From Comamonadaceae bacterium (GTDB taxonomy: Bacteria > Pseudomonadota > Gammaproteobacteria > Burkholderiales > Burkholderiaceae_C), in assembly GCA_947446885.1 (NCBI GenBank), contig CANFHZ010000002.1, forward strand, positions 1 to 58,736: 58,736 nt of DNA. The letters run 5' to 3'. Positions within the stretch are counted from its first letter, which is position 1, and each line of letters opens with the position of its first letter. The notes below the pieces were generated by a model. That model was not told the DNA's origin and did not search any database. It saw only the letters and a program-made list of their open reading frames with translations. This document shows positions 1 through 58,736 of this stretch, one piece after another. A program made the translations under genes and the position numbers.

Positions 1-1
1 G

Positions 2-397
2 CTGCGCTACCGGCGCAGCGCCGCCCATGACCAGCGCCTGTGCGAGGTGCTGGAGACCATCGCCTTGCAAGACAGCCTGGCGCGCCAGGCCGGCAAACTC
101 AGCCACGGCCAAAAGCAGTGGCTGGAGATCGGCATGCTGCTGGTGCAAGACCCGCAACTGCTGTTGCTCGACGAACCCGTGGCCGGCATGACCGACCAGG
201 AAACCGAACGCACCGCCGAACTTTTTTTGCGCCTGAAAGGCCAGCACTCGCTCATTGTTGTGGAGCACGACATGGCCTTCATCAAAGCCATCGCCCAGAC
301 TGTGACGGTGTTGTGTGACGGCGCGGTGCTGGCGCAAGGTCCCTTGTCACAGGTGCAGGCTGACCCGCGCGTGATCGAAGTCTATTTGGGTCGCTAA
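2..397 (+). CDS. urtD: Urea ABC transporter ATP-binding protein UrtD (3' part)
   Basis: This is the C-terminal 131 residues of an ABC ATPase; the frame is open to the left edge, so the start and Walker A motif lie outside the window. Visible are the ABC signature (LSHGQKQW), the Walker B segment (LLLLDEPVAGM) and the H-loop histidine (VVEHD). The wording LSHGQKQWLEIGMLL and the very short tail after the H-loop are typical of UrtD in the high-affinity urea importer UrtABCDE. It would power urea uptake at the cytoplasmic face of the inner membrane together with UrtE, encoded 24 bases downstream. A branched-chain amino acid LivG homologue is the alternative, but the paired UrtE sequence favours urea. 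Confidence 0.85.
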   Translation: MRYRRSAAHDQRLCEVLETIALQDSLARQAGKLSHGQKQWLEIGMLLVQDPQLLLLDEPVAGMTDQETERTAELFLRLKGQHSLIVVEHDMAFIKAIAQTVTVLCDGAVLAQGPLSQVQADPRVIEVYLGR

Positions 398-421
398 AGC
401 CCTGATCCCAAGACCCTCCCC

Positions 422-1114
422 ATGCTTGAAGTCAATTCCATCAACCAGTACTACGGCGGCTCGCACATCTTGCGCGACCTCAGTCTGCACGCCAACGCGG
501 GCCAGGTCACCGTGGTGCTGGGGCGCAACGGCGTTGGCAAATCCACCCTGCTCAAATCCATCATGGGCCTGGTGCCCATTAAGAGCGGCAGCATCACACT
601 GGCTGGTCAGCCCCTGGATCGTGCTGCGCCTTTTGACCGCGTGCGCGCTGGCGTCGGTTATGTGCCCCAGGGTCGCGAAATTTTTGGCCGCCTGACCGTG
701 CAGGAGAACCTCGCCATGGGCCTGGCGTCCAAGCCTGCGGGCACGCCGCTGCCGCAGCAGCTCTTTGAGTGGTTTCCCGTGCTGCACGAGATGCGGAAAC
801 GCCGTGGCGGCGACCTGTCCGGCGGCCAGCAACAGCAACTCGCCATCGCCAGGGCTTTGGCCTCTGGCCCCAAGCTGCTGGTCCTCGACGAGCCCACTGA
901 GGGCATTCAGCCCAGCATCATCAAAGACATTGGCCGCGTCATCCGCCAGCTCGCCAGCCAGGGCGACATGGCCATCGTGCTGGTCGAGCAGTACTACGAC
1001 TTTGCCCGCGAACTCGCCGATCAGTACGTGGTCATGGAGCGCGGCGCGGCGCGCGCGCAGGGGCTGGGTGCGGATATGGAGCGGGACGGGGTGCGGGAGA
1101 TGGTGGCGATTTAA
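422..1114 (+). CDS. urtE: Urea ABC transporter ATP-binding protein UrtE
   Basis: A complete 230-residue ABC ATPase. Walker A is GRNGVGKST (residues 34-42), the Q-loop is at VPQG (81-84), the signature LSGGQ is at 132-136, and Walker B LLVLDEP is at 152-158. The stretch EGIQPSIIKDIG just after Walker B is characteristic of UrtE, the second ATPase of the urea transporter, which is related to LivF. It pairs with UrtD to drive urea import, normally under nitrogen control. It is the last gene of its operon here and converges on gyrB. Length matches the family. Confidence 0.93.
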   Translation: MLEVNSINQYYGGSHILRDLSLHANAGQVTVVLGRNGVGKSTLLKSIMGLVPIKSGSITLAGQPLDRAAPFDRVRAGVGYVPQGREIFGRLTVQENLAMGLASKPAGTPLPQQLFEWFPVLHEMRKRRGGDLSGGQQQQLAIARALASGPKLLVLDEPTEGIQPSIIKDIGRVIRQLASQGDMAIVLVEQYYDFARELADQYVVMERGAARAQGLGADMERDGVREMVAI

Positions 1115-1157
1115 GGCCGCCGTTTGGACGGATTGGCTCTAAAGGTGGCTTCCACCC

Positions 1158-3773
<2,616 letters not shown>

Positions 3774-3811
3774 CTAATGGGTGCGCAGGCGGTGCGGTGT
3801 CAGTGAGGGTG

Positions 3812-3838
3812 AAAATAAAGACCCGGCGCAGCGCCGGG
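3812..3838 (-). terminator. Rho-independent terminator after dnaN
   Basis: On the minus strand, 22 bases past the dnaN stop, a GC-rich perfect inverted repeat (CCCGGCGC and GCGCCGGG, positions 3822-3838) is followed by the T-rich run TCTTTATTTTC. This is a classical intrinsic terminator placed between dnaN and gyrB. It suggests that dnaA-dnaN transcription ends or is attenuated here and that gyrB is largely expressed separately. Confidence 0.7.
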
Positions 3839-3859
3839 GTGGGGCTGTGTGCAGGGTGC

Positions 3860-4966
3860 TCAGATGCGCATGGGCATGACCACATACTTGAAATCGCTGT
3901 GGTCTGGAATTGTGAACAAGGCGGAACTGTTGCCGTCGCTGAGCTCCAGATTCACCATGTCTTGTGTCATGTTGCTCAGCACTTCGATGAGGTAGGTGAC
4001 ATTGAAGCCAATCTCGATCATGTCGCCGCTGTAGTCGATATCGAGTTCGTCAACCGCTTCTTCCTGCTCGGCGTTGCTGGAGGCCACCCGCAGCGTACCG
4101 GGTTCGATATTCAGACGCACGCCTTTGAACTTGTCGCTGGTCAGAATCGCGGTGCGTTGCAGCGTTGCCAACAGGGCGCTGCGACCTAGCGTGATGCGGT
4201 GCTTGTGGTTGCGCGGAATCACGCGGTTGTAGTCGGGGAACTTGCCCTCGACCAACTTGGTGACAAACTCCATTCCGCCAAAGGCAAAGCGCGCCTGGTT
4301 GCCGGCGAATTGCATCTCTATGTCGCCTGGCTCGTCGGATAGCAAGCGCTGCAACTCCAGTACGGTTTTGCGCGGCAGGATGACTTCTTGTTTGGGCACT
4401 TCGACGTCCAGCGTGGCGCAGGCAAAAGCCAGACGGTGCCCGTCGGTTGCGGCCAGGCTGAGTTGTTTGCCCTCGGCGACAAACAAAATGCCATTGAGGT
4501 AGTAGCGGATATCGTGCACGGCCATAGAAAACGAGACCTGGGCCAGCAGCTCGCGCAGGACTTTCTGCGGCACTGTGAATATGGGGCCGAAATTGGGCGC
4601 GGGCTGAACCAGCGGAAAGTCTTCCGCCGGCATGGTCTGCACGGTGAATTTGCTTTTGCCGCCTTTGAGCACCAAGCGGTTCTGGCTGGTCTCTAGTGAC
4701 ACTATTTGGTCGGCTGGCATGGTGCGCAAGATGTCAATCAGCTTGCGCGCACCCACGGTGATCGTAAAGTCACCGGAGTCGCCACCGAGCTGCGCTTGGG
4801 TGCGGATCTGAATTTCCAGATCGCTGGTGGTGAGCTCCAGCGTATCCCCCGTTTTGCGCAGCAACACGTTGGCCAGAATCGGTAGGGTGTTGCGGCGCTC
4901 GACAATGCCTGCAATCGACTGCAGCACCGTCAGTACCTCGTCTTGTCTCGCTTTCAACACAATCAT
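3860..4966 (-). CDS. dnaN: DNA polymerase III beta subunit (sliding clamp)
   Basis: A 368-residue beta clamp, the usual length for the family. It starts MIVLKARQDEVLTVLQSIAGIVERR and ends with the conserved PMRI tail, where the C-terminal methionine-rich segment forms part of the partner-binding cleft. The protein dimerises into a ring round DNA and tethers polymerase III. It lies 63 bases downstream of dnaA in the standard dnaA-dnaN order, and a strong intrinsic terminator follows. The ATG start is supported by the family N-terminus. Confidence 0.98.
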   Translation of the reverse strand: MIVLKARQDEVLTVLQSIAGIVERRNTLPILANVLLRKTGDTLELTTSDLEIQIRTQAQLGGDSGDFTITVGARKLIDILRTMPADQIVSLETSQNRLVLKGGKSKFTVQTMPAEDFPLVQPAPNFGPIFTVPQKVLRELLAQVSFSMAVHDIRYYLNGILFVAEGKQLSLAATDGHRLAFACATLDVEVPKQEVILPRKTVLELQRLLSDEPGDIEMQFAGNQARFAFGGMEFVTKLVEGKFPDYNRVIPRNHKHRITLGRSALLATLQRTAILTSDKFKGVRLNIEPGTLRVASSNAEQEEAVDELDIDYSGDMIEIGFNVTYLIEVLSNMTQDMVNLELSDGNSSALFTIPDHSDFKYVVMPMRI

Positions 4967-5029
4967 TGTTTTCTCCGGTATGTCTATTCACTGCGCACCC
5001 GACGCGGTTTGCGCATTTTCGCCTATGGG

Positions 5030-6460
5030 CTAGCCCTTGAGGGTTTGCTCCAACACATGCAACTGTTGGTTGACTTCGGTCAGTTGCAGGCGTTCCGCAC
5101 CGATTTTCCGCACAGCATGCAAAACCGTGGTGTGGTCGCGACCGCCAAAAAGGTCTCCGATTTCCGGCAGGCTCTTCTGGGTCAGTTCTTTGGCCAGATA
5201 CATCGCGATTTGGCGGGGCCGTGCAATATTGGCAGGACGCTTTTTCGAATACATGTCAGCGACCTTGATTTTGTAGTAATCCGCCACGGTTTTCTGGATG
5301 TTTTCCACTGAAATTTGCCGATTTTGGAGCGACAGCAGGTCGCGCAGGGCGTCGCGGGCCAATTGGATCGAGATGTCCTTCTGGTTGAAGCGTGAGTAGG
5401 CCAGACATTTCCGCAAGGCACCCTCAAGCTCGCGCACGTTGGAGCGCACATTCTTGGCAATAAAAAATGCTACCTCTTCTGGCATGTCGGCGCGCTCTGC
5501 CCGGGCTTTGTTAATCAGGATGGCCACTCGCATTTCCAGTTCCGGCGGCTCCAGCGCCACGGTCAGTCCGGCGTCAAAACGCGAAACCAGGCGCTCGGAA
5601 ATGTCCACCAGACCCTTGGGGTAGGTGTCGCTCGTCATGACGATGTGCGAGCGCTTTGCAAGCAAGGCCTCAAAGGCATTAAAGAATTCTTCCTGCGTCC
5701 TGTCCTTGTTTGCGAAGAACTGCACGTCGTCTATCAACAGCAAGTCGAGCGAGTGGTACTTCTCTTTGAACTGGTCAAAAGTTTTGCGCTGATACGACTT
5801 AACCACATCAGAGACAAATTGCTCAGCATGGATGTACAAAACCTTGGCTTGCGGCCTGTCTGCCAGCAGGCGGTTGCCTACGGCGTGCATCAAATGGGTC
5901 TTGCCCAGGCCGACTCCGCCGTAGATGAACAGTGGGTTGTACATCTTGCCCGGGGTCATGGCAACGTGCATGGCGGCCGTGCGCGCCATGCGGTTGGCCT
6001 GCCCCTCGACCAGGGAGTCAAAGGTCAGAGCAGAGTTCAAGCGGTTCTTCACCAAGCCGCTGGGAATATCGGCCTCCGTGCTGGCGGGCGGCGTCGCCTT
6101 GTCTACCGCAGCAGCGGTCAGCGTGGCGTGGCCAGGGGCATCGGATTGCGGTTTTATTATTTCCTGACGTGGACTTACATTCAGGTCTATAGGCAAAGCT
6201 CGCCCATGTATGTCGTTTACCAGAGCGCTGATCCGGGTCCCGTATTGCGCCCGAATCCAGTCCAGTTTGAAGCGGTTGGATACATAAATGACCAAGCGAC
6301 TGCTGTCGTCACTTAGCGACACATGCAGCGGACGGATCCAGGTGTTGAATTGCTGTTCCGGCAGTTCCTGGCCCAGTTTTTCCAGACATAAAGCCCACAA
6401 CCTGCCGGGGTCTGGTGCGTGTTCAGAGCTTGGTGGTGCGGGGAGAGATGCCGTCGGCAT
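5030..6460 (-). CDS. dnaA: Chromosomal replication initiator DnaA
   Basis: A 476-residue DnaA with all four domains. Domain I ([25 protein letters not shown]) is near the N-terminus, and a Pro/Ala-rich linker follows. The AAA+ domain has Walker [10 protein letters not shown] (181-189) and Walker [10 protein letters not shown] (240-248). The C-terminal DNA-binding domain has the signature [14 protein letters not shown]. It binds DnaA boxes and opens oriC. The upstream 250 bases carry a consensus DnaA box and face rpmH, matching a typical origin arrangement and allowing autoregulation. Confidence 0.98.
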
Positions 6461-6615
6461 AGGTTTCTGTCAATCTGTGGATAGGGCGCCAGTTAGCGGC
6501 CTGATATTGTACGGCCGGAGACACTTATCCACAATTTTTCAGACTGAAATTTCCCGAATATTTTTTGCCTAGCCTGGCACTGGAGGGGTGATTTTGCGAG
6601 GGAGTAGGAGAAAAA

Positions 6616-6644
6616 TCCACATGTGGAGCAATATTTGCGATAAT
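6616..6644 (+). promoter_or_regulatory. Candidate rpmH promoter
   Basis: A -35-like TCCACA (6616-6621) and a -10-like GATAAT (6639-6644) are 17 bases apart, and TGC before the -10 gives an extended -10 element. It lies 68 bases before the rpmH ATG. The -35 overlaps the facing DnaA-box-like palindrome at 6613-6630, so DnaA could modulate it. Matches are partial (four and five of six). Confidence 0.42.
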
Positions 6645-6674
6645 CGCGGGCTCGCCTTGTTTCACACCTCACGT

Positions 6675-6700
6675 GATCCGGGCGCAATGTTCACCGGATC
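6675..6700 (+). promoter_or_regulatory. Inverted repeat in the rpmH leader
   Basis: GATCCGG (6675-6681) and CCGGATC (6694-6700) form a perfect 7-bp inverted repeat with a 12-base loop, ending 11 bases before the rpmH start codon and next to a second GGAT that may act as the ribosome binding site. It could be an RNA hairpin in the leader or a protein-binding site; neither is shown. Confidence 0.35.
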
Positions 6701-6711
6701 GGATTTCCATT

Positions 6712-6846
6712 ATGAAACGTACCTACCAGCCCTCCAAGATTCGACGCGCCCGCACCCATGGCTTTCTGGTGCGCATGAAGACCCGTGGTGGCCGCGCTGT
6801 TATCAATGCGCGCCGTGCCAAGGGCCGCAAGCGCCTGGCCGTCTAA
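6712..6846 (+). CDS. rpmH: 50S ribosomal protein L34
   Basis: A 44-residue protein beginning [18 protein letters not shown] and ending KRLAV, which is essentially invariant for L34. It is a basic component of the large ribosomal subunit. The gene is first in rpmH-rnpA-yidD-yidC-mnmE, divergent from dnaA, the classical arrangement at bacterial origins. A short hairpin sits directly after its stop codon. Confidence 0.98.
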
Positions 6847-6847
6847 G

Positions 6848-6866
6848 GCCCGCTGCGCCAGCGGGC
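6848..6866 (+). terminator. Hairpin between rpmH and rnpA (attenuator-like)
   Basis: GCCCGCTG (6848-6855) and CAGCGGGC (6859-6866) form a perfect 8-bp stem with a 3-base loop, beginning one base after the rpmH stop and followed by a moderately T-rich stretch (TGTTGTCGCTTGTT). It probably lowers rnpA expression relative to rpmH by partial termination or by RNA processing. The T-run is imperfect, so it is unlikely to be a full terminator. Confidence 0.45.
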
Positions 6867-6898
6867 TGTTGTCGCTTGTTCCCGTCTGGACGTCAGGC

Positions 6899-7312
6899 GT
6901 GAGGCGGCTTCAAACCCGGCCGCAATTCCAAGCTGTTCTTGCTGGGCCGGTTCTGGCCAAATCGCCGCACTTTGCCCTGCATTGCCGGGATTCGCGTGCG
7001 AGCGACCCGCACCATGTTTTTCCCAGAGATCTTGCTGTGTGTAACGAGCCAGTGATGGGCGCTTTGTTGCCCAAGCGCTGGGCCAAGCGGGCCGTAACCC
7101 GCAACGCCATCAGGCGGCAGATTTTCGCTGTTGCCCAAAATTTTGAAAGCAGCCTTGCGCATTGTGCGTATGTGGTTCGTCTGCGCTGTGCTGTGGACAG
7201 AGCCCGATTTGTGAGTGCAAGCTCCGATAGCTTGAAAGCGGCCTTGCGTGAAGAACTGTCGGGGCTGTTTGCGCACGCGGTGACCCGGATTCCTATTGCC
7301 CACCATGCTTAA
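6899..7312 (+). CDS. rnpA: Ribonuclease P protein component
   Basis: A basic 137-residue protein if the GTG at 6899 is used, giving VRRLQTRPQFQAVLAG, which matches the family N-terminus; the frame is open further upstream but that part does not resemble RnpA. The RNR motif is visible in KRAVTRNAIRRQ. RnpA is the protein cofactor of the RNase P ribozyme that matures tRNA 5' ends. The gene follows rpmH by 52 bases, and its end overlaps the yidD start. Confidence 0.93.
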   Translation: MRRLQTRPQFQAVLAGPVLAKSPHFALHCRDSRASDPHHVFPRDLAVCNEPVMGALLPKRWAKRAVTRNAIRRQIFAVAQNFESSLAHCAYVVRLRCAVDRARFVSASSDSLKAALREELSGLFAHAVTRIPIAHHA

Positions 7313-7571
7313 GCGTCTCTTGATTGCCCTGGTAAAGGGATACCGCTTTTTCTTGAGCCCGTGTCTGGGTTCGGCCTGCCGGTTTGAGCCAAGCTGTTCG
7401 CGCTATGCCTTAGATGCCCTGCAGTTGCATGGTGCCGCATCGGGCACTTATCTTTCTGTGCGGCGCGTTTTGCGCTGCCATCCCTGGTGTGACGGCGGGC
7501 TCGATCCGGTACCGCGCGCCGCCTTGTTTTCCCCTCTGTTGTCTCCCTCTTCCGAAAAGACTCGCCCATGA
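7305..7571 (+). CDS. yidD: Membrane protein insertion efficiency factor YidD
   Basis: An 88-residue protein with the YidD core: an N-terminal amphipathic segment (LIALVKGYRFFLSP), the cysteine-containing FEPSCSRYA motif, and RCHPWCDGGLDPVP. The family helps YidC insert membrane proteins and associates with the inner membrane. The ATG at 7305 overlaps the rnpA stop; an ATG at 7296 would add three residues. The stop overlaps the yidC ATG by four bases (ATGA), pointing to translational coupling. Confidence 0.93.
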   Translation: MLKRLLIALVKGYRFFLSPCLGSACRFEPSCSRYALDALQLHGAASGTYLSVRRVLRCHPWCDGGLDPVPRAALFSPLLSPSSEKTRP

Positions 7572-9289
7572 ACGATATGCGCCGCACCATTTTGTGGGTG
7601 ATTTTTGGTTTCTCCCTTTTGTTGTTGTGGGACCAGTGGCAGGTAGCCCACGGCCACAAGCCTTTGCTGGGCGCAGCGCCCGCTGGGACCGGGGCGACGC
7701 CACCCGTGGTTGCGCCAGCAGGGCCGCGCGCTGAAGGCGCTGCCCTGCCCGGTGCAGCGGCTCCCGCCCCGACCTTGGCAACGGCTCCGGCTGTGGCCTC
7801 CGCTACCCGCGCGCCGGGCGCCGAGCGCTTTGAAGTCAGCACCGACGTGCTGAAGCTGACCTTTGACACCGAGGGAGGTAGCGTGGTGGGTGCGCAATTT
7901 TTGCGCTACGGCGACACGATGGATGCCAACAAACCCATGGTTTTGCTGGATGAAAGCGCATCGCGGGTTTATCTGGCGCAGTCCGGTCTTGTGGCGGGTG
8001 CGACGCCCGGCGAATTCCCGACCCATAAATCGGTCATGAAGGCCAGCGGCGACTACACGCTCAAGGATGGGCAGGATGCTTTGACCTTGACCTTCAGATC
8101 CGAACCTATTGGCGGTGTGCAGCTCACCAAGACCTACACCATCGCCCGTGGAAGTTATGCCTTGCAAGTCCAGCATACGCTGACCAATACGTCGGCTGCG
8201 CCGGTGGCGGCGCAGTTGTATCTGCAACTGGTACGCGATGGCAACAAGCTGCCCGGGGAGTCCTCGTTTTATTCGACCTTCACCGGACCTGCTGTCTACA
8301 CCGATGCGAAGAAGTACCAAAAAGTGGAATTCAGCGCTATCAAGAAAAAGAGTGCGGACTACGAGAAGCAGTCGCAAAACGGTTACATCGCCATGGTGCA
8401 GCACTACTTTGCCAGCGCCTGGGTGCTGCCGGCCGGCATGCAGCGCAGTATTTCCCTGGAGGGCGTGGACATTGGCTCCGCATTGGCCGACTGCTGTTAT
8501 CGCGCAGCCATGGTCGCGCCTTTGGAGGCGCTTGCTCCCGGAGCCAGCAAAACCATTGCCACGACTTTGTTCATCGGACCGCAGGAAGAAAAAATGCTCG
8601 AAGCCCTTACGCCGGGGCTGGAGTTGGTGAAAGACTACGGTTGGCTGACGATTTTGGCCAAACCCCTGTACTGGTTGCTCGACGCGCTGCACCGCGTGCT
8701 GCAAAACTGGGGCTGGGCCATCGTGGCCCTGGTGCTCTTACTGAAAATTGCCTTTTACTGGCTCAACGCCAAGGCCTACGCCAGCATGGCCAAGATGAAA
8801 GCGATCAACCCGCGCATCATGGAAATGCGTGAGCGCCTGAAAGACAAGCCGCAAGAGATGCAGCAGGAAATGATGCGGATTTACCGCGAAGAAAAAGTCA
8901 ATCCCATGGGCGGCTGCTTCCCGATCATGGTGCAAATCCCGGTCTTTATTGCCCTTTACTGGGTGCTGCTGTCCAGCGTCGAGATGCGCAATGCACCCTG
9001 GCTGGGCTGGATCCATGACCTTTCCGCGCCAGATCCTTACTATGTCCTGCCGCTGTTGATGACCTTGACCTCGCTGATCCAGACCGCGCTTAACCCCGCG
9101 CCGCCGGACCCTATCCAGGCCAAGATGATGTGGATCATGCCGCTGGTGTTCAGCGTGATGTTTTTCTTCTTCCCTTCGGGTCTGGTGCTGTACTGGATTA
9201 CCAACAACATCCTCTCGATTGCGCAGCAGTGGATCATCAACACCCGTATGGGCGTGCCACCGCAGTTCAACCTGCCCAAGTTTGGTTAA
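7568..9289 (+). CDS. yidC: Membrane protein insertase YidC
   Basis: A 573-residue YidC/Oxa1 insertase of the Gram-negative type. It has an N-terminal membrane anchor (TILWVIFGFSLLLLWDQW), an Ala/Pro-rich stretch, and a large periplasmic beta domain to about residue 355. The conserved C-terminal core with its membrane segments includes NPMGGCFPIMVQIPVFIALYW. It inserts inner-membrane proteins alone or with SecYEG. It is coupled to yidD and followed 7 bases later by mnmE. Confidence 0.97.
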   Translation: MNDMRRTILWVIFGFSLLLLWDQWQVAHGHKPLLGAAPAGTGATPPVVAPAGPRAEGAALPGAAAPAPTLATAPAVASATRAPGAERFEVSTDVLKLTFDTEGGSVVGAQFLRYGDTMDANKPMVLLDESASRVYLAQSGLVAGATPGEFPTHKSVMKASGDYTLKDGQDALTLTFRSEPIGGVQLTKTYTIARGSYALQVQHTLTNTSAAPVAAQLYLQLVRDGNKLPGESSFYSTFTGPAVYTDAKKYQKVEFSAIKKKSADYEKQSQNGYIAMVQHYFASAWVLPAGMQRSISLEGVDIGSALADCCYRAAMVAPLEALAPGASKTIATTLFIGPQEEKMLEALTPGLELVKDYGWLTILAKPLYWLLDALHRVLQNWGWAIVALVLLLKIAFYWLNAKAYASMAKMKAINPRIMEMRERLKDKPQEMQQEMMRIYREEKVNPMGGCFPIMVQIPVFIALYWVLLSSVEMRNAPWLGWIHDLSAPDPYYVLPLLMTLTSLIQTALNPAPPDPIQAKMMWIMPLVFSVMFFFFPSGLVLYWITNNILSIAQQWIINTRMGVPPQFNLPKFG

Positions 9290-9296
9290 GTAAGCG

Positions 9297-10712
9297 GTGC
9301 CGGCTCCGCACGCCGACCCGGTTATTGCCATCGCCAGCGCGCCCGGGCGCGGCGCAGTGGGCATGGTGCGGATCAGCGGCCACCATCTGGCCCGGTTTGC
9401 GCAGGCATGGCTGGGGCAGACCCTGCAAGCCCGGCATGCCACCTACCTGCCGTTTCCCGATGCATCCGGCCAAGCCATAGACCACGGCTTGGCGCTGTAT
9501 TTCCCCGCGCCCCACTCTTTTACCGGTGAAGACGTGCTGGAACTACAGGCCCATGGCGGGCCGGTCGTGTTGCAGCGCGTACTCGCCCGCGCGATGGAAG
9601 TCGCGGCTACCGTGGGACCGCACGGCGAGATCCTGCCGCGCTTGCGCCTGGCGCGGCCCGGCGAATTCAGTGAACGGGCTTTTTTGAACGGCAAGATGGA
9701 CCTGGCGCAGGCAGAGGCGATTGCCGACTTGATCGACGCCAGTACCGAAGCGGCCGCCCGTAGCGCTGCTGCCAGCTTGAGTGGTGCGTTTTCTGTAGAG
9801 GTCAACCGCCTGCGCGATGCGCTGGTGCATCTGCGCATGCTGGTGGAGGCGACGCTGGACTTTCCGGAAGAAGAGCTGGATTTTTTGCAGCAGTCCGATG
9901 CCGAAGGCCAACTGCAGCGCTTGCGCGCCCAGCTCGCCCGGCTGCAAGGCGAGGCCCGCCAAGGTGCATTGCTGCGCGATGGCCTGAAGGTGGTGATTGC
10001 CGGGCAGCCGAACGCGGGCAAGTCTTCGCTGCTCAATGCCCTGGCGGGGGCCGAACTGGCCATCGTCACCCCTATTGCCGGAACCACCCGCGACACGATT
10101 GGCCAGACCATACAGATTGAGGGCGTTCCACTGCACGTGGTTGATACCGCCGGACTGCGCGACAGCGATGAGCCTGTCGAGAGCCTGGGCATCGCCCGCG
10201 CCTGGGGCGCGATCGGCAGCGCCGATGTGCTGCTCTTTGTGCATGATCTTGAACGCCACGCCTCGCTGGCTTACCAGCAGGCCGACCAGGACATTGCCCA
10301 GCGCCTTGCCGCTGCCCTGCCTGCTCGGGTGCCAGTGCTGCATGTGTGGAACAAAAGCGATGCGCAGTCCGCTGTACCGGATGGCCCCCCCCGCGATGCC
10401 AACATCCTGCAGATCTCCGCAAAAACCGGTGCCGGTCTGGATGCCTTGCGCAAGCAGCTTCTGGCGGCAGCGGGTTGGCAGGCCGATGCTGGTGCCCGCT
10501 TCAGCGCCCGCCAGCGCCACGTCCAAGCCCTGGGCCGGGTAGACCTGCACTTGGCGCAAGCCCAAGCCCAGCTGGCACAAGCCGCCCAGGCGCTGGATCT
10601 GCTCGCTGAAGAGCTGCGCCTGGCCCATAAGGCCTTGGGCGAAATCACCGGTGCCTTCAGCGCCGACGATTTGCTGGGCGTGATTTTTTCCAGCTTTTGC
10701 ATCGGCAAGTGA
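9297..10712 (+). CDS. mnmE: tRNA uridine-5-carboxymethylaminomethyl modification GTPase MnmE
   Basis: A 471-residue MnmE (TrmE) that with MnmG modifies the wobble uridine of certain tRNAs. The N-terminal folate-binding domain starts [22 protein letters not shown]. The G domain, inserted in a helical domain, has G1 GQPNAGKSS near residue 236, G3 DTAGL and G4 NKSD. The protein ends with the diagnostic FCIGK carrying the catalytic cysteine. It starts with GTG 7 bases after the yidC stop, as in the conserved gene order. Confidence 0.97.
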
Positions 10713-10764
10713 GGCGGGTTCGCCGCGTTCTGCTCTTAGCTACCCGCTCTATAGAATTCCCACG

Positions 10765-11748
10765 ATGAAACCCAGCCTGAACGCCGAACGGGTCTTGCGT
10801 CTCGCGCGCGAGACCTTTGATATCGAAGCCGCCGCCATCAGTGGATTGAAAGCCAGCGTGGGCGCGTCTTTTGTACGGGTGGTGGACATGGTGTTGGCCA
10901 TCCGTGGCCGCGTTGTCGTGATGGGAATGGGCAAGAGCGGCCACATCGGGCGCAAGATTGCCGCCACGCTGGCCTCCACCGGAACCCCGTCCTTGTTCGT
11001 GCACCCTGCCGAAGCCAGCCACGGTGATCTGGGCATGATCACCCAGGCTGATTTGGTGCTGATGGTCTCCAACAGCGGCGAGTCCCAGGAAATCAATGCC
11101 TTGCTGCCGGTGCTTAAGCGCCTGGGGGCGCCGCTGGTGGCCTTCACCGCCAATGGGACTTCGACCATGGCATCCCACGCGGATGTCTGGATCAGCACGG
11201 CCGTAGAACAGGAAGCCTGCCCTATGAATCTGGCTCCAACGGCCAGCACCACCGCCCAACTGGCGATGGGTGATGCCTTGGCCGTGGCCTTGTTGGATGC
11301 GCGTGGCTTCAAGGCCGATGACTTTGCCCGCTCCCATCCCGGCGGCGCACTGGGCCGTCGTTTGCTGACCCATGTGGCTGACATCATGCGCAGCGGTGCC
11401 GATGTGCCGCAGGTACGCAGCGATGCCCGCTTCAGCGACCTGATGCGCGAGATGAGTGCCAAAGGCATTGGCGCTTCGGCCATCATCGACGCTGGCGGTA
11501 CTTTGTGCGGCATCTTCACCGACGGCGATTTACGCCGCCTGGTGGAAACAGGAGTTGATTTGCGCAGTCTGCGCGCCGCCGATGTTATGCACCCCAATCC
11601 CTTGACTGTCAGCCCGCAGGCCCTGGCTGCTGAAGCCGCGAGCCTGATGGAGGAGCGCCGGATTTCCAGCGTACTGGTGCTGGACGCACAAGGTGTTTTG
11701 TGCGGTGCCCTGACCAGCAACGACCTGATGCGGGCCAAGGTCATTTGA
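10765..11748 (+). CDS. kdsD: Arabinose-5-phosphate isomerase (KpsF/GutQ family)
   Basis: A 327-residue sugar isomerase that interconverts ribulose 5-phosphate and arabinose 5-phosphate, the first step to Kdo for lipopolysaccharide. An N-terminal SIS domain (VVMGMGKSGHIGRKIAATLASTG, HPAEASHGDLGM, VSNSGESQEI) is followed by two CBS domains in the C-terminal half. The context is decisive: kdsC, the next Kdo enzyme, overlaps its stop codon, and lptC follows. Confidence 0.92.
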   Translation: MKPSLNAERVLRLARETFDIEAAAISGLKASVGASFVRVVDMVLAIRGRVVVMGMGKSGHIGRKIAATLASTGTPSLFVHPAEASHGDLGMITQADLVLMVSNSGESQEINALLPVLKRLGAPLVAFTANGTSTMASHADVWISTAVEQEACPMNLAPTASTTAQLAMGDALAVALLDARGFKADDFARSHPGGALGRRLLTHVADIMRSGADVPQVRSDARFSDLMREMSAKGIGASAIIDAGGTLCGIFTDGDLRRLVETGVDLRSLRAADVMHPNPLTVSPQALAAEAASLMEERRISSVLVLDAQGVLCGALTSNDLMRAKVI

Positions 11749-12302
11749 TGCGGGCGGCCCCTGTGTTTGATGCTGCCGTTTTGGCTAAGGCCAGTCCGGT
11801 GCGGGTTTTATTGCTGGACGTGGACGGTGTCCTGACCAACGGCGGTTTGTATTTTGCTGCCGAGGGCGAATCGCTCAAGTGCTTCAACACCCTCGATGGG
11901 CATGGCCTGAAGCTCTTGCAACGCGCAGGCATCACGCCGGCTGTCGTGACCGGGCGCGGTTCAGCTGCGCTGCGCACGCGCCTGGCCGCACTGGGCGTAG
12001 TTCATGCCCGTTTTGACACTGAAGACAAAGCCCCCGCTGCCGAGGCCATTCTGGCCGAATTGGGACTCGACTGGAGCCAGGCCGCTGCCATGGGCGACGA
12101 CTGGCCGGATCTGCCCATGATGCAGCGCGCTGCCCTGCGCTGTGCGCCGCCTAACGCCCATGCCGAGGTACTGTCCCGGGCTGACTTCATCACCCGTGCA
12201 CGCGGTGGCGAAGGCGCTGTGCGCGAGGTCTGTGATGTGTTGTTGACCGCCTGCGGCGCGTACCAGACCATGATTGCCGGTTACACGGGCGGGACTTTGT
12301 GA
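11748..12302 (+). CDS. kdsC: 3-deoxy-manno-octulosonate-8-phosphate phosphatase
   Basis: A 184-residue HAD-superfamily phosphatase. Motif I DVDGVLTNGG carries the catalytic aspartates, followed by KCFNTLDGHG, VTGRGS (motif II region) and GDDWPDLPMM (motif IV). It hydrolyses Kdo-8-phosphate to Kdo. The ATG at 11748 overlaps the kdsD stop (TGATG), so translation is probably coupled; a longer start upstream lies inside kdsD and is unlikely. The stop overlaps the lptC start. Confidence 0.93.
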   Translation: MRAAPVFDAAVLAKASPVRVLLLDVDGVLTNGGLYFAAEGESLKCFNTLDGHGLKLLQRAGITPAVVTGRGSAALRTRLAALGVVHARFDTEDKAPAAEAILAELGLDWSQAAAMGDDWPDLPMMQRAALRCAPPNAHAEVLSRADFITRARGGEGAVREVCDVLLTACGAYQTMIAGYTGGTL

Positions 12303-12910
12303 TGGCGCGCTTGTGGTACCGGCTTACGCTGTATTTGCCCGTGGGCTTGATGGCGGTGCTGGCACTGATCAGCTACTGGCTGGTGCGCACCGCGCCTGCC
12401 CCCCAGCAGGGCGTAACGGTGGTGTTGGCAAGCACCGCGCCAGACTATTTTTTAGAACGCTTTACCGCCCAGTCTTTTACTCCTGATGGCCGCGTCGCGC
12501 GGCAGGTTCAGGGCGAGCGGGGGCGGCATTTCGCCGACAGCAAATGGACCGGTATCGACGGGTTCAAAGCCCAGACCTACGGCAAAGGTGCGGATGTGCT
12601 GTTCGCCCAGGCCCAGCACAGCCTGAGCAATGAAGACGCGTCGGAGTTCCAGCTGCGGGGTGATGCGCAGGTGCTGCGTCCGGCGCTGGATGTGCCGGGC
12701 CAGCCGTCCCGGCCGCGGGCGCTGTACCGCAGTGAGTTTCTGCATGTTTTTACCCAGACCGAAATCGCCAAGTCCCATCTGCCGGTCGAAATTGAATACG
12801 GCAGGCACCGTTTTGCTGCCGACGCCATGGTCTACGACAACGTCGCCCAAACCCTGGAACTCAAGGGCCGGGTGAAAGCCGATTTCGCGCCGCCACCGCC
12901 CAAACGCTAA
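12302..12910 (+). CDS. lptC: LPS export protein LptC
   Basis: A 202-residue bitopic protein with one N-terminal membrane segment (LTLYLPVGLMAVLALISYWLV) and a periplasmic beta-rich domain, as in LptC, which passes lipopolysaccharide from the LptBFG complex to LptA. Sequence conservation in this family is low, so the call rests on topology, size and position after kdsD-kdsC. The ATG at 12302 overlaps the kdsC stop; a GTG one codon earlier is possible. lptA and lptB are expected next but are absent, replaced by convergent pgi. Confidence 0.85.
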   Translation: MARLWYRLTLYLPVGLMAVLALISYWLVRTAPAPQQGVTVVLASTAPDYFLERFTAQSFTPDGRVARQVQGERGRHFADSKWTGIDGFKAQTYGKGADVLFAQAQHSLSNEDASEFQLRGDAQVLRPALDVPGQPSRPRALYRSEFLHVFTQTEIAKSHLPVEIEYGRHRFAADAMVYDNVAQTLELKGRVKADFAPPPPKR

Positions 12911-12943
12911 AGGCTTGGACCCAGCCCGTACGGGCTCAAGCCT
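12911..12943. terminator. Nested inverted repeat between lptC and pgi
   Basis: Directly after the lptC stop, AGGCTTG (12911-12917) pairs with CAAGCCT (12937-12943), and inside it AGCCCG (12923-12928) pairs with CGGGCT (12931-12936). It spans the convergent 3' ends of lptC and pgi and could act as a bidirectional terminator. A clear T-run is missing on both sides, so the call is tentative. Confidence 0.35.
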
Positions 12944-14492
12944 GGCGCAACATCGCCAGTAATCCGGCGGTTGATGCGTCCAGCCCGCTGGCGTCGCCGC
13001 TGCGCATGCGCGGCGCAATGTCCTTGGCCAGCACCTTGCCCAGCTCTACGCCCCACTGGTCAAAACTGTTAATGCCCCACAGCGCGCCGCTGACAAAAAC
13101 CCGATGCTCTTGCAAGGCGATCAAGGCGCCCAGCGCAGCGGGTGTCAGGTCGTCCAGAACCAGCATGGTGCTGGGTCGGTTGCCCGGGAAATGCTTGTGG
13201 CCGCCGCTGTCTGCCTTGCCTTGCATCAGCGCCTGCGCCTGCGCCAGCACATTGGCCAGCAGCAAATCGTGGTGACCTTGCAGCGTGTGCCGGGCTTTTT
13301 TCACCGCCACAAATTCCACCGGCACCACATCGGTTCCCTGGTGCAGCATCTGAAAGTAGGCGTGCTGCCCGTTGGTGCCGGACTCCCCCCAGGGCACCGG
13401 CGATGTTCCGAAGGGCAGGGCCGCGCCGCTGGCGTCGACCCGCTTGCCGTTGCTCTCCATCTCCAGCTGCTGCAGGTAGGCGGGCAGGCGGCGTAGCGCG
13501 CTGTGGTAGGGCGCGACCGAGCGGCTGCTGAAACGGTGGAAGTTGCGGTACCAGACATCCAGCAAGCCCATGCGCACGGGCAGGTTCTGTGCCAGCGGCG
13601 CGCTGCGGAAATGTCCATCCATGGCGTGCGCACCGGCCAGAAATTCGCGGAACCCGGCGGCGCCAATCGCCATGGCGATGGGCAGCCCGATCGCTGACCA
13701 CAGCGAGTAACGCCCGCCCACCCAGTCCCAGAAGCCGAAGGTGGTGTCAATGCCAAAGTCTTTGGCCGCCGTCACGTTGGTGGTCAATGCCGCAAAGTGG
13801 CGGGCGATGTCCGTGCCGCCCTGGGTGGTGAACCATGCTTTGGCCGAGGCCGCATTGGTCATGGTCTCGATGGTGGTGAAGGTTTTGCTGGCAATCAAAA
13901 ACAGCGTGTGCGCGGGCTGCAGGCGCGCCAACGTGCTGGCCAGTTCGTGGCCATCCACATTGCTGACAAAGTGGAAGCACTTGCCAGGGTGGGTAAAAGC
14001 CTGCAAGGCGAGCACCGCCATTTGCGGCCCTAGATCCGAGCCGCCGATGCCGATATTGACGATGTCGGTGATCGCGTCGTCCGCGCGGACCTGCTCTGCA
14101 TAGGCCAGCATGGCGTCCAGCGTGCTGTGGACTTTGGCCAGCTCCTGGGCCTCCAATGCACTGGCGGTGGGCGCACCGGCTGGCGTGCGCAGCAGCACAT
14201 GCCAGACCGCGCGCTGCTCGGTGTTGTTGATGGCGGCACCGGCAAACATCGCGTCGCGGTGCGCTGCCACGCCGCACTGTTCAGCCAAGTCCAGCAGCAT
14301 CTGCGCAGTGGCTTCGTCGACCAGGTTTTTGGACAGGTCGCCAAACACATAAGGCGCTTGCTGGCTGAAGCGGCCAAAGCGTTGGGGATCGGCGGCAAAT
14401 GCCTCGCGCAAGTCGAAGGTCCGGCCATGGGTGTCAAAAGCAGTTTGCAGGGCGGCCCAGGCGGGCGCGCGGTCGCAGCGCAGTCGGGTCAT
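12936..14492 (-). CDS. pgi: Glucose-6-phosphate isomerase
   Basis: A 518-residue Pgi that interconverts glucose 6-phosphate and fructose 6-phosphate. Family signatures are visible: the NIGIGGSDLGPQM segment, SKTFTTIET, the catalytic-region GESGTNGQHAYFQ, and the C-terminal INSFDQWGVELGK. It is encoded 35 bases downstream of tal on the minus strand, so tal-pgi form an operon linking the pentose phosphate pathway and glycolysis, opposite zwf-hexR. Confidence 0.97.
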   Translation of the reverse strand: MTRLRCDRAPAWAALQTAFDTHGRTFDLREAFAADPQRFGRFSQQAPYVFGDLSKNLVDEATAQMLLDLAEQCGVAAHRDAMFAGAAINNTEQRAVWHVLLRTPAGAPTASALEAQELAKVHSTLDAMLAYAEQVRADDAITDIVNIGIGGSDLGPQMAVLALQAFTHPGKCFHFVSNVDGHELASTLARLQPAHTLFLIASKTFTTIETMTNAASAKAWFTTQGGTDIARHFAALTTNVTAAKDFGIDTTFGFWDWVGGRYSLWSAIGLPIAMAIGAAGFREFLAGAHAMDGHFRSAPLAQNLPVRMGLLDVWYRNFHRFSSRSVAPYHSALRRLPAYLQQLEMESNGKRVDASGAALPFGTSPVPWGESGTNGQHAYFQMLHQGTDVVPVEFVAVKKARHTLQGHHDLLLANVLAQAQALMQGKADSGGHKHFPGNRPSTMLVLDDLTPAALGALIALQEHRVFVSGALWGINSFDQWGVELGKVLAKDIAPRMRSGDASGLDASTAGLLAMLRQA

Positions 14493-14527
14493 GGCGGTGT
14501 TCCTATGGTTGGTTGAACGCGCGCGCT

Positions 14528-15475
14528 TCAGGCGGCCAGCAGCAGCTTTTCCAGCTTGACCGCGTCCACGCAGAACGCGCGTATGCCTTCGGCTAATTTT
14601 TCGGTGGCCATCGCGTCTTCGTTCAGGGCAAAGCGGAAGCCCGCCTCGTCATAGTGAACCGCTGCAATGTCCATGGACTTGGCGGCCGGCGCATGCAAGC
14701 GGGCATGTAAGGGCGCGTCACTGGCTGCCAGACTGGCCAGCAAGTCCGGGCTGATGGTGAGCAGGTCGCAACCGGCCAGCGCGGTGATTTGTCCGGCGTT
14801 GCGAAAGCTCGCGCCCATCACCTCGGTGGCGATGCCATGGTGTTTGTAGTAGTTGTAAATCTGCACCACAGAGCGCACGCCCGGGTCGTTTTCGGCGGCG
14901 TTGTCCGCCTCGACCCAGGAGGCACCTGCAGACTTTTTGTACCAGTCATAAATCCGGCCCACGAAGGGCGAGATCAGCTGCACCCGGGCCTGCCCACAGG
15001 CCACGGCCTGGCAAAAAGCAAACAGGAGCGTCAGGTTGGTGCGTATGCCTGCCTGCTGTAACTGCGCGGCAGCCTGAATGCCTTCCCAGGTGGCGGCCAC
15101 CTTGATCAAGACCCGCTCCTTGGCAATGCCCTGGGCCTGGTACATGGCAATCAGGCGCTGGCCACGGGCAACGGTGGCAGCCGTATCAAAGCTCAGGCGG
15201 GCGTCGACCTCGGTGGACACCCGGCCCGGAATGATGGAGAGAATTTCGCAACCAAAACGCACCAGCAAATGGTCCATCACTTCGTCGAGCGGGCGGCCCC
15301 GGTGGGCGGCCACTGCCGCGCTGAGCAGCGGCGCGTAGTCGGGTTTTTGCACCGCCTTCAGTATCAGCGACGGGTTGGTGGTGGCGTCTTGGGGCTGGAA
15401 GGCGCTGAGTTGTTTGAAGTCGCCGGTGTCGGCTACCACGGTGGTGTATTGCTTCAGTGCGTCGAGCTGGTTCAT
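14528..15475 (-). CDS. tal: Transaldolase
   Basis: A 315-residue transaldolase of the TalA/TalB type, transferring dihydroxyacetone units between sugar phosphates in the pentose phosphate pathway. The Schiff-base lysine lies in [20 protein letters not shown] and the [11 protein letters not shown] segment are diagnostic. The ATG at 15475 gives the family N-terminus [20 protein letters not shown]; an in-frame codon four residues upstream is less likely. It is first in tal-pgi, with a shared control region to zwf. Confidence 0.95.
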
Positions 15476-15551
15476 AGCGGTCCTCAATTATTCAAAGGTT
15501 GATAGTTCCAACATGCCGGAGACTGAAAAATCCGCGCCCGCGTGAAACAAA

Positions 15552-15580
15552 GTTACAATAATTTAGCAAAATTCTGTAAC
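15552..15580. promoter_or_regulatory. Candidate HexR operator between tal and zwf
   Basis: A 29-base imperfect palindrome with outer arms GTTACA (15552-15557) and TGTAAC (15575-15580) lies in the AT-rich 128-base gap between divergent tal and zwf; 10 of 14 positions per arm match. HexR, encoded directly downstream of zwf, belongs to the RpiR family, whose proteobacterial HexR members bind AT-rich palindromes with TGTAA/TTACA-like half sites near zwf. The palindrome is seen; the assignment is inference. Confidence 0.5.
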
Positions 15581-15603
15581 CACAATTCTATTCCCGTCTC
15601 ATT

Positions 15604-17064
15604 ATGAGCTTTGATCTTGTTCTTTTCGGCGGTACCGGCGACTTGGTATGGCGCAAACTCATGCCTGCTTTGTTCCAGGCCTTTCGCCACGGCACGCTCC
15701 CCGAGGACGGCCGCATCATCGGCATCGGGCGCGACAAGCACAGCCACGCGCAATACCGCGCACTGATTAAAGAGCGCTTTGACAAAGTGGAGTTGGCCAA
15801 ACGCCCCAGCGCCGAGGAGTTCGCCCGCTTTGCCGCGCTGCTTGAATTTGTTCCCATGGATTTGTCCAAGCCTGCCGACTATGCGGCGCTGTCCGAAACG
15901 CTCAATGCGCGTGCCGCCAAAACGGTGGTGATGTACGTGGCCACCGCGCCCTCGCTCTTCACCACCGTGTGCGAGCAGCTCGCTGCCGTGGGTTTGAACG
16001 CTCCCCATATCCGTGTGGTGCTGGAAAAGCCGCTGGGCCATGACTTGGCCAGCAATCGGGCCATCAACCAGACGGTACGGCGCTACTTTGAAGAAAACCA
16101 GGTTTTCCGCATCGACCACTATCTGGGCAAACCGGCGGTGCAAAACCTGTTTGCGCTGCGCTTTGGCAATGCCTTGTTTGAGCCGCTGTGGCGGCGCGAG
16201 CACATCGCCAACATCCAGATCACGATTGCGGAAGATTTGGGTGTGGAAAGCCGGGGCGGTTTTTATGAAACTACCGGCGCCTTGCGCGACATGGTGCAAA
16301 ACCATGCCCTGCAATTGCTGTGTGCCATTGGCATGGAGCCGCCCATCAACGCCCACGCTGATGCAATCCGTGACGAAAAGCTCAAAGTTTTGCGCTCGCT
16401 CAAGCCCTGGACCGCACAAAGTCTGGCCAGTGACGTGGTACGCGGCCAGTACAGCAAGGGAACGGCGGGTGGCATCGCCGTTCCGGGTTACCGTGAAGAG
16501 GCCGGGGTGAATCCGCACAGCCAGACCGAAACCTTCGTGGCCCTGCGCACCGAGATTGCCAACTGGCGCTGGGCTGGTGTGCCCTTCTATATCCGCACCG
16601 GCAAGCGTCTGGCCGGGCGTGATGCCCGCATCGTGGTCAATTTCCGGCCCACACCGCACGCCATCTTCAACGCCCCGGCTAGCAGTGCCAACAAGTTGGT
16701 CATCCACCTGCAACCCAAAGACGGCCTAGAGCTGCATTTGCTGGCGCAGGGGCAGGCGGGTCGGCAAAGCCGTGCTGCTGCCGCGCTGGTGCCGGTGCAG
16801 CTGGATTTGGACTTTGACAAGCGTTTCGGCTCCGAGCGGGTCGGTGCCTACGAGCGTCTGCTGCTCGATGTGATTGGCGGACGCCTCAACCTGTTTGTGC
16901 GCAGCGACGAACAAGAAGAGGCCTGGCGCTGGGTCGAGCCGCTGATTCAACACTGGGCGGCTGATTCCCAGGGCCCGCGCCCCTATGCGGCGGGCAGCTG
17001 GGGACCCAGCGCTTCCAGCGCCATGATTGCCCGTGATGGCCACTGCTGGGCCGAAGAGTCTTAA
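15604..17064 (+). CDS. zwf: Glucose-6-phosphate 1-dehydrogenase
   Basis: A 486-residue enzyme that oxidises glucose 6-phosphate with NAD(P)+, entering the oxidative pentose phosphate or Entner-Doudoroff route. The nucleotide-binding motif GGTGDLVWRKL lies at the N-terminus, and the substrate site RIDHYLGK with its lysine and histidine is intact. ATG 15604 matches the family start. hexR follows after 5 bases, so the two are co-transcribed. No edd or eda is visible nearby. Confidence 0.97.
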   Translation: MSFDLVLFGGTGDLVWRKLMPALFQAFRHGTLPEDGRIIGIGRDKHSHAQYRALIKERFDKVELAKRPSAEEFARFAALLEFVPMDLSKPADYAALSETLNARAAKTVVMYVATAPSLFTTVCEQLAAVGLNAPHIRVVLEKPLGHDLASNRAINQTVRRYFEENQVFRIDHYLGKPAVQNLFALRFGNALFEPLWRREHIANIQITIAEDLGVESRGGFYETTGALRDMVQNHALQLLCAIGMEPPINAHADAIRDEKLKVLRSLKPWTAQSLASDVVRGQYSKGTAGGIAVPGYREEAGVNPHSQTETFVALRTEIANWRWAGVPFYIRTGKRLAGRDARIVVNFRPTPHAIFNAPASSANKLVIHLQPKDGLELHLLAQGQAGRQSRAAAALVPVQLDLDFDKRFGSERVGAYERLLLDVIGGRLNLFVRSDEQEEAWRWVEPLIQHWAADSQGPRPYAAGSWGPSASSAMIARDGHCWAEES

Positions 17065-17069
17065 AAACC

Positions 17070-17918
17070 ATGCTCGACCGCGTCCAGGCTTGTTTGCCTT
17101 CCTTGGCACCCGCAGAACAGCGTGTGGCCAAACTGTGCCTGGCCGACCCCCGGGCCTTCACCATGCTGCCGGTGGCCCAGCTCGCCGACCGGGCCCATGT
17201 GAGCAAACCCACGGTAGTGCGTTTTTGCCGTAGCGTGGGCTACAACGGTCTGGCTGATTTCAAGCAAAAGCTGGCTGGCACGGTGAACGAGGGCGTGCCC
17301 TTTATCCACCGCAGTGTGGACGCGGACGACAAGACGGCAGATGTACTCGTCAAGGTTATCGACAACACCGTGGCGGCGTTTTTGAAATACCGCAACGAGG
17401 CCAGCAGCAAGCAGATTGAACGCGCCGTGGAGGCGCTGGTGGCGGCCTTCAAGAATGGCCGGCAGGTGCAGTTTTTCGGTGTTGGCAACTCCGGCATCGT
17501 GGCGCAGGATGCGCAGCACAAATTTTTCCGCCTTGGCTTGCACAGCACCGCGTACAGCGACGGACATATGCAGGTGATGAGCGCCTCCATTCTGCAAGCG
17601 GGTGACTGCGTGCTCATCATCAGCAACTCCGGCCGCACCCGTGATCTGATGGACGCCTGCGACATTGCACGTAAGAACGGCGCAACGACCATCGTCCTGA
17701 CCGCCAGCGGATCGCCCCTGGCCAGCGCCGGGCAGATCCATCTCAGCGCCGACCACCCCGAGGGTTTTGACCGCTACAGCCCCATGGTCTCGCGCCTGTT
17801 GCATCTGCTGATCATCGACGTTCTGGCTACCACGGTCGCCTTGCGCATTGGCGGCAGCATCGTGCAGCCCATGCTCAGCAGCATGAAAAACAATTTGCGC
17901 AGCAAACGCTACGCCTGA
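17070..17918 (+). CDS. hexR: HexR-type RpiR-family transcriptional regulator
   Basis: A 282-residue regulator with an N-terminal RpiR helix-turn-helix domain (APAEQRVAKLCLADP, VSKPTVVRFCRSVGYNGLADFKQKL) and a C-terminal SIS sugar-phosphate-binding domain (FFGVGNSGIVAQDAQHKFFRLG, LIISNSGRTRDLMDA). HexR homologues repress glucose catabolism genes and release DNA when they bind a sugar-acid phosphate. Its position behind zwf and the palindrome upstream of zwf support autoregulation of zwf-hexR and perhaps control of tal-pgi. Another RpiR regulator remains possible. Confidence 0.88.
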   Translation: MLDRVQACLPSLAPAEQRVAKLCLADPRAFTMLPVAQLADRAHVSKPTVVRFCRSVGYNGLADFKQKLAGTVNEGVPFIHRSVDADDKTADVLVKVIDNTVAAFLKYRNEASSKQIERAVEALVAAFKNGRQVQFFGVGNSGIVAQDAQHKFFRLGLHSTAYSDGHMQVMSASILQAGDCVLIISNSGRTRDLMDACDIARKNGATTIVLTASGSPLASAGQIHLSADHPEGFDRYSPMVSRLLHLLIIDVLATTVALRIGGSIVQPMLSSMKNNLRSKRYA

Positions 17919-17959
17919 ACACGCGGCCCGGCTGCGCCTGCCTGACCCATAATTTGCCG

Positions 17960-19219
17960 ATGCAAACCTACCTCGTCGGCGGTGCCGTGCGTGATGCTTT
18001 GATGGGCCTACCCGTTCAGGATCGCGACTGGGTGGTGGTCGGCAGCACGCCGCAAGCGCTGCTGGACGCGGGATTCACCCCGGTGGGCCGCGACTTTCCG
18101 GTTTTTTTGCATCCCACCACCCGCGAGGAATACGCGCTGGCCCGTACCGAGCGCAAGACCGCGCCCGGTTACCGGGGTTTTGCGGTGCATGCTGACGCGT
18201 CAGTCACCCTGGAGCAGGATCTGGGGCGGCGTGATCTGACCATCAACGCCATGGCGGTTGCCGCCCACGATCTGCGCCCCGACGGAAGCTTTGATCCGGC
18301 TTGCGTCGTCGATCCGCTGGGTGGCATCGCCGACCTGCAAACCCAAACCTTGCGCCACTGCACGGAGGCGTTCCGCGAGGATCCGGTGCGCATCCTGCGG
18401 CTGGCCCGCTTTGCGGCCCGGTTCGCGCAGTTTCAGACCGCCCCGGCCACTGCCGCGCTGATGTGCGACATGGTGCATGCCGGTGAAGTCGGCACGCTGG
18501 TTCCCGAGCGGGTCTGGTCCGAGCTGGCCACGGGCTTGATGGAGGCGCAACCGCAGCGCATGTTTGAGTCGCTGCGGGCCTGCGGCGCTTTGCAGTCGCT
18601 GCTGCCTGAAGTCGACGCCATGTGGGGCGTGCCGCAAAGTGCCGAGCACCATCCTGAAATCGACACGGGTGTGCACGTGATGATGGTGCTGCAGCAAGCC
18701 GCTGCTGCAGCCGCACCGCTGGAGGTGCGCTGGGCCTGCCTCATGCATGACCTGGGCAAAGCCACTACGCCGCAGGCTGTGCTGCCACGCCACATTGGCC
18801 ATGAGGGGCCCAGCGTGCAGCTCGCCCGCCAGGTCGCCCGCCGCCTGCGCGTGCCCACGGCCTGCGCCGAGTTGGCTGAGGTGGTGGCGCGGGAACACGG
18901 GAATATCCACCGCAGTGGCGAGTTGGGGGCAGCCGCGCTGCTGCGCCTGCTGGAGCGCTGCGATGCCCTGCGCCAACCGGCACGCTTCGCGCGGGTGGTG
19001 CAGGCTTGTGCCTGCGATGCCCGGGGTCGCTTGCAGCGGGAGGACAGTCCCTACCCGCAGGCGCAGCGGCTGCTGCAGGCATTGGAGGCAGCGCGCGCGG
19101 TGGCGACCGATGCGCTTGCCGCGCGGGCCATCGCAGACGGTGCCCAGGGTGCTGCGATCGGCGCAGTGGTGGCACAGGCCCGCGAGACCGCCATTGCACG
19201 TGCGCTGCCCCTTGGCTAG
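17960..19219 (+). CDS. cca: Multifunctional CCA-adding tRNA nucleotidyltransferase
   Basis: A 419-residue class II CCA enzyme that adds or repairs the 3' CCA of tRNA. The N-terminus MQTYLVGGAVRDALMGLP has the GGxVRD nucleotidyltransferase motif and RDWVVVG the catalytic acidic region. The middle has RRDLTINAMA and EDPVRILRLARFAARF, and the C-terminal half contains an HD phosphohydrolase domain (CLMHDLGK, EHHPEIDTG) typical of the proteobacterial multifunctional form. ATG 17960 is chosen; a TTG two codons upstream is less likely. Confidence 0.96.
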   Translation: MQTYLVGGAVRDALMGLPVQDRDWVVVGSTPQALLDAGFTPVGRDFPVFLHPTTREEYALARTERKTAPGYRGFAVHADASVTLEQDLGRRDLTINAMAVAAHDLRPDGSFDPACVVDPLGGIADLQTQTLRHCTEAFREDPVRILRLARFAARFAQFQTAPATAALMCDMVHAGEVGTLVPERVWSELATGLMEAQPQRMFESLRACGALQSLLPEVDAMWGVPQSAEHHPEIDTGVHVMMVLQQAAAAAAPLEVRWACLMHDLGKATTPQAVLPRHIGHEGPSVQLARQVARRLRVPTACAELAEVVAREHGNIHRSGELGAAALLRLLERCDALRQPARFARVVQACACDARGRLQREDSPYPQAQRLLQALEAARAVATDALAARAIADGAQGAAIGAVVAQARETAIARALPLG

Positions 19220-19322
19220 ATGCGGGCTGCGGTAAGCGGCAGACCTACAATGATTCGGGCTTGCGCGCCAAGCGGCGGGCGCATGGTGATGCCGTAGTGT
19301 TTTTGTTCACGAGGTGGGTCTT

Positions 19323-19811
19323 ATGTCTGTGAAACGTGTATGCGGTGCCGGTTTGCTGATGCTGGTCTTGGCTGCTGGTGCCGGGGCGGGCGATTGGGAG
19401 GACGGTTATGCCGACTACCAGCGTCGCGATTTTTCCGCTGCCGTCAAAAAGTGGCGCAATGTGGCTGAGGCGGGCAACCCGAACGCACAGTCGCTGCTCG
19501 GTGAGATGTATGCCTTCGGCCAAGGCGTGCCGCTGAATTACCCGGAGGCGATCCGCTGGCTGCGCATGGCCGCGGCCCAAGGGGTTGCGAAGGCGCATTA
19601 CAAATTGGGCTCCATGTATGAAAAAGGCCACGGGTTTGAAAAGAACCCGGCCATGGCGTACCGCTGGTACAGCCTTGCCGATGCCGCCGGTCATCCGGAG
19701 GTCTATAAGGACCGCAAGCGCTTGGCCGCCATGCTCGATGCCAAAGCGATTCAGGATTCCGACCGCTGGGTCGACGCCTGTGTGAAAAGGCTGTACACAG
19801 GTTGTGAGTAG
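19323..19811 (+). CDS. Small exported Sel1-repeat protein
   Basis: A 162-residue protein with a signal peptide (KRVCGAGLLMLVLAAGAGAG) followed by Sel1-type TPR repeats (AQSLLGEMYAFGQGVPLNYPEAIRWLRMAAAQG and one more) and a C-terminal cysteine pair. It probably sits in the periplasm and mediates protein contacts; the partner is unknown. ATG 19323 follows a GAGGTGGG ribosome binding site; a GTG at 19314 is an alternative. The last 61 bases overlap the end of the convergent membrane-protein gene on the other strand. Confidence 0.7.
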   Translation: MSVKRVCGAGLLMLVLAAGAGAGDWEDGYADYQRRDFSAAVKKWRNVAEAGNPNAQSLLGEMYAFGQGVPLNYPEAIRWLRMAAAQGVAKAHYKLGSMYEKGHGFEKNPAMAYRWYSLADAAGHPEVYKDRKRLAAMLDAKAIQDSDRWVDACVKRLYTGCE

Positions 19812-20917
19812 CGCACCCGCCACTGCGCGCCATAGCCCCCTTGCAAAGGGTGTAACGGGTAACCCTGGATATGGCGCCACAAGGCGTAGTCCGCGCTGTT
19901 GAGCCGTCCTTCACGGGCCAGCGCCTCGAATTGGGCGTGGTCTGTCAAAACCCCGAGATAGCGCACCTGCGCCAGCAGCACTTCAAATTGGGCCACAGCC
20001 TGTTCCGGCTTGCCCAGGATGTATGTCGGGTTGAGTAACTGCAGTGCGAGTTGCGAGGGTGTGTCCGCAGCGTTGTGCTGCATCGTACCCGGCGCATACA
20101 CGTTTGCGGACAGACCCGCAGGGCTGCTGGTTTGCCCCAGCAGCAGGCCCGCAAAAAGCATGAGCAAAAGCAACACGATAACCAGCACGGTGGCTGCTGC
20201 GGGTGTGCTCCACGAGCCCAATCCTTGCGCGGCGAGTGCCCCGCCCGCAGACGCATCCCAGGAAGGCGCGCCGCTAAAGGCTTGCATGGCTCCGTATAGC
20301 GTCAAGGCCAGGGTGCCCAGCGCCAGCGCCAAAGCCAGTGTGACCGGCCACATCCGTCCCGAGATATGCAGCAGCTGCGCTTGGGAGTGCGCCAGCCTGC
20401 GCGAGGGAATCAGCTGCAACAAGCGTATTCCGCGCAAAAAGCGCAGGTCGACAGCAAGCGGCAGCCAGAAGCCAAGAAAAAACGGGATCAGGGTCGCCAG
20501 CTCCAACAGCATGTCCGGCTTGCGCATGCATTCCCAGCGGCGTGCGCGGGCACGCCGGTCCTGCGGGTCTTCCACGCAGCTGTACAGGCGCGCCATGTAG
20601 TCGATGCAAAAAACGCCAGTGGTGAGAGCGTGCAGCAAAAACAGCAAAGGTTCGGGCGCCATGTTGGACGGACTGCGCACCGTATCCACGGTGTACAAAA
20701 AAATCGATATGGCCGCGCAGACACACAGCAGGATGCGCAAAGCGCGCGCTGCGGGCACCCGCGCGGGGTCGGAAAACAGGATGGTGTGCAGTTGTTTGCG
20801 CCAGGTCCGCTGTTCCGGCGCTGACAGGCCTTGTGGCGCAGTCGCAGAGGGGTGCGGGGCAGACGCCGCAGTGGCAAGCGGGGTAGCGGGACTTTTCATG
20901 GCCTCAGAAGTCGACAT
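19751..20917 (-). CDS. Voltage-sensor-like ion channel superfamily membrane protein in the mot operon
   Basis: A 388-residue protein of unknown function. After a Ser/Ala/Pro-rich cytoplasmic stretch come hydrophobic segments near residues 61-78, 91-111, 134-153, 189-213 and 239-261. Residues 157-173 (DLRFLRGIRLLQLIPSR) put arginines at every third position, like the S4 voltage sensor of the Ion_trans superfamily. A selectivity filter such as TVGYG is absent from the loop at 215-238, so it may be a sensor rather than a potassium channel. It is last after motA, motB and a bitopic protein gene; its start overlaps the previous stop by 14 bases. ATG at 20926 or 20899 are alternative starts. Fold is inferred from pattern only. 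Confidence 0.62.
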   Translation of the reverse strand: MSTSEAMKSPATPLATAASAPHPSATAPQGLSAPEQRTWRKQLHTILFSDPARVPAARALRILLCVCAAISIFLYTVDTVRSPSNMAPEPLLFLLHALTTGVFCIDYMARLYSCVEDPQDRRARARRWECMRKPDMLLELATLIPFFLGFWLPLAVDLRFLRGIRLLQLIPSRRLAHSQAQLLHISGRMWPVTLALALALGTLALTLYGAMQAFSGAPSWDASAGGALAAQGLGSWSTPAAATVLVIVLLLLMLFAGLLLGQTSSPAGLSANVYAPGTMQHNAADTPSQLALQLLNPTYILGKPEQAVAQFEVLLAQVRYLGVLTDHAQFEALAREGRLNSADYALWRHIQGYPLHPLQGGYGAQWRVRYSQPVYSLFTQASTQRSES

Positions 20918-21563
20918 CTGCGACATGGCGGCTGCGGCCCCAGCGGTCACACACGGCAAGCCGCAGTTTGAGAGGGGCTTGCACCAAGTCTTCCGGTGCC
21001 AGCGGTGAAAACTGCAAGGGGCGCGGCTCGGTGAGCGAAGGCTTCGCCTTCTCCAGCAGCACAGCACCGGATGTCTTTGGATCTGCGCCGTCGCAACGCA
21101 CGGTGCTGCCCTGGCTCTCGCCCGAATAGGCGTTTCGCAGGCCGGCCAGGGCCCCGCGGCCTTCACGCAGTGCCTGTTCACAGGCGCGCCAGCTGCCGTC
21201 AGATGGAGATTGCGCCGGTGCGTCTGCGCCTTGGCCCGACTCGGTGCGGATGAGAAGTTCGCGTCCAGTGCCTTCAAGCATGATGGCCAAGGGGGGCTGC
21301 TCGTCCTTCACGGCAGCCAGGGCGCAGGCCTGCGGATGGAAGTTGGACTTGCCGCGCTGGGGGCCAGCGTCGCTCAGCCACTGCGCCCACACCCGGGCAT
21401 TGTTGTGCGCGGCAAATTCGCGTTGCGCGTCGTCGTAGGCGCGCCAGCCCACCAGCCCGACCGCAGCCAGCATCACGCCTACCAGCAACAGAAAAACGAT
21501 GTCGGTGGAGGATGGCTGCAAGACGGTGCCTGCGCCATCGGGCACATCGAGCGTGAACACCAT
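20904..21563 (-). CDS. Single-pass membrane protein of unknown function in the mot operon
   Basis: A 219-residue protein I do not recognise. One membrane segment near residues 20-40 (TDIVFLLLVGVMLAAVGLVGW) is followed by a long hydrophilic, probably periplasmic region with four cysteines. The gene begins 17 bases after the motB stop if ATG 21563 is used (GTG at 21593 would overlap motB), and overlaps the next gene by 14 bases, so it is co-transcribed with motAB. A role next to the stator or the downstream channel-like protein is inference from position only. Confidence 0.6.
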   Translation of the reverse strand: MVFTLDVPDGAGTVLQPSSTDIVFLLLVGVMLAAVGLVGWRAYDDAQREFAAHNNARVWAQWLSDAGPQRGKSNFHPQACALAAVKDEQPPLAIMLEGTGRELLIRTESGQGADAPAQSPSDGSWRACEQALREGRGALAGLRNAYSGESQGSTVRCDGADPKTSGAVLLEKAKPSLTEPRPLQFSPLAPEDLVQAPLKLRLAVCDRWGRSRHVADVDF

Positions 21564-21579
21564 GGAGGCTGCAGGCGAT

Positions 21580-22581
21580 TTATTCCCCGTCACGGTACTT
21601 CACGGTCACGCTGATGCGCCGGTTGCGCGGGTCTTTGGGGTCGTTGTTGTTGTAGGGCATGGTGTCGGCCACCCCCTCAATCTGAGCGAAACGATCAGGT
21701 TTGATGCCTTTTTTCTCGAACATCGCACGGGTGGCTTCGGCCCGCTCAGCTGACAGTGACCAGTTGTTGCGTGCGCCGGGCTTGGCAAAGCCCAGGCTGT
21801 CGGTGTGGCCGCGTACGGCAATTTTGTTGTTCATGCCGGCCAGTGATTTAGCCACCTCGGTGATCAATTCCTGGGCACCACCTTGCATTTGTGAAGTACC
21901 CAGCCCGAACATCGAGAAATCGGCCTTGTCGATGATCTCGATGCGCAGGCCTTCTTTTTCGCGGACGAACTGCACCTGCCCCTGCATTTTTTGCAGGTTG
22001 GGGTTTTGTTCGAGCTGTTCGCGCACTTCTTTTTCGAGCTTGTCGAAGTTTTCTTTGTCGGCCTGTTCGACAATCTTTTTCTTCTCGGAGTCGTTCATGC
22101 CATCGCGCTCTTTGTCGCGGTCGTTCTCGCTGTTGGGCGAGGGGTCGTTTTCGGTGGGGCCGCCCTCTGAGCGGGGGGTCACCATTTGCAGCGTCGCAGT
22201 TTGCTTGGCGGTATAGGGAAAGCCGTCCGGGTCGATGATGGAGCGTCCGCCCATGATGCCGTTGGAGCCTGCCAACTGGCCCATGGCGACCACGCTTTGG
22301 GACGTGGGCTTGAAGTAGTCGGCCACGCTTTTGCGCTGCGAATCGTTGGTGGCACCCAGAATCCACATCAGCAAGAAGAAGGCCATCATCGCCGTCATCA
22401 TGTCGGCAAGCGCAATTTTCCAGGCGCCGCCGTGTGCGCCGCCGTGGCCATCGGCAATCTTCTTGACGATGATGGGCGCTAAGGGCGCGTCTTCCTCCGG
22501 CGCTTCCGCGTCGGACGGGCCGGCCGCTTCCGCGCCGGCCGGGACCGCTTCTTCTTCCGGTGCCTTCTCTTCAGTCGCCAT
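21580..22581 (-). CDS. motB: Flagellar motor stator protein MotB
   Basis: A 333-residue MotB. After an acidic N-terminus comes the family sequence DGHGGAHGGAWKIALADMM, a single membrane segment (about 58-77) with the proton-carrying aspartate D60, a charged linker, and a C-terminal OmpA-like peptidoglycan-binding domain (VRGHTDSLGF, NNWSLSAERAEATRAMF). With MotA it forms the stator that drives flagellar rotation. It starts 2 bases after motA ends. The N-terminal 40 residues are unusually rich in Glu, Ala and Pro. Confidence 0.95.
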   Translation of the reverse strand: MATEEKAPEEEAVPAGAEAAGPSDAEAPEEDAPLAPIIVKKIADGHGGAHGGAWKIALADMMTAMMAFFLLMWILGATNDSQRKSVADYFKPTSQSVVAMGQLAGSNGIMGGRSIIDPDGFPYTAKQTATLQMVTPRSEGGPTENDPSPNSENDRDKERDGMNDSEKKKIVEQADKENFDKLEKEVREQLEQNPNLQKMQGQVQFVREKEGLRIEIIDKADFSMFGLGTSQMQGGAQELITEVAKSLAGMNNKIAVRGHTDSLGFAKPGARNNWSLSAERAEATRAMFEKKGIKPDRFAQIEGVADTMPYNNNDPKDPRNRRISVTVKYRDGE

Positions 22582-22583
22582 GT

Positions 22584-23447
22584 TTACTTGCCGCGCAGCC
22601 CGTCAAACACTTCGGCAAAGCTGGGTTGGTTGTGGTGGCTGATGCAGACGCGCGCGCCTTCAAGAATCAGGGGCATGGGGTGGCCGTGCATGGTGCCGAT
22701 GATGATTTGCTTGACCACGCCGTACATCGCGGCTTCGTCGTTGATGATCTCTTCCAGGCGCTTGGCAAAGGGCTCAAAAAAGCCGTAGGCCAGAAACACC
22801 CCGATGAAGGTTCCCACCAGCGCCGCGCCCACCAGGCCACCCAGAATCGCAGGCGGCTGGTCAATCGCGTCCATGGTTTTCACCACACCCATCACGCAGG
22901 ACACAATTCCCAGCGCGGGCAGCGCACCGGCCAAGGTGCCAATGGCCGTTGAGGCTTTGAGCTCGTCGTGGTGGTGGGTTTTGATGGCGTTGTCCATGAC
23001 TTCTTCGACAGCCATGGGGCTGAGCGTGCCTTGCGAGACCACCATCAGGCGCACGGTGTCGCAAATCAGGTGCAGCAGCGCATGGTCGTGCAGGATCTTG
23101 GGGTATTCGCTGAAGATCGCGCTGGACTCGGGTGCCTCAATATGGGCTTCAAGGGCCACGGCACCTTCGCTTTTCAAGGTCTTCATCACCTTGGAGACGC
23201 AGAAGATGGTGTTGAGGTAATCATCCTTGTGGTACTTGGAGCCTTTAAAAGTGCGCCCGATACCCGCAAACACGGCCTTGGTCGTACCCATGCTGTTACC
23301 GATCAGCATGCCCCCGATGCCTGAACCCAAGATACACCAACCCTCGATAGGCGCCGCATGGATAAATGGCGCCAGGCTTCCGCCTCCCACCAGAAAACTG
23401 CCGAAGACGCATACATTCAAAAAAACGATTCCAGCAATGCCAACCAT
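22584..23447 (-). CDS. motA: Flagellar motor stator protein MotA
   Basis: A 287-residue MotA with the long proton-motor form. It has four membrane segments, including IAGIVFLNVCVFGSFLVGGG and the C-terminal pair around ALPALGIVSCVMGVVKTM and LVGAALVGTFIGVFLAYGFF. The cytoplasmic loop carries charged residues that contact FliG. It forms the inner-membrane stator with MotB. The ATG has an AGGA site 7 bases upstream. No own promoter is evident in the 96 bases behind fliS, so transcription probably comes from the sigma-28 promoter before fliS. Confidence 0.96.
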   Translation of the reverse strand: MVGIAGIVFLNVCVFGSFLVGGGSLAPFIHAAPIEGWCILGSGIGGMLIGNSMGTTKAVFAGIGRTFKGSKYHKDDYLNTIFCVSKVMKTLKSEGAVALEAHIEAPESSAIFSEYPKILHDHALLHLICDTVRLMVVSQGTLSPMAVEEVMDNAIKTHHHDELKASTAIGTLAGALPALGIVSCVMGVVKTMDAIDQPPAILGGLVGAALVGTFIGVFLAYGFFEPFAKRLEEIINDEAAMYGVVKQIIIGTMHGHPMPLILEGARVCISHHNQPSFAEVFDGLRGK

Positions 23448-23543
23448 ATGTGCTTCCTAAAACGGGGCGAGCGCCTGGGCGTGACGCACCGGCGCTCTGA
23501 CCTCTCCACACAGGGCCAGCCGGAGCCGACCCACCTTACTAAC

Positions 23544-23960
23544 TCAATGCCAGTTGAAGTCTTTCTGGACGGGCAGCAGGGCGGGCACTTCGCGCCAGGC
23601 CTGGCTGATTTCGTCCATCAGACCGCGCACTTCATCCAGTGCTGCGGCATCGTTGCGCGCGTTCGCGTGGATCAGGCGGCGCGTTACGTAGTTGTAGAGA
23701 TCATTGAGGTTGCGGGCCAGATCGCCACCTTTTTCGAAATCCAACGAACCTTGTAATCCCACCACAATGCGTCCGGCACGCGAAATGCAGTTTCCTTTTT
23801 CCATAATGGCACCACGTTCCATGTGCCCTTTAGCCGCAGCCAGATTTTCCAGCAATCCGTCAAACAGCATCTGGATCAATGCCACATTGTTGGCCACAGA
23901 AGCCTGCGATGCTACGTTATCGGCTCCGTACGATTCCATTGCTTTGAAGTTCATGCGCAT
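23544..23960 (-). CDS. fliS: Flagellin export chaperone FliS
   Basis: A 138-residue protein with the FliS core (YGADNVASQASVANNVALIQMLFDGLLENLAAAKGHM, followed by GRIVVGLQGSLDFEKGGDLARNLNDLYNYV), the chaperone that binds flagellin before export. The ATG at 23960 is preferred over an in-frame ATG at 24059: it has a GGAG site 8 bases upstream, fits family length, and lies behind a sigma-28 promoter that falls inside the longer frame. A 6-bp hairpin (23974-23993) sits in the short leader next to the ribosome site. fliC and fliD are not in the window. Confidence 0.9.
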   Translation of the reverse strand: MRMNFKAMESYGADNVASQASVANNVALIQMLFDGLLENLAAAKGHMERGAIMEKGNCISRAGRIVVGLQGSLDFEKGGDLARNLNDLYNYVTRRLIHANARNDAAALDEVRGLMDEISQAWREVPALLPVQKDFNWH

Positions 23961-23995
23961 GATAGTTTCTCCGAGTGGGTTGGTATGCCCACTAG

Positions 23996-24022
23996 GTATC
24001 GGCGCACCTTCGGGAAACTTGA
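23996..24022 (-). promoter_or_regulatory. Sigma-28 (FliA) promoter of fliS-motA-motB
   Basis: On the minus strand TCAAGTTT-N11-GCCGATAC reads against the FliA consensus TAAAGTTT-N11-GCCGATAA with two mismatches and exact spacing. It lies about 35 bases before the fliS ATG and downstream of the fliA stop. This places fliS and the following motAB genes in the late flagellar class. Confidence 0.76.
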
Positions 24023-24064
24023 GTGTTTCGAGTAAGGAAGTAATGCGAGTGTCGTCCATGGTCT

Positions 24065-24814
24065 TTAGCTGGTCAGGGCCCGGGCTTTGGGCGTTTTGGC
24101 GGGTGCGTCAATATGCAGACTGGTGCGCAACTTCTTAACCGTAGCGGTCAGCAACTGGCTGACCCGCGATTCCGTGACGCCCACGGTTTCGCCGATTTCT
24201 TTGAGGTTGAGTTCTTCAACGTAATAAAGTTGCATCAAGAGTTGTTCGCGTTCGGGCAGCTCGGCGATGGCCTGTGTCACGGCACGCATGAAATCGGCAT
24301 GCTCGACGATGGCCTCCGGCTGCCGATCCCGCTCGTCGGCGATGCCCATGACCTCGTCGGTGACCACTTCCATGGAAAAGGTTTCAAACCGGCTGGCGTT
24401 GCCGCGTTTTTTGTGGAAGGACTCGATGTCGTCACCCAGGTGCTCCGCCAGTTCCAGCTGGGTGGGGGCCCGGCCCAGCTCCGTGGCAAGGGCATCGGTG
24501 GCGCGGCTCTCTGACTTGTTGAAGGCCACTGCCGAGCGCGGCAGGTAGGAGAGTTGACGCACTTCGTCCAGGATGGCACCGCGTACCCGGCTGAGTGCGA
24601 AGTTCTCGAAATCCACCCCTTTGTCCGGGTTGAAGGCCCGTGCCGCCTCCAGCAGCCCGATCATGCCGACCTGGATCAGTTCGTCCAGCTCCATAAATGG
24701 CGGTATGCGCACTTTCAGATGCAAGGCCACCCGCTTGACCAGGCCCAGGTGCGCCATAACCAGCGCCTCGCTGTTGTCGCTGACCTGTTCGTAGAGACGG
24801 GTAGAGGTGGCCAT
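24065..24814 (-). CDS. fliA: Flagellar sigma factor FliA (sigma-28)
   Basis: A 249-residue sigma-28. Region 2 is seen in FMELDELIQVGMIGLLEAARAF and FENFALSRVRGAILDEVR, region 3 in the middle, and region 4 in ELPEREQLLMQLYYVEELNLKEIGE with VTESRVSQL. It directs RNA polymerase to late flagellar promoters and is inhibited by FlgM, encoded at 53421. It is last in flhA-flhF-flhG-fliA, starting 8 bases after flhG. Confidence 0.96.
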   Translation of the reverse strand: MATSTRLYEQVSDNSEALVMAHLGLVKRVALHLKVRIPPFMELDELIQVGMIGLLEAARAFNPDKGVDFENFALSRVRGAILDEVRQLSYLPRSAVAFNKSESRATDALATELGRAPTQLELAEHLGDDIESFHKKRGNASRFETFSMEVVTDEVMGIADERDRQPEAIVEHADFMRAVTQAIAELPEREQLLMQLYYVEELNLKEIGETVGVTESRVSQLLTATVKKLRTSLHIDAPAKTPKARALTS

Positions 24815-24822
24815 CAGGGGTC

Positions 24823-25641
24823 TCAGGCCTGGAAACGCACCAGGCGTTCCACAAAAAATTGCATGCCGCCAGAAATCGTTCCAGTGGGCGGCATTTGGGC
24901 GATGGACTTGGCCAGGCGTTTGAAGTCGCGCGCGCTGTTGCTGCCCGGGGCGAATTCCATGACCGGCTCGTATTTTTTGTGGGCCGCCAGGATTTGGTCG
25001 TCGTGCTCGATGGAGCCGAGGTAATGCGTGGTGTAGTTCAGAAACTGGGCGCAGACCTGGTTGATGCGGCGAAACAGGTTCTGCCCCTCGGCTTGGCTGG
25101 CCACGGCGTTGGGGATGATGTAGATCTCGTTGAGGTCGTAGTCCTGAATCAGCACCTTGATGGTTCCGTAGGCGTCGGCAATCGAGGACGGATCGTCGCG
25201 CACCACGATGTAGCGCCGCTGGCAGGCCGCCATAAAGGCCAATACCGAGGGGGAAATACCCGCTGCCATGTCCACAATCAAGTAATCGATTTCGTCTTCC
25301 AGCGCACTGAAAGCCTGGACGATCCGTGAGGCCTGCACCTGGCTGAGTGCGGCCATTTCTTTTACGCCCGAAGCCCCCGGTATCAGCCGCACACCGTGGC
25401 GCGAGGTGACCGTGATTTCTTGCAGGGTTTTTTGCCCGCTCATGAAATGGGTCAGGTTGTAGGGGCAGGCGCAGCCCAGGGCGATTTGCGAATTAGCCAG
25501 ACCCAGGTCTGCGTCAAACAGCATCACCCGGTGTCCCGACTTTTGCAGGGCTATGGCCAGGTTCACGGCCACCGTGGTCTTGCCCACGCCGCCTTTTCCG
25601 CTGGCAATACCAATCACTTCTGTCCGGGAGGTTTTTTTCAT
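24823..25641 (-). CDS. flhG: MinD-like ATPase FlhG (FleN)
   Basis: A 272-residue MinD/ParA-type ATPase with the deviant Walker A GKGGVGKTT near residues 15-23, the switch DADLGLANSQ, and DYLIVDMAAG. FlhG counts flagella and, in polar flagellates, antagonises FlhF and the FleQ activator. It lies between flhF and fliA, the standard place. Its presence beside a FleQ-like activator at 39618 suggests the same negative control. Confidence 0.93.
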   Translation of the reverse strand: MKKTSRTEVIGIASGKGGVGKTTVAVNLAIALQKSGHRVMLFDADLGLANSQIALGCACPYNLTHFMSGQKTLQEITVTSRHGVRLIPGASGVKEMAALSQVQASRIVQAFSALEDEIDYLIVDMAAGISPSVLAFMAACQRRYIVVRDDPSSIADAYGTIKVLIQDYDLNEIYIIPNAVASQAEGQNLFRRINQVCAQFLNYTTHYLGSIEHDDQILAAHKKYEPVMEFAPGSNSARDFKRLAKSIAQMPPTGTISGGMQFFVERLVRFQA

Positions 25642-25695
25642 GTCTTTATTACGTCAATCGCAGCCAAGGGTAGTCAGGGGCTGCGCACTATTGTG

Positions 25696-27066
25696 TCAGT
25701 TATACGCACCCCGCATGCCGCGCGGTGCTACGGCCGCGTAGAGGCGCGCCGATGGGGACGGTGCCGGCGGCATGGGTGTCATGGACGGTTGTTGTGCAAG
25801 GGCCTTGATCGGCTCGACCGAGGCGGCGCCGGCCGTGCGCGCCAATTGCGCCACCGCCATTTCGACCAGCGAGCGGATTTCCAGCTCGCGGCGCAGATCG
25901 CCGAGCTGGTTGCCGTCGCCCGCGGCATTGAGCGCGAGCCGGTTATCGCAGAGGAACTCCACCAGCGGCCAGGGCTGGACCGACTCGTCCAGCTTGGTCA
26001 CCATCAGGCTGTCCCAGCGCACGCTGGCGGCGCGGATGGCGCGGTTTAGCGTTGCGCTGGAGGCGTCGGCTGCCATCACCATGTGCGCCTGGGCTTGGGG
26101 GAAGGCGGTTTTGATTTCGGCAACCCGCTCCAGTGTTTGGGAGCCGGGGGTGTCAATCAGGATCAGGTGGCGGCGCTTGAGCCGCTCAAACAAAGCCGGC
26201 AGCTCGTCCGCATCCTGCACGCAGAACGCATCGACGCCGATGTGCTCAGCCAGCAGTTGAACCTGGCTCCAGGCACCCACGCGCAGGTCTTTGTAGCTGA
26301 CGATGGCCACATGGTCGGCTCCGTCGCGTTTGGCCGCTAAGCGCGCCAGCTTGGCCACCATCAGGGACTTGCCGCTGCCCGAGGGACCGGCCAGCACGTG
26401 TACACCCTGGCGTGGAACGGCAGCGGGTTCACGTTGCAGCGCCTGCTCCAGCTGACTGCGTACGGCGGCGAGGGCATCGCGTTCGTCACGCATGTCTTTG
26501 ACGGTATCCAGCAGCAAGGTGCGCAGCGAAGCCGGCATGCCAGCTTGGGTGAATGAATCCATCAGCGCCTGGACTTCCGGCGCCAGGTTCAAGCCGCTTT
26601 GCCAGCCCGAGGTCTTTTGGCTGAGATTGAATTCACGGCGCAGGGTGGCCAGTTCATCGCGGATCAGATCCATGATTTCATGGCTGCGCAGTTTGTCGCG
26701 CTCCTGCATATCGCTGGCACCCTGGCTCAGCTGCATGTCAAAAGTTTGGGCGGCGGCCAGCACGCTGGCGCGCTGGGTCGGGGCCTCTTGGGGTGCGGGG
26801 GCGGGTTGGCGGTCGATCTCGGACATCACCTCGGCAAAAACGCGGGCCTTGGGCGGTGTGGCGGCTTGCGGTGCAGCGGCGGCTACGGCAGCCAGCACCG
26901 GGTTGGTGGTTTGGGCGGACGATTCGTCGATGTCCACGGCGACTACCAGCTCGGTCTGCCCACCCACGGTGTGGTTGGAGATGACCAGCACATTGCGACC
27001 ATACAGCGCGATGGCGCGTTCATTGGCCGTCTTGGTATCGCGGGCGAGGATGCGTTTGAGTTCCAT
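25696..27066 (-). CDS. flhF: Flagellar biosynthesis GTPase FlhF
   Basis: A 456-residue SRP-family GTPase. A basic N-terminal B domain and a long variable linker precede the NG domain, with G1 GPSGSGKSLM, the DTPGS switch and the TKLD guanine motif. FlhF sets the polar site of flagellar assembly. It is encoded 18 bases after flhA, with flhG following. The linker is rich in Ala and Gln and poorly conserved, as usual for the family. Confidence 0.93.
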   Translation of the reverse strand: MELKRILARDTKTANERAIALYGRNVLVISNHTVGGQTELVVAVDIDESSAQTTNPVLAAVAAAAPQAATPPKARVFAEVMSEIDRQPAPAPQEAPTQRASVLAAAQTFDMQLSQGASDMQERDKLRSHEIMDLIRDELATLRREFNLSQKTSGWQSGLNLAPEVQALMDSFTQAGMPASLRTLLLDTVKDMRDERDALAAVRSQLEQALQREPAAVPRQGVHVLAGPSGSGKSLMVAKLARLAAKRDGADHVAIVSYKDLRVGAWSQVQLLAEHIGVDAFCVQDADELPALFERLKRRHLILIDTPGSQTLERVAEIKTAFPQAQAHMVMAADASSATLNRAIRAASVRWDSLMVTKLDESVQPWPLVEFLCDNRLALNAAGDGNQLGDLRRELEIRSLVEMAVAQLARTAGAASVEPIKALAQQPSMTPMPPAPSPSARLYAAVAPRGMRGAYN

Positions 27067-27083
27067 GGACTAGTCTCTCTTGC

Positions 27084-29189
27084 TTACTGTTTTTGTTCGG
27101 CGTGCACCGTGTGTATGACTTTGACCGCCTGATCATCCGGGATTTCACTGTAAGACAGCACGATCAGCTCGCTGACCCGGTGGCGCGCGGACTTGGACAA
27201 CCAGGGGCGTATCGCCGGTGAGACCACCAGCACTGCCGCGCTACCCATTTCTTCAACTGCCTTGGCACCGTCGCGCAGCGCGGCGAACAGGCGTTCGGCC
27301 AGACCGGGCTCCATCACCACGTTGGGGCCGTTGCCCTGTTGCTGCAGCACGTTGTGCAGCAGTTGCTCCAGGCCGGGGTCCAGCGTCATCACGGCCAGCA
27401 CGTTTTTCTCGTCGACCAGGGCTTGCACAATCATGCGCCCCAGGCGCGGGCGGACCAGGCTGGTGAGTTGTTCGGGGTCTTGGGTACGGCTGGCGGCCTC
27501 GGAGAGGGTTTCCACAATCGTGCGCATATCGCGGATCGAGACCGAGTCATTCAGCAGGTTTTGCAGGGTGCGGGTCAGGATGCCCAGCGACAGCTTGGAC
27601 GGCACCAGGTCTTCCACCAGCTTGGGCGATTTGGCGCTGAGCTTGTCCAGCAGCTGTTGGACTTCGTCGTGGCTGAGCAGGTCGGCAGCGTTGTCGCGCA
27701 GCACTTTGTTCAGGTGGGTGGCGATGGCCGTGGCCGCATCGACCACGGTGTAACCCAGAGCCCGGGCATGGTCGCGCTGCGAGGGCTCGATCCATACGGC
27801 TTCGAGGCCGAACGCGGGCTCCTGCGTGGTCGGGCCTTCGAGTGCGCCATAGACCTGACCGGGGTTGATGGCCATTTCGCGGCCCACTTTGATCTTGCCG
27901 CGCCCGCGCACCACGCCTTTGAGGACGATGTGGTAGGTGTCGGGGTCAATGCTGAGCGCATCGCGGATGCGCACCGGCTGGATCAAAAAGCCCAACTCGG
28001 CGGACAGTTTTTTGCGCACGCCTTTGACGCGCGTCATCAGCTGGCCACCGGTCTCGGGGTTGACCAGCGGAATCAAGCCATAGCCGATTTCCAAGCCCAC
28101 CAGATCCACCTGATCCAGATCTTCCCAGTCGAGTTCTTTGGGCGCTTCGATGGCGGCCAGGGCGGCGGCCTCAGCGGCCTGCTCGGGCGTTTCCTTTGCG
28201 GCTTCACGCCGCAGAATCCACAGGCCCAGACCGGCGCTCAGGGCCGACAGGACCACAAACACCAGATGCGGCATGCCGGGCACCAGACCCAGAATGGCCA
28301 TGATGCTGGCGGTAACAAACAAGGCGCTGGGGTTGCCCAGCTGGGTGGTGGCCTGCTCGGTCACCGACTCCGCAGTCGTCACGCGGGTCACGATGATGGC
28401 GGTGGCCAGGGACAGCAGCAGCGAAGGAATCTGCGCGACCAGGCCGTCGCCGATGGTCAGCAGCGAATAAATCTGACCCGCATCGCTCAGCGACAAACCG
28501 TGCTGGCCCATGCCGATGGCCAATCCGCCGATCAGGTTGATAAACAAAATCAGCAGACCCGCGATGGCGTCGCCGCTGACAAATTTAGAAGCACCGTCCA
28601 TGGAGCCGAAGAAATCCGCTTCCTGGCCGAGTTCGGCGCGGCGGGCCTTGGCGGTCTCCTGGTCGATCACGCCGGCATTCAGATCGGCGTCAATCGCCAT
28701 TTGCTTGCCCGGCATCGCATCCAGGGTAAAGCGGGCATTGACTTCCGAGACACGGCCCGCACCCTTGGTCACCACGATGAAGTTGATCACCATCAGGATC
28801 GCAAAAATGATGAAACCGACCACGTAGTTGCCGCCGATCACAAATTCCCCGAAGGCAGCGACCACCTTGCCCGCCGCCTCGTGGCCTTCGTGGCCGTTAA
28901 CCAGAATCACCCGGGTCGACGCCACGTTCAAGGCCAAACGCAGCATGGTGGCAAACAGCAGCACCGTGGGGAAGGAGGAAAAGTCCAGCGGCTTGCGGGT
29001 ACTGATGGCGATCATGATGATCAGCACGCTGGCCGCAATATTGAATGTGAACAGAATATCGAGCAGCACCGGGTGCAGCGGAATCACCAGCATGCCCATG
29101 ATCAACAACACCAAGGCCGGAATACTCAGGTCGGTGAGGTTGAATTTCGACAGATTTTGTCGAATGGCTGACAGGGACAAGGCGTTCAT
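27084..29189 (-). CDS. flhA: Flagellar type III export gate protein FlhA
   Basis: A 701-residue FlhA. The N-terminal half has eight predicted membrane segments, beginning ALVLLIMGMLVIPLHPVLLD, with the conserved FHIPEP-family loop (GRVSEVNARFTLDAMPGKQMAIDADLNAG), and the C-terminal half is the cytoplasmic docking domain. It is the proton-channel and chaperone-docking part of the flagellar export gate. The ATG at 29189 fits the family N-terminus; a frame open further upstream runs through the promoter and is rejected. First gene of flhA-flhF-flhG-fliA. Confidence 0.97.
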   Translation of the reverse strand: MNALSLSAIRQNLSKFNLTDLSIPALVLLIMGMLVIPLHPVLLDILFTFNIAASVLIIMIAISTRKPLDFSSFPTVLLFATMLRLALNVASTRVILVNGHEGHEAAGKVVAAFGEFVIGGNYVVGFIIFAILMVINFIVVTKGAGRVSEVNARFTLDAMPGKQMAIDADLNAGVIDQETAKARRAELGQEADFFGSMDGASKFVSGDAIAGLLILFINLIGGLAIGMGQHGLSLSDAGQIYSLLTIGDGLVAQIPSLLLSLATAIIVTRVTTAESVTEQATTQLGNPSALFVTASIMAILGLVPGMPHLVFVVLSALSAGLGLWILRREAAKETPEQAAEAAALAAIEAPKELDWEDLDQVDLVGLEIGYGLIPLVNPETGGQLMTRVKGVRKKLSAELGFLIQPVRIRDALSIDPDTYHIVLKGVVRGRGKIKVGREMAINPGQVYGALEGPTTQEPAFGLEAVWIEPSQRDHARALGYTVVDAATAIATHLNKVLRDNAADLLSHDEVQQLLDKLSAKSPKLVEDLVPSKLSLGILTRTLQNLLNDSVSIRDMRTIVETLSEAASRTQDPEQLTSLVRPRLGRMIVQALVDEKNVLAVMTLDPGLEQLLHNVLQQQGNGPNVVMEPGLAERLFAALRDGAKAVEEMGSAAVLVVSPAIRPWLSKSARHRVSELIVLSYSEIPDDQAVKVIHTVHAEQKQ

Positions 29190-29240
29190 AGGGGCTGGCA
29201 AGGGTTTGGACGGGCTGTAGGGGTCTGCACAAGCTCTCAA

Positions 29241-29256
29241 AGCAAGCTCAGTGCCA
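29241..29256 (-). promoter_or_regulatory. Sigma-54 promoter of flhA-flhF-flhG-fliA
   Basis: On the minus strand TGGCACTGAGCTTGCT fits the sigma-54 consensus TGGCAC-N5-TTGCW with exact GG-to-GC spacing. The predicted transcript start is about 41 bases before the flhA ATG. It agrees with the sigma-54 activator gene at 39618. Confidence 0.82.
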
Positions 29257-29380
29257 GATTTTTCAAGCCGCCCACCACCTTTTCCGACACCGTGAAAAAC
29301 AGGCGAGGCATTACCGGTCACGTTTCTTGCTTAATTGCTGCCGCAGGCCAAATTTTGGCAACTCCAATAGGAATTTCAGC

Positions 29381-31219
29381 GTGACGACCCAATTGAACTT
29401 TTCTGCCTCTGCCAACCCCTTGTCGGCTCTCGTCGGTGCCGGTTTGGTAGACGCAAAAGCCGCGCCCGGCGCGGGTGAGGCCACAGGCGGCAGCCAATTT
29501 GCCGAGCTCTTCACCGGGCACATGCTCAAGTTGGAGCGGCAAGGCATTGCCGCCGCAGAAGACGCCTTCAGCAGTTTGCAGGTGATGCCCCTGGGGCCGG
29601 GCATTAATGTGATCACCAGCGATGCCCCTGTACCTGACATCCAAAGCCTTGTCGCGTTCGCCAAAGCGCAGGGCCTGGATGAGGCCGCAGTGGCCGGCCT
29701 GTTCGGCGACATGCCCGCCATGGCTCGTGCGGCTGACGGGTTGACTCCGGGCGCGGTACCGGTGCCTGCTGCGCAATCGCCCACCCTGGGCCTGTTACAG
29801 GCGGTTCCGGGAGTCTCGATTCTGGGTCTGGAAATAGCCCCACAGGCTGCGTCTGCCGATATGTTGCCTGCGGTGTCTACCGCTGATGTCTTGGCCGGCC
29901 TGGGTCTTTCCCAGGCCAAAGATGGCGGCCCGCGGGTTCTTGAAACCTCCCTTTTGGCCCAGCCCGCGCCTGCGGAGTCCGGCTTGTCCGCTGCCAATGC
30001 AAAGGCTGCGCTGCTCCCCGCCCAGGCTACCGCAGGGCTTGTACCCGCTTCAGCTATTTCCGCATCGGTGCCCGCAGACGAGGCGCCCATGGTGGACGCT
30101 TTGCGGCTGCAGATGGGGATTCCGGGTGAAGACATCACCCGCCGCCTGGCCCAGCTCGCGGGCATGCAGGGTTCTGTCACCTGGGCCGATTTGGTGGCCC
30201 ACGCCGCGGCGCAGCAAACCCAAACCGCCATCGAGGGCAGCGGGGATCTTGCAAGCCAGGGCGACGTGGATGCGTCGGGCCGCGCCGGCCAGCCCCGCGC
30301 TGCGGGCTCCGTTCTTGGTGCTGGCGCAGACGCTGCGCTGGCTTTGGCCTCACTGCCAGCTACCCAGGGTGCAGCTGCTGCAATGGGCGGCGCCACTGTG
30401 CCCGCAGCGGCCGCAGGCCCGGATGCCGCATCTGCTCTGACTGCGTTGGCGGCGGCCAAGGGCGCCAATGCCCTGGCCGCAGTAACTGCCAACAACACCG
30501 CCGCAACCGCGGACAAGCTGGGCGCGACAGCTTTTGGCGCGCAGGCATCGCTGAGCGCGCGCGCGCTGCAGCAGCAGGCAGGCGTCGACGCGTCAGCCTT
30601 GCAGCCGTCTGATGAAGAAGAATTGGTTTTGGATGTGCCGCCTGGCCTGGATTTGGCGGATTTGTCCGACCACGTGGGCGCAGCCGCCACAGAGGCCGAC
30701 GGCGTACAGCATGCAAACCGCGCCACGGGCACGCCGGCCAGTGCGCAAAGTGCCGCCGATGCCACCCGCGCCGCTATCCAGGAGCGCGCCGCCCAAACCC
30801 AGTTGCTGGCCGACCGTATGGGTCAGGCCATGGCCAACAAACTGATCAGCCAGATCGAGCGCGGGCAATGGAAGATGCAAATGCGCCTGCAACCCGGCGC
30901 CTTGGGCCGGGTAGAGGTTGCGCTGGATATGCATGCCGGCGGCTTGGACGCGGTATTCAGTACCGACAATGCGATGACCAAAGAATTGTTGGGGCAAGGT
31001 GCCAACCGCCTGCGTGAGGCGCTGACCCAAACTGGCACGACCGTTGCTTCTGTAACGGTCAATGCCGAGGCACGAGGTCAGTCTGGCGGGAATTCGACAC
31101 CCCAAAAACGCCAGCCTGCGCCTCAGCAGGCAGCAGCACCCATGTCGGTGGGCGCGACCGCCTCCAGGGGGGGCCGTTACACTGGCGCTGTTGCTGAGGG
31201 TCTCAATGTGTTGGCATGA
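29381..31219 (+). CDS. fliK: Flagellar hook-length control protein FliK
   Basis: A 612-residue Ala-rich protein. The long low-complexity N-terminal and middle part acts as a molecular ruler in this family, and the folded C-terminal domain (about 480-570) has WKMQMRLQPGALGRVEVALDMHAGGLDAVF, the FliK hook-length domain that contacts FlhB. The GTG at 29381 is chosen because AGGA lies 8 bases upstream; the frame is open further left. It is first of fliK-L-M-N-O-P-Q-R-flhB and divergent from flhA. I could not find a convincing promoter for it. A second FliK-like gene lies at 50514. Confidence 0.86.
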   Translation: MTTQLNFSASANPLSALVGAGLVDAKAAPGAGEATGGSQFAELFTGHMLKLERQGIAAAEDAFSSLQVMPLGPGINVITSDAPVPDIQSLVAFAKAQGLDEAAVAGLFGDMPAMARAADGLTPGAVPVPAAQSPTLGLLQAVPGVSILGLEIAPQAASADMLPAVSTADVLAGLGLSQAKDGGPRVLETSLLAQPAPAESGLSAANAKAALLPAQATAGLVPASAISASVPADEAPMVDALRLQMGIPGEDITRRLAQLAGMQGSVTWADLVAHAAAQQTQTAIEGSGDLASQGDVDASGRAGQPRAAGSVLGAGADAALALASLPATQGAAAAMGGATVPAAAAGPDAASALTALAAAKGANALAAVTANNTAATADKLGATAFGAQASLSARALQQQAGVDASALQPSDEEELVLDVPPGLDLADLSDHVGAAATEADGVQHANRATGTPASAQSAADATRAAIQERAAQTQLLADRMGQAMANKLISQIERGQWKMQMRLQPGALGRVEVALDMHAGGLDAVFSTDNAMTKELLGQGANRLREALTQTGTTVASVTVNAEARGQSGGNSTPQKRQPAPQQAAAPMSVGATASRGGRYTGAVAEGLNVLA

Positions 31220-31283
31220 GTACCCTTTTTTCGTAGAAAACAAACGTTCGGTGTCTATGGACACCCAGACCGAGAGGTAAGAA

Positions 31284-32003
31284 ATGGCTACAGCAGCACC
31301 CGCAGCACCCGCTCCCGCCGAAGAAGGCGCAGAGCCGAAGCCAAAGTCCAAGCTCGTCCCCCTGATTCTGGCGGTGACCGCCTTGATCGTGGTCATCGTC
31401 ATCACCATCGGCCTGACTTTGTGGCTGAGCGGGTTCTTCGCCAAGCCGCCGGTGAATGCTGATGCCGTTTTGGAGCAGGGCGCTGAGCACGAGGCTGCTG
31501 CTGACGGCGGCCACGGCGCTCCCGCAGAAGGCCACGGTGAAAAGCCGGCCGAGGGCGGCCATGGCGCACCAGCTGGGGGCCATGGTGAGAAGCCAGCCGA
31601 AGGCGGCCATGGAGATGCAAAAGCCGAAGCATCCAAACCGACAGGCCCGCCCACGCTGAAGAAAAAGTCCCCTGACAGCCTGCAATTCGAGTACAGCTAC
31701 CTGCAACTCGACAAAGACTTTCTTGTCAACCTGATGAGCTCGAAGAAGGTGATGTCGGTTCAGATCGCCATCTCCACCCGCTATGACGACCGAGTATTCG
31801 AGAACGTCAAAAAGCACGAGTTGGTGCTGCGCGGCGTCATGCTCGACATCATGCGGATGACCACCGAGTCGGATTTGACCAAGCCCGATTTCCGCAAAGA
31901 CTTGGCGGATAAGCTGCGCGATGCGATGAATACCGAGTTGGAGAAATACGAGAATTTCGGCGGCATTGAAAGACTGATGTTCACAGGCTTTGTCGTTCAA
32001 TAA
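31284..32003 (+). CDS. fliL: Flagellar basal body-associated protein FliL with His-rich linker
   Basis: A 239-residue FliL. One membrane segment (residues 24-50) is followed by a linker and the conserved periplasmic domain (YSYLQLDKDFLVNLM, KHELVLRGVMLDIMR, the C-terminal RLMFTGFVVQ). FliL surrounds and stabilises the stator. Unusual here is the linker at 69-110, with two near-identical 16-residue repeats GGHGAPA[EG]GHGEKPAE plus a partial third, giving six regularly spaced histidines. It lies between fliK and fliM. Confidence 0.93.
   Translation: MATAAPAAPAPAEEGAEPKPKSKLVPLILAVTALIVVIVITIGLTLWLSGFFAKPPVNADAVLEQGAEHEAAADGGHGAPAEGHGEKPAEGGHGAPAGGHGEKPAEGGHGDAKAEASKPTGPPTLKKKSPDSLQFEYSYLQLDKDFLVNLMSSKKVMSVQIAISTRYDDRVFENVKKHELVLRGVMLDIMRMTTESDLTKPDFRKDLADKLRDAMNTELEKYENFGGIERLMFTGFVVQ
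31506..31613 (+). repeat. 48-base tandem repeat in fliL
   Basis: Two 48-base units (31506-31553 and 31554-31601) and a partial third encode the Gly-His-Gly repeats of FliL residues 75-110. The protein units differ at one residue while several third codon positions differ, suggesting an old duplication kept at protein level. Confidence 0.8.
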
Positions 32004-32024
32004 GCGCGCGGGTGGCGTTCACGT

Positions 32025-33017
32025 ATGGTCGATAACCTGCTTTCTTCGGAAGAACTTGCCGCACTAACTGAAGGTGTGAACGACGGATCGATTGCCGTTG
32101 ATACCGGGTTCAACACGGCCGCACGTGTCAAGAAGCATGATCTTGCCAGCGAAGACAGTTCGCTGGGAGTGAATACGGCCTCGATTGACATGATCAACGA
32201 GCGCTTCATCCGCACCTTTCGATTGGGGCTGATGGAGGTGCTGCGTACCAGCCCGAAAATCAATCCCACCAAAGTGCAGGTGGTCAAGTTTGGCGATTAC
32301 CTGCGTGAGCTCAAGCCCCCATTGTCGGTCAACGTCATACGCATGAATCCGCTGCGCGGCTTCTCCTCGGTGGTGATTGACCCCTCGGTGATTTTCAGTT
32401 CCCTGGACAGTTTTTTTGGCGGCTTTGGCAAGGGCACGCTGGGCACACTTTCGCCGGGGCGCATGTTCACGCCCATGGAGTCGCGCATCGTCAACATGAT
32501 TCTGGATGCGGCATTCAGAACACTGCGGGACGCCTGGTCACCGATTCTGGCTTTGGACTTTGAGCTGGTCAGCCAGGAGATCAACCCGCAGTTCGCCCAG
32601 ATCGCCGATGAAAACGACTTGGTGATCCTGAGCCGATTCGAGACCGAGACACCGACCCAGAACATGGGCTTTATCGATATTGTTCACCCCTACGTATCGC
32701 TCAAACCGGTGCGGGAATTGTTGCGCAGCCGCTTGCAAGCGGGTGATGGCAATGAGGAGTCTGACAAAGTCTGGCGCGACGAGCTGGAGGCCGCCGTGGG
32801 TGGATCGTCTTTGGACTCGCGCGTGGTGCTGGGCCAGATCCACACCACATTCCGGGCCGTTGAGACCATGCAGCCGGGCGACATCCTGCACTTTAAAAAG
32901 CCCGAATTTGCAACGCTGCAACCCAATGGAATCCCCGCGTTTGAAGTCCACATCGGCACCGTTGGTGCCCAGGTCGCGGTGCAGATTGAGCGCGCCATAG
33001 CCCCCGGCGGGAAATGA
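32025..33017 (+). CDS. fliM: Flagellar motor switch protein FliM
   Basis: A 330-residue C-ring protein. The N-terminal LSSEELAALTEG is the CheY-P-binding segment family, the middle CheC-like domain includes GDYLRELKPPLSVNVIRM and DSFFGGFGKG, and the C-terminal SpoA-like domain ends the protein. It sets rotation direction with FliG and FliN. It follows fliL by 21 bases and precedes fliN by 36. Confidence 0.97.
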   Translation: MVDNLLSSEELAALTEGVNDGSIAVDTGFNTAARVKKHDLASEDSSLGVNTASIDMINERFIRTFRLGLMEVLRTSPKINPTKVQVVKFGDYLRELKPPLSVNVIRMNPLRGFSSVVIDPSVIFSSLDSFFGGFGKGTLGTLSPGRMFTPMESRIVNMILDAAFRTLRDAWSPILALDFELVSQEINPQFAQIADENDLVILSRFETETPTQNMGFIDIVHPYVSLKPVRELLRSRLQAGDGNEESDKVWRDELEAAVGGSSLDSRVVLGQIHTTFRAVETMQPGDILHFKKPEFATLQPNGIPAFEVHIGTVGAQVAVQIERAIAPGGK

Positions 33018-33053
33018 TTGAACCGCCTTTGAGCGATCCACAGGAGCCACCCC

Positions 33054-33356
33054 ATGAACGACACCACCGATGAATCAACATTGACCGAAGAGCACAGCCA
33101 GATCAATGCGGAGGTGCTGCAAAACATCAGCGTGACCTTGAGCATTGAGGTCGGCCGCGCGCAAATCAAGATCAAAGACCTGATGCGTTTGACGCAGGGC
33201 AGCGTGGTCGAGCTCGACCGGGTCGCTGGTGAGCCCCTGGATTTGCTCATCAACAACACCGTGGTTGCACAGGGCGAAGTGGTGCTGGTCAACGAGCGTT
33301 ATGGCATTCGCCTCACCCGCGTGGTACCCGCTTCCGAGCGTATGAAAAACCTGTGA
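33054..33356 (+). CDS. fliN: Flagellar motor switch protein FliN
   Basis: A 100-residue SpoA-domain protein with the typical VTLSIEVGRAQIKIKDLM and LDLLINNTVVAQGEVVLVNERYGIRLTRVV. It forms the lower C-ring with FliM and docks the export ATPase complex. The first 25 residues are acidic and variable. It lies between fliM and fliO in the usual order. Confidence 0.96.
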   Translation: MNDTTDESTLTEEHSQINAEVLQNISVTLSIEVGRAQIKIKDLMRLTQGSVVELDRVAGEPLDLLINNTVVAQGEVVLVNERYGIRLTRVVPASERMKNL

Positions 33357-33372
33357 TGGCGTTGGCCGGCCC

Positions 33373-33693
33373 ATGAGCAATCCTCCCCCGATCGACTGGA
33401 TGCGCACGGCCGGCAGTTTGTTGCTGGTGCTGGCTTTGCTGGGGGGCATGCTGTGGCTCCTCAAGCGCCTCAAAGCCATGCAGGAAAAAAACAGCGGGCC
33501 CCGCCAGATGGAATTGATGGAGACCTTGAGTGTTGGCGTGCGCCAGAAAATCGCCCTGGTGCGGGTGGGCACGCGCCAGGTCTTGGTGGGCATGACGCCC
33601 GGCCAGTTCACCGCTCTTGCCAGCTGGGATACGGCTTCTGCCGGCACAAATTCCACTGCATCGGGCGCCGCGCCGCAGGAGCCACTGCCGTGA
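33373..33693 (+). CDS. fliO: Flagellar biosynthesis protein FliO
   Basis: A 106-residue bitopic protein with one membrane segment (AGSLLLVLALLGGMLWLL) and a short cytoplasmic domain (LSVGVRQKIALVRVGTRQVLVGMTPGQ), which is the conserved FliO core. FliO helps assemble the FliP ring. Its stop overlaps the start of fliP (GTGA), implying translational coupling. Confidence 0.9.
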   Translation: MSNPPPIDWMRTAGSLLLVLALLGGMLWLLKRLKAMQEKNSGPRQMELMETLSVGVRQKIALVRVGTRQVLVGMTPGQFTALASWDTASAGTNSTASGAAPQEPLP

Positions 33694-34448
33694 AATCACT
33701 GATGCGCTGGCGCTGGGCCATCTCCGCAGGTTTGACGGCGCTTGCCGTGCTGCTGCCGGCGGAGATTTGGGCCCAGGGTATTCCCATGGTCAATGTGAGC
33801 AACTCGGGTAAAGACATGCAGTACAGCCTGTCTTTGCAGCTGCTGGCCTTGATGACGACCCTGAGCCTGCTGCCCTCGCTGCTGCTCATGATGACCTCGT
33901 TCGTGCGCATCATCATCGTCATGTCCATCTTGCGCCAAGCCCTGGGTACAGGGCAGACGCCGCCCAACAACGTGCTGGTCGGCATATCGCTGTTTCTGAC
34001 GCTTTTCATCATGTCGCCCGTGCTCAACGACATCTACCAGAATGCCGTGGTTCCTTACATGGAGCAGGGTATGAAGTTCGACAAAGCATTGGTCGCCGCC
34101 GAAGCACCTTTGCGGGGCTTTATGACCAAGCAGACACGGGAGGACGATATTGCGCTGTTCATGCAAATGACGCGCAAAGGTGATGTCGACAGCGCCGACC
34201 AGGTGCCCTTCACCACGCTAGTCCCGGCCTTCATTACTTCGGAGTTGAAAAGCGCATTCACCATCGGGTTTTTGATTTACATCCCCTTTGTGGTGATTGA
34301 TCTGATCGTGGCCAGCGTACTGATGTCCATGGGCATGGCCATGCTCTCGCCCATGATGATCTCCATGCCCTTCAAGCTCATGCTGTTTGTGCTGGTGGAC
34401 GGCTGGAGCTTGCTCATGGGTTCGCTGGCCGCCAGTTTTGTGACCTGA
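33690..34448 (+). CDS. fliP: Flagellar export gate protein FliP
   Basis: A 252-residue FliP with a cleavable signal peptide (ending near LLPAEIWAQG) and four membrane segments; conserved blocks are MMTSFVRIIIVMSILRQALGTGQTPPNNVLVGISLFLT and MSMGMAMLSPMMISMPFKLMLFVLVDGW. It forms the core of the export gate with FliQ and FliR. GTG at 33690 overlaps the fliO stop; ATG at 33702 would shorten it by four residues. Confidence 0.97.
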   Translation: MKSLMRWRWAISAGLTALAVLLPAEIWAQGIPMVNVSNSGKDMQYSLSLQLLALMTTLSLLPSLLLMMTSFVRIIIVMSILRQALGTGQTPPNNVLVGISLFLTLFIMSPVLNDIYQNAVVPYMEQGMKFDKALVAAEAPLRGFMTKQTREDDIALFMQMTRKGDVDSADQVPFTTLVPAFITSELKSAFTIGFLIYIPFVVIDLIVASVLMSMGMAMLSPMMISMPFKLMLFVLVDGWSLLMGSLAASFVT

Positions 34449-34457
34449 GGAATAGCT

Positions 34458-34727
34458 ATGGACATTGCCACCGTGATCGATTTGGGCCACCAGGCGCTGT
34501 GGATGACCGTGTTGGTCTCCGCGCCATTGTTAGGTGTAGCGCTGGCTGTGGGCTTGTTCATCGGCATCATCCAGGCCGCGACTTCGGTCAACGAGGCTAC
34601 CTTGAGTTTCATACCCAAACTCGCCGCCCTGGGCATCACGCTGGCCGTGGTGGGGGGGTGGCAAATTGCCACCATGGTGGAGTACATGCGCAGTCTGTTC
34701 CAGCGCATTCCCACTCTGTTCAGCTGA
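34458..34727 (+). CDS. fliQ: Flagellar export gate protein FliQ
   Basis: An 89-residue protein with two membrane segments (ALWMTVLVSAPLLGVALAVGL and LGITLAVVGGWQIATMV), the FliQ arrangement of the helical FliPQR export gate. It follows fliP by 9 bases and precedes fliR by 29. Size and order match the family. Confidence 0.96.
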   Translation: MDIATVIDLGHQALWMTVLVSAPLLGVALAVGLFIGIIQAATSVNEATLSFIPKLAALGITLAVVGGWQIATMVEYMRSLFQRIPTLFS

Positions 34728-34756
34728 TACCCCGCCGCACCGAGAAGAGCAGCACC

Positions 34757-35527
34757 ATGGACGTTCTGGCCAGCGACATCGTGCAGCGCTTTTATCTCTT
34801 TCTGTGGCCCATGCTGCGTATCTCGGCGCTGCTGTTGTCGGCCCCGATTTTTTCCCTGCGTGCCCTGAATGTGCGCCTGCGCATCCTGCTGGCAGCAGCC
34901 CTGACCTGGATGGTTTTTCCCCTGCACGACTGGCCGGTTATCGACCCGGTATCGGCGGCCGGTTTGCTGGAGATGTTCAACCAAATCGGTATCGGCTTGT
35001 TGATGGGCCTGACCTTGCAAATCTGTACCGCCGCCATGGTGCTGGCCGGGCAGGCGCTGTCCAACTCCATCGGCCTGTCATTCGCCAGCATGCTCGACCC
35101 CAACTTGGGTAACGTGCCGGTCCTGGCGCAGTTCATGGTGATTGTGTCCACGCTGATCTTCATCGCGCTGGGTGGTCACACCTTGATGATTGGCATGGTC
35201 ATGGACAGCTTTAACACCTTGCCGATTGGTAAGGGTTTGCTGACAGCGGATGCATGGGCGCACTTTGTGGTCTGGAGCTCCATGATGTTTCTGGGCGCGG
35301 TGTTGTTGGCGCTGCCGGTGATGATCACCATGCTGTTTGTCAACCTCGGCCTGGGTGTGGCTACGCGCGCTGCCCCCGCCTTGAATATCTTCTCGGTCGG
35401 TTTGCCCGCCATGATGATTGCGGGCTTCGCGGTTTTGATGGTGGCCCTGCCCAGTATGGCTGGGCGCATTCAGTGGCTGTGGTTGCAGGGCTTCAATGAA
35501 GTCCGTGCCCAAGTGGGTCTGGGTTGA
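34757..35527 (+). CDS. fliR: Flagellar export gate protein FliR
   Basis: A 256-residue hydrophobic protein with about six membrane segments. The core motifs IGLLMGLTLQICTAAMVLAGQ and IGLSFASMLDPN are typical of FliR, the single-copy subunit that closes the FliPQR gate. ATG 34757 is preferred to an upstream in-frame start overlapping fliQ because the N-terminus LASDIVQRFYLFLWPMLRIS fits the family. flhB follows 9 bases later. Confidence 0.95.
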   Translation: MDVLASDIVQRFYLFLWPMLRISALLLSAPIFSLRALNVRLRILLAAALTWMVFPLHDWPVIDPVSAAGLLEMFNQIGIGLLMGLTLQICTAAMVLAGQALSNSIGLSFASMLDPNLGNVPVLAQFMVIVSTLIFIALGGHTLMIGMVMDSFNTLPIGKGLLTADAWAHFVVWSSMMFLGAVLLALPVMITMLFVNLGLGVATRAAPALNIFSVGLPAMMIAGFAVLMVALPSMAGRIQWLWLQGFNEVRAQVGLG

Positions 35528-35536
35528 AGGTGGCAC

Positions 35537-36694
35537 ATGGCTGACGACGACGCCCAACGTACCGAAGAACCGACCGCGCGGCGTTTGCGCCGCGCCCGCG
35601 ACGAAGGTCAGTTCGCCCGCTCCAACGAGGCAACTGGCGCTGCAGTGGTTTTGGGGGCTATGGCCATGATGGCTTACATGGGTGATTTGTGGTTCAACCA
35701 GATCGCCAAGTATTTCGCATCGGGTTTCACGTTTGACCGCAAGACGCTGGATACACCGATGCTGCTCCCTGCGGTATTCGGCAGCCAATTGACGAATGGC
35801 CTGTTGATGATTTTGCCGCTGATGCTGCTGACCGCAGTGCTGGCCATCATGGCCTCTGGTGTAACCGGTGGCTACCATTTTTCGCTGGCAGCGATTGCCC
35901 CCAAATTCGAGAAGCTCAGCCTGTGGAACGGTATCAAGCGCATGGTTGGCACCCAGGCTGCGGTGGAGCTGATCAAGTCGATACTGAAGTTCAGTTTGGT
36001 GGCCATGGTGTTGTTTCTGATGCTGGATCGCCATTTCAGCTCCCTGGTCTCGGTGGGTAACATGGAACTGGGGCCCGCCATGGCCTTGTCGGGTTCGCTG
36101 ATTTCGGAGTCCATGCTCTGGTTGGCCGGGAGTTTGTTGCTGATTGCGCTGATTGACGTGCCCTACCAGCGCTACAGCTTCATGAAGCGCATGCGCATGA
36201 CCAAGCAGGAAATCAAGGACGAGATGAAGGATATGGAGGGCCGCCCGGAGGTCAAGCAGCAAATCCGGCGCCGCCAGCGCGAGGTCGCGACCCAGCGCAT
36301 GATGCAAAAGGTCAAAGACGCCGATGTCATCATCACCAACCCGGAACACTTTGCCGTGGCGCTGTCCTACGATCCCACATCGGACGGGGCGCCGATCTTG
36401 CTGGCCAAAGGCGTGGATTTCACCGCCACCCGCATCCGCGAAGAGGCCAAAAACCATGGTATTGAAATTTTTGCCGCCCCCGAACTGGCCCGTGCGCTGT
36501 ACTTCACCACCGAGCTGGACCAATCCATCCCCGAAGCCCTGTACCACGCGGTGGCGCAGGTGATCGCCTACGTTTTCAGTCTGGCGCAGGTGCAGCCAGG
36601 TGTAGACCCGATGGCCCGCCCGGTGCCGAAAATTCCGAAAGCCATGTTGTTTGACACCGACGGCAAACCGCTGGTGCCGGAGGCTGCCGCATGA
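35537..36694 (+). CDS. flhB: Flagellar export switch protein FlhB (NPEH cleavage site)
   Basis: A 385-residue FlhB, the substrate-specificity switch of flagellar export. The N-terminus DDDAQRTEEPTARRLRRARDEGQ is canonical, four membrane segments follow, and the cytoplasmic domain begins near residue 215. The autocleavage motif, NPTH in the reference proteins, reads N268-P269-E270-H271 here; Asn and Pro, which carry out cleavage, are intact. The C-terminal tail is longer than in Salmonella. Its stop overlaps the next gene (ATGA). Confidence 0.96.
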   Translation: MADDDAQRTEEPTARRLRRARDEGQFARSNEATGAAVVLGAMAMMAYMGDLWFNQIAKYFASGFTFDRKTLDTPMLLPAVFGSQLTNGLLMILPLMLLTAVLAIMASGVTGGYHFSLAAIAPKFEKLSLWNGIKRMVGTQAAVELIKSILKFSLVAMVLFLMLDRHFSSLVSVGNMELGPAMALSGSLISESMLWLAGSLLLIALIDVPYQRYSFMKRMRMTKQEIKDEMKDMEGRPEVKQQIRRRQREVATQRMMQKVKDADVIITNPEHFAVALSYDPTSDGAPILLAKGVDFTATRIREEAKNHGIEIFAAPELARALYFTTELDQSIPEALYHAVAQVIAYVFSLAQVQPGVDPMARPVPKIPKAMLFDTDGKPLVPEAAA

Positions 36695-38145
36695 GATCGC
36701 CCTTGACCGCCCGGTCCGAAGACTTTGACGGCCAGTCGCCCCTGTTGTTCCGCGCTGCCGACATGCTGCGTCTGGAAGGCGTGGTGGCGGCTGTGACCCA
36801 GGACGGCATGAGCCTGGCGTTGGTAAGCCGCCACGAAGCCATACTGGACCACTACGGCAAGATTCTGGTGGAACGTCTGCGCGCCGTGGCACCCGAAATT
36901 GGCATCGAAATTTATTTCCCCGCCAGCGCAGAAGCGCTGCTGGCCCGCTTCAATTCGGCGCTGAGCGACTACACGGTGCAGCAGGCCATGGAAGCCAGCG
37001 TGCCGATTGCGCCACCCAAAATCTGGATCGTGCACGACGCTTCGGCCTTGCCCGACCATGAAATCCAGTTGCTGGCCCGGCTGATCCAGCATTTCCCGGG
37101 TGCCAATATCCGCATCGTCATGTTGCTGCCGCAGGGCAGCAAAAAGCAAAAATTGCTGATCTCATTTGGCCGTCGCATCCTGAACTGGGAGATTGATCCG
37201 CCTACGCCCGAGCAGGCTGACACCATGCTCGCCCAGGCCCAGATCCAGGGCCGGGAAGGCGCGGTGCGCGCTTTGCTCCAAAAAATTGCCGTGCCGCTCG
37301 CAGCGCCCACACCCGTTCCCGTAGAGGCGGCAACCCATGACGATCCGCCCTTGTTCGCGCCGTCTGTCGCGCCGCCAGCGGCCCCAGCGGCACCATCCCC
37401 GCCGGATACCGCCCCCGCTGCGCCTGCGCCTCCTGCGTCGAAGGCGCCCAAGGCTGCCCGGCGTTGGGCCGTCTGGTTGACCGGCATGGTGGTTTTGCTG
37501 CTCTTGTCGGCGGCCACAGTGGCGGTTTTGCACCGGGAGTCGGTGGTGCATTGGCTGGGTAACAAGCCTGCGGCGGAAGCGCCAGCCCCGGTGCCAGCCC
37601 AGCCGGTTTCCAGCGCGGTATTGGCTGTGCCACCCGTGGCTGGTGCGGTGATCACGCCGAACACGCCCGCAGTCGGGGTTGTTGGGCTTATTCCGCCCGC
37701 GCCCAGCCCAGCGCCAGCGCCTGCGGTGGCCCCGGTGCCAGCACCCCTTGCTGCGGTGCCGGAGCGGATCCCAGCCAGTGAAGAAGTGGTCATCGCCCCC
37801 GCGCAAATCCGTGCCGGACAGAGCTGGATCCAGGCCATGCCGGCAGGTACTTTCCTGCTTCAGCATGTGATCGTGCCCAGCTACACCGAGGCCAACCAGT
37901 GGATGCAGGCCCATACCAACCTCAAGCGTGCCCGCCTGGTTGCCTTTTATCTGCCAGGTGATACCAACACCCAGTTCTGCGTGGTGTCGGGGCCGTTTGA
38001 GTCTCTGGCAGCCGCTGCCGCCTACAACCAGAATCCCAATGTGCCCAGAGGGGGGCAAATCCGCTCGGCACGCTATATGAAAGAGCAATTCACGCCCGAA
38101 TCAGCGGACGCCTATGCCCAGAAACGCCAGGAGAACAAGCGATGA
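36691..38145 (+). CDS. SPOR-domain membrane protein, DamX-like layout
   Basis: A 484-residue protein. The first ~215 residues are a soluble domain reminiscent of a degenerate AAA ATPase (IWIVHDASALPDHEIQLLARLIQHFPGANIRIVMLL) with no Walker A motif. A Pro/Ala linker leads to one membrane segment (about 258-280), a second Pro/Ala linker, and a C-terminal SPOR-like domain from about residue 376. DamX has the same order, and SPOR domains bind denuded peptidoglycan at division or remodelling sites. The gene overlaps flhB by four bases and the next gene by four, so it is expressed with the export gate. Function is not known. Confidence 0.6.
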   Translation: MRSPLTARSEDFDGQSPLLFRAADMLRLEGVVAAVTQDGMSLALVSRHEAILDHYGKILVERLRAVAPEIGIEIYFPASAEALLARFNSALSDYTVQQAMEASVPIAPPKIWIVHDASALPDHEIQLLARLIQHFPGANIRIVMLLPQGSKKQKLLISFGRRILNWEIDPPTPEQADTMLAQAQIQGREGAVRALLQKIAVPLAAPTPVPVEAATHDDPPLFAPSVAPPAAPAAPSPPDTAPAAPAPPASKAPKAARRWAVWLTGMVVLLLLSAATVAVLHRESVVHWLGNKPAAEAPAPVPAQPVSSAVLAVPPVAGAVITPNTPAVGVVGLIPPAPSPAPAPAVAPVPAPLAAVPERIPASEEVVIAPAQIRAGQSWIQAMPAGTFLLQHVIVPSYTEANQWMQAHTNLKRARLVAFYLPGDTNTQFCVVSGPFESLAAAAAYNQNPNVPRGGQIRSARYMKEQFTPESADAYAQKRQENKR

Positions 38146-38546
38146 GTGAACCGGGATTGATCCGCAGCGGTGCGCCACATGAAGTGTCGGTTGCGCCCGG
38201 TAGCACGGTAGCGAAAAGCCGCTCGGCCTCCCCGCGCGACACCGTCATCCGCCAAAACGTGGCGGGTGAACCCGAATACGTGGATGTCGTCGATCCGGTG
38301 GAGCGCGACACGCTGGCGATTGGCAAACCCCGGGTCGATGTGCCCCATACCAGCGACGAGGCCGTTGTGGCCAACCGTGGCCGCTTGTTTACGGCAGAGC
38401 CCACCAAACCGCCGCCAGTTGAAGACGAAGCCGGAGAAATTGCCCCGGAGATGAACTTTCCGGCCCGTTTGATCCATCTGAAAATCGAAAACGAAAAAAT
38501 GCGCTCCTTGCTGGACGGGCTGGAGCAGGGCTTTGGGGCCTCGTAG
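38142..38546 (+). CDS. Hypothetical hydrophilic protein
   Basis: A 134-residue acidic, Pro-rich soluble protein that I do not recognise. Only the last 30 residues (PARLIHLKIENEKMRSLLDGLEQGF) look structured, as a short helix or coiled coil. It overlaps the SPOR gene by four bases and precedes a coiled-coil membrane protein by 30, so the three form a coupled set behind flhB. Confidence 0.6.
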   Translation: MSEPGLIRSGAPHEVSVAPGSTVAKSRSASPRDTVIRQNVAGEPEYVDVVDPVERDTLAIGKPRVDVPHTSDEAVVANRGRLFTAEPTKPPPVEDEAGEIAPEMNFPARLIHLKIENEKMRSLLDGLEQGFGAS

Positions 38547-38576
38547 CCCTGTGCGCCCACTTTTGGAAAGACCTCT

Positions 38577-39578
38577 ATGAACCAGGAAGACGCCAACGCG
38601 ACACCGGCTGCCGACGCAAGCGAGCAGCCTGACCCGCCCTTCGACGCACAGGACGTCCATGAGACGCCCAGCACCAGCGAGGAAAGCCCGGTGCAGGACG
38701 CCGCTGCAAGCGATGCCCCCCGTGTATTTGACGCCCAGACCCATGCCGTGACCACGACGGCGGTGGAAAAAGTGCTGGCGGACTTGCACGATAAGGAAGT
38801 CGAAGAAATCAACCAGCTCAAGTCCTCGCTGATCGACTCGGCTGAGTTGGCCACCCGGGCTTCGGGGCTGGCCGCCCTGGCCGGTGGGGCTATGCAAAAG
38901 GCCACCACCAAGCTCACCGAGACCTATGGCTCTGCCCAGCAGTTAGCCATGATTGTGTTGGCGGTTTTTGTCGCGCTCTCCGTTGTGGCGATCACGCTGT
39001 TCGGCTTCATGACTTACCGCTTGCAGGAGCGGGTCGGGCAGCTCGACGCCATGCTGGTTGCCGTTGGCAAGCGGGTGGTTGCCATGGACGAATCCATCGA
39101 TCTGTTCAATAACACGGGCAACCTGCTGGGCGACGTGTCGCTGAAACAAAGCGGTGTGGTGACCTCGCAAAAGCAACTCGAGTCGCGCGTGGATGATGTG
39201 GCCAAGGGCCTGAGCAATTTGATCGACGCGATGTCCAAAAAACCTGCCGCAGAAGGCAAGACCCAGGACAACACCAAGCAGTTGCAACAGGCGCTGGAGC
39301 AAACCACCAAGCAGGTGCAGGCGCTGGAGCAAAAAATCCAGGCCCAGGGTGAAATCCTGAAACAGTTGGCGGCCCAGGGACAGCGACCCGTGGTCGTGCA
39401 GACCGACGCAGCCGCGCTCAAGAAAGCCGCAGAAGCCGCAGCCAAAGGCGTTAAAGACAAGATGGACCAGGAGGCCGCTGCCCGCACCGCAGCCGCTGCG
39501 GCAGCCGCACCACCGGCTCCGCCGCCCAAACCACGCGAGCGTCCGGTGCAGTACCCGCGCCCCGGGACGACCGAGTAG
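38577..39578 (+). CDS. Bitopic coiled-coil protein of unknown function
   Basis: A 333-residue protein. An acidic N-terminal 100 residues precede one membrane segment (about 121-145, QQLAMIVLAVFVALSVVAITLFGFM). The C-terminal half is predicted coiled coil (QLQQALEQTTKQVQALEQKIQAQGEILKQL) followed by an Ala/Pro-rich tail. Which side faces the periplasm is not certain. It is last in the fliK-to-flhB run and may work with the SPOR protein; no homologue of known function is recognised. Confidence 0.6.
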   Translation: MNQEDANATPAADASEQPDPPFDAQDVHETPSTSEESPVQDAAASDAPRVFDAQTHAVTTTAVEKVLADLHDKEVEEINQLKSSLIDSAELATRASGLAALAGGAMQKATTKLTETYGSAQQLAMIVLAVFVALSVVAITLFGFMTYRLQERVGQLDAMLVAVGKRVVAMDESIDLFNNTGNLLGDVSLKQSGVVTSQKQLESRVDDVAKGLSNLIDAMSKKPAAEGKTQDNTKQLQQALEQTTKQVQALEQKIQAQGEILKQLAAQGQRPVVVQTDAAALKKAAEAAAKGVKDKMDQEAAARTAAAAAAAPPAPPPKPRERPVQYPRPGTTE

Positions 39579-39617
39579 CGCAGCAGCTCAGGCGCTATTC
39601 GGTAGCCAGCGCGCAGC

Positions 39618-40760
<1,143 letters not shown>

Positions 40761-40898
40761 AATGGTTTTGTGTCAACAAGGCCGGGGCAGCAGCCGGGAG
40801 AGGTGTTTACACGCCCTTCATGTCCAACGAGGCCGCATGATAGCAGCGACTGTCGATAAGCGGACACTTTTTCGACGGCGTGCGTTTTTGCCAAGCTT

Positions 40899-40925
40899 TT
40901 GACACCCTGCACCGGATTGCATAAT
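40899..40925 (+). promoter_or_regulatory. Candidate promoter of the repeat-protein cassette
   Basis: TTGACA (40899-40904) is a perfect -35 element, and CATAAT (40920-40925) matches five of six -10 bases, but the spacer is only 15 bases. It lies 48 bases before the first Sel1 gene. A weak sigma-54-like sequence (TGGCTTTCTATTTGTT, starting 40925) overlaps it but lacks the -12 GC. Confidence 0.35.
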
Positions 40926-40972
40926 GGCTTTCTATTTGTTTTGCCAAACGCCCTCTTGCAGCGAAGCCGCAC

Positions 40973-42298
40973 ATGACCCTCGCCTTGGCTGACCCCCGCA
41001 GCGCCGCCCTGACCAACCTGGGAAGCATGTATGCCCAGGGTCTGGGTGTGCCGCAGGATTTTGCGCAGGCCTTGCAGTGTTATGAATCGGCCGCGCTACG
41101 CGGCCAGGTGCAGGCACAGACCAACTTGGGTGTGATGCATGCGCATGGCCAGGGTGTTCCACAGGATTTTGCGTCCGCAGCGCGCTGGTACGAATCGGCC
41201 GCCGCCCAGGGAGAGCCCAGTGCCCAATCCCAGCTGGCCGCTTTTTACGCCAACGGAATTGGCGTTGCGCAAGACTTTGACCGCGCCCGCGCGCTCTATG
41301 AACAGGCCGCAGCCCACGGTGATCCACTGGCCCATGCCAATCTGGGCATCATGTACGCCAACGGCCAAGGCGTGAGCCCCGACCCGGAGCGGGCCCGCAG
41401 CCACTTTGCCCAGGGTGCTGATGCGGGCGAGGCCGCGGCCCAATACGGCATGGGTGTGCTGTGCGCCCAGAAAAATCCGCCCGACTGGGTGCAGGCCAAG
41501 GACTGGTACACCCGGGCCGGGCTGCAGGGGCATGTGCAGGCGCAGTTCAATCTGGGTCATTTGCACAGCGCGGTTGCGGACCTTGCACCCGATTACGACC
41601 AGGCTGTGCAGTGGTACGGCAAGGCAGCTGCCCAGGGCGATCCGGCTGCGCACTACAACCTCGGGGTGATGTACAGCAGCGGCCTGGGCCTTGCACGCGA
41701 CCCGGCGCAGGCGCTGGAACATTACCGTGCTGCCGCTGCGCTGGGCGAGGTGTCAGCGCAGTTCAACCTGGGGGTGATGGCACTCCTGGGCGAGGGCATG
41801 GACCAGGATTTTGCGCAAGCCCTGGCCTGGTTCGGCCAGGCCGCAGAGGCTGGCGACGCGCAGGCCCAATTGCAAATGGGCGTACTGATCGCCAACGGCC
41901 AGGGTACCCAGGCCAATGCCGAGGTCGCCTGCCAGTGGCTGCAATTGGCCGCCGACCAGGGTGAAGCCAATGCCTGGTTCAACCTGGGCCAGTTGTACGA
42001 GCGCGAGCAACCGGGTGGGCCACGGCTGCAGCAGGCTCTGGCCAGTTACCGCGCCGCTGCGGCGATGGGATTTGCCCCGGCGCAAGCCGCCCTGGGTTGG
42101 ATGTATGCCAAGGGCGCCGGCACCTTGCAGGACTATGTCAAAGCGCATATGTGGTTCAACATCGGTGCCACGGGTGGCAACGCCGCCGCCTTGGAGGGCC
42201 GCGACTTTGTGGCGGCCCGCATGTCACCGCAGCACATCGCGCAGGCGCAGGATTTGGCGCGCGAAGCCCAGAAAAAGCATTTGCAAGGCTATGACTGA
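40973..42298 (+). CDS. Sel1-repeat protein (11 repeats)
   Basis: A 441-residue protein made almost wholly of eleven Sel1-type TPR repeats of about 36 residues, with the pattern NLGxMYxxGxGVxxDxxxAxxWYxxAAxxG. No signal peptide or membrane segment is seen, so it is probably cytoplasmic. Such solenoids mediate protein-protein contacts; the partner is unknown. It is first in the cassette, divergent from the FleQ-like activator, and its last 8 bases overlap the next gene. An earlier start could exist but the ATG at 40973 begins close to the first repeat. Confidence 0.75.
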   Translation: MTLALADPRSAALTNLGSMYAQGLGVPQDFAQALQCYESAALRGQVQAQTNLGVMHAHGQGVPQDFASAARWYESAAAQGEPSAQSQLAAFYANGIGVAQDFDRARALYEQAAAHGDPLAHANLGIMYANGQGVSPDPERARSHFAQGADAGEAAAQYGMGVLCAQKNPPDWVQAKDWYTRAGLQGHVQAQFNLGHLHSAVADLAPDYDQAVQWYGKAAAQGDPAAHYNLGVMYSSGLGLARDPAQALEHYRAAAALGEVSAQFNLGVMALLGEGMDQDFAQALAWFGQAAEAGDAQAQLQMGVLIANGQGTQANAEVACQWLQLAADQGEANAWFNLGQLYEREQPGGPRLQQALASYRAAAAMGFAPAQAALGWMYAKGAGTLQDYVKAHMWFNIGATGGNAAALEGRDFVAARMSPQHIAQAQDLAREAQKKHLQGYD

Positions 42299-43649
42299 GA
42301 CCGCCGCTGCCGGGCACCTGTCTGCGGGCGCGCCGCAGGCTTTTTTCTCCCAGGAATGGGCCCAATTGGAAGATGCGCTGGACCAGGCCCGCTCGCGCAT
42401 CATGGTGCGCTGTCAGCACACGCTGGCACGGGTGGTTTTTGACGCCCTGGTGCAATCCCGCCGCGCCGGGGTGGCTGTGCAACTGGCCCTGCCCGACACC
42501 GCCTTGAACCGCCACTCGGCCATCGCCTGGGAGCGGCTGAGCGCCATCGGCGGCCAGATTGCCTGGTTGCCCAGCCCCACTGCAGCCACCGCTGATCTGC
42601 CTTTTCCGCCCCTGGTTGTGCTGCTGGACGACGCGCTGGTGTTCACCGGAAAACTCGGCACCGGTTTCTGTCCGGCTGACGACGCCGCTGCGGTGCCCGG
42701 CCTGGTGTGCTGGGGGGACGCCGATTTTGTGCGCCAGACCCGGCAGGTTGTGGATGAAGAGGCTGGCTGGCTGGCGCACAGTGCGGCGCCAGCCGGGGAC
42801 GAGTCGGCAGCGCGCTCGGTGCAATTACGGCAGGACGGCGGCGTGGTGCAGCAAGCCTGGCTGGCCCGCGTATTGCAAAACCATGCGCTGGCGACCCAAG
42901 CTGAAATTGCCGAGACGCAGCGCCAGATGGCTTTGTTTGACCACGCGCAAGAACAGGCCCTGGGCCCATTGATGCGGGACTACCTGCGCTGCAAAGCGCA
43001 GTATCTGCACCACCTTGCGCTGCAAGACCAGGCCGCGCGCGAGGAAGCCCGTGCGGCCCAGCAGCGCTGGGACGACTACGCATCTGCGCAGGCGGCCCCG
43101 GAGGAGGAAGCGGGGCCGGTCGATCTGGATGCCGATGCGCTGGATCAGCTCAAACAGCTCTACCGCAAATTGGCCATGCAATGCCACCCGGACCGGGTGG
43201 CTGACACCGACCAGGACCGCGCTGCGCAGTTGTTCCAATCCTTGCAAAGCAGTTACCGCCGTGGCGACATGGCGGCCCTGTTTGCTCTGCAGGAGTCGGT
43301 GGCGCGTGCCGGATTCCAGTTGCCGCGTGCCGATCCGCCGCCGCAGGATGCCGACGCAGCAGCGCAGAGTCAGGCAGCGGACGCAGCAAGCCAGGGCGCG
43401 CATGCGCGCCTGCGCGCCCTGCGCAGCGCCCTGGTCCAGCGCCAGAATGCGCTGGAGACCCTGCGCACCTCGGCAACCTGGCGTACCCTGAGCAGCCAAC
43501 CCAACTGGTCGCTCTGGTTTGCCCAGCAACAGCAGCACCTCCAGTCGGAATTGCAGCGTTTTGAGTCGGCTCTACAGGCCGGTGCGCCCGGCCCTGTGGC
43601 GCAGCCAGCGCCGCAGGACAGCGCAGCCCCCGCGGTATCGCATGTCTGA
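42291..43649 (+). CDS. J-domain protein with phospholipase-D-like N-terminal half
   Basis: A 452-residue protein. Residues about 30-125 resemble a phospholipase-D-like fold (SRIMVRCQHTLARVVFDAL, RRAGVAVQLALPD, PPLVVLLDDALVFTGKLG), but the catalytic HxK motif is not present, so it is probably non-enzymatic. A J-domain-like segment at about 283-330 (QLKQLYRKLAMQCHPDR) has the HPD motif at 299-301 that stimulates Hsp70. Coiled coils lie before and after it. It overlaps both neighbours by 8 bases, so translation is coupled. Function is unknown; recruitment of DnaK to the neighbouring repeat proteins is conceivable. Confidence 0.66.
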   Translation: MTETAAAGHLSAGAPQAFFSQEWAQLEDALDQARSRIMVRCQHTLARVVFDALVQSRRAGVAVQLALPDTALNRHSAIAWERLSAIGGQIAWLPSPTAATADLPFPPLVVLLDDALVFTGKLGTGFCPADDAAAVPGLVCWGDADFVRQTRQVVDEEAGWLAHSAAPAGDESAARSVQLRQDGGVVQQAWLARVLQNHALATQAEIAETQRQMALFDHAQEQALGPLMRDYLRCKAQYLHHLALQDQAAREEARAAQQRWDDYASAQAAPEEEAGPVDLDADALDQLKQLYRKLAMQCHPDRVADTDQDRAAQLFQSLQSSYRRGDMAALFALQESVARAGFQLPRADPPPQDADAAAQSQAADAASQGAHARLRALRSALVQRQNALETLRTSATWRTLSSQPNWSLWFAQQQQHLQSELQRFESALQAGAPGPVAQPAPQDSAAPAVSHV

Positions 43650-45156
43650 GGTGGGGGAGTCTGGCAGCGCCTTGCGCACGGTAGCCGGGCAAGGACTGAC
43701 ACGGGCCGGTGCCAAGCGTCTGGACCTGGTGGCGCAGACCCTGGACGATGTGCAGCAGCGCGAGACCCGTGCCTTCTTCGCCTCGCACCCGGTTGTGCTG
43801 CTGCACTGTGTGCAAAACCACTACCCGCTCGATGCTGAACTGCTGGCCACCCACGCCTTGCGCTGGGACTGGCGCCGGCTGAGCGCCAGCGCGGCCATAC
43901 CCTGGTCGCTGGACCTGCTCAGCCAGTTCGCCGATTACTGGGACTGGGACTCCCTCAGCAAAAACGGATCCCTGCCCTGGTCCAGCGCCTTGCTTCAGGC
44001 TTTTGTGCGGCGCTGGAACTGGGGCCTGCTCAGCAGCAACCCGTCGCTGCCCTGGAGCCTGGAACTGCTCGAGACATTCGCCCCCTTGTGGGATTGGCGC
44101 GTGCTCAGCCGCAACGCGGAACTGCCCTGGACCGGCGCGCTCATCACCGGCAACACCCACCTGTGGGACTGGGTGGGCCTGAGCTGGAACGACGGCCTGC
44201 CCTGGAACATCACGCTGATGACGCGCTTTGCCGAGCGCTGGGACTGGACCGGCCTGAGCGCCAATCCCGGTTTGCCGCTGGATGCCGACCTGGTGGCCGA
44301 ATTTGCCCCGCTGTGGAACTGGTCCTGGCTGAGCCGCAATACCCAGCTTGCCGCAGACGCCGACCTGCTCCACGCCTATGCCGACCAGTGGGACTGGACG
44401 GCGCTGAGCCAGCGCCGCCTGCTGCGCTGGAGTCCCGACCTGATTGCCCGCTTTGCCACCCGTTGGGATTGGCATGCGCTGAGTGCCAATGCCGCATTGC
44501 CCTGGACCGAGGATGTGCTGCTGCAGTGGGAAGACCGCTGGGACTGGCAGGCCTTGAGCGGCAATACCGGACTGGCTTGGACGGAAGCGCTGGTGGAGCG
44601 CTACGTATCGTCCTGGGATTGGGAGCAGCTGAGCGAAAACCCGGCCCTGCCCTGGAGCCCGGAATGGGTGGCGCGCTGGGCCGATCACTGGGATTGGGAT
44701 CGGCTGAGCTGGAACCCGGCCTTGCCCTGGTCGCATCCGGGTGCGGTGGGCATGCTGCAGGCGCATGCTGACCGCTGGGATTGGGCTGGCCTGAGCCAGA
44801 GCGCGCACATGCCCTGGTCGCATGCCTGGCTTGATGCCTGTCTGGAGCGTTGGGACTGGGAGCGCCTGAGTGCCAATCCAGCCTTGTTCGCGGCAGTAGG
44901 TGCGGCCATAGACACTGCTGCGGCCGCGGCTTTCGTCAACCGCTACGCCGACCAGTGGAATTGGGCCACCCTGAGCGGTCAGGCCACGCTGCCCTGGTCC
45001 CAGGGCTTTTACCGGCTCTGCGCCGACCAGGTTTTTCCACATCTGGTGGCGCAGCACCAGGATTTTGGCGTCTCCACCCTTGGCGCTGACGTGGTGGCTG
45101 GCTTGTTGGCGGATTTGGACAGCGGCGAAATCTTGCCGGGTACGCATATTGCTTGA
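43642..45156 (+). CDS. W[DN]W-repeat protein (15 repeats)
   Basis: A 504-residue protein that I do not recognise by function. From residue 75 to about 460 it has fifteen W[DN]W motifs; the first twelve are spaced exactly 25 residues apart, the rest at 29, 25 and 35. The unit reads W[DN]W-x2-LS-x-N-x2-LPW-x4-L-x5-(F/Y). This suggests a regular helical solenoid with stacked tryptophans. No signal peptide is seen. It overlaps the J-domain gene by 8 bases. The last ~45 residues are non-repetitive. Confidence 0.75.
   Translation: MSEVGESGSALRTVAGQGLTRAGAKRLDLVAQTLDDVQQRETRAFFASHPVVLLHCVQNHYPLDAELLATHALRWDWRRLSASAAIPWSLDLLSQFADYWDWDSLSKNGSLPWSSALLQAFVRRWNWGLLSSNPSLPWSLELLETFAPLWDWRVLSRNAELPWTGALITGNTHLWDWVGLSWNDGLPWNITLMTRFAERWDWTGLSANPGLPLDADLVAEFAPLWNWSWLSRNTQLAADADLLHAYADQWDWTALSQRRLLRWSPDLIARFATRWDWHALSANAALPWTEDVLLQWEDRWDWQALSGNTGLAWTEALVERYVSSWDWEQLSENPALPWSPEWVARWADHWDWDRLSWNPALPWSHPGAVGMLQAHADRWDWAGLSQSAHMPWSHAWLDACLERWDWERLSANPALFAAVGAAIDTAAAAAFVNRYADQWNWATLSGQATLPWSQGFYRLCADQVFPHLVAQHQDFGVSTLGADVVAGLLADLDSGEILPGTHIA
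43864..45015 (+). repeat. 75-base periodic repeats encoding W[DN]W units
   Basis: The coding sequence repeats at 75-base intervals, with TGGGACTGG or TGGGATTGG at the head of most units and CTGCCCTGG a few codons on. Units are diverged between these anchors, so the repeat is best seen in protein. It is a coding repeat, not a CRISPR array. Confidence 0.8.
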
Positions 45157-45246
45157 TTCGCGCTGAATTGTCCCTTCTTGCCGCTTTGCGCTGCCCGGCC
45201 TTACAGCCTGGGCGACCGGGGCGTGCCCATCGTCAAGGATTCCGGA

Positions 45247-45459
45247 ATGAGCCTATTGCATCCACTGGCACCCGCGCAGCACATGCAGGCACAGGCACAT
45301 CTTCCGCGCGAGGATTACCAGGAGCCTGAGCCGGTAACGGCCCACATCGTGGCCCACCAACTGCACGTGCCGCACGGCCAGCGGCTGCACAGCAGCACCC
45401 ACCAATTCCATGCGCCCCAGCACCAGGCGCTGGGAGCGGTTCTCATCCCGCACGAGTGA
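45247..45459 (+). CDS. Small His-rich protein
   Basis: A 70-residue reading frame with twelve histidines, spread from LHP near the start through VAHQLHVPHGQRLHSSTHQFHAPQHQ. It has a good ribosome binding site (AAGGA, 7 bases before the ATG) and lies in the 320-base gap between the W[DN]W and large Sel1 genes. It has no membrane segment. Metal binding is conceivable. A coding frame on the opposite strand also exists, and no homologue is recognised, so this call is weak. Confidence 0.42.
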   Translation: MSLLHPLAPAQHMQAQAHLPREDYQEPEPVTAHIVAHQLHVPHGQRLHSSTHQFHAPQHQALGAVLIPHE

Positions 45460-45478
45460 TCCGCCCGCCGGTGCTGCT

Positions 45479-48109
45479 GTGAAAACCCTGCTCGACGACG
45501 CCAACGCCGCCTACCGCCGGGGCGACTTCGCCAATGCCTTGCGCATTTCGCGGCCCTTGGCGTCGCTGGACTACGCCGCCGCCCAAAACAACCTGGGCTT
45601 TATGTACGCCAACGGCCAGGGCGTGAACCAGGATTACCAGGAAGCCCTCAAGTGGTACCGCCTGGCTGCCGCCCAGGGCTACGCTCCGGCGCAATACAAC
45701 CTGGGCTTTATGTATGCCAACGGGCAGGGCGTGGCGCGCGACGACGCCTTGGCGCTGGACTGGTACGAGCAGGCGGCCGAGCAAGGTTTGTCCGACGTGC
45801 AGACCAATTTGGCTTTTATGTATGCCAACGGCCAGGGCGCAGCGCAGGACAGCGCCCGCGCCGCCCACTGGTTTGCCAAAGCCGCAGCCCAGGGTGATGC
45901 CACAGCGCAGTTCCACCTCGGCTTGATGTATGCCCAGGGCGACGGATTGCCGCAGGATATGGTGCAGGCGCTCAAGTGGTACGAGTCCGCTGCCGCCCAG
46001 GGCCATGCCTACGCCCAACTCAAACTCGGTCTCCTGCTCTCGCAGGGCCAGCATCCGGCGGTGCCGCAGGATCTGGGGCAGGCGCGCAAGTGGTACGCCC
46101 TGGCGGCCGGACAAGGTGACGCGGCGGCCCAGTTCAATTTGGCTTTGATGCATGCCCAGGGTCAGGGCGCGGAGGCCGACCTCTGCGCAGCCCATGCCCT
46201 GTACACCCAGGCGGCGCAGAGCGGCCTGGCTTGCGCCCAGTTCAATCTGGGTGTTTTGTACGCCACCGGCCAGGGCTGCGAGGCCGATATGGACAAGGCC
46301 ATCGACTGCTACCGCGCCGCTGCTGCGCAGGACTACCCGCAAGCCATCTTCAATCTCGCTGTGCTGAGCGCCAACGGCGAGCACCTGCCGCTTGACATGA
46401 CCGAAGCCAGGGCCGCTTACGAACGTAGCGCCGCTTTGGGCTTGCCCCAAGCGCACTATGTGCTGGGCTGTCTGGCGCAGCGTGGCGCGACGGCGGATCT
46501 GGCGACCGCACGCCAGCACTACCAGGCGGCTGCTGATCTCGGCCATGCCGGGGCGCAGTGCAACCTGGGTGCGCTGTATGCCATGGGCATGGGTGTGAGC
46601 GCCGATCCGGTGCTGGCCGCCCAGTGGTACCGGCGTGCCGCAGAACAGGGCGACGCGCTGGCCCAGTGCAACTGGGGCTTGCTGTTGTTGCAGGCCGTCG
46701 ATGCCGCGCGGCACTACGGCCAGGCTTTTGCGCTGCTACGCCAGTCTGCCGATGCGGGTAACGCCGAGGCGCTCTACACCTTGGGCGTGATGTATGCCCA
46801 GGGCTGGGGTGTCCCCGCCGATGCGGCGCAGGCCGCGCTGTGTTTTGAACCGGCAGCCTTGACACACCATGCCCATGCCTGGTTCAACCTGGGGGTGATT
46901 TACGCCTCGGCCAGCGACGGCGGTGCCGATACGGCACCCGCATCCGGGCGCGAGGAAGGCCATGCGTTTGCGCGCGATATTCCCCGTGCGGCACAGAGTT
47001 TGCGCGAGGCAGCGGCCCTGGGTTGCGCCCAGGCCCACCACAACCTGGGCGTGCTGTTTGCGCTGGGTCAGGGCATGCCGGTGGACGTCTGGGAGGCTGC
47101 CACCCATTACCAGGCCGCAGCCGAGGCGGGCGATCCCAGTGCGCAGTACGCCCTGGGCATGTTGCTGGCGCAAGAAGACCCCGCTGCCCGCGCAGACCCC
47201 GGATCCAAGCAGGCGGCTTTTGCCGCGCTGGAGGCCAGCGCGCTGCTGCGTGCCGCTGCCGACCAGGGCCACCCCGGTGCGCTGCAACAGTACACCCTGA
47301 TGCACGCTGGCAGCAGCGATTTCCGTCCCGACTTCCGCCGAATTCTGGACAACTACCGCAGCCAGGCTGATGCCGGGGATGCGGCTGCGCAGTTCAACCT
47401 GGCGCTGATGTACGACCTGGGCCAGGGCACGCCGGTTGACAAGGCCCTGGCGGCGCATTGGTACGCCAAAGCCGCTGCACAGGCGCTGGCGCTTGCACAG
47501 TACAACCTGGGCGTTTTGCGCTGGCGCGTCCGCGCGCAGGACCCCAGCGCGCTGAACCAGGCGCAGACCCACTGGGAAGCTGCTGCCGCCACCGGCCTGG
47601 CACAGGCGCAGTTTGCGCTGGGGCTGGCCGTGCAGGCTGCGGGTGGCGATCCCGGTCGGTCCCTGGAATACTTCGATCAGGCCGCTCAGCAAGGCCATGT
47701 GCAGGCCCTCTTCAACCTGGCCAACGGCCTGCGGCTGACCGGGCTGGATTCCGATGCGCCCGATCTGTCCGCGCTGGTGCGCGCAGCCCAGGCCTACGAG
47801 CGTGCCGCGCAGCTGGGCGATGTGCTCGCCATGTACATGCTGGCACGGGCCCACTGGCACGGGGAGGGCCTGCCCACCAGCGCCGACCAGGCCCTCCACT
47901 GGTACACCCGTGCCGCCGATCAGGGCGATGCCGGGGCCCAGTTTTGCCTGGGACATATGTATGCCAACGGCCAGGGTGTCGCGCAAGACTACACCCTGGC
48001 CGCCCGCTGGTATCTGGCCGCCGCCGGGGTGCCGGCACGTCCTGAACCCCCACCCACTTCACCACCCACGCCTCAAGAAGTCGGCCTGACTGCCGATGTT
48101 CACGGGTAG
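45479..48109 (+). CDS. Large Sel1-repeat protein (about 22 repeats)
   Basis: An 876-residue protein consisting of about 22 Sel1-type TPR repeats, the first few nearly identical (FMYANGQGV), with irregular insertions near repeats 13, 15 and 20. No signal peptide or membrane segment is evident. GTG 45479 begins just before the first helix (VKTLLDDANAAYRRGDF); an in-frame ATG at 45410 would overlap the small His-rich gene. It resembles the 441-residue protein at 40973 and probably arose with it by duplication and repeat expansion. It precedes the FlgP-like lipoprotein gene by 20 bases. Confidence 0.75.
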   Translation: MKTLLDDANAAYRRGDFANALRISRPLASLDYAAAQNNLGFMYANGQGVNQDYQEALKWYRLAAAQGYAPAQYNLGFMYANGQGVARDDALALDWYEQAAEQGLSDVQTNLAFMYANGQGAAQDSARAAHWFAKAAAQGDATAQFHLGLMYAQGDGLPQDMVQALKWYESAAAQGHAYAQLKLGLLLSQGQHPAVPQDLGQARKWYALAAGQGDAAAQFNLALMHAQGQGAEADLCAAHALYTQAAQSGLACAQFNLGVLYATGQGCEADMDKAIDCYRAAAAQDYPQAIFNLAVLSANGEHLPLDMTEARAAYERSAALGLPQAHYVLGCLAQRGATADLATARQHYQAAADLGHAGAQCNLGALYAMGMGVSADPVLAAQWYRRAAEQGDALAQCNWGLLLLQAVDAARHYGQAFALLRQSADAGNAEALYTLGVMYAQGWGVPADAAQAALCFEPAALTHHAHAWFNLGVIYASASDGGADTAPASGREEGHAFARDIPRAAQSLREAAALGCAQAHHNLGVLFALGQGMPVDVWEAATHYQAAAEAGDPSAQYALGMLLAQEDPAARADPGSKQAAFAALEASALLRAAADQGHPGALQQYTLMHAGSSDFRPDFRRILDNYRSQADAGDAAAQFNLALMYDLGQGTPVDKALAAHWYAKAAAQALALAQYNLGVLRWRVRAQDPSALNQAQTHWEAAAATGLAQAQFALGLAVQAAGGDPGRSLEYFDQAAQQGHVQALFNLANGLRLTGLDSDAPDLSALVRAAQAYERAAQLGDVLAMYMLARAHWHGEGLPTSADQALHWYTRAADQGDAGAQFCLGHMYANGQGVAQDYTLAARWYLAAAGVPARPEPPPTSPPTPQEVGLTADVHG

Positions 48110-48129
48110 ACCTACCAAAGGATTTCTTC

Positions 48130-48729
48130 ATGAACCGCCCCACCCAACTCCTGCTTGTTCTGCTTGTGCCATTTCTGGCCGCTTGCGAGGGAATTCCCCT
48201 GCACCTGGGGGCCGCGCCAACCATGAGTCCGGCTGCAGCAAGCGCACCAGCGGCTGGCGCTGCATCCGCACCCGGCACGGCACCGGTAGCACCCGTGGCT
48301 GCTGCATCACCGGCTGCCCAGCTTGCGTCCGCCTCCACAAGCTTGGATGCCGGCACGGTGGTGGCACCCCTGGTGGAGCGCCGTGAAACCCTGACCGCTA
48401 CCGGATATGCGGTTATCAGCGTGCAAAACCACCGCAACCCCGCGCAACAGCGCTTGCTCGCCATCCGCGCCGCCAAGCTGGATGCCTACCGCGCCCTGAC
48501 CGAACAGGTCTATGGCCTGAAGGTCGAGGCCAATGCCACCGTGGCCGACATGGTGGTGCAGAACGACACCTTCCGCAGCCGCGTCGAAGGCGTGATCTTC
48601 GGTGCCACGTTGGTCAGCATCACCCCCGCAGGCGACGACACCTACGAGGTGACGCTTACGCTGGACCGTCCCGTGGTCCAGGACCTGCGCGCCCTGTACC
48701 TCTCGCAAATGATTGCCAAGGCCCGCTAG
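48130..48729 (+). CDS. FlgP-like LPP20-family outer-membrane lipoprotein
   Basis: A 199-residue lipoprotein: signal peptide MNRPTQLLLVLLVPFLAAC with a lipobox (LAAC), an Ala/Pro/Ser linker, and a domain of about 110 residues (GYAVISVQ, LLAIRAAKLDAYRALTEQVYG, VQNDTFRSRVEGVIFGATLVSI, YEVTLTLD). This resembles the LPP20/FlgP family; FlgP builds extra outer rings round the flagellar base in Vibrio and Campylobacter. AAAGGA before the ATG gives a good ribosome site. The FlgT-like gene follows 9 bases later, which supports the call. Confidence 0.74.
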   Translation: MNRPTQLLLVLLVPFLAACEGIPLHLGAAPTMSPAAASAPAAGAASAPGTAPVAPVAAASPAAQLASASTSLDAGTVVAPLVERRETLTATGYAVISVQNHRNPAQQRLLAIRAAKLDAYRALTEQVYGLKVEANATVADMVVQNDTFRSRVEGVIFGATLVSITPAGDDTYEVTLTLDRPVVQDLRALYLSQMIAKAR

Positions 48730-48738
48730 GCACGGCGT

Positions 48739-49986
48739 ATGCACCGGTCCGGTTTTTTGAATTCTCCCCGCCTGCCGCGTGCGGTTTGCCGCTTGGCAGG
48801 CCCACTTGCGTTGGCGCTGCTTGTACTGGTCGGGCAGGGGCCGGCCACCGCCCAGGCATTGAGCGCCGAGGAGCGCTTGGCTGCCGTGCGCCAAAGCTTG
48901 CTGCAGGCGGCCTTGGAGGCACCGACCCAGGTCGTTGCCACCAGCTGGATTGACGGCCAGGGCGTGCTGCGTGAGATGAACTCCTTTCGCAACGGCATGC
49001 AGGTGCGCGGTGTGCGCATCGTGTCGTATGAGCGCGACGCCCTTGGACAGCCCAGTGCGGCCGTGCAATGGGACAAGTCTGCGGGCAGCGAGGATGCGGC
49101 GGATAAATCCGGCAAAGCCGATAAAGCGCCAGCCGTCTGCGCTCCGTCCAGTGAACGCTTCAAGCACCTGGTCACCCTGAATTGGGTGCCCCCCGCTGGA
49201 CTGCCCGCCGATGAACGGGCCATGCTGGAATCGGTACGGGCTTTGGTGAGCGCGCGCATACGCGCCAGCGCCACGGCCGCGGGTCACTGGAAGGTGCGCG
49301 ATAAATTACCGGAGCCCGAAGGCGCATATGCCCGCGCCCTGCTCGGCGAAGCCAACCCGGCCACCGGCTGGACGGCCACGCTGACGGCTACGCTGGTGCC
49401 GCCACTGACCGCGCAAGCGCCCGCCAAACCCGCGCCCGATCCCGATGTGATTGCGGTGCGCAACCAGGCTTTGCTGGGTGGACCCAGTCCGGTGCAGGTG
49501 TATTGGGACCGTTCGCCCCGTTTTTCGGTACGTTTGGAGTTGTCGCTGCACGAGCGCGAGGCCGGTCGGCCCGGCTTCCAGCGGACCTTGCATTTGGATT
49601 TGTTGTCCGAGCAGAACGGCTTCGGCCCGGTTCAGCTCAGCGAGGCCACACGCAATGCCATCAGCCCGCACATCAGCTATCTGGCTGACGCCATGGGCAG
49701 CGCGCTGGCTTGCCGGGCGTTTAACCCGCAGGTGACGCTGGTCAACGGTGGCCAGTTTCAGATTGACGCCGGCGCCGCATCCGGCATCCAGGTCGGTGAC
49801 GAGTGGGTGCTGGTCAACGCGCAGCAGATTCCCCAGCGCAGCCTGGATGCGGGTGTGATCGCCCAGACCGTGCTGGCGCGTGTCAGCAGTGTGGGCGAGG
49901 GCAGCGCGCAGTTGCAATGGTTGGCTGGTCCGCAAAAAGCCGTGCAAGCCCAATGGCGGGCCTGGCCGGCGCGCGGCATGCCCTGA
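48739..49986 (+). CDS. FlgT-like flagellar ring protein
   Basis: A 415-residue exported protein with a signal peptide (LAGPLALALLVLVGQGPATAQA). The first mature domain (AVRQSLLQAALEAP, GVLREMNSFRNGMQVRGVRIVSY) and the C-terminal NGGQFQIDAGAASGIQVGDEWVLVN resemble the N- and C-terminal domains of FlgT, a periplasmic H-ring protein of Vibrio. Likeness is by pattern only. It is flanked by the FlgP-like lipoprotein and a LysM-like protein, fitting an accessory basal-body ring set. Confidence 0.6.
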   Translation: MHRSGFLNSPRLPRAVCRLAGPLALALLVLVGQGPATAQALSAEERLAAVRQSLLQAALEAPTQVVATSWIDGQGVLREMNSFRNGMQVRGVRIVSYERDALGQPSAAVQWDKSAGSEDAADKSGKADKAPAVCAPSSERFKHLVTLNWVPPAGLPADERAMLESVRALVSARIRASATAAGHWKVRDKLPEPEGAYARALLGEANPATGWTATLTATLVPPLTAQAPAKPAPDPDVIAVRNQALLGGPSPVQVYWDRSPRFSVRLELSLHEREAGRPGFQRTLHLDLLSEQNGFGPVQLSEATRNAISPHISYLADAMGSALACRAFNPQVTLVNGGQFQIDAGAASGIQVGDEWVLVNAQQIPQRSLDAGVIAQTVLARVSSVGEGSAQLQWLAGPQKAVQAQWRAWPARGMP

Positions 49987-50039
49987 GTTGCCCCGTATCC
50001 GCCTGCTACCCGCCCCATATCCCATTTAGGAGACGTCCC

Positions 50040-50492
50040 ATGGCCCCCATCGCCCACCATCCTCGCCGGCTTGTTCTGGGCCGTGCCATCGGCATGGGCC
50101 TGGCTGCGTGCAGCCTGCTGGCCGTATTTCTGCTGTACACCCACCCGGTTGCGGCGGCCGAGGCGGCCCCGGCGGCGGCCAAGCCTGCCGCCAGCTATGT
50201 CCCGCGCGCTGGAGAGACGCTGGACCATGTGATACAGGTCACCATGCCCGAGAGTCCGCTGAAGATGGATTTGTTGCGCCGCGCGTTCATCAACCAGAAC
50301 CCGCAGGCTTTTGTGACCCCCTTGACCACCCCGCCACGTATGAAAAAAGGCGCTGTGCTGACGGTGCCGGATCACCAGAAATTACTGCAGGCCACCCTGG
50401 CACCGCTGGTGGCCGAGCCCGGCGGCGATACCTACGCCCCCGCTGCGGTCAGCAGTTCCGATGACCGCAAGCGTTGGGTGCGCTACCCCTGA
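50040..50492 (+). CDS. FimV/LysM-like envelope protein
   Basis: A 150-residue protein with an N-terminal hydrophobic segment (GMGLAACSLLAVFLLYTHPVAAA), probably a signal or anchor. A single domain follows, like the FimV N-terminal/LysM region (RAGETLDHVIQVTMPESPLKMDLLRRAFINQNPQAF, KKGAVLTVPD). Such domains bind peptidoglycan. AGGAG lies 8 bases before the ATG at 50040. Its position between the FlgT-like and FliK-like genes suggests a flagellar envelope role. Confidence 0.6.
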   Translation: MAPIAHHPRRLVLGRAIGMGLAACSLLAVFLLYTHPVAAAEAAPAAAKPAASYVPRAGETLDHVIQVTMPESPLKMDLLRRAFINQNPQAFVTPLTTPPRMKKGAVLTVPDHQKLLQATLAPLVAEPGGDTYAPAAVSSSDDRKRWVRYP

Positions 50493-50513
50493 AGCGGGGC
50501 CGCCTGGACGCCC

Positions 50514-52634
50514 GTGATCTCCATTACCGAGAACAGCGCGCAGCTGATTCGCCCTGCGCCTGTGGTCTTTCCACAGGGACCGGCCTCGCTGCCCTTGGTG
50601 GAGGCCAGCGTGGCCCGTTTGCTCAACCTGACCGATGGGCAGGTGGTTCAGGGCACGGTGCAGACCCAGGGTGACCAACTCGCCTTGTTGCTGCGCGGGC
50701 GCTTGCTGGACTTGCCGCCCACCATGGATTGGACGGTCGGGCAGCGCCTGAACCTGCGCGCCCAGATGAACTCCGACGGCACGCTGATCTTGAATCGGCT
50801 GCCCACACCCGGGCAGGGCAAATCCGCGCCCGGGGCTGGCACGACTGGCCATACGGCAAGCGGCGCGCAGGACGGCTCCGCCCCGGCCACTGCCGGCGCA
50901 CGCGCGGGCCTTGCACCGTCCGGCACCAGCGTAGACGCGGCATCCGGGCCGCGCCAGCAAGCCAATCCACCGCCTCCGCCTTCCAGTGTTCCGGCGGGCA
51001 CGCTCTACCCGCCGCCAGCCGCAACAAATCCCTCGCCACGTGGCGAGGCTTCCCCCTCACCCGCGCCCGGCGCGCCAACGCAGACGCCACCAAACAACCC
51101 GGCACCCGCCGGTGCAGGCTCGCCGCCAGCGGAAGATTCGGCCTATCGGGCTGCGACCCGTACGCCGCAGTCCGCTGGCCTGCCCGGCAGCAGCGCCGAG
51201 CCGCTGTCCGCGCAACGCGCGCTATATGCCGGCCCCGAACCTGTTGCTGCCGCAAACGTAGCCCCTGCCATGGGAGCTGCCATGGCGCGCAGCATGCAGC
51301 TGGATCCGGCGCAGGCCGGGGCTGTGGCGCAGCAGCAGGTAGCCGCGGAACAGCCCGCCCGCCAGGCTGCGGGACCCCGAAGACCCGCCACTGCCGGCGC
51401 ACCCCCCGCGGCTGCACGCCAGATGGAGCCGGGCAGCAGCGCCTATGCCCCGCCTCTGGTGGCCTTGGACCCTTTGCCAGCGCCCGCCGAGCCGCTGCCC
51501 GCCCCTGCCGTTGCACGGGTGGACGCGCCCACTGTGCAAGCCATGGGCCTGAAAGACGGCCAGGTTTTACAGGCCAGCGTACAGGCGCGTGATGGTGCCC
51601 TGGGTTTTGTGGTGGATGGGCGCGTGCTGCCGACCCTGCAGCCCGGTGCGCAGGATGACCCCTTGCTGGTCAATTTGCGGGTAGAGATCAACGAAGACGG
51701 TAGCGCCACCCTGCACAACCTGCTGGCCCCCGCAGCCAGGCCCGCCCTGGCCGCCGCGCCGCTGGCTTTGGCCCCGGTATCGCTCGGTGGCGTACTCGCC
51801 ACGGTGGCCGAGGAAATTCCCCAGCGCGTGACCCTGGGCCCACAGGATTTTTTCTCCCGGCTGGGCAGTCTGCTGTTCCGGGCCAACGGGCTGCCGGAGA
51901 TGGTCAATTTGTTCACCAGCGGCACCCTGGATGCGGTGCTGGGGCAGATCGGGCGGCCCGATTTGCAGGCCCAGTGGGCGCGCCAGCGCCTGAGCATGGC
52001 GCAGCTCTCGGCGCGCGATGTGCGCGGTGCCGTGCAGTCGGCGCTGGGCTCGGAGCGCGGCTTGCTCAGCGGCGTGGAGCGCGACATGCCGGCCAACGAC
52101 ACCAAGCAGTTGCTCATGGGTGTGCTGGCCTCCATGGGTTCTATGGATGAACTCAACGGCGATGATTTGCGCACCGCCCAACATCTGCAGCGCGGCGTGG
52201 ATGATTTGGAGTCCGCCCAGGTGCGTGCCGCCCAGGCCCAGACCCAGCAGGAGCTGGTGTTCAACATGGTCATTCCCTTCAAAGACGCTGCGCCCGTGGA
52301 AATCCAGTTTGAGCGCCGCCGCACCAGCGAGGGCAAGACTACGCCCTTTACCGTCAACGTCCATTCCACCAGCACCGATTACGGTGAACTCTGGCTCAAG
52401 ACCGAGCTGCAGGGCAAAGACCAGGTTGATCTGGTGATGTGGGCGCGCCGTGCTGCAGTGGTGGACATGGCGCAGGCCGGTGCCACCAGCTTGGGGCAGC
52501 AGCTGCAGGCCTCCGGGCTGGCTATGCGCTCCTTTCAGGTGATCCACGGTGAGCGCCCGGGCAGCAACCCGGATGCGGCCGCGGAGCCCCCGGTCTCCGC
52601 CCTGGCAGGCGCTGTGTTGGATATCCGCGCATGA
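50514..52634 (+). CDS. Second FliK-like hook-length control family protein
   Basis: A 706-residue protein. The N-terminal part (residues 1-100) and a matching stretch at about 340-410 (VQAMGLKDGQVLQASVQARDGALGFVVDGR) resemble each other and suggest an internal duplication. A long Pro/Ala region lies between. The C-terminal ~150 residues (FNMVIPFKDAAPVEIQFERRR, ELWLKTELQGKDQVDLVMWAR) resemble the FliK C-terminal domain. It overlaps the FlhB-like gene by four bases, a pairing that mirrors the FliK-FlhB interaction. GTG start. Confidence 0.7.
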   Translation: MISITENSAQLIRPAPVVFPQGPASLPLVEASVARLLNLTDGQVVQGTVQTQGDQLALLLRGRLLDLPPTMDWTVGQRLNLRAQMNSDGTLILNRLPTPGQGKSAPGAGTTGHTASGAQDGSAPATAGARAGLAPSGTSVDAASGPRQQANPPPPPSSVPAGTLYPPPAATNPSPRGEASPSPAPGAPTQTPPNNPAPAGAGSPPAEDSAYRAATRTPQSAGLPGSSAEPLSAQRALYAGPEPVAAANVAPAMGAAMARSMQLDPAQAGAVAQQQVAAEQPARQAAGPRRPATAGAPPAAARQMEPGSSAYAPPLVALDPLPAPAEPLPAPAVARVDAPTVQAMGLKDGQVLQASVQARDGALGFVVDGRVLPTLQPGAQDDPLLVNLRVEINEDGSATLHNLLAPAARPALAAAPLALAPVSLGGVLATVAEEIPQRVTLGPQDFFSRLGSLLFRANGLPEMVNLFTSGTLDAVLGQIGRPDLQAQWARQRLSMAQLSARDVRGAVQSALGSERGLLSGVERDMPANDTKQLLMGVLASMGSMDELNGDDLRTAQHLQRGVDDLESAQVRAAQAQTQQELVFNMVIPFKDAAPVEIQFERRRTSEGKTTPFTVNVHSTSTDYGELWLKTELQGKDQVDLVMWARRAAVVDMAQAGATSLGQQLQASGLAMRSFQVIHGERPGSNPDAAAEPPVSALAGAVLDIRA

Positions 52635-53011
52635 GCTACCGCCGCCAAGCCATTGCCCTGGAGTACGGCCAACATCTGACGCCGGTGGTGACGGCCAAGG
52701 GCGACGAAGAGATTGCGTTGGCCATGATTGCCCAGGCCCAGGCCAACGGCGTCTACATCACCCAAGATCCGCAGCTGCTGGCGCTGCTGAGTCGGCTCAA
52801 CGTGGACGATGAGATTCCGCCTGAGTTGTATGCGGCGGTGTCGGTGATTCTGTCCTGGGTGTACTGGCTCAAAGGCATGCGTCCGGGCGATGAAAAAGCA
52901 GGGCTGGAGCAGGCTGAGCAGGCTTTGACTACGCCCGGCGGCGTAGAAGAAAAAGGTGAAGAGGGGGTTGAGGGGCGCGGCCCCTCGGATCCGGTGGACG
53001 GCCTGGCTTAG
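52631..53011 (+). CDS. FlhB C-terminal domain paralogue (FhlB type)
   Basis: A 126-residue soluble protein aligned with the part of FlhB after the cleavage site: AIALEYGQHLTPVVTAKG matches AVALSYDPTSDGAPILLAKG, and IPPELYAAVSVILSWVYWL matches the end of the domain. It lacks membrane segments and the NPxH motif, beginning where cleaved FlhB would begin. Such stand-alone proteins can substitute in part for the FlhB cytoplasmic domain. It is coupled to the FliK-like gene (ATGA). The last 40 residues are acidic and low-complexity. Confidence 0.8.
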   Translation: MSYRRQAIALEYGQHLTPVVTAKGDEEIALAMIAQAQANGVYITQDPQLLALLSRLNVDDEIPPELYAAVSVILSWVYWLKGMRPGDEKAGLEQAEQALTTPGGVEEKGEEGVEGRGPSDPVDGLA

Positions 53012-53412
53012 GCCTCGTTGTAGCCGCGTCCACGCGAAAAGCGGGACACATGGCCGAGCCGGTCATAAATTTCAACGCCGCTGCTGGTGCCTGGCAAGCG
53101 CAGGCTCTCCAAAGCGCCTCGGATGGACTCGAGCTTGCGCTCCATCAGCACGGCGTTGCGTCGGTGCATGTCGCGGCATTGCGCAATACCCTCCAGCCAC
53201 GCACCCCATTGCGGGTCGGCCTCCAGCGTCTCCTTGCTGGGGGCGATGGCGGTCAGGTTGGCAAGCAAATCGTTTTTGATCGGTTGCAGCCGCTCGAATT
53301 CGTCCAGATTCTGGACCCGCAAGGCGTCGAACTCCAGCTCCAGCATTTGGGTGAGTTGCACCAGCAACGCCTGCGCGCGTTGATGGAGTTCAGGGTCGGG
53401 CTGGGTGTCCAA
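53008..53412 (-). CDS. flgN: Flagellar chaperone FlgN
   Basis: A 134-residue helical protein with FlgN features: a long N-terminal helix (LHQRAQALLVQLTQMLELEFDALRVQNLDEFERLQPIKNDLL) and a basic C-terminal tail. FlgN is the export chaperone of the hook-filament junction proteins FlgK and FlgL. The call rests on size and position after flgM; the family is poorly conserved. Its 3' end overlaps the convergent FhlB gene by four bases. Confidence 0.84.
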   Translation of the reverse strand: MDTQPDPELHQRAQALLVQLTQMLELEFDALRVQNLDEFERLQPIKNDLLANLTAIAPSKETLEADPQWGAWLEGIAQCRDMHRRNAVLMERKLESIRGALESLRLPGTSSGVEIYDRLGHVSRFSRGRGYNEA

Positions 53413-53420
53413 GCTGGCAA

Positions 53421-53759
53421 TCAGCTTTTGATCATCTGCTCGATGGCCAAAAAGCTCTCGGCAATGCGTTTGGGATCCAGTGGGTACTGTCCGTCTTGAA
53501 TGGCGCGGCGGATCGAGTCCACTTTCTTGCGGTCGAAATTGGGTTCTTCGTGCATGCGTTGGGCTACCTTGCGCAGATTCATTTCATCCACGTTGTCCGT
53601 GTTTGTCGGTGGTGGTGGTGGTGCCACGCCCGGAGTGGCTGCCTGCGGGGTGCTCATCAGCGAGGCCGACTTTTCCGACTTCCCTGCCTTGTCAATCGAC
53701 TTGCGGGCACCCGCGTCGGTCACTGCCGGGCGGGGGGATGGTGAAATTGCATCGGTCAT
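53421..53759 (-). CDS. flgM: Anti-sigma-28 factor FlgM
   Basis: A 112-residue protein. The disordered, Pro-rich N-terminal half precedes the conserved C-terminal sigma-binding segment (VDSIRRAIQDGQYPLDPKRIAESFLAIEQ). FlgM holds FliA inactive until it is secreted through the completed hook. The gene has a sigma-28 promoter and is followed by flgN after 8 bases. Confidence 0.93.
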   Translation of the reverse strand: MTDAISPSPRPAVTDAGARKSIDKAGKSEKSASLMSTPQAATPGVAPPPPPTNTDNVDEMNLRKVAQRMHEEPNFDRKKVDSIRRAIQDGQYPLDPKRIAESFLAIEQMIKS

Positions 53760-53810
53760 AGGGTCTCACTTTCAAGGTTTGCGCAGCACTTTTATAGCTA
53801 GTCCTCGGTG

Positions 53811-53837
53811 GAATCGGTTGGGCCGGAGAAAACTTGA
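53811..53837 (-). promoter_or_regulatory. Sigma-28 promoter of flgM-flgN
   Basis: On the minus strand TCAAGTTT-N11-ACCGATTC has exact spacing and the same -35 octamer as the fliS promoter. It lies about 52 bases before the flgM ATG and downstream of the flgA stop. It lets FliA activity raise its own inhibitor. Confidence 0.72.
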
Positions 53838-53869
53838 GCGGGCAACTGAAAAATTTCCAAAAAATAGCC

Positions 53870-54760
53870 TCACAGGCCTTTGGCGGCGTTCGGTCCGGTG
53901 ACCACTCCGCTGAGTAATCGGCCTGACTCGGGATTTTTTAAGCGGATTTGGTCGCCCATACGTCCATCCTGAAGCGCTTCGACCCGTGCAACGATAGCAA
54001 AACCGCTGCCTTGGCCAATGGTCAGCATCACCAGCTGCCCCTGTTTGACCAGAATGGCACGCCGTACATCGTAGCTGCGCAAGGGGGTGCCTGCCGGGAT
54101 ATCACGCACGACTTCGGCGTTCTCCACGTCTTTGATGCTGGTGACCGCCGAATTGTCCAGGCCTGTGGCAGCCTGCTCGGTTTCCTGCAGCAGGGCTGCA
54201 CTCAATACGGTGCCGGCGCGCAAAAGCTGGGTTCCCACCACCACTTTGCGGCGCGCCACCGGGGCGGGGCTCGCGGGCGTTGCGGCGGGGGCGTTGGCAA
54301 GGCTTGCCGGGGCAGGGGCCGTCGGCGTCGCAGGGGGCAGATTGCCCGCCGGGGCGGCTGGCGGGTTTGCCGCCGTGGCCTGTTTGAGCGCCGGGTTTTT
54401 GATGATGGCGCGCACATACAGCTGCCAGCTGCTGGCGCCCAGGCAGCGCACCCGCACAGTTTCCCGGGTGGCAAAGGGCAGATCCATGATCAGCGGGCGG
54501 TCGCAGGGCTGCACCTTGACGCGGCTGTCCATGGGCGCAAATTCAAATTGGCCGGGGCTGAGTTGTTGGGTTTGCTGCATCCAGGCAGCAACTTCTTTCA
54601 GCAAAACTTCCTGCGCCAGTGGCGGATCGGACGGCGTTTGCGCCACTGCCGTTGCCAGGCCTCCTGCCAGCACCAGCCCGAGCAGGGCCTGCCGCAGCGC
54701 AGGCACCCAAAGGCCCGGCGCTGCGGCGCGGGCGGGGGCGTTGTGGCACAGCATTTGCAT
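53870..54760 (-). CDS. flgA: Flagellar P-ring chaperone FlgA
   Basis: A 296-residue exported protein with a signal peptide (QALLGLVLAGGLATAVAQ), a first domain to about residue 130, a Pro/Ala linker, and a C-terminal SAF domain (VVVGTQLLRAGTVLSAALL, GTPLRSYDVRRAILVKQGQLVMLTIGQGSGFAIVARVEAL). FlgA helps FlgI assemble into the P-ring. The linker is longer than in Escherichia coli. A sigma-54 promoter lies upstream, with flgM-flgN downstream on the same strand. Confidence 0.93.
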   Translation of the reverse strand: MQMLCHNAPARAAAPGLWVPALRQALLGLVLAGGLATAVAQTPSDPPLAQEVLLKEVAAWMQQTQQLSPGQFEFAPMDSRVKVQPCDRPLIMDLPFATRETVRVRCLGASSWQLYVRAIIKNPALKQATAANPPAAPAGNLPPATPTAPAPASLANAPAATPASPAPVARRKVVVGTQLLRAGTVLSAALLQETEQAATGLDNSAVTSIKDVENAEVVRDIPAGTPLRSYDVRRAILVKQGQLVMLTIGQGSGFAIVARVEALQDGRMGDQIRLKNPESGRLLSGVVTGPNAAKGL

Positions 54761-54814
54761 GGTTAGGGGAGAGATAGTGGAAAAGTCGACACCGTGTTCT
54801 ATGCCGTATGTACG

Positions 54815-54830
54815 TGCAAGAACGGTGCCA
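54815..54830 (-). promoter_or_regulatory. Sigma-54 promoter of flgA
   Basis: On the minus strand TGGCACCGTTCTTGCA fits TGGCAC-N5-TTGCW exactly. The predicted start of transcription is about 44 bases before the flgA ATG. Activator sites would be expected upstream, which here means inside the 5' end of the divergent LysM gene. Confidence 0.82.
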
Positions 54831-54885
54831 GTTCATTCGTTTCACGTTATACCGCGCGAATTTTTCAACCCACCGGATAGAAGCC

Positions 54886-56115
54886 ATGACAGCGCCTGAC
54901 GTTCTGCCCAAGCCGACAAGCAGCCTGAATTCGCTGGGCGGTCCGGCGCGGTTTGCGCGCGCCAGGCCTGATGCGGTACGCGAGGGCGCCGGCGCACCGG
55001 CGCCGGCATTTGCCCAGGCTCTGCAGAGCGTGCAGACTGCCGCAAGCAGCCCGATAGGCCCCATGGCACTCAGCCGCACCGTTGCCAGCGGAGAGACCCT
55101 GAGCGGCATCGTGCAGGAGGAGGCAGCTGCCATGGGCGTCAAGATGGACCCCACCCAGGCTTACCGTCTGGCCCAGCAGCTTGCCAGAGCCAACCGCATA
55201 GACAACCCCAACCGTATTTTTGTGGGGCAGCAGCTGGATATGCGCTCGGTGAGCGAGCGCATCGCCCAATTGGGCAATTCAGATGCTGCGCTAGTGGCCG
55301 AGGTGCCATCCCAGCCCAGGCCACGGTACGCTGCCCAGCCGCCGGTGGCGCAAACCCTTGCTGCGGTGCAGCAGTCTGTGCCCAGCAGTCCGCGTGTCGC
55401 TGCGAATGCCGTACCGCCGCGTTTTCCGCATGTGGCCACCAACGTGGCGCTGGCGCCCAACGGAAAGCCCATGCCCGTATCCGCCAACCCGGCGGGCAAT
55501 GCAATGCTGAACCCGGTTTTGCAAAAGACCCTGGACCGCGCGGTCGCCAAAGGATTCATTCCCGAGCAGGAGCGCGCCGCGGTCTACGACAAAATTTTGG
55601 GCTTGGCCAAAGAACACAACTTCATGCCGGACGACTTTGCCCGCATGACGCTGATGGAGAGCGACGGCATGAATCCGCGCGCCAGCAACGAACGTTGCCA
55701 CGGCATCATCCAGTTCTGCGACGGGCCCTCGCGCGGCGCGGCCACTGCGGGCTACGCCAAGAACCCCAAGGCGATTCTGAATCTGAGCGTGCATTCGCAG
55801 CTGGATCTGGTGGACAAATATTTTGACGAGGTGGGTCTGAAAAACAAGGGCCCCGCCGGTCTGGAGGATTTGTACCTGTCGGTGCTCAACCCGGCGTCGC
55901 GGGCGCAAAGCTCGGCAACCACGCCTTTGAACATTCCAGGCGCGCAGGCGCGTGACCTGCACGTCGGAGGCGATACCGACAACCCGATTACCCGCCAATC
56001 CATCCGTTTCGGCCTGCTGCAAAACGCCGCGGCCCGCTTGCGCGAGATGGTGCCCAACCGCCTGCGCTCGGCTGCACAAGGCGCAGTCGCCTACGCCGAA
56101 ACCCAGGGGAACTGA
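54886..56115 (+). CDS. LysM and transglycosylase-like protein next to flgB
   Basis: A 409-residue protein. A LysM-like domain lies at about 65-119 (RTVASGETLSGIVQEEA and RANRIDNPNRIFVGQQLDM). A C-terminal domain starts near residue 205 and contains LMESDGMNPRASNERCHGIIQF, which resembles the catalytic region of lysozyme-like transglycosylases, with E258 as the likely acid. No signal peptide is evident, as for FlgJ, which leaves through the flagellar exporter. It could open peptidoglycan for the rod. ATG 54886 has GGATAG upstream. A terminator follows. Confidence 0.65.
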   Translation: MTAPDVLPKPTSSLNSLGGPARFARARPDAVREGAGAPAPAFAQALQSVQTAASSPIGPMALSRTVASGETLSGIVQEEAAAMGVKMDPTQAYRLAQQLARANRIDNPNRIFVGQQLDMRSVSERIAQLGNSDAALVAEVPSQPRPRYAAQPPVAQTLAAVQQSVPSSPRVAANAVPPRFPHVATNVALAPNGKPMPVSANPAGNAMLNPVLQKTLDRAVAKGFIPEQERAAVYDKILGLAKEHNFMPDDFARMTLMESDGMNPRASNERCHGIIQFCDGPSRGAATAGYAKNPKAILNLSVHSQLDLVDKYFDEVGLKNKGPAGLEDLYLSVLNPASRAQSSATTPLNIPGAQARDLHVGGDTDNPITRQSIRFGLLQNAAARLREMVPNRLRSAAQGAVAYAETQGN

Positions 56116-56146
56116 GGCGCGTCGGCGGTGGCGCAAGGCGCCCGCT

Positions 56147-56168
56147 GCGGCAAGCCTTTGCCGCTTTT
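56147..56168 (+). terminator. Rho-independent terminator after the LysM gene
   Basis: GCGGCAA (56147-56153) and TTGCCGC (56158-56164) form a perfect 7-bp stem with a 4-base loop, followed by TTTT. It lies 32 bases after the stop and separates the LysM gene from the flgB promoter. Confidence 0.62.
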
Positions 56169-56236
56169 CCCCACCCGATCGGTATGAATCGGCACTTCCG
56201 GGAAGAACTTGAGAGGCAAGTCCAGAAAATTTCAGG

Positions 56237-56252
56237 TGGCATGCAATTTGCA
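56237..56252 (+). promoter_or_regulatory. Sigma-54 promoter of flgBCDE
   Basis: TGGCATGCAATTTGCA matches the sigma-54 consensus with one change (T for C at the sixth base) and exact GG-to-GC spacing. The predicted [16 protein letters not shown] about 73 bases before the flgB ATG. Confidence 0.78.
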
Positions 56253-56335
56253 AAGTAAAAGCCAAGGGCCGCCTTGCGTGGCCTGAAGTGTCGGTATACC
56301 GGCGAAAAATGGTGATGTCCTGAGGAGTGTTCCCG

Positions 56336-56719
56336 ATGAACATGATTGACAAGACCTTCGATGTCCATGAGCGCGCTTTGGCCTTTCGCAGCCAGCGCAT
56401 GGAAATCCTCGCGCAAAACATCGCCAATGCCGACACGCCGCATTTCAAGGCCCGGGACCTGGACTTCCGCCAGTTGCTCAAAGGCGCGCAAGACAACAAC
56501 GTGCAGCTGACCAATGCCGGCCACACCAATATGACGCCGGAAGACACCGGCAGCGCGCTGAAGTACCGCGTGCCCTACAACACCTCGTTTGACGGCAATA
56601 CCGTTGAACTTCCCGTCGAGCAGTCCAAGTACGGTCAGTACGCGGCCGACTACCAAACCACACTCAGCATTCTGGAGAACCGCATCGGCGGTATCCGCAA
56701 GGCGTTGCGCGGAGAATAA
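56336..56719 (+). CDS. flgB: Flagellar proximal rod protein FlgB
   Basis: A 127-residue rod protein with the family sequence MNMIDKTFDVHERALAFRSQRMEILAQNIANADTPHFKARDLDF and the C-terminal YQTTLSILENRIGGIRKALRGE helix. It forms the proximal rod with FlgC and FlgF. ATG 56336 is preferred to a GTG three codons upstream because GAGGAG lies 8 bases before it. flgC follows after two bases. Confidence 0.97.
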   Translation: MNMIDKTFDVHERALAFRSQRMEILAQNIANADTPHFKARDLDFRQLLKGAQDNNVQLTNAGHTNMTPEDTGSALKYRVPYNTSFDGNTVELPVEQSKYGQYAADYQTTLSILENRIGGIRKALRGE

Positions 56720-56721
56720 GC

Positions 56722-57147
56722 ATGGCCTTGGACAACATCTTCGGCATCGCCGGTTCGGCGCTCAATGCGCAGACGGTGCGTATGAATGCCACCGCATCCA
56801 ACCTGGCCAACGGTGGAACCGTGGCGGGAACGGAAAAAGAAGCGTTTCGCGGCAAGCGGGCGGTTTTCAAAACCATCTTGGACGGCCAGATGGGCGGTCT
56901 GGACGCGACCGCCAAAGGCGGTGTACGCGTTACCCAAATCGTGGATGACCCCAAGCCGATTACCCGCCAGTCCGACCCCGGCAATCCGGCGGCTGACAAG
57001 GACGGCTATGTCTATATGTCCAACGTCAACGAAATGAGCGAGATGGTGGACATGATGGCCGCCGCCCGCTCGTACCAGAACAACGTCGAAGTCGTGAACA
57101 CCGCACGGCAGCTGACCATGCGCACGCTGGACATCATCAAAGCCTGA
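56722..57147 (+). CDS. flgC: Flagellar proximal rod protein FlgC
   Basis: A 141-residue rod protein with the axial N-terminal motif IAGSALNAQTVRMNATASNLANGGT and the C-terminal MVDMMAAARSYQNNVEVVNTARQLTMRTLDIIKA. The conserved ANxxT-like N-terminal element reads ANGGT here instead of the more usual ANANT type. It lies between flgB and flgD. Confidence 0.97.
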   Translation: MALDNIFGIAGSALNAQTVRMNATASNLANGGTVAGTEKEAFRGKRAVFKTILDGQMGGLDATAKGGVRVTQIVDDPKPITRQSDPGNPAADKDGYVYMSNVNEMSEMVDMMAAARSYQNNVEVVNTARQLTMRTLDIIKA

Positions 57148-57177
57148 GCCCGCTTGCCACTTCCATACTGAACTGCC

Positions 57178-57897
57178 ATGTCCAACCTCAATTTGCTACC
57201 CAGTAACACACAGGTCAGCACGGCCTGGACGACTTCGGTGCCAACGGGCATCACGACCACGGCGGCCGCGGCCGAAGCGGCGCTGACGGCCAAGAAGTCC
57301 AGCATGGGGCAAAGCGACTTTTTGACCCTGTTCACAACGCAGCTGAAAAACCAGGATCCGCTGGATCCGGTGAAGAACGAGGCTTTTGTCGCCCAACTGG
57401 CGCAGTTCTCGCAGCTGGAGGCGACAACCAATATGTCGACCACGCTGAAAGATTTTGTCGACAGCCAGGCCGGCCAGAACATCGTCACCGGTGCCAGCCT
57501 GATCGGCAAAACCATGTCGGTGCCCGACGCCCCGGCTGTGCTGAGTGGCGGCAAACCGATCAAGGGCACGATCAGCCTGCCCAACGGTGCGGACGGCGTG
57601 AAGATCCAGGTGCTCAATGACAAGGGCGTGCTGGTGGCCACCAATATTTTGGGCGCCCAGCGCGTGGGCGACATGAGCTTCTATTGGAATGGTGCCGATG
57701 ACCAGGGCGCGCCGCTGCCGGATGGCAGCTACCGTTTTGTGGCCAGCGCCGTCTCCAAAGGCTTGACCAGCCAGCCGCCTGTGAGCACCGCGGCCATGAT
57801 TACCGGCGTCAGCCAGGACGCATCCAAAACCACGCTATTGCAAATCCAGGGCGGCAAGACCGTCAGGCTATCGGACGTGACCACCATCGGTGGTTAA
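57178..57897 (+). CDS. flgD: Flagellar hook cap protein FlgD
   Basis: A 239-residue hook scaffolding protein. The N-terminal export region leads to MGQSDFLTLFTTQLKNQDPLDPVKNEAFVAQLAQFSQLEATTNM, the conserved FlgD block; the C-terminal part has beta domains (MSFYWNGADDQGAPLPDGSYRF). It caps the growing hook and is discarded when the hook is complete. flgE follows 69 bases later. Confidence 0.97.
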   Translation: MSNLNLLPSNTQVSTAWTTSVPTGITTTAAAAEAALTAKKSSMGQSDFLTLFTTQLKNQDPLDPVKNEAFVAQLAQFSQLEATTNMSTTLKDFVDSQAGQNIVTGASLIGKTMSVPDAPAVLSGGKPIKGTISLPNGADGVKIQVLNDKGVLVATNILGAQRVGDMSFYWNGADDQGAPLPDGSYRFVASAVSKGLTSQPPVSTAAMITGVSQDASKTTLLQIQGGKTVRLSDVTTIGG

Positions 57898-57966
57898 ACG
57901 GCCCCCACAGATTTTCATTTGACACCTTTTTCTCAGCATCCCCTGCACCATTAGGAGCCCCGAACC

Positions 57967-58736
57967 ATGTCTTTCTATACCTCGCTGACTGGGCTGAATG
58001 CCGCCACCGCCATGTTGGGCGTGACATCGAACAATATTGCCAACGTGGGTACCACCGGCTTCAAGCGCTCACGCGCTGACTTTGGCGACATTTTTGCCAC
58101 CTCGCCGCTGCAAAAAGCCTCGTCCACGGTCGGTCAGGGTGTGTCACTGAAGCAGGTGAGTCAAGAGTTCAGCCAGGGCAATATTTCGTTCTCATCCAAC
58201 GCGCTGGACCTGGCGATCACCGGTGACGGTTTCTTCCCCATGCGCTCCGCAGACGGCTTGCAGGAAACCTATACCCGTAACGGTTCTTTCCTCTTGAATG
58301 AACAGTACAACGTGGTGAACTCCGCAGGCCAGCGTTTGATGGCTGCGACGGTTGACTCGACTGGTAGCGCCAACGTCAACGACCGCGTGGTCTTGACCAT
58401 TCCGCAAAAAACATCCGGCGAAGCCAAGCAGACCTCATCGGTTTCGTTGGGCTTGAACTTTCCCGCCGACGCACCGGTTATCAAAGAAGACTTCAACCGG
58501 ACCAACCCGGCCACCTACAACAAGAGCACGGCGTTTACCGTGTACGACGCCGGCGGTAACGGCTACTTGGCGACTGTCTACTACGTCAAGACCAAAAACG
58601 CCGACCAGACCAGCCCGACCAACACCTGGCAAACCCATGTGTATGTGGGCGAGGACTCGGTTAATGCCTCGCTGCAGCAGGCCAGCAATGCCAACGGCGA
58701 AAAGCTGTACGTCAACCAGTACGGCCAACTGGCTCC
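57967..58736 (+). CDS. flgE: Flagellar hook protein FlgE (5' part)
   Basis: The first 256 codons of FlgE; the gene runs off the right edge. It starts MSFYTSLTGLNAATAMLGVT and continues with SNNIANVGTTGFKRSRADFGD, the axial-protein signature, then LDLAITGDGFFPMRS and a variable outer domain. FlgE polymerises into the hook. TAGGAG lies upstream of the ATG. No stop is seen. Confidence 0.96.
   Translation, partial: MSFYTSLTGLNAATAMLGVTSNNIANVGTTGFKRSRADFGDIFATSPLQKASSTVGQGVSLKQVSQEFSQGNISFSSNALDLAITGDGFFPMRSADGLQETYTRNGSFLLNEQYNVVNSAGQRLMAATVDSTGSANVNDRVVLTIPQKTSGEAKQTSSVSLGLNFPADAPVIKEDFNRTNPATYNKSTAFTVYDAGGNGYLATVYYVKTKNADQTSPTNTWQTHVYVGEDSVNASLQQASNANGEKLYVNQYGQLA

Follow-up and report, generated by a model that had tools for sequence, protein, structure and literature searches.

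A five-gene cassette of Sel1, J-domain and tryptophan-repeat proteins in a flagellar locus of Comamonadaceae: a possible DnaK-recruiting scaffold

The described systems nearest to the genes reported here include SflA of Vibrio alginolyticus, which joins a J domain to TPR/Sel1-like repeats and acts on a polar flagellum in which FlhF and FlhG also take part; SflA is described as a single membrane protein with periplasmic repeats that is Vibrio-specific, is encoded outside flagellar clusters, and suppresses flagellation when FlhF and FlhG are absent (PMC7226244). MotX, also of Vibrio, is a Sel1-repeat flagellar protein. Tandem W-x-W helical solenoids make up the tryptophan repeat gene family of entomopoxviruses, with similar proteins in giant viruses and Bacillus phage G, whilst catalytic PLD (HKD) enzymes carry the motif HxKx4D.

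The window (the whole stretch of 58,736 nucleotides that was analysed, from a Comamonadaceae bacterium) carries five genes, A to E, on the forward strand of a flagellar locus, and all five reading frames lie where the sequence-only reading had placed them. The left neighbour (39618–40760, reverse strand, divergent from A–E) is a sigma-54 activator (Pfam Sigma54_activat E 8.5e-71; HTH_8 E 1e-13); in this protein, earlier described as FleQ-like, only AAA+ and Fis-type HTH regions, within residues 13–375, were recognised. To the right lie a flgP-like lipoprotein gene (48130–48729, forward strand; LPP20/FlgP-like E 1.8e-8) and a flgT-like gene (48739–49986, forward strand; FlgT_C E 0.0075, below cut-off); these are the genes earlier read as flagellar ring genes. 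The same cluster holds an FlhF-like SRP54-type GTPase (138.7 bits, under its NCBIfam cut-off of 174.15), a MinD-type ATPase (MinD/FlhG-like) and FliA; the FlhF-like, MinD/FlhG-like, flgP-like and flgT-like genes together indicate that the flagellum is probably polar.

Gene C occupies this site in 32 of 103 genomes of the genus, giving 33 loci, all arranged in one gene order over the stretch that their contigs cover and with the sigma-54 activator to the left of A. The span from activator to flgP lies on one contig in 24 of them; the other nine are cut by contig ends and none is reordered. The five genes are thus kept together and in place among relatives rather than scattered, as the sequence-only reading had anticipated. 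Its claim that the first three genes overlap by 8 bases each is also borne out: A and B share ATGACTGA and B and C share ATGTCTGA, each of 8 bases, and the B–C junction, measured from the start codon nearest to it, ranges from -8 to +2 bases in 33/33 loci. Distances of -95 and -50 between D and E, and near 2685 between E and flgP, were taken as artefacts.

Between the activator and A lies a putative regulator site, an inverted repeat of the form TGTC-N8-GACA (40851–40866, no strand assigned). A TGTC-N7/8-GACA box is present in 31 of 33 cassette loci, in all three cassette-free loci of the genus and in one of eight from other genera (where three of the eight intergenic stretches are too short to hold it), compared with 0.7% of letter-shuffled regions. 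Within the window the box has two matches against 0.74 expected by chance, and its support is therefore its conservation among related loci. A candidate promoter of A (TGGTACG-N4-CTGCA) is common to one clade only and none that good occurs in the window; a sigma-70 scan for a promoter of A found none, with 1.0 expected.

Genes A and E encode Sel1-repeat proteins, as had been read. A (40973–42298, forward strand, 441 aa; Pfam Sel1 E 2.3e-73) has nine Sel1 stretches above the Pfam cut-off, and a repeat profile built on A and E gives 11 units, one of them weak, with a marginal twelfth, fitting the 11 repeats first counted. E (45479–48109, forward strand, 876 aa from a GTG start, about 20 units; Pfam Sel1 E 6e-101 for the longer frame) yields 14 stretches in Pfam, and the repeat profile counts 23, several of them weak, against the earlier figure of about 22. 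Its start was also moved: orthologues (for example, at loci L029–L031) are called with an ATG at the position equivalent to GTG 45479, making this the more likely start than ATG 45410 inside D; with this start, E begins beyond the end of D. The 2.6 Mb genome that holds the window has 24 Sel1 matches in total, all of them in A, E or a small protein at 19314–19811. The A protein matches the MotX model (E 7.6e-30) at 104 bits against an NCBIfam cut-off of 330 and has no visible export signal; this match, like those of A and E to MerG, AlgK and ExoR, also below cut-off, was treated as a Sel1 cross-match. By hydropathy scan, no export signal or strongly hydrophobic stretch was seen in A, B, D or E, the highest 19-residue means of A, B and E being 1.27–1.34 (1.33 in A).

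Gene B (42291–43649, forward strand, 452 aa) had been read as a J-domain protein with a degenerate PLD-like half, and this description is upheld. The PLD-like domain (residues ~19–150) is followed by a long helical middle, an internal J domain with HPD (~279–322) and a helical tail; since the AlphaFold2 model of B is poor (mean pLDDT 45.5), this layout rests on sequence. In Pfam, DnaJ is found just above its cut-off (E 2.3e-6; 28.0 against 27.8 bits), the PLD match is sub-threshold (E 0.18) and Sel1 is not matched. When ten flagellar B proteins were combined into a profile that left out the free-standing relative P0002, it matched the PLD endonuclease Nuc (PDB 1byr) at E 1.3e-7, and J-domain chains followed from E 8.6e-6. 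Other residues replace the catalytic H and K in the flagellar B proteins, and HxKx4D is absent from the PLD site in 33/33 flagellar B proteins; chance occurrences at residue 264 in two of them (G028 and G304) are far from this site. B has the look of a former PLD enzyme that has become a non-catalytic partner. HPD, by comparison, is kept in 33/33, and K288, R292, K293, H299, P300 and D301 are invariant in an alignment of ten members. J proteins that interact with DnaK have a basic stretch preceding the HPD, and both features are present in B. In a search for the wider family the B profile matched 200/200 genomes, swamped by J and PLD domains, and the window's own gene was the only full-length one among the matches listed.

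Gene C (43642–45156, forward strand, 504 aa) encodes, as first described, a W[DN]W-repeat protein: it has 15 such motifs, 12 of whose 14 spacings are exactly 25 residues, whilst 2000 shuffles of its letters gave at most six motifs. AlphaFold2, run on three sequences, predicts a helical solenoid for C (mean pLDDT 76.1). The model has no match in the PDB at E 0.001, but 47 among the BFVD viral models at E ≤ 0.001; the best (2.7e-18) is an entry without a name, and seven are named tryptophan repeat gene family (best E 4.3e-14). TM-scores by query length are 0.22–0.56, so stretches of C, not the whole protein, match the viral models. Searches of Pfam and NCBIfam yielded no repeat model for C, and a Sigma_1s match (Pfam E 4.7e-7, above cut-off) was taken as one of composition. 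At order and phylum level, with three to four candidates scored per genome, the C profile found only G000 among 399 and 398 genomes, respectively. Unlike the viral proteins, C is encoded in a bacterial flagellar locus and coupled to a J protein. Gene D (45247–45459, forward strand) encodes the small His-rich protein of the earlier description, with 12 His in 70 aa; it lies outside all known families searched (no match in Pfam, NCBIfam or PADLOC), was found in 29/29 loci whose contig extends past C, and has dN/dS of 0.04–0.11 in five pairs.

Across the genus, C is present anywhere in 34/103 genomes, FlhA in 91 and the flgT-like gene, a marker of the locus type, in 33; in 60 of the 91 with FlhA no flgT match was found, partly owing to missing contigs. 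The suspected tie to flagella thus holds for one flagellar locus type, but not for flagellated species at large. In nine of nine loci, from nine genomes of five other related genera, the activator adjoins flgP without A–E, and three genus-mates lack exactly A–E in an otherwise kept locus. A–E are therefore an optional addition and, as the rest of the cluster is retained without them, are not needed to retain the flagellum.

Inheritance of A–E is, to judge from the trees, vertical at one site: 18 of 23 splits are common to the A+B+C tree and that of the flanking genes (shuffled mean 0.22, largest 2). The tree, a quick one of 38 of 44 loci (the other six lacked enough of the four genes) in which long outgroup branches meet, supports a single gain on the genus stem and a single loss of the whole unit; a single clade of all cassette loci was rejected (AU p = 0.02, in a test made after the tree was seen). 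A–E are under purifying selection, with dN/dS of 0.04–0.24 in five pairs; a value of 0.87 for flhB between G028 and G304, on 80 codons of contig-edge pieces, was set aside. The flanks bear no insertion marks (longest exact direct repeat 7 bases, inverted 6) and the window no tRNA gene. GC3 of A–E (0.75–0.80) is like that of flgP–flgT and fliK (0.76–0.78), giving no sign of recent transfer.

Two of the 34 genomes with C carry it off site, with no A, D or E matches nearby (the search for these three covered the surroundings of C). In G012 it is a diverged open frame of 520 residues on a 3976-base contig; in G023 a free-standing B/C-like pair with an intact PLD motif is surrounded by transporter rather than flagellar genes. 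P0002 retains HxKx4D, and its PLD part weakly matches MkoC (E 2.7e-6) and DrmC (E 3.8e-6) in PADLOC. Proteins like P0002 were found at E 1e-15 in none of 200 genomes, in a weak search that also missed the window's own B, and a pattern search of viral contigs with the G023 protein found nothing. A further supposed PLD–J fusion, in G116 (L059), was not confirmed by gene calling.

We tentatively propose, at somewhat less than even confidence, that A–E are one inherited unit encoding a cytosolic scaffold that recruits DnaK on behalf of this flagellar system and controls or proof-reads its assembly; the scaffold and chaperone system named by the sequence-only reading is a reading from the domains. 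The J domain of B would recruit and stimulate DnaK, whilst C, made in proportion with B through coupled translation, would be its solenoid partner. The Sel1 solenoids A and E would hold a client or the assembly site, the PLD-like domain would serve as a non-catalytic binding or dimer domain, and D may be an accessory. Such a machine would most likely act after translation on the number, place or completion of basal bodies, by comparison with SflA in Vibrio. The best reading is that A–E may work somewhat like SflA without being a member of it. The J domain is shared (DnaJ and HPD in B), but the Sel1 repeats are not in the J polypeptide, lying instead in A and E; no membrane span was seen in A, B or E by hydropathy scan; and here separate proteins are encoded in a flagellar cluster, which adds a tryptophan-repeat partner and a PLD domain in degenerate form. 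The assembly-control step has this one precedent, of other topology. As to origin, it is conceivable, though we hold it with more doubt than confidence, that the flagellar locus domesticated a pair of the G023 type (a PLD enzyme–J fusion with a tryptophan-repeat solenoid of viral type), which lost catalysis, gained a small His-rich subunit along with Sel1 arms, two in number, and became a flagellum-specific DnaK machine setting assembly.

The G023 pair, the presence or absence of A–E as a block, the occurrence of tryptophan-repeat relatives in jumbo phages, giant viruses and plasmids, and the PADLOC matches of P0002 could instead point to a defence or stress element derived from a PLD-type pair, riding in the flagellar locus or guarding it, perhaps from phages whose entry route is the flagellum. 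We consider this distinctly unlikely, given the absence of the PLD motif from every flagellar copy, the vertical inheritance at one site and the little that PADLOC yields for A–E: LmuB for B at E 0.3, PtuA for A at E 0.092 and for E at 1.5e-5 without any single stretch passing, and nothing for C or D. Some other polar motors bear added rings, and A, C and E are repeat solenoids adjoining FlgP/FlgT-like ring genes, all of which would suit a component with a structural or sensory role at the motor or pole (a cytosolic ring, a polar anchor or a switch-complex accessory), with the J domain serving only for its assembly. FlgP, FlgT and MotX rings are, however, periplasmic or outer-membrane structures, whereas A, B, D and E have no visible export signal, and A–E come and go whilst the ring genes stay; such a part is therefore unlikely.

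That A–E are passengers with a general proteostasis or other task, for which the neighbourhood is merely common, draws on the many purposes of Sel1 and J proteins and on the FlhA-bearing genus-mates, most of which lack A–E. It is improbable in view of the rarity of C off site and of an order and place that persist even where pairwise identity falls to its minimum of 45% for A, 27% for B, 38% for C, 15% for D and 47% for E.

If the proposed scaffold is correct, A–E may control the building of their flagellum. Vibrio SflA raises the question of how J-domain and Sel1-like proteins act on polar flagella, and A–E would provide an independent case, with natural presence and absence at a single site. 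The fold of C, known here only from predicted viral models, is now found beside a J protein in a cellular context that can be defined, which opens its role to study in a bacterium.

The flagellar cluster in the window encodes FliR, FlhB, FliA, an FlhF-like GTPase, a MinD-type ATPase, FlgA and FlhA, and lies approximately 20 kb from dnaA, dnaN and gyrB. Five genes (A–E), all on the + strand, are located between a divergently oriented sigma-54 activator (39618–40760; left flank) and flgP/flgT-like genes (48130–49986; right flank). A and E, of 441 and 876 aa, respectively, are both Sel1 solenoids. B (452 aa) carries a PLD-like domain and a J domain separated by a long helical stretch, with a helical tail after the J domain. 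C is a 504 aa protein of tryptophan repeats, whose 15 W[DN]W motifs are spaced by 25 in 12 of 14 intervals, and D is a His-rich protein of 70 aa. The cluster also contains four unnamed genes (36691–38145, 38142–38546, 38577–39578 and 50040–50492) that recur genus-wide and partly in other genera; they encode a 484 aa protein with a tail that appears SPOR-like by eye, without Pfam support, two proteins of no known family, and, from a gene lying between flgT and fliK, a protein of 150 aa. A stand-alone FlhB C-terminal domain follows fliK (52631–53011; Bac_export_2, profile 262–335, E 1.4e-14), and a third, small Sel1 protein (19314–19811; 165 aa, 2 units) is encoded near MotA/MotB-like genes on the opposite side of the cluster.

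A profile search with C detected it in 34 of 103 genus genomes, 32 of which carry it at the flagellar site, giving 33 loci (G004 has two; L029 and L030, apparently identical to contigs in G303 and G317, were counted once). The order activator, A, B, C, D, E, flgP, flgT, fliK is kept in all 33 as far as the contigs extend; 24 span activator to flgP on one contig, the other 9 being interrupted by contig ends. In two genomes beyond the 32 (G002 and G310), E precedes flgP on contigs that start inside E, and the C genes of G023 and G012 lie outside the flagellar locus. Outside the genus, the profile found C in 0/24, 0/398 and 0/397 other genomes, in overlapping samples with few candidates scored per genome in the last two. 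The two flagellar-locus copies in the G004 bin (L034 and L036) are diverged, each with a cassette; either this genome has a second system or the bin is of mixed origin (contamination 3%). FlhA frames are approximately 711–780 residues in many cassette genomes and approximately 693–706 in many others, with one of each in G008; the genus seems, from its sequences, to have more than one flagellar locus type.

In the window, neighbouring genes share 8 bases at both the A/B and the B/C junction. The A/B overlap occurs in 9/33 loci (the window's clade and two others), with A–B distances of 6–170 bases elsewhere, whereas the B/C junction, measured from the start codon closest to it, is tight in 33/33 (8-base overlap in 6, 4-base overlap in 22, 2-base gap in 5), and B–C is therefore considered the core pair. 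An 8-base overlap (ATGAGTGA) is also present in a free-standing pair in G023. A TGTC-N8-GACA box lies between the activator and A in 31/33 cassette loci; as it also occurs in 3/3 genus loci lacking the unit (and 1/8 loci of other genera), the box-bearing region adjoins the unit and exists without it. This arrangement fits expression of the unit together with the flagellar genes.

HPD is kept in 33/33 flagellar B proteins, and HxKx4D at the PLD site is found in 0/33. A B profile built without P0002, the B-like protein of G023, matches the PLD endonuclease Nuc (1byr; E 1.3e-7), relative to which the catalytic H and K of flagellar B are replaced, whilst the D and following G are kept. With an E limit of 0.5, 7/10 B members match PLDc_2 (best 4.4e-9); DnaJ is matched by 10/10. 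By sequence comparison, the PLD half of flagellar B is real and non-catalytic. P0002 itself has PLDc_2 at E 2.8e-18, an HHKFCVID motif and HPD; the profile of 33 flagellar B proteins matches it at E 1.1e-53 (best of 200 shuffles, 0.13), and that of 30 flagellar C proteins matches its partner at E 1.3e-118 (best of 200 shuffles, 200). From this one genome, we infer that catalysis was lost from an active PLD ancestor. The pair (L043, 7768–10678), in which a gene with intact PLD motif and J domain overlaps the tryptophan-repeat gene, sits among transporter genes and is possibly an element with its own function.

AlphaFold2 modelling of C (three sequences) gave a regular array of short helices arranged in pairs (mean pLDDT 76; 83–95 across most of the repeats, <50 at both termini). 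Against the PDB, Foldseek returned 168 weak matches, none reaching E 0.001, but 47 viral models matched that of C. Sequence searches with the G023 tryptophan-repeat protein, rather than C itself, found relatives in 4/72,556 plasmid and 2/50,697 phage records. In one of these, a Hymenobacter plasmid (L155, 1061–6136), the tryptophan-repeat region lies within a protein annotated as a DarT-like ADP-ribosyltransferase.

A profile of the flgT-like protein identified its gene in 33/103 genus genomes, 29 of which have the unit (C seen in 27, E alone in 2); in G307 the contig stops short of the site. In G017, G027 and G322 the activator is 212 bases from flgP, A–E are missing and, up to the contig ends, the neighbouring genes keep their positions. 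The flgT-like gene occurs in 10/250 family genomes, the window's own included; in the remaining nine, from five genera, the activator adjoins flgP and the unit is absent (a tenth stretch, G1060 contig 1, has a weak flgT-like match only). Two small similarities were noted: L146 contains a 46-residue Sel1-like stretch, and L149 (G145, of another genus; 11724–11864) has a weak D-like stretch between flgP and flgT (34% over 47 residues), either noise or a His-rich relative.

In a phylogeny built from the activator, flgP, flgT and FlhB (38/44 loci), the empty genus-mates nest within the cassette-bearing rows, and constraining the 27 cassette rows to group together lowers the log-likelihood by 34 units (AU p = 0.02). 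The favoured history has the unit gained once, on the genus stem, and lost once, as a block; a late gain is disfavoured. Over the 26 tips present in both, 18/23 splits of the A+B+C tree recur in the flanking tree (mean 0.22 and at most 2 after shuffling), which indicates vertical inheritance. In five close pairs, dN/dS of A–E is 0.04–0.24; that of neighbour genes is 0.01–0.35, one artefact excluded.

Searches of open-licence papers gave nothing recognised as the A–E unit. The closest experimentally studied parallel is SflA of Vibrio alginolyticus (PMC7226244), which has a J domain and a TPR/Sel1-like domain and, in cells lacking FlhF and FlhG, represses flagellation by an unknown mechanism. 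SflA, as described there, combines these domains in one protein, whereas in A–E they are separate proteins with no export signals seen, and for these reasons A–E are not classed with SflA. The fixed place, coupled core pair, retained HPD and absence as a block lead us to argue, from sequence, for A–E as one machine tied to this flagellum, which may work in a manner like that of SflA.
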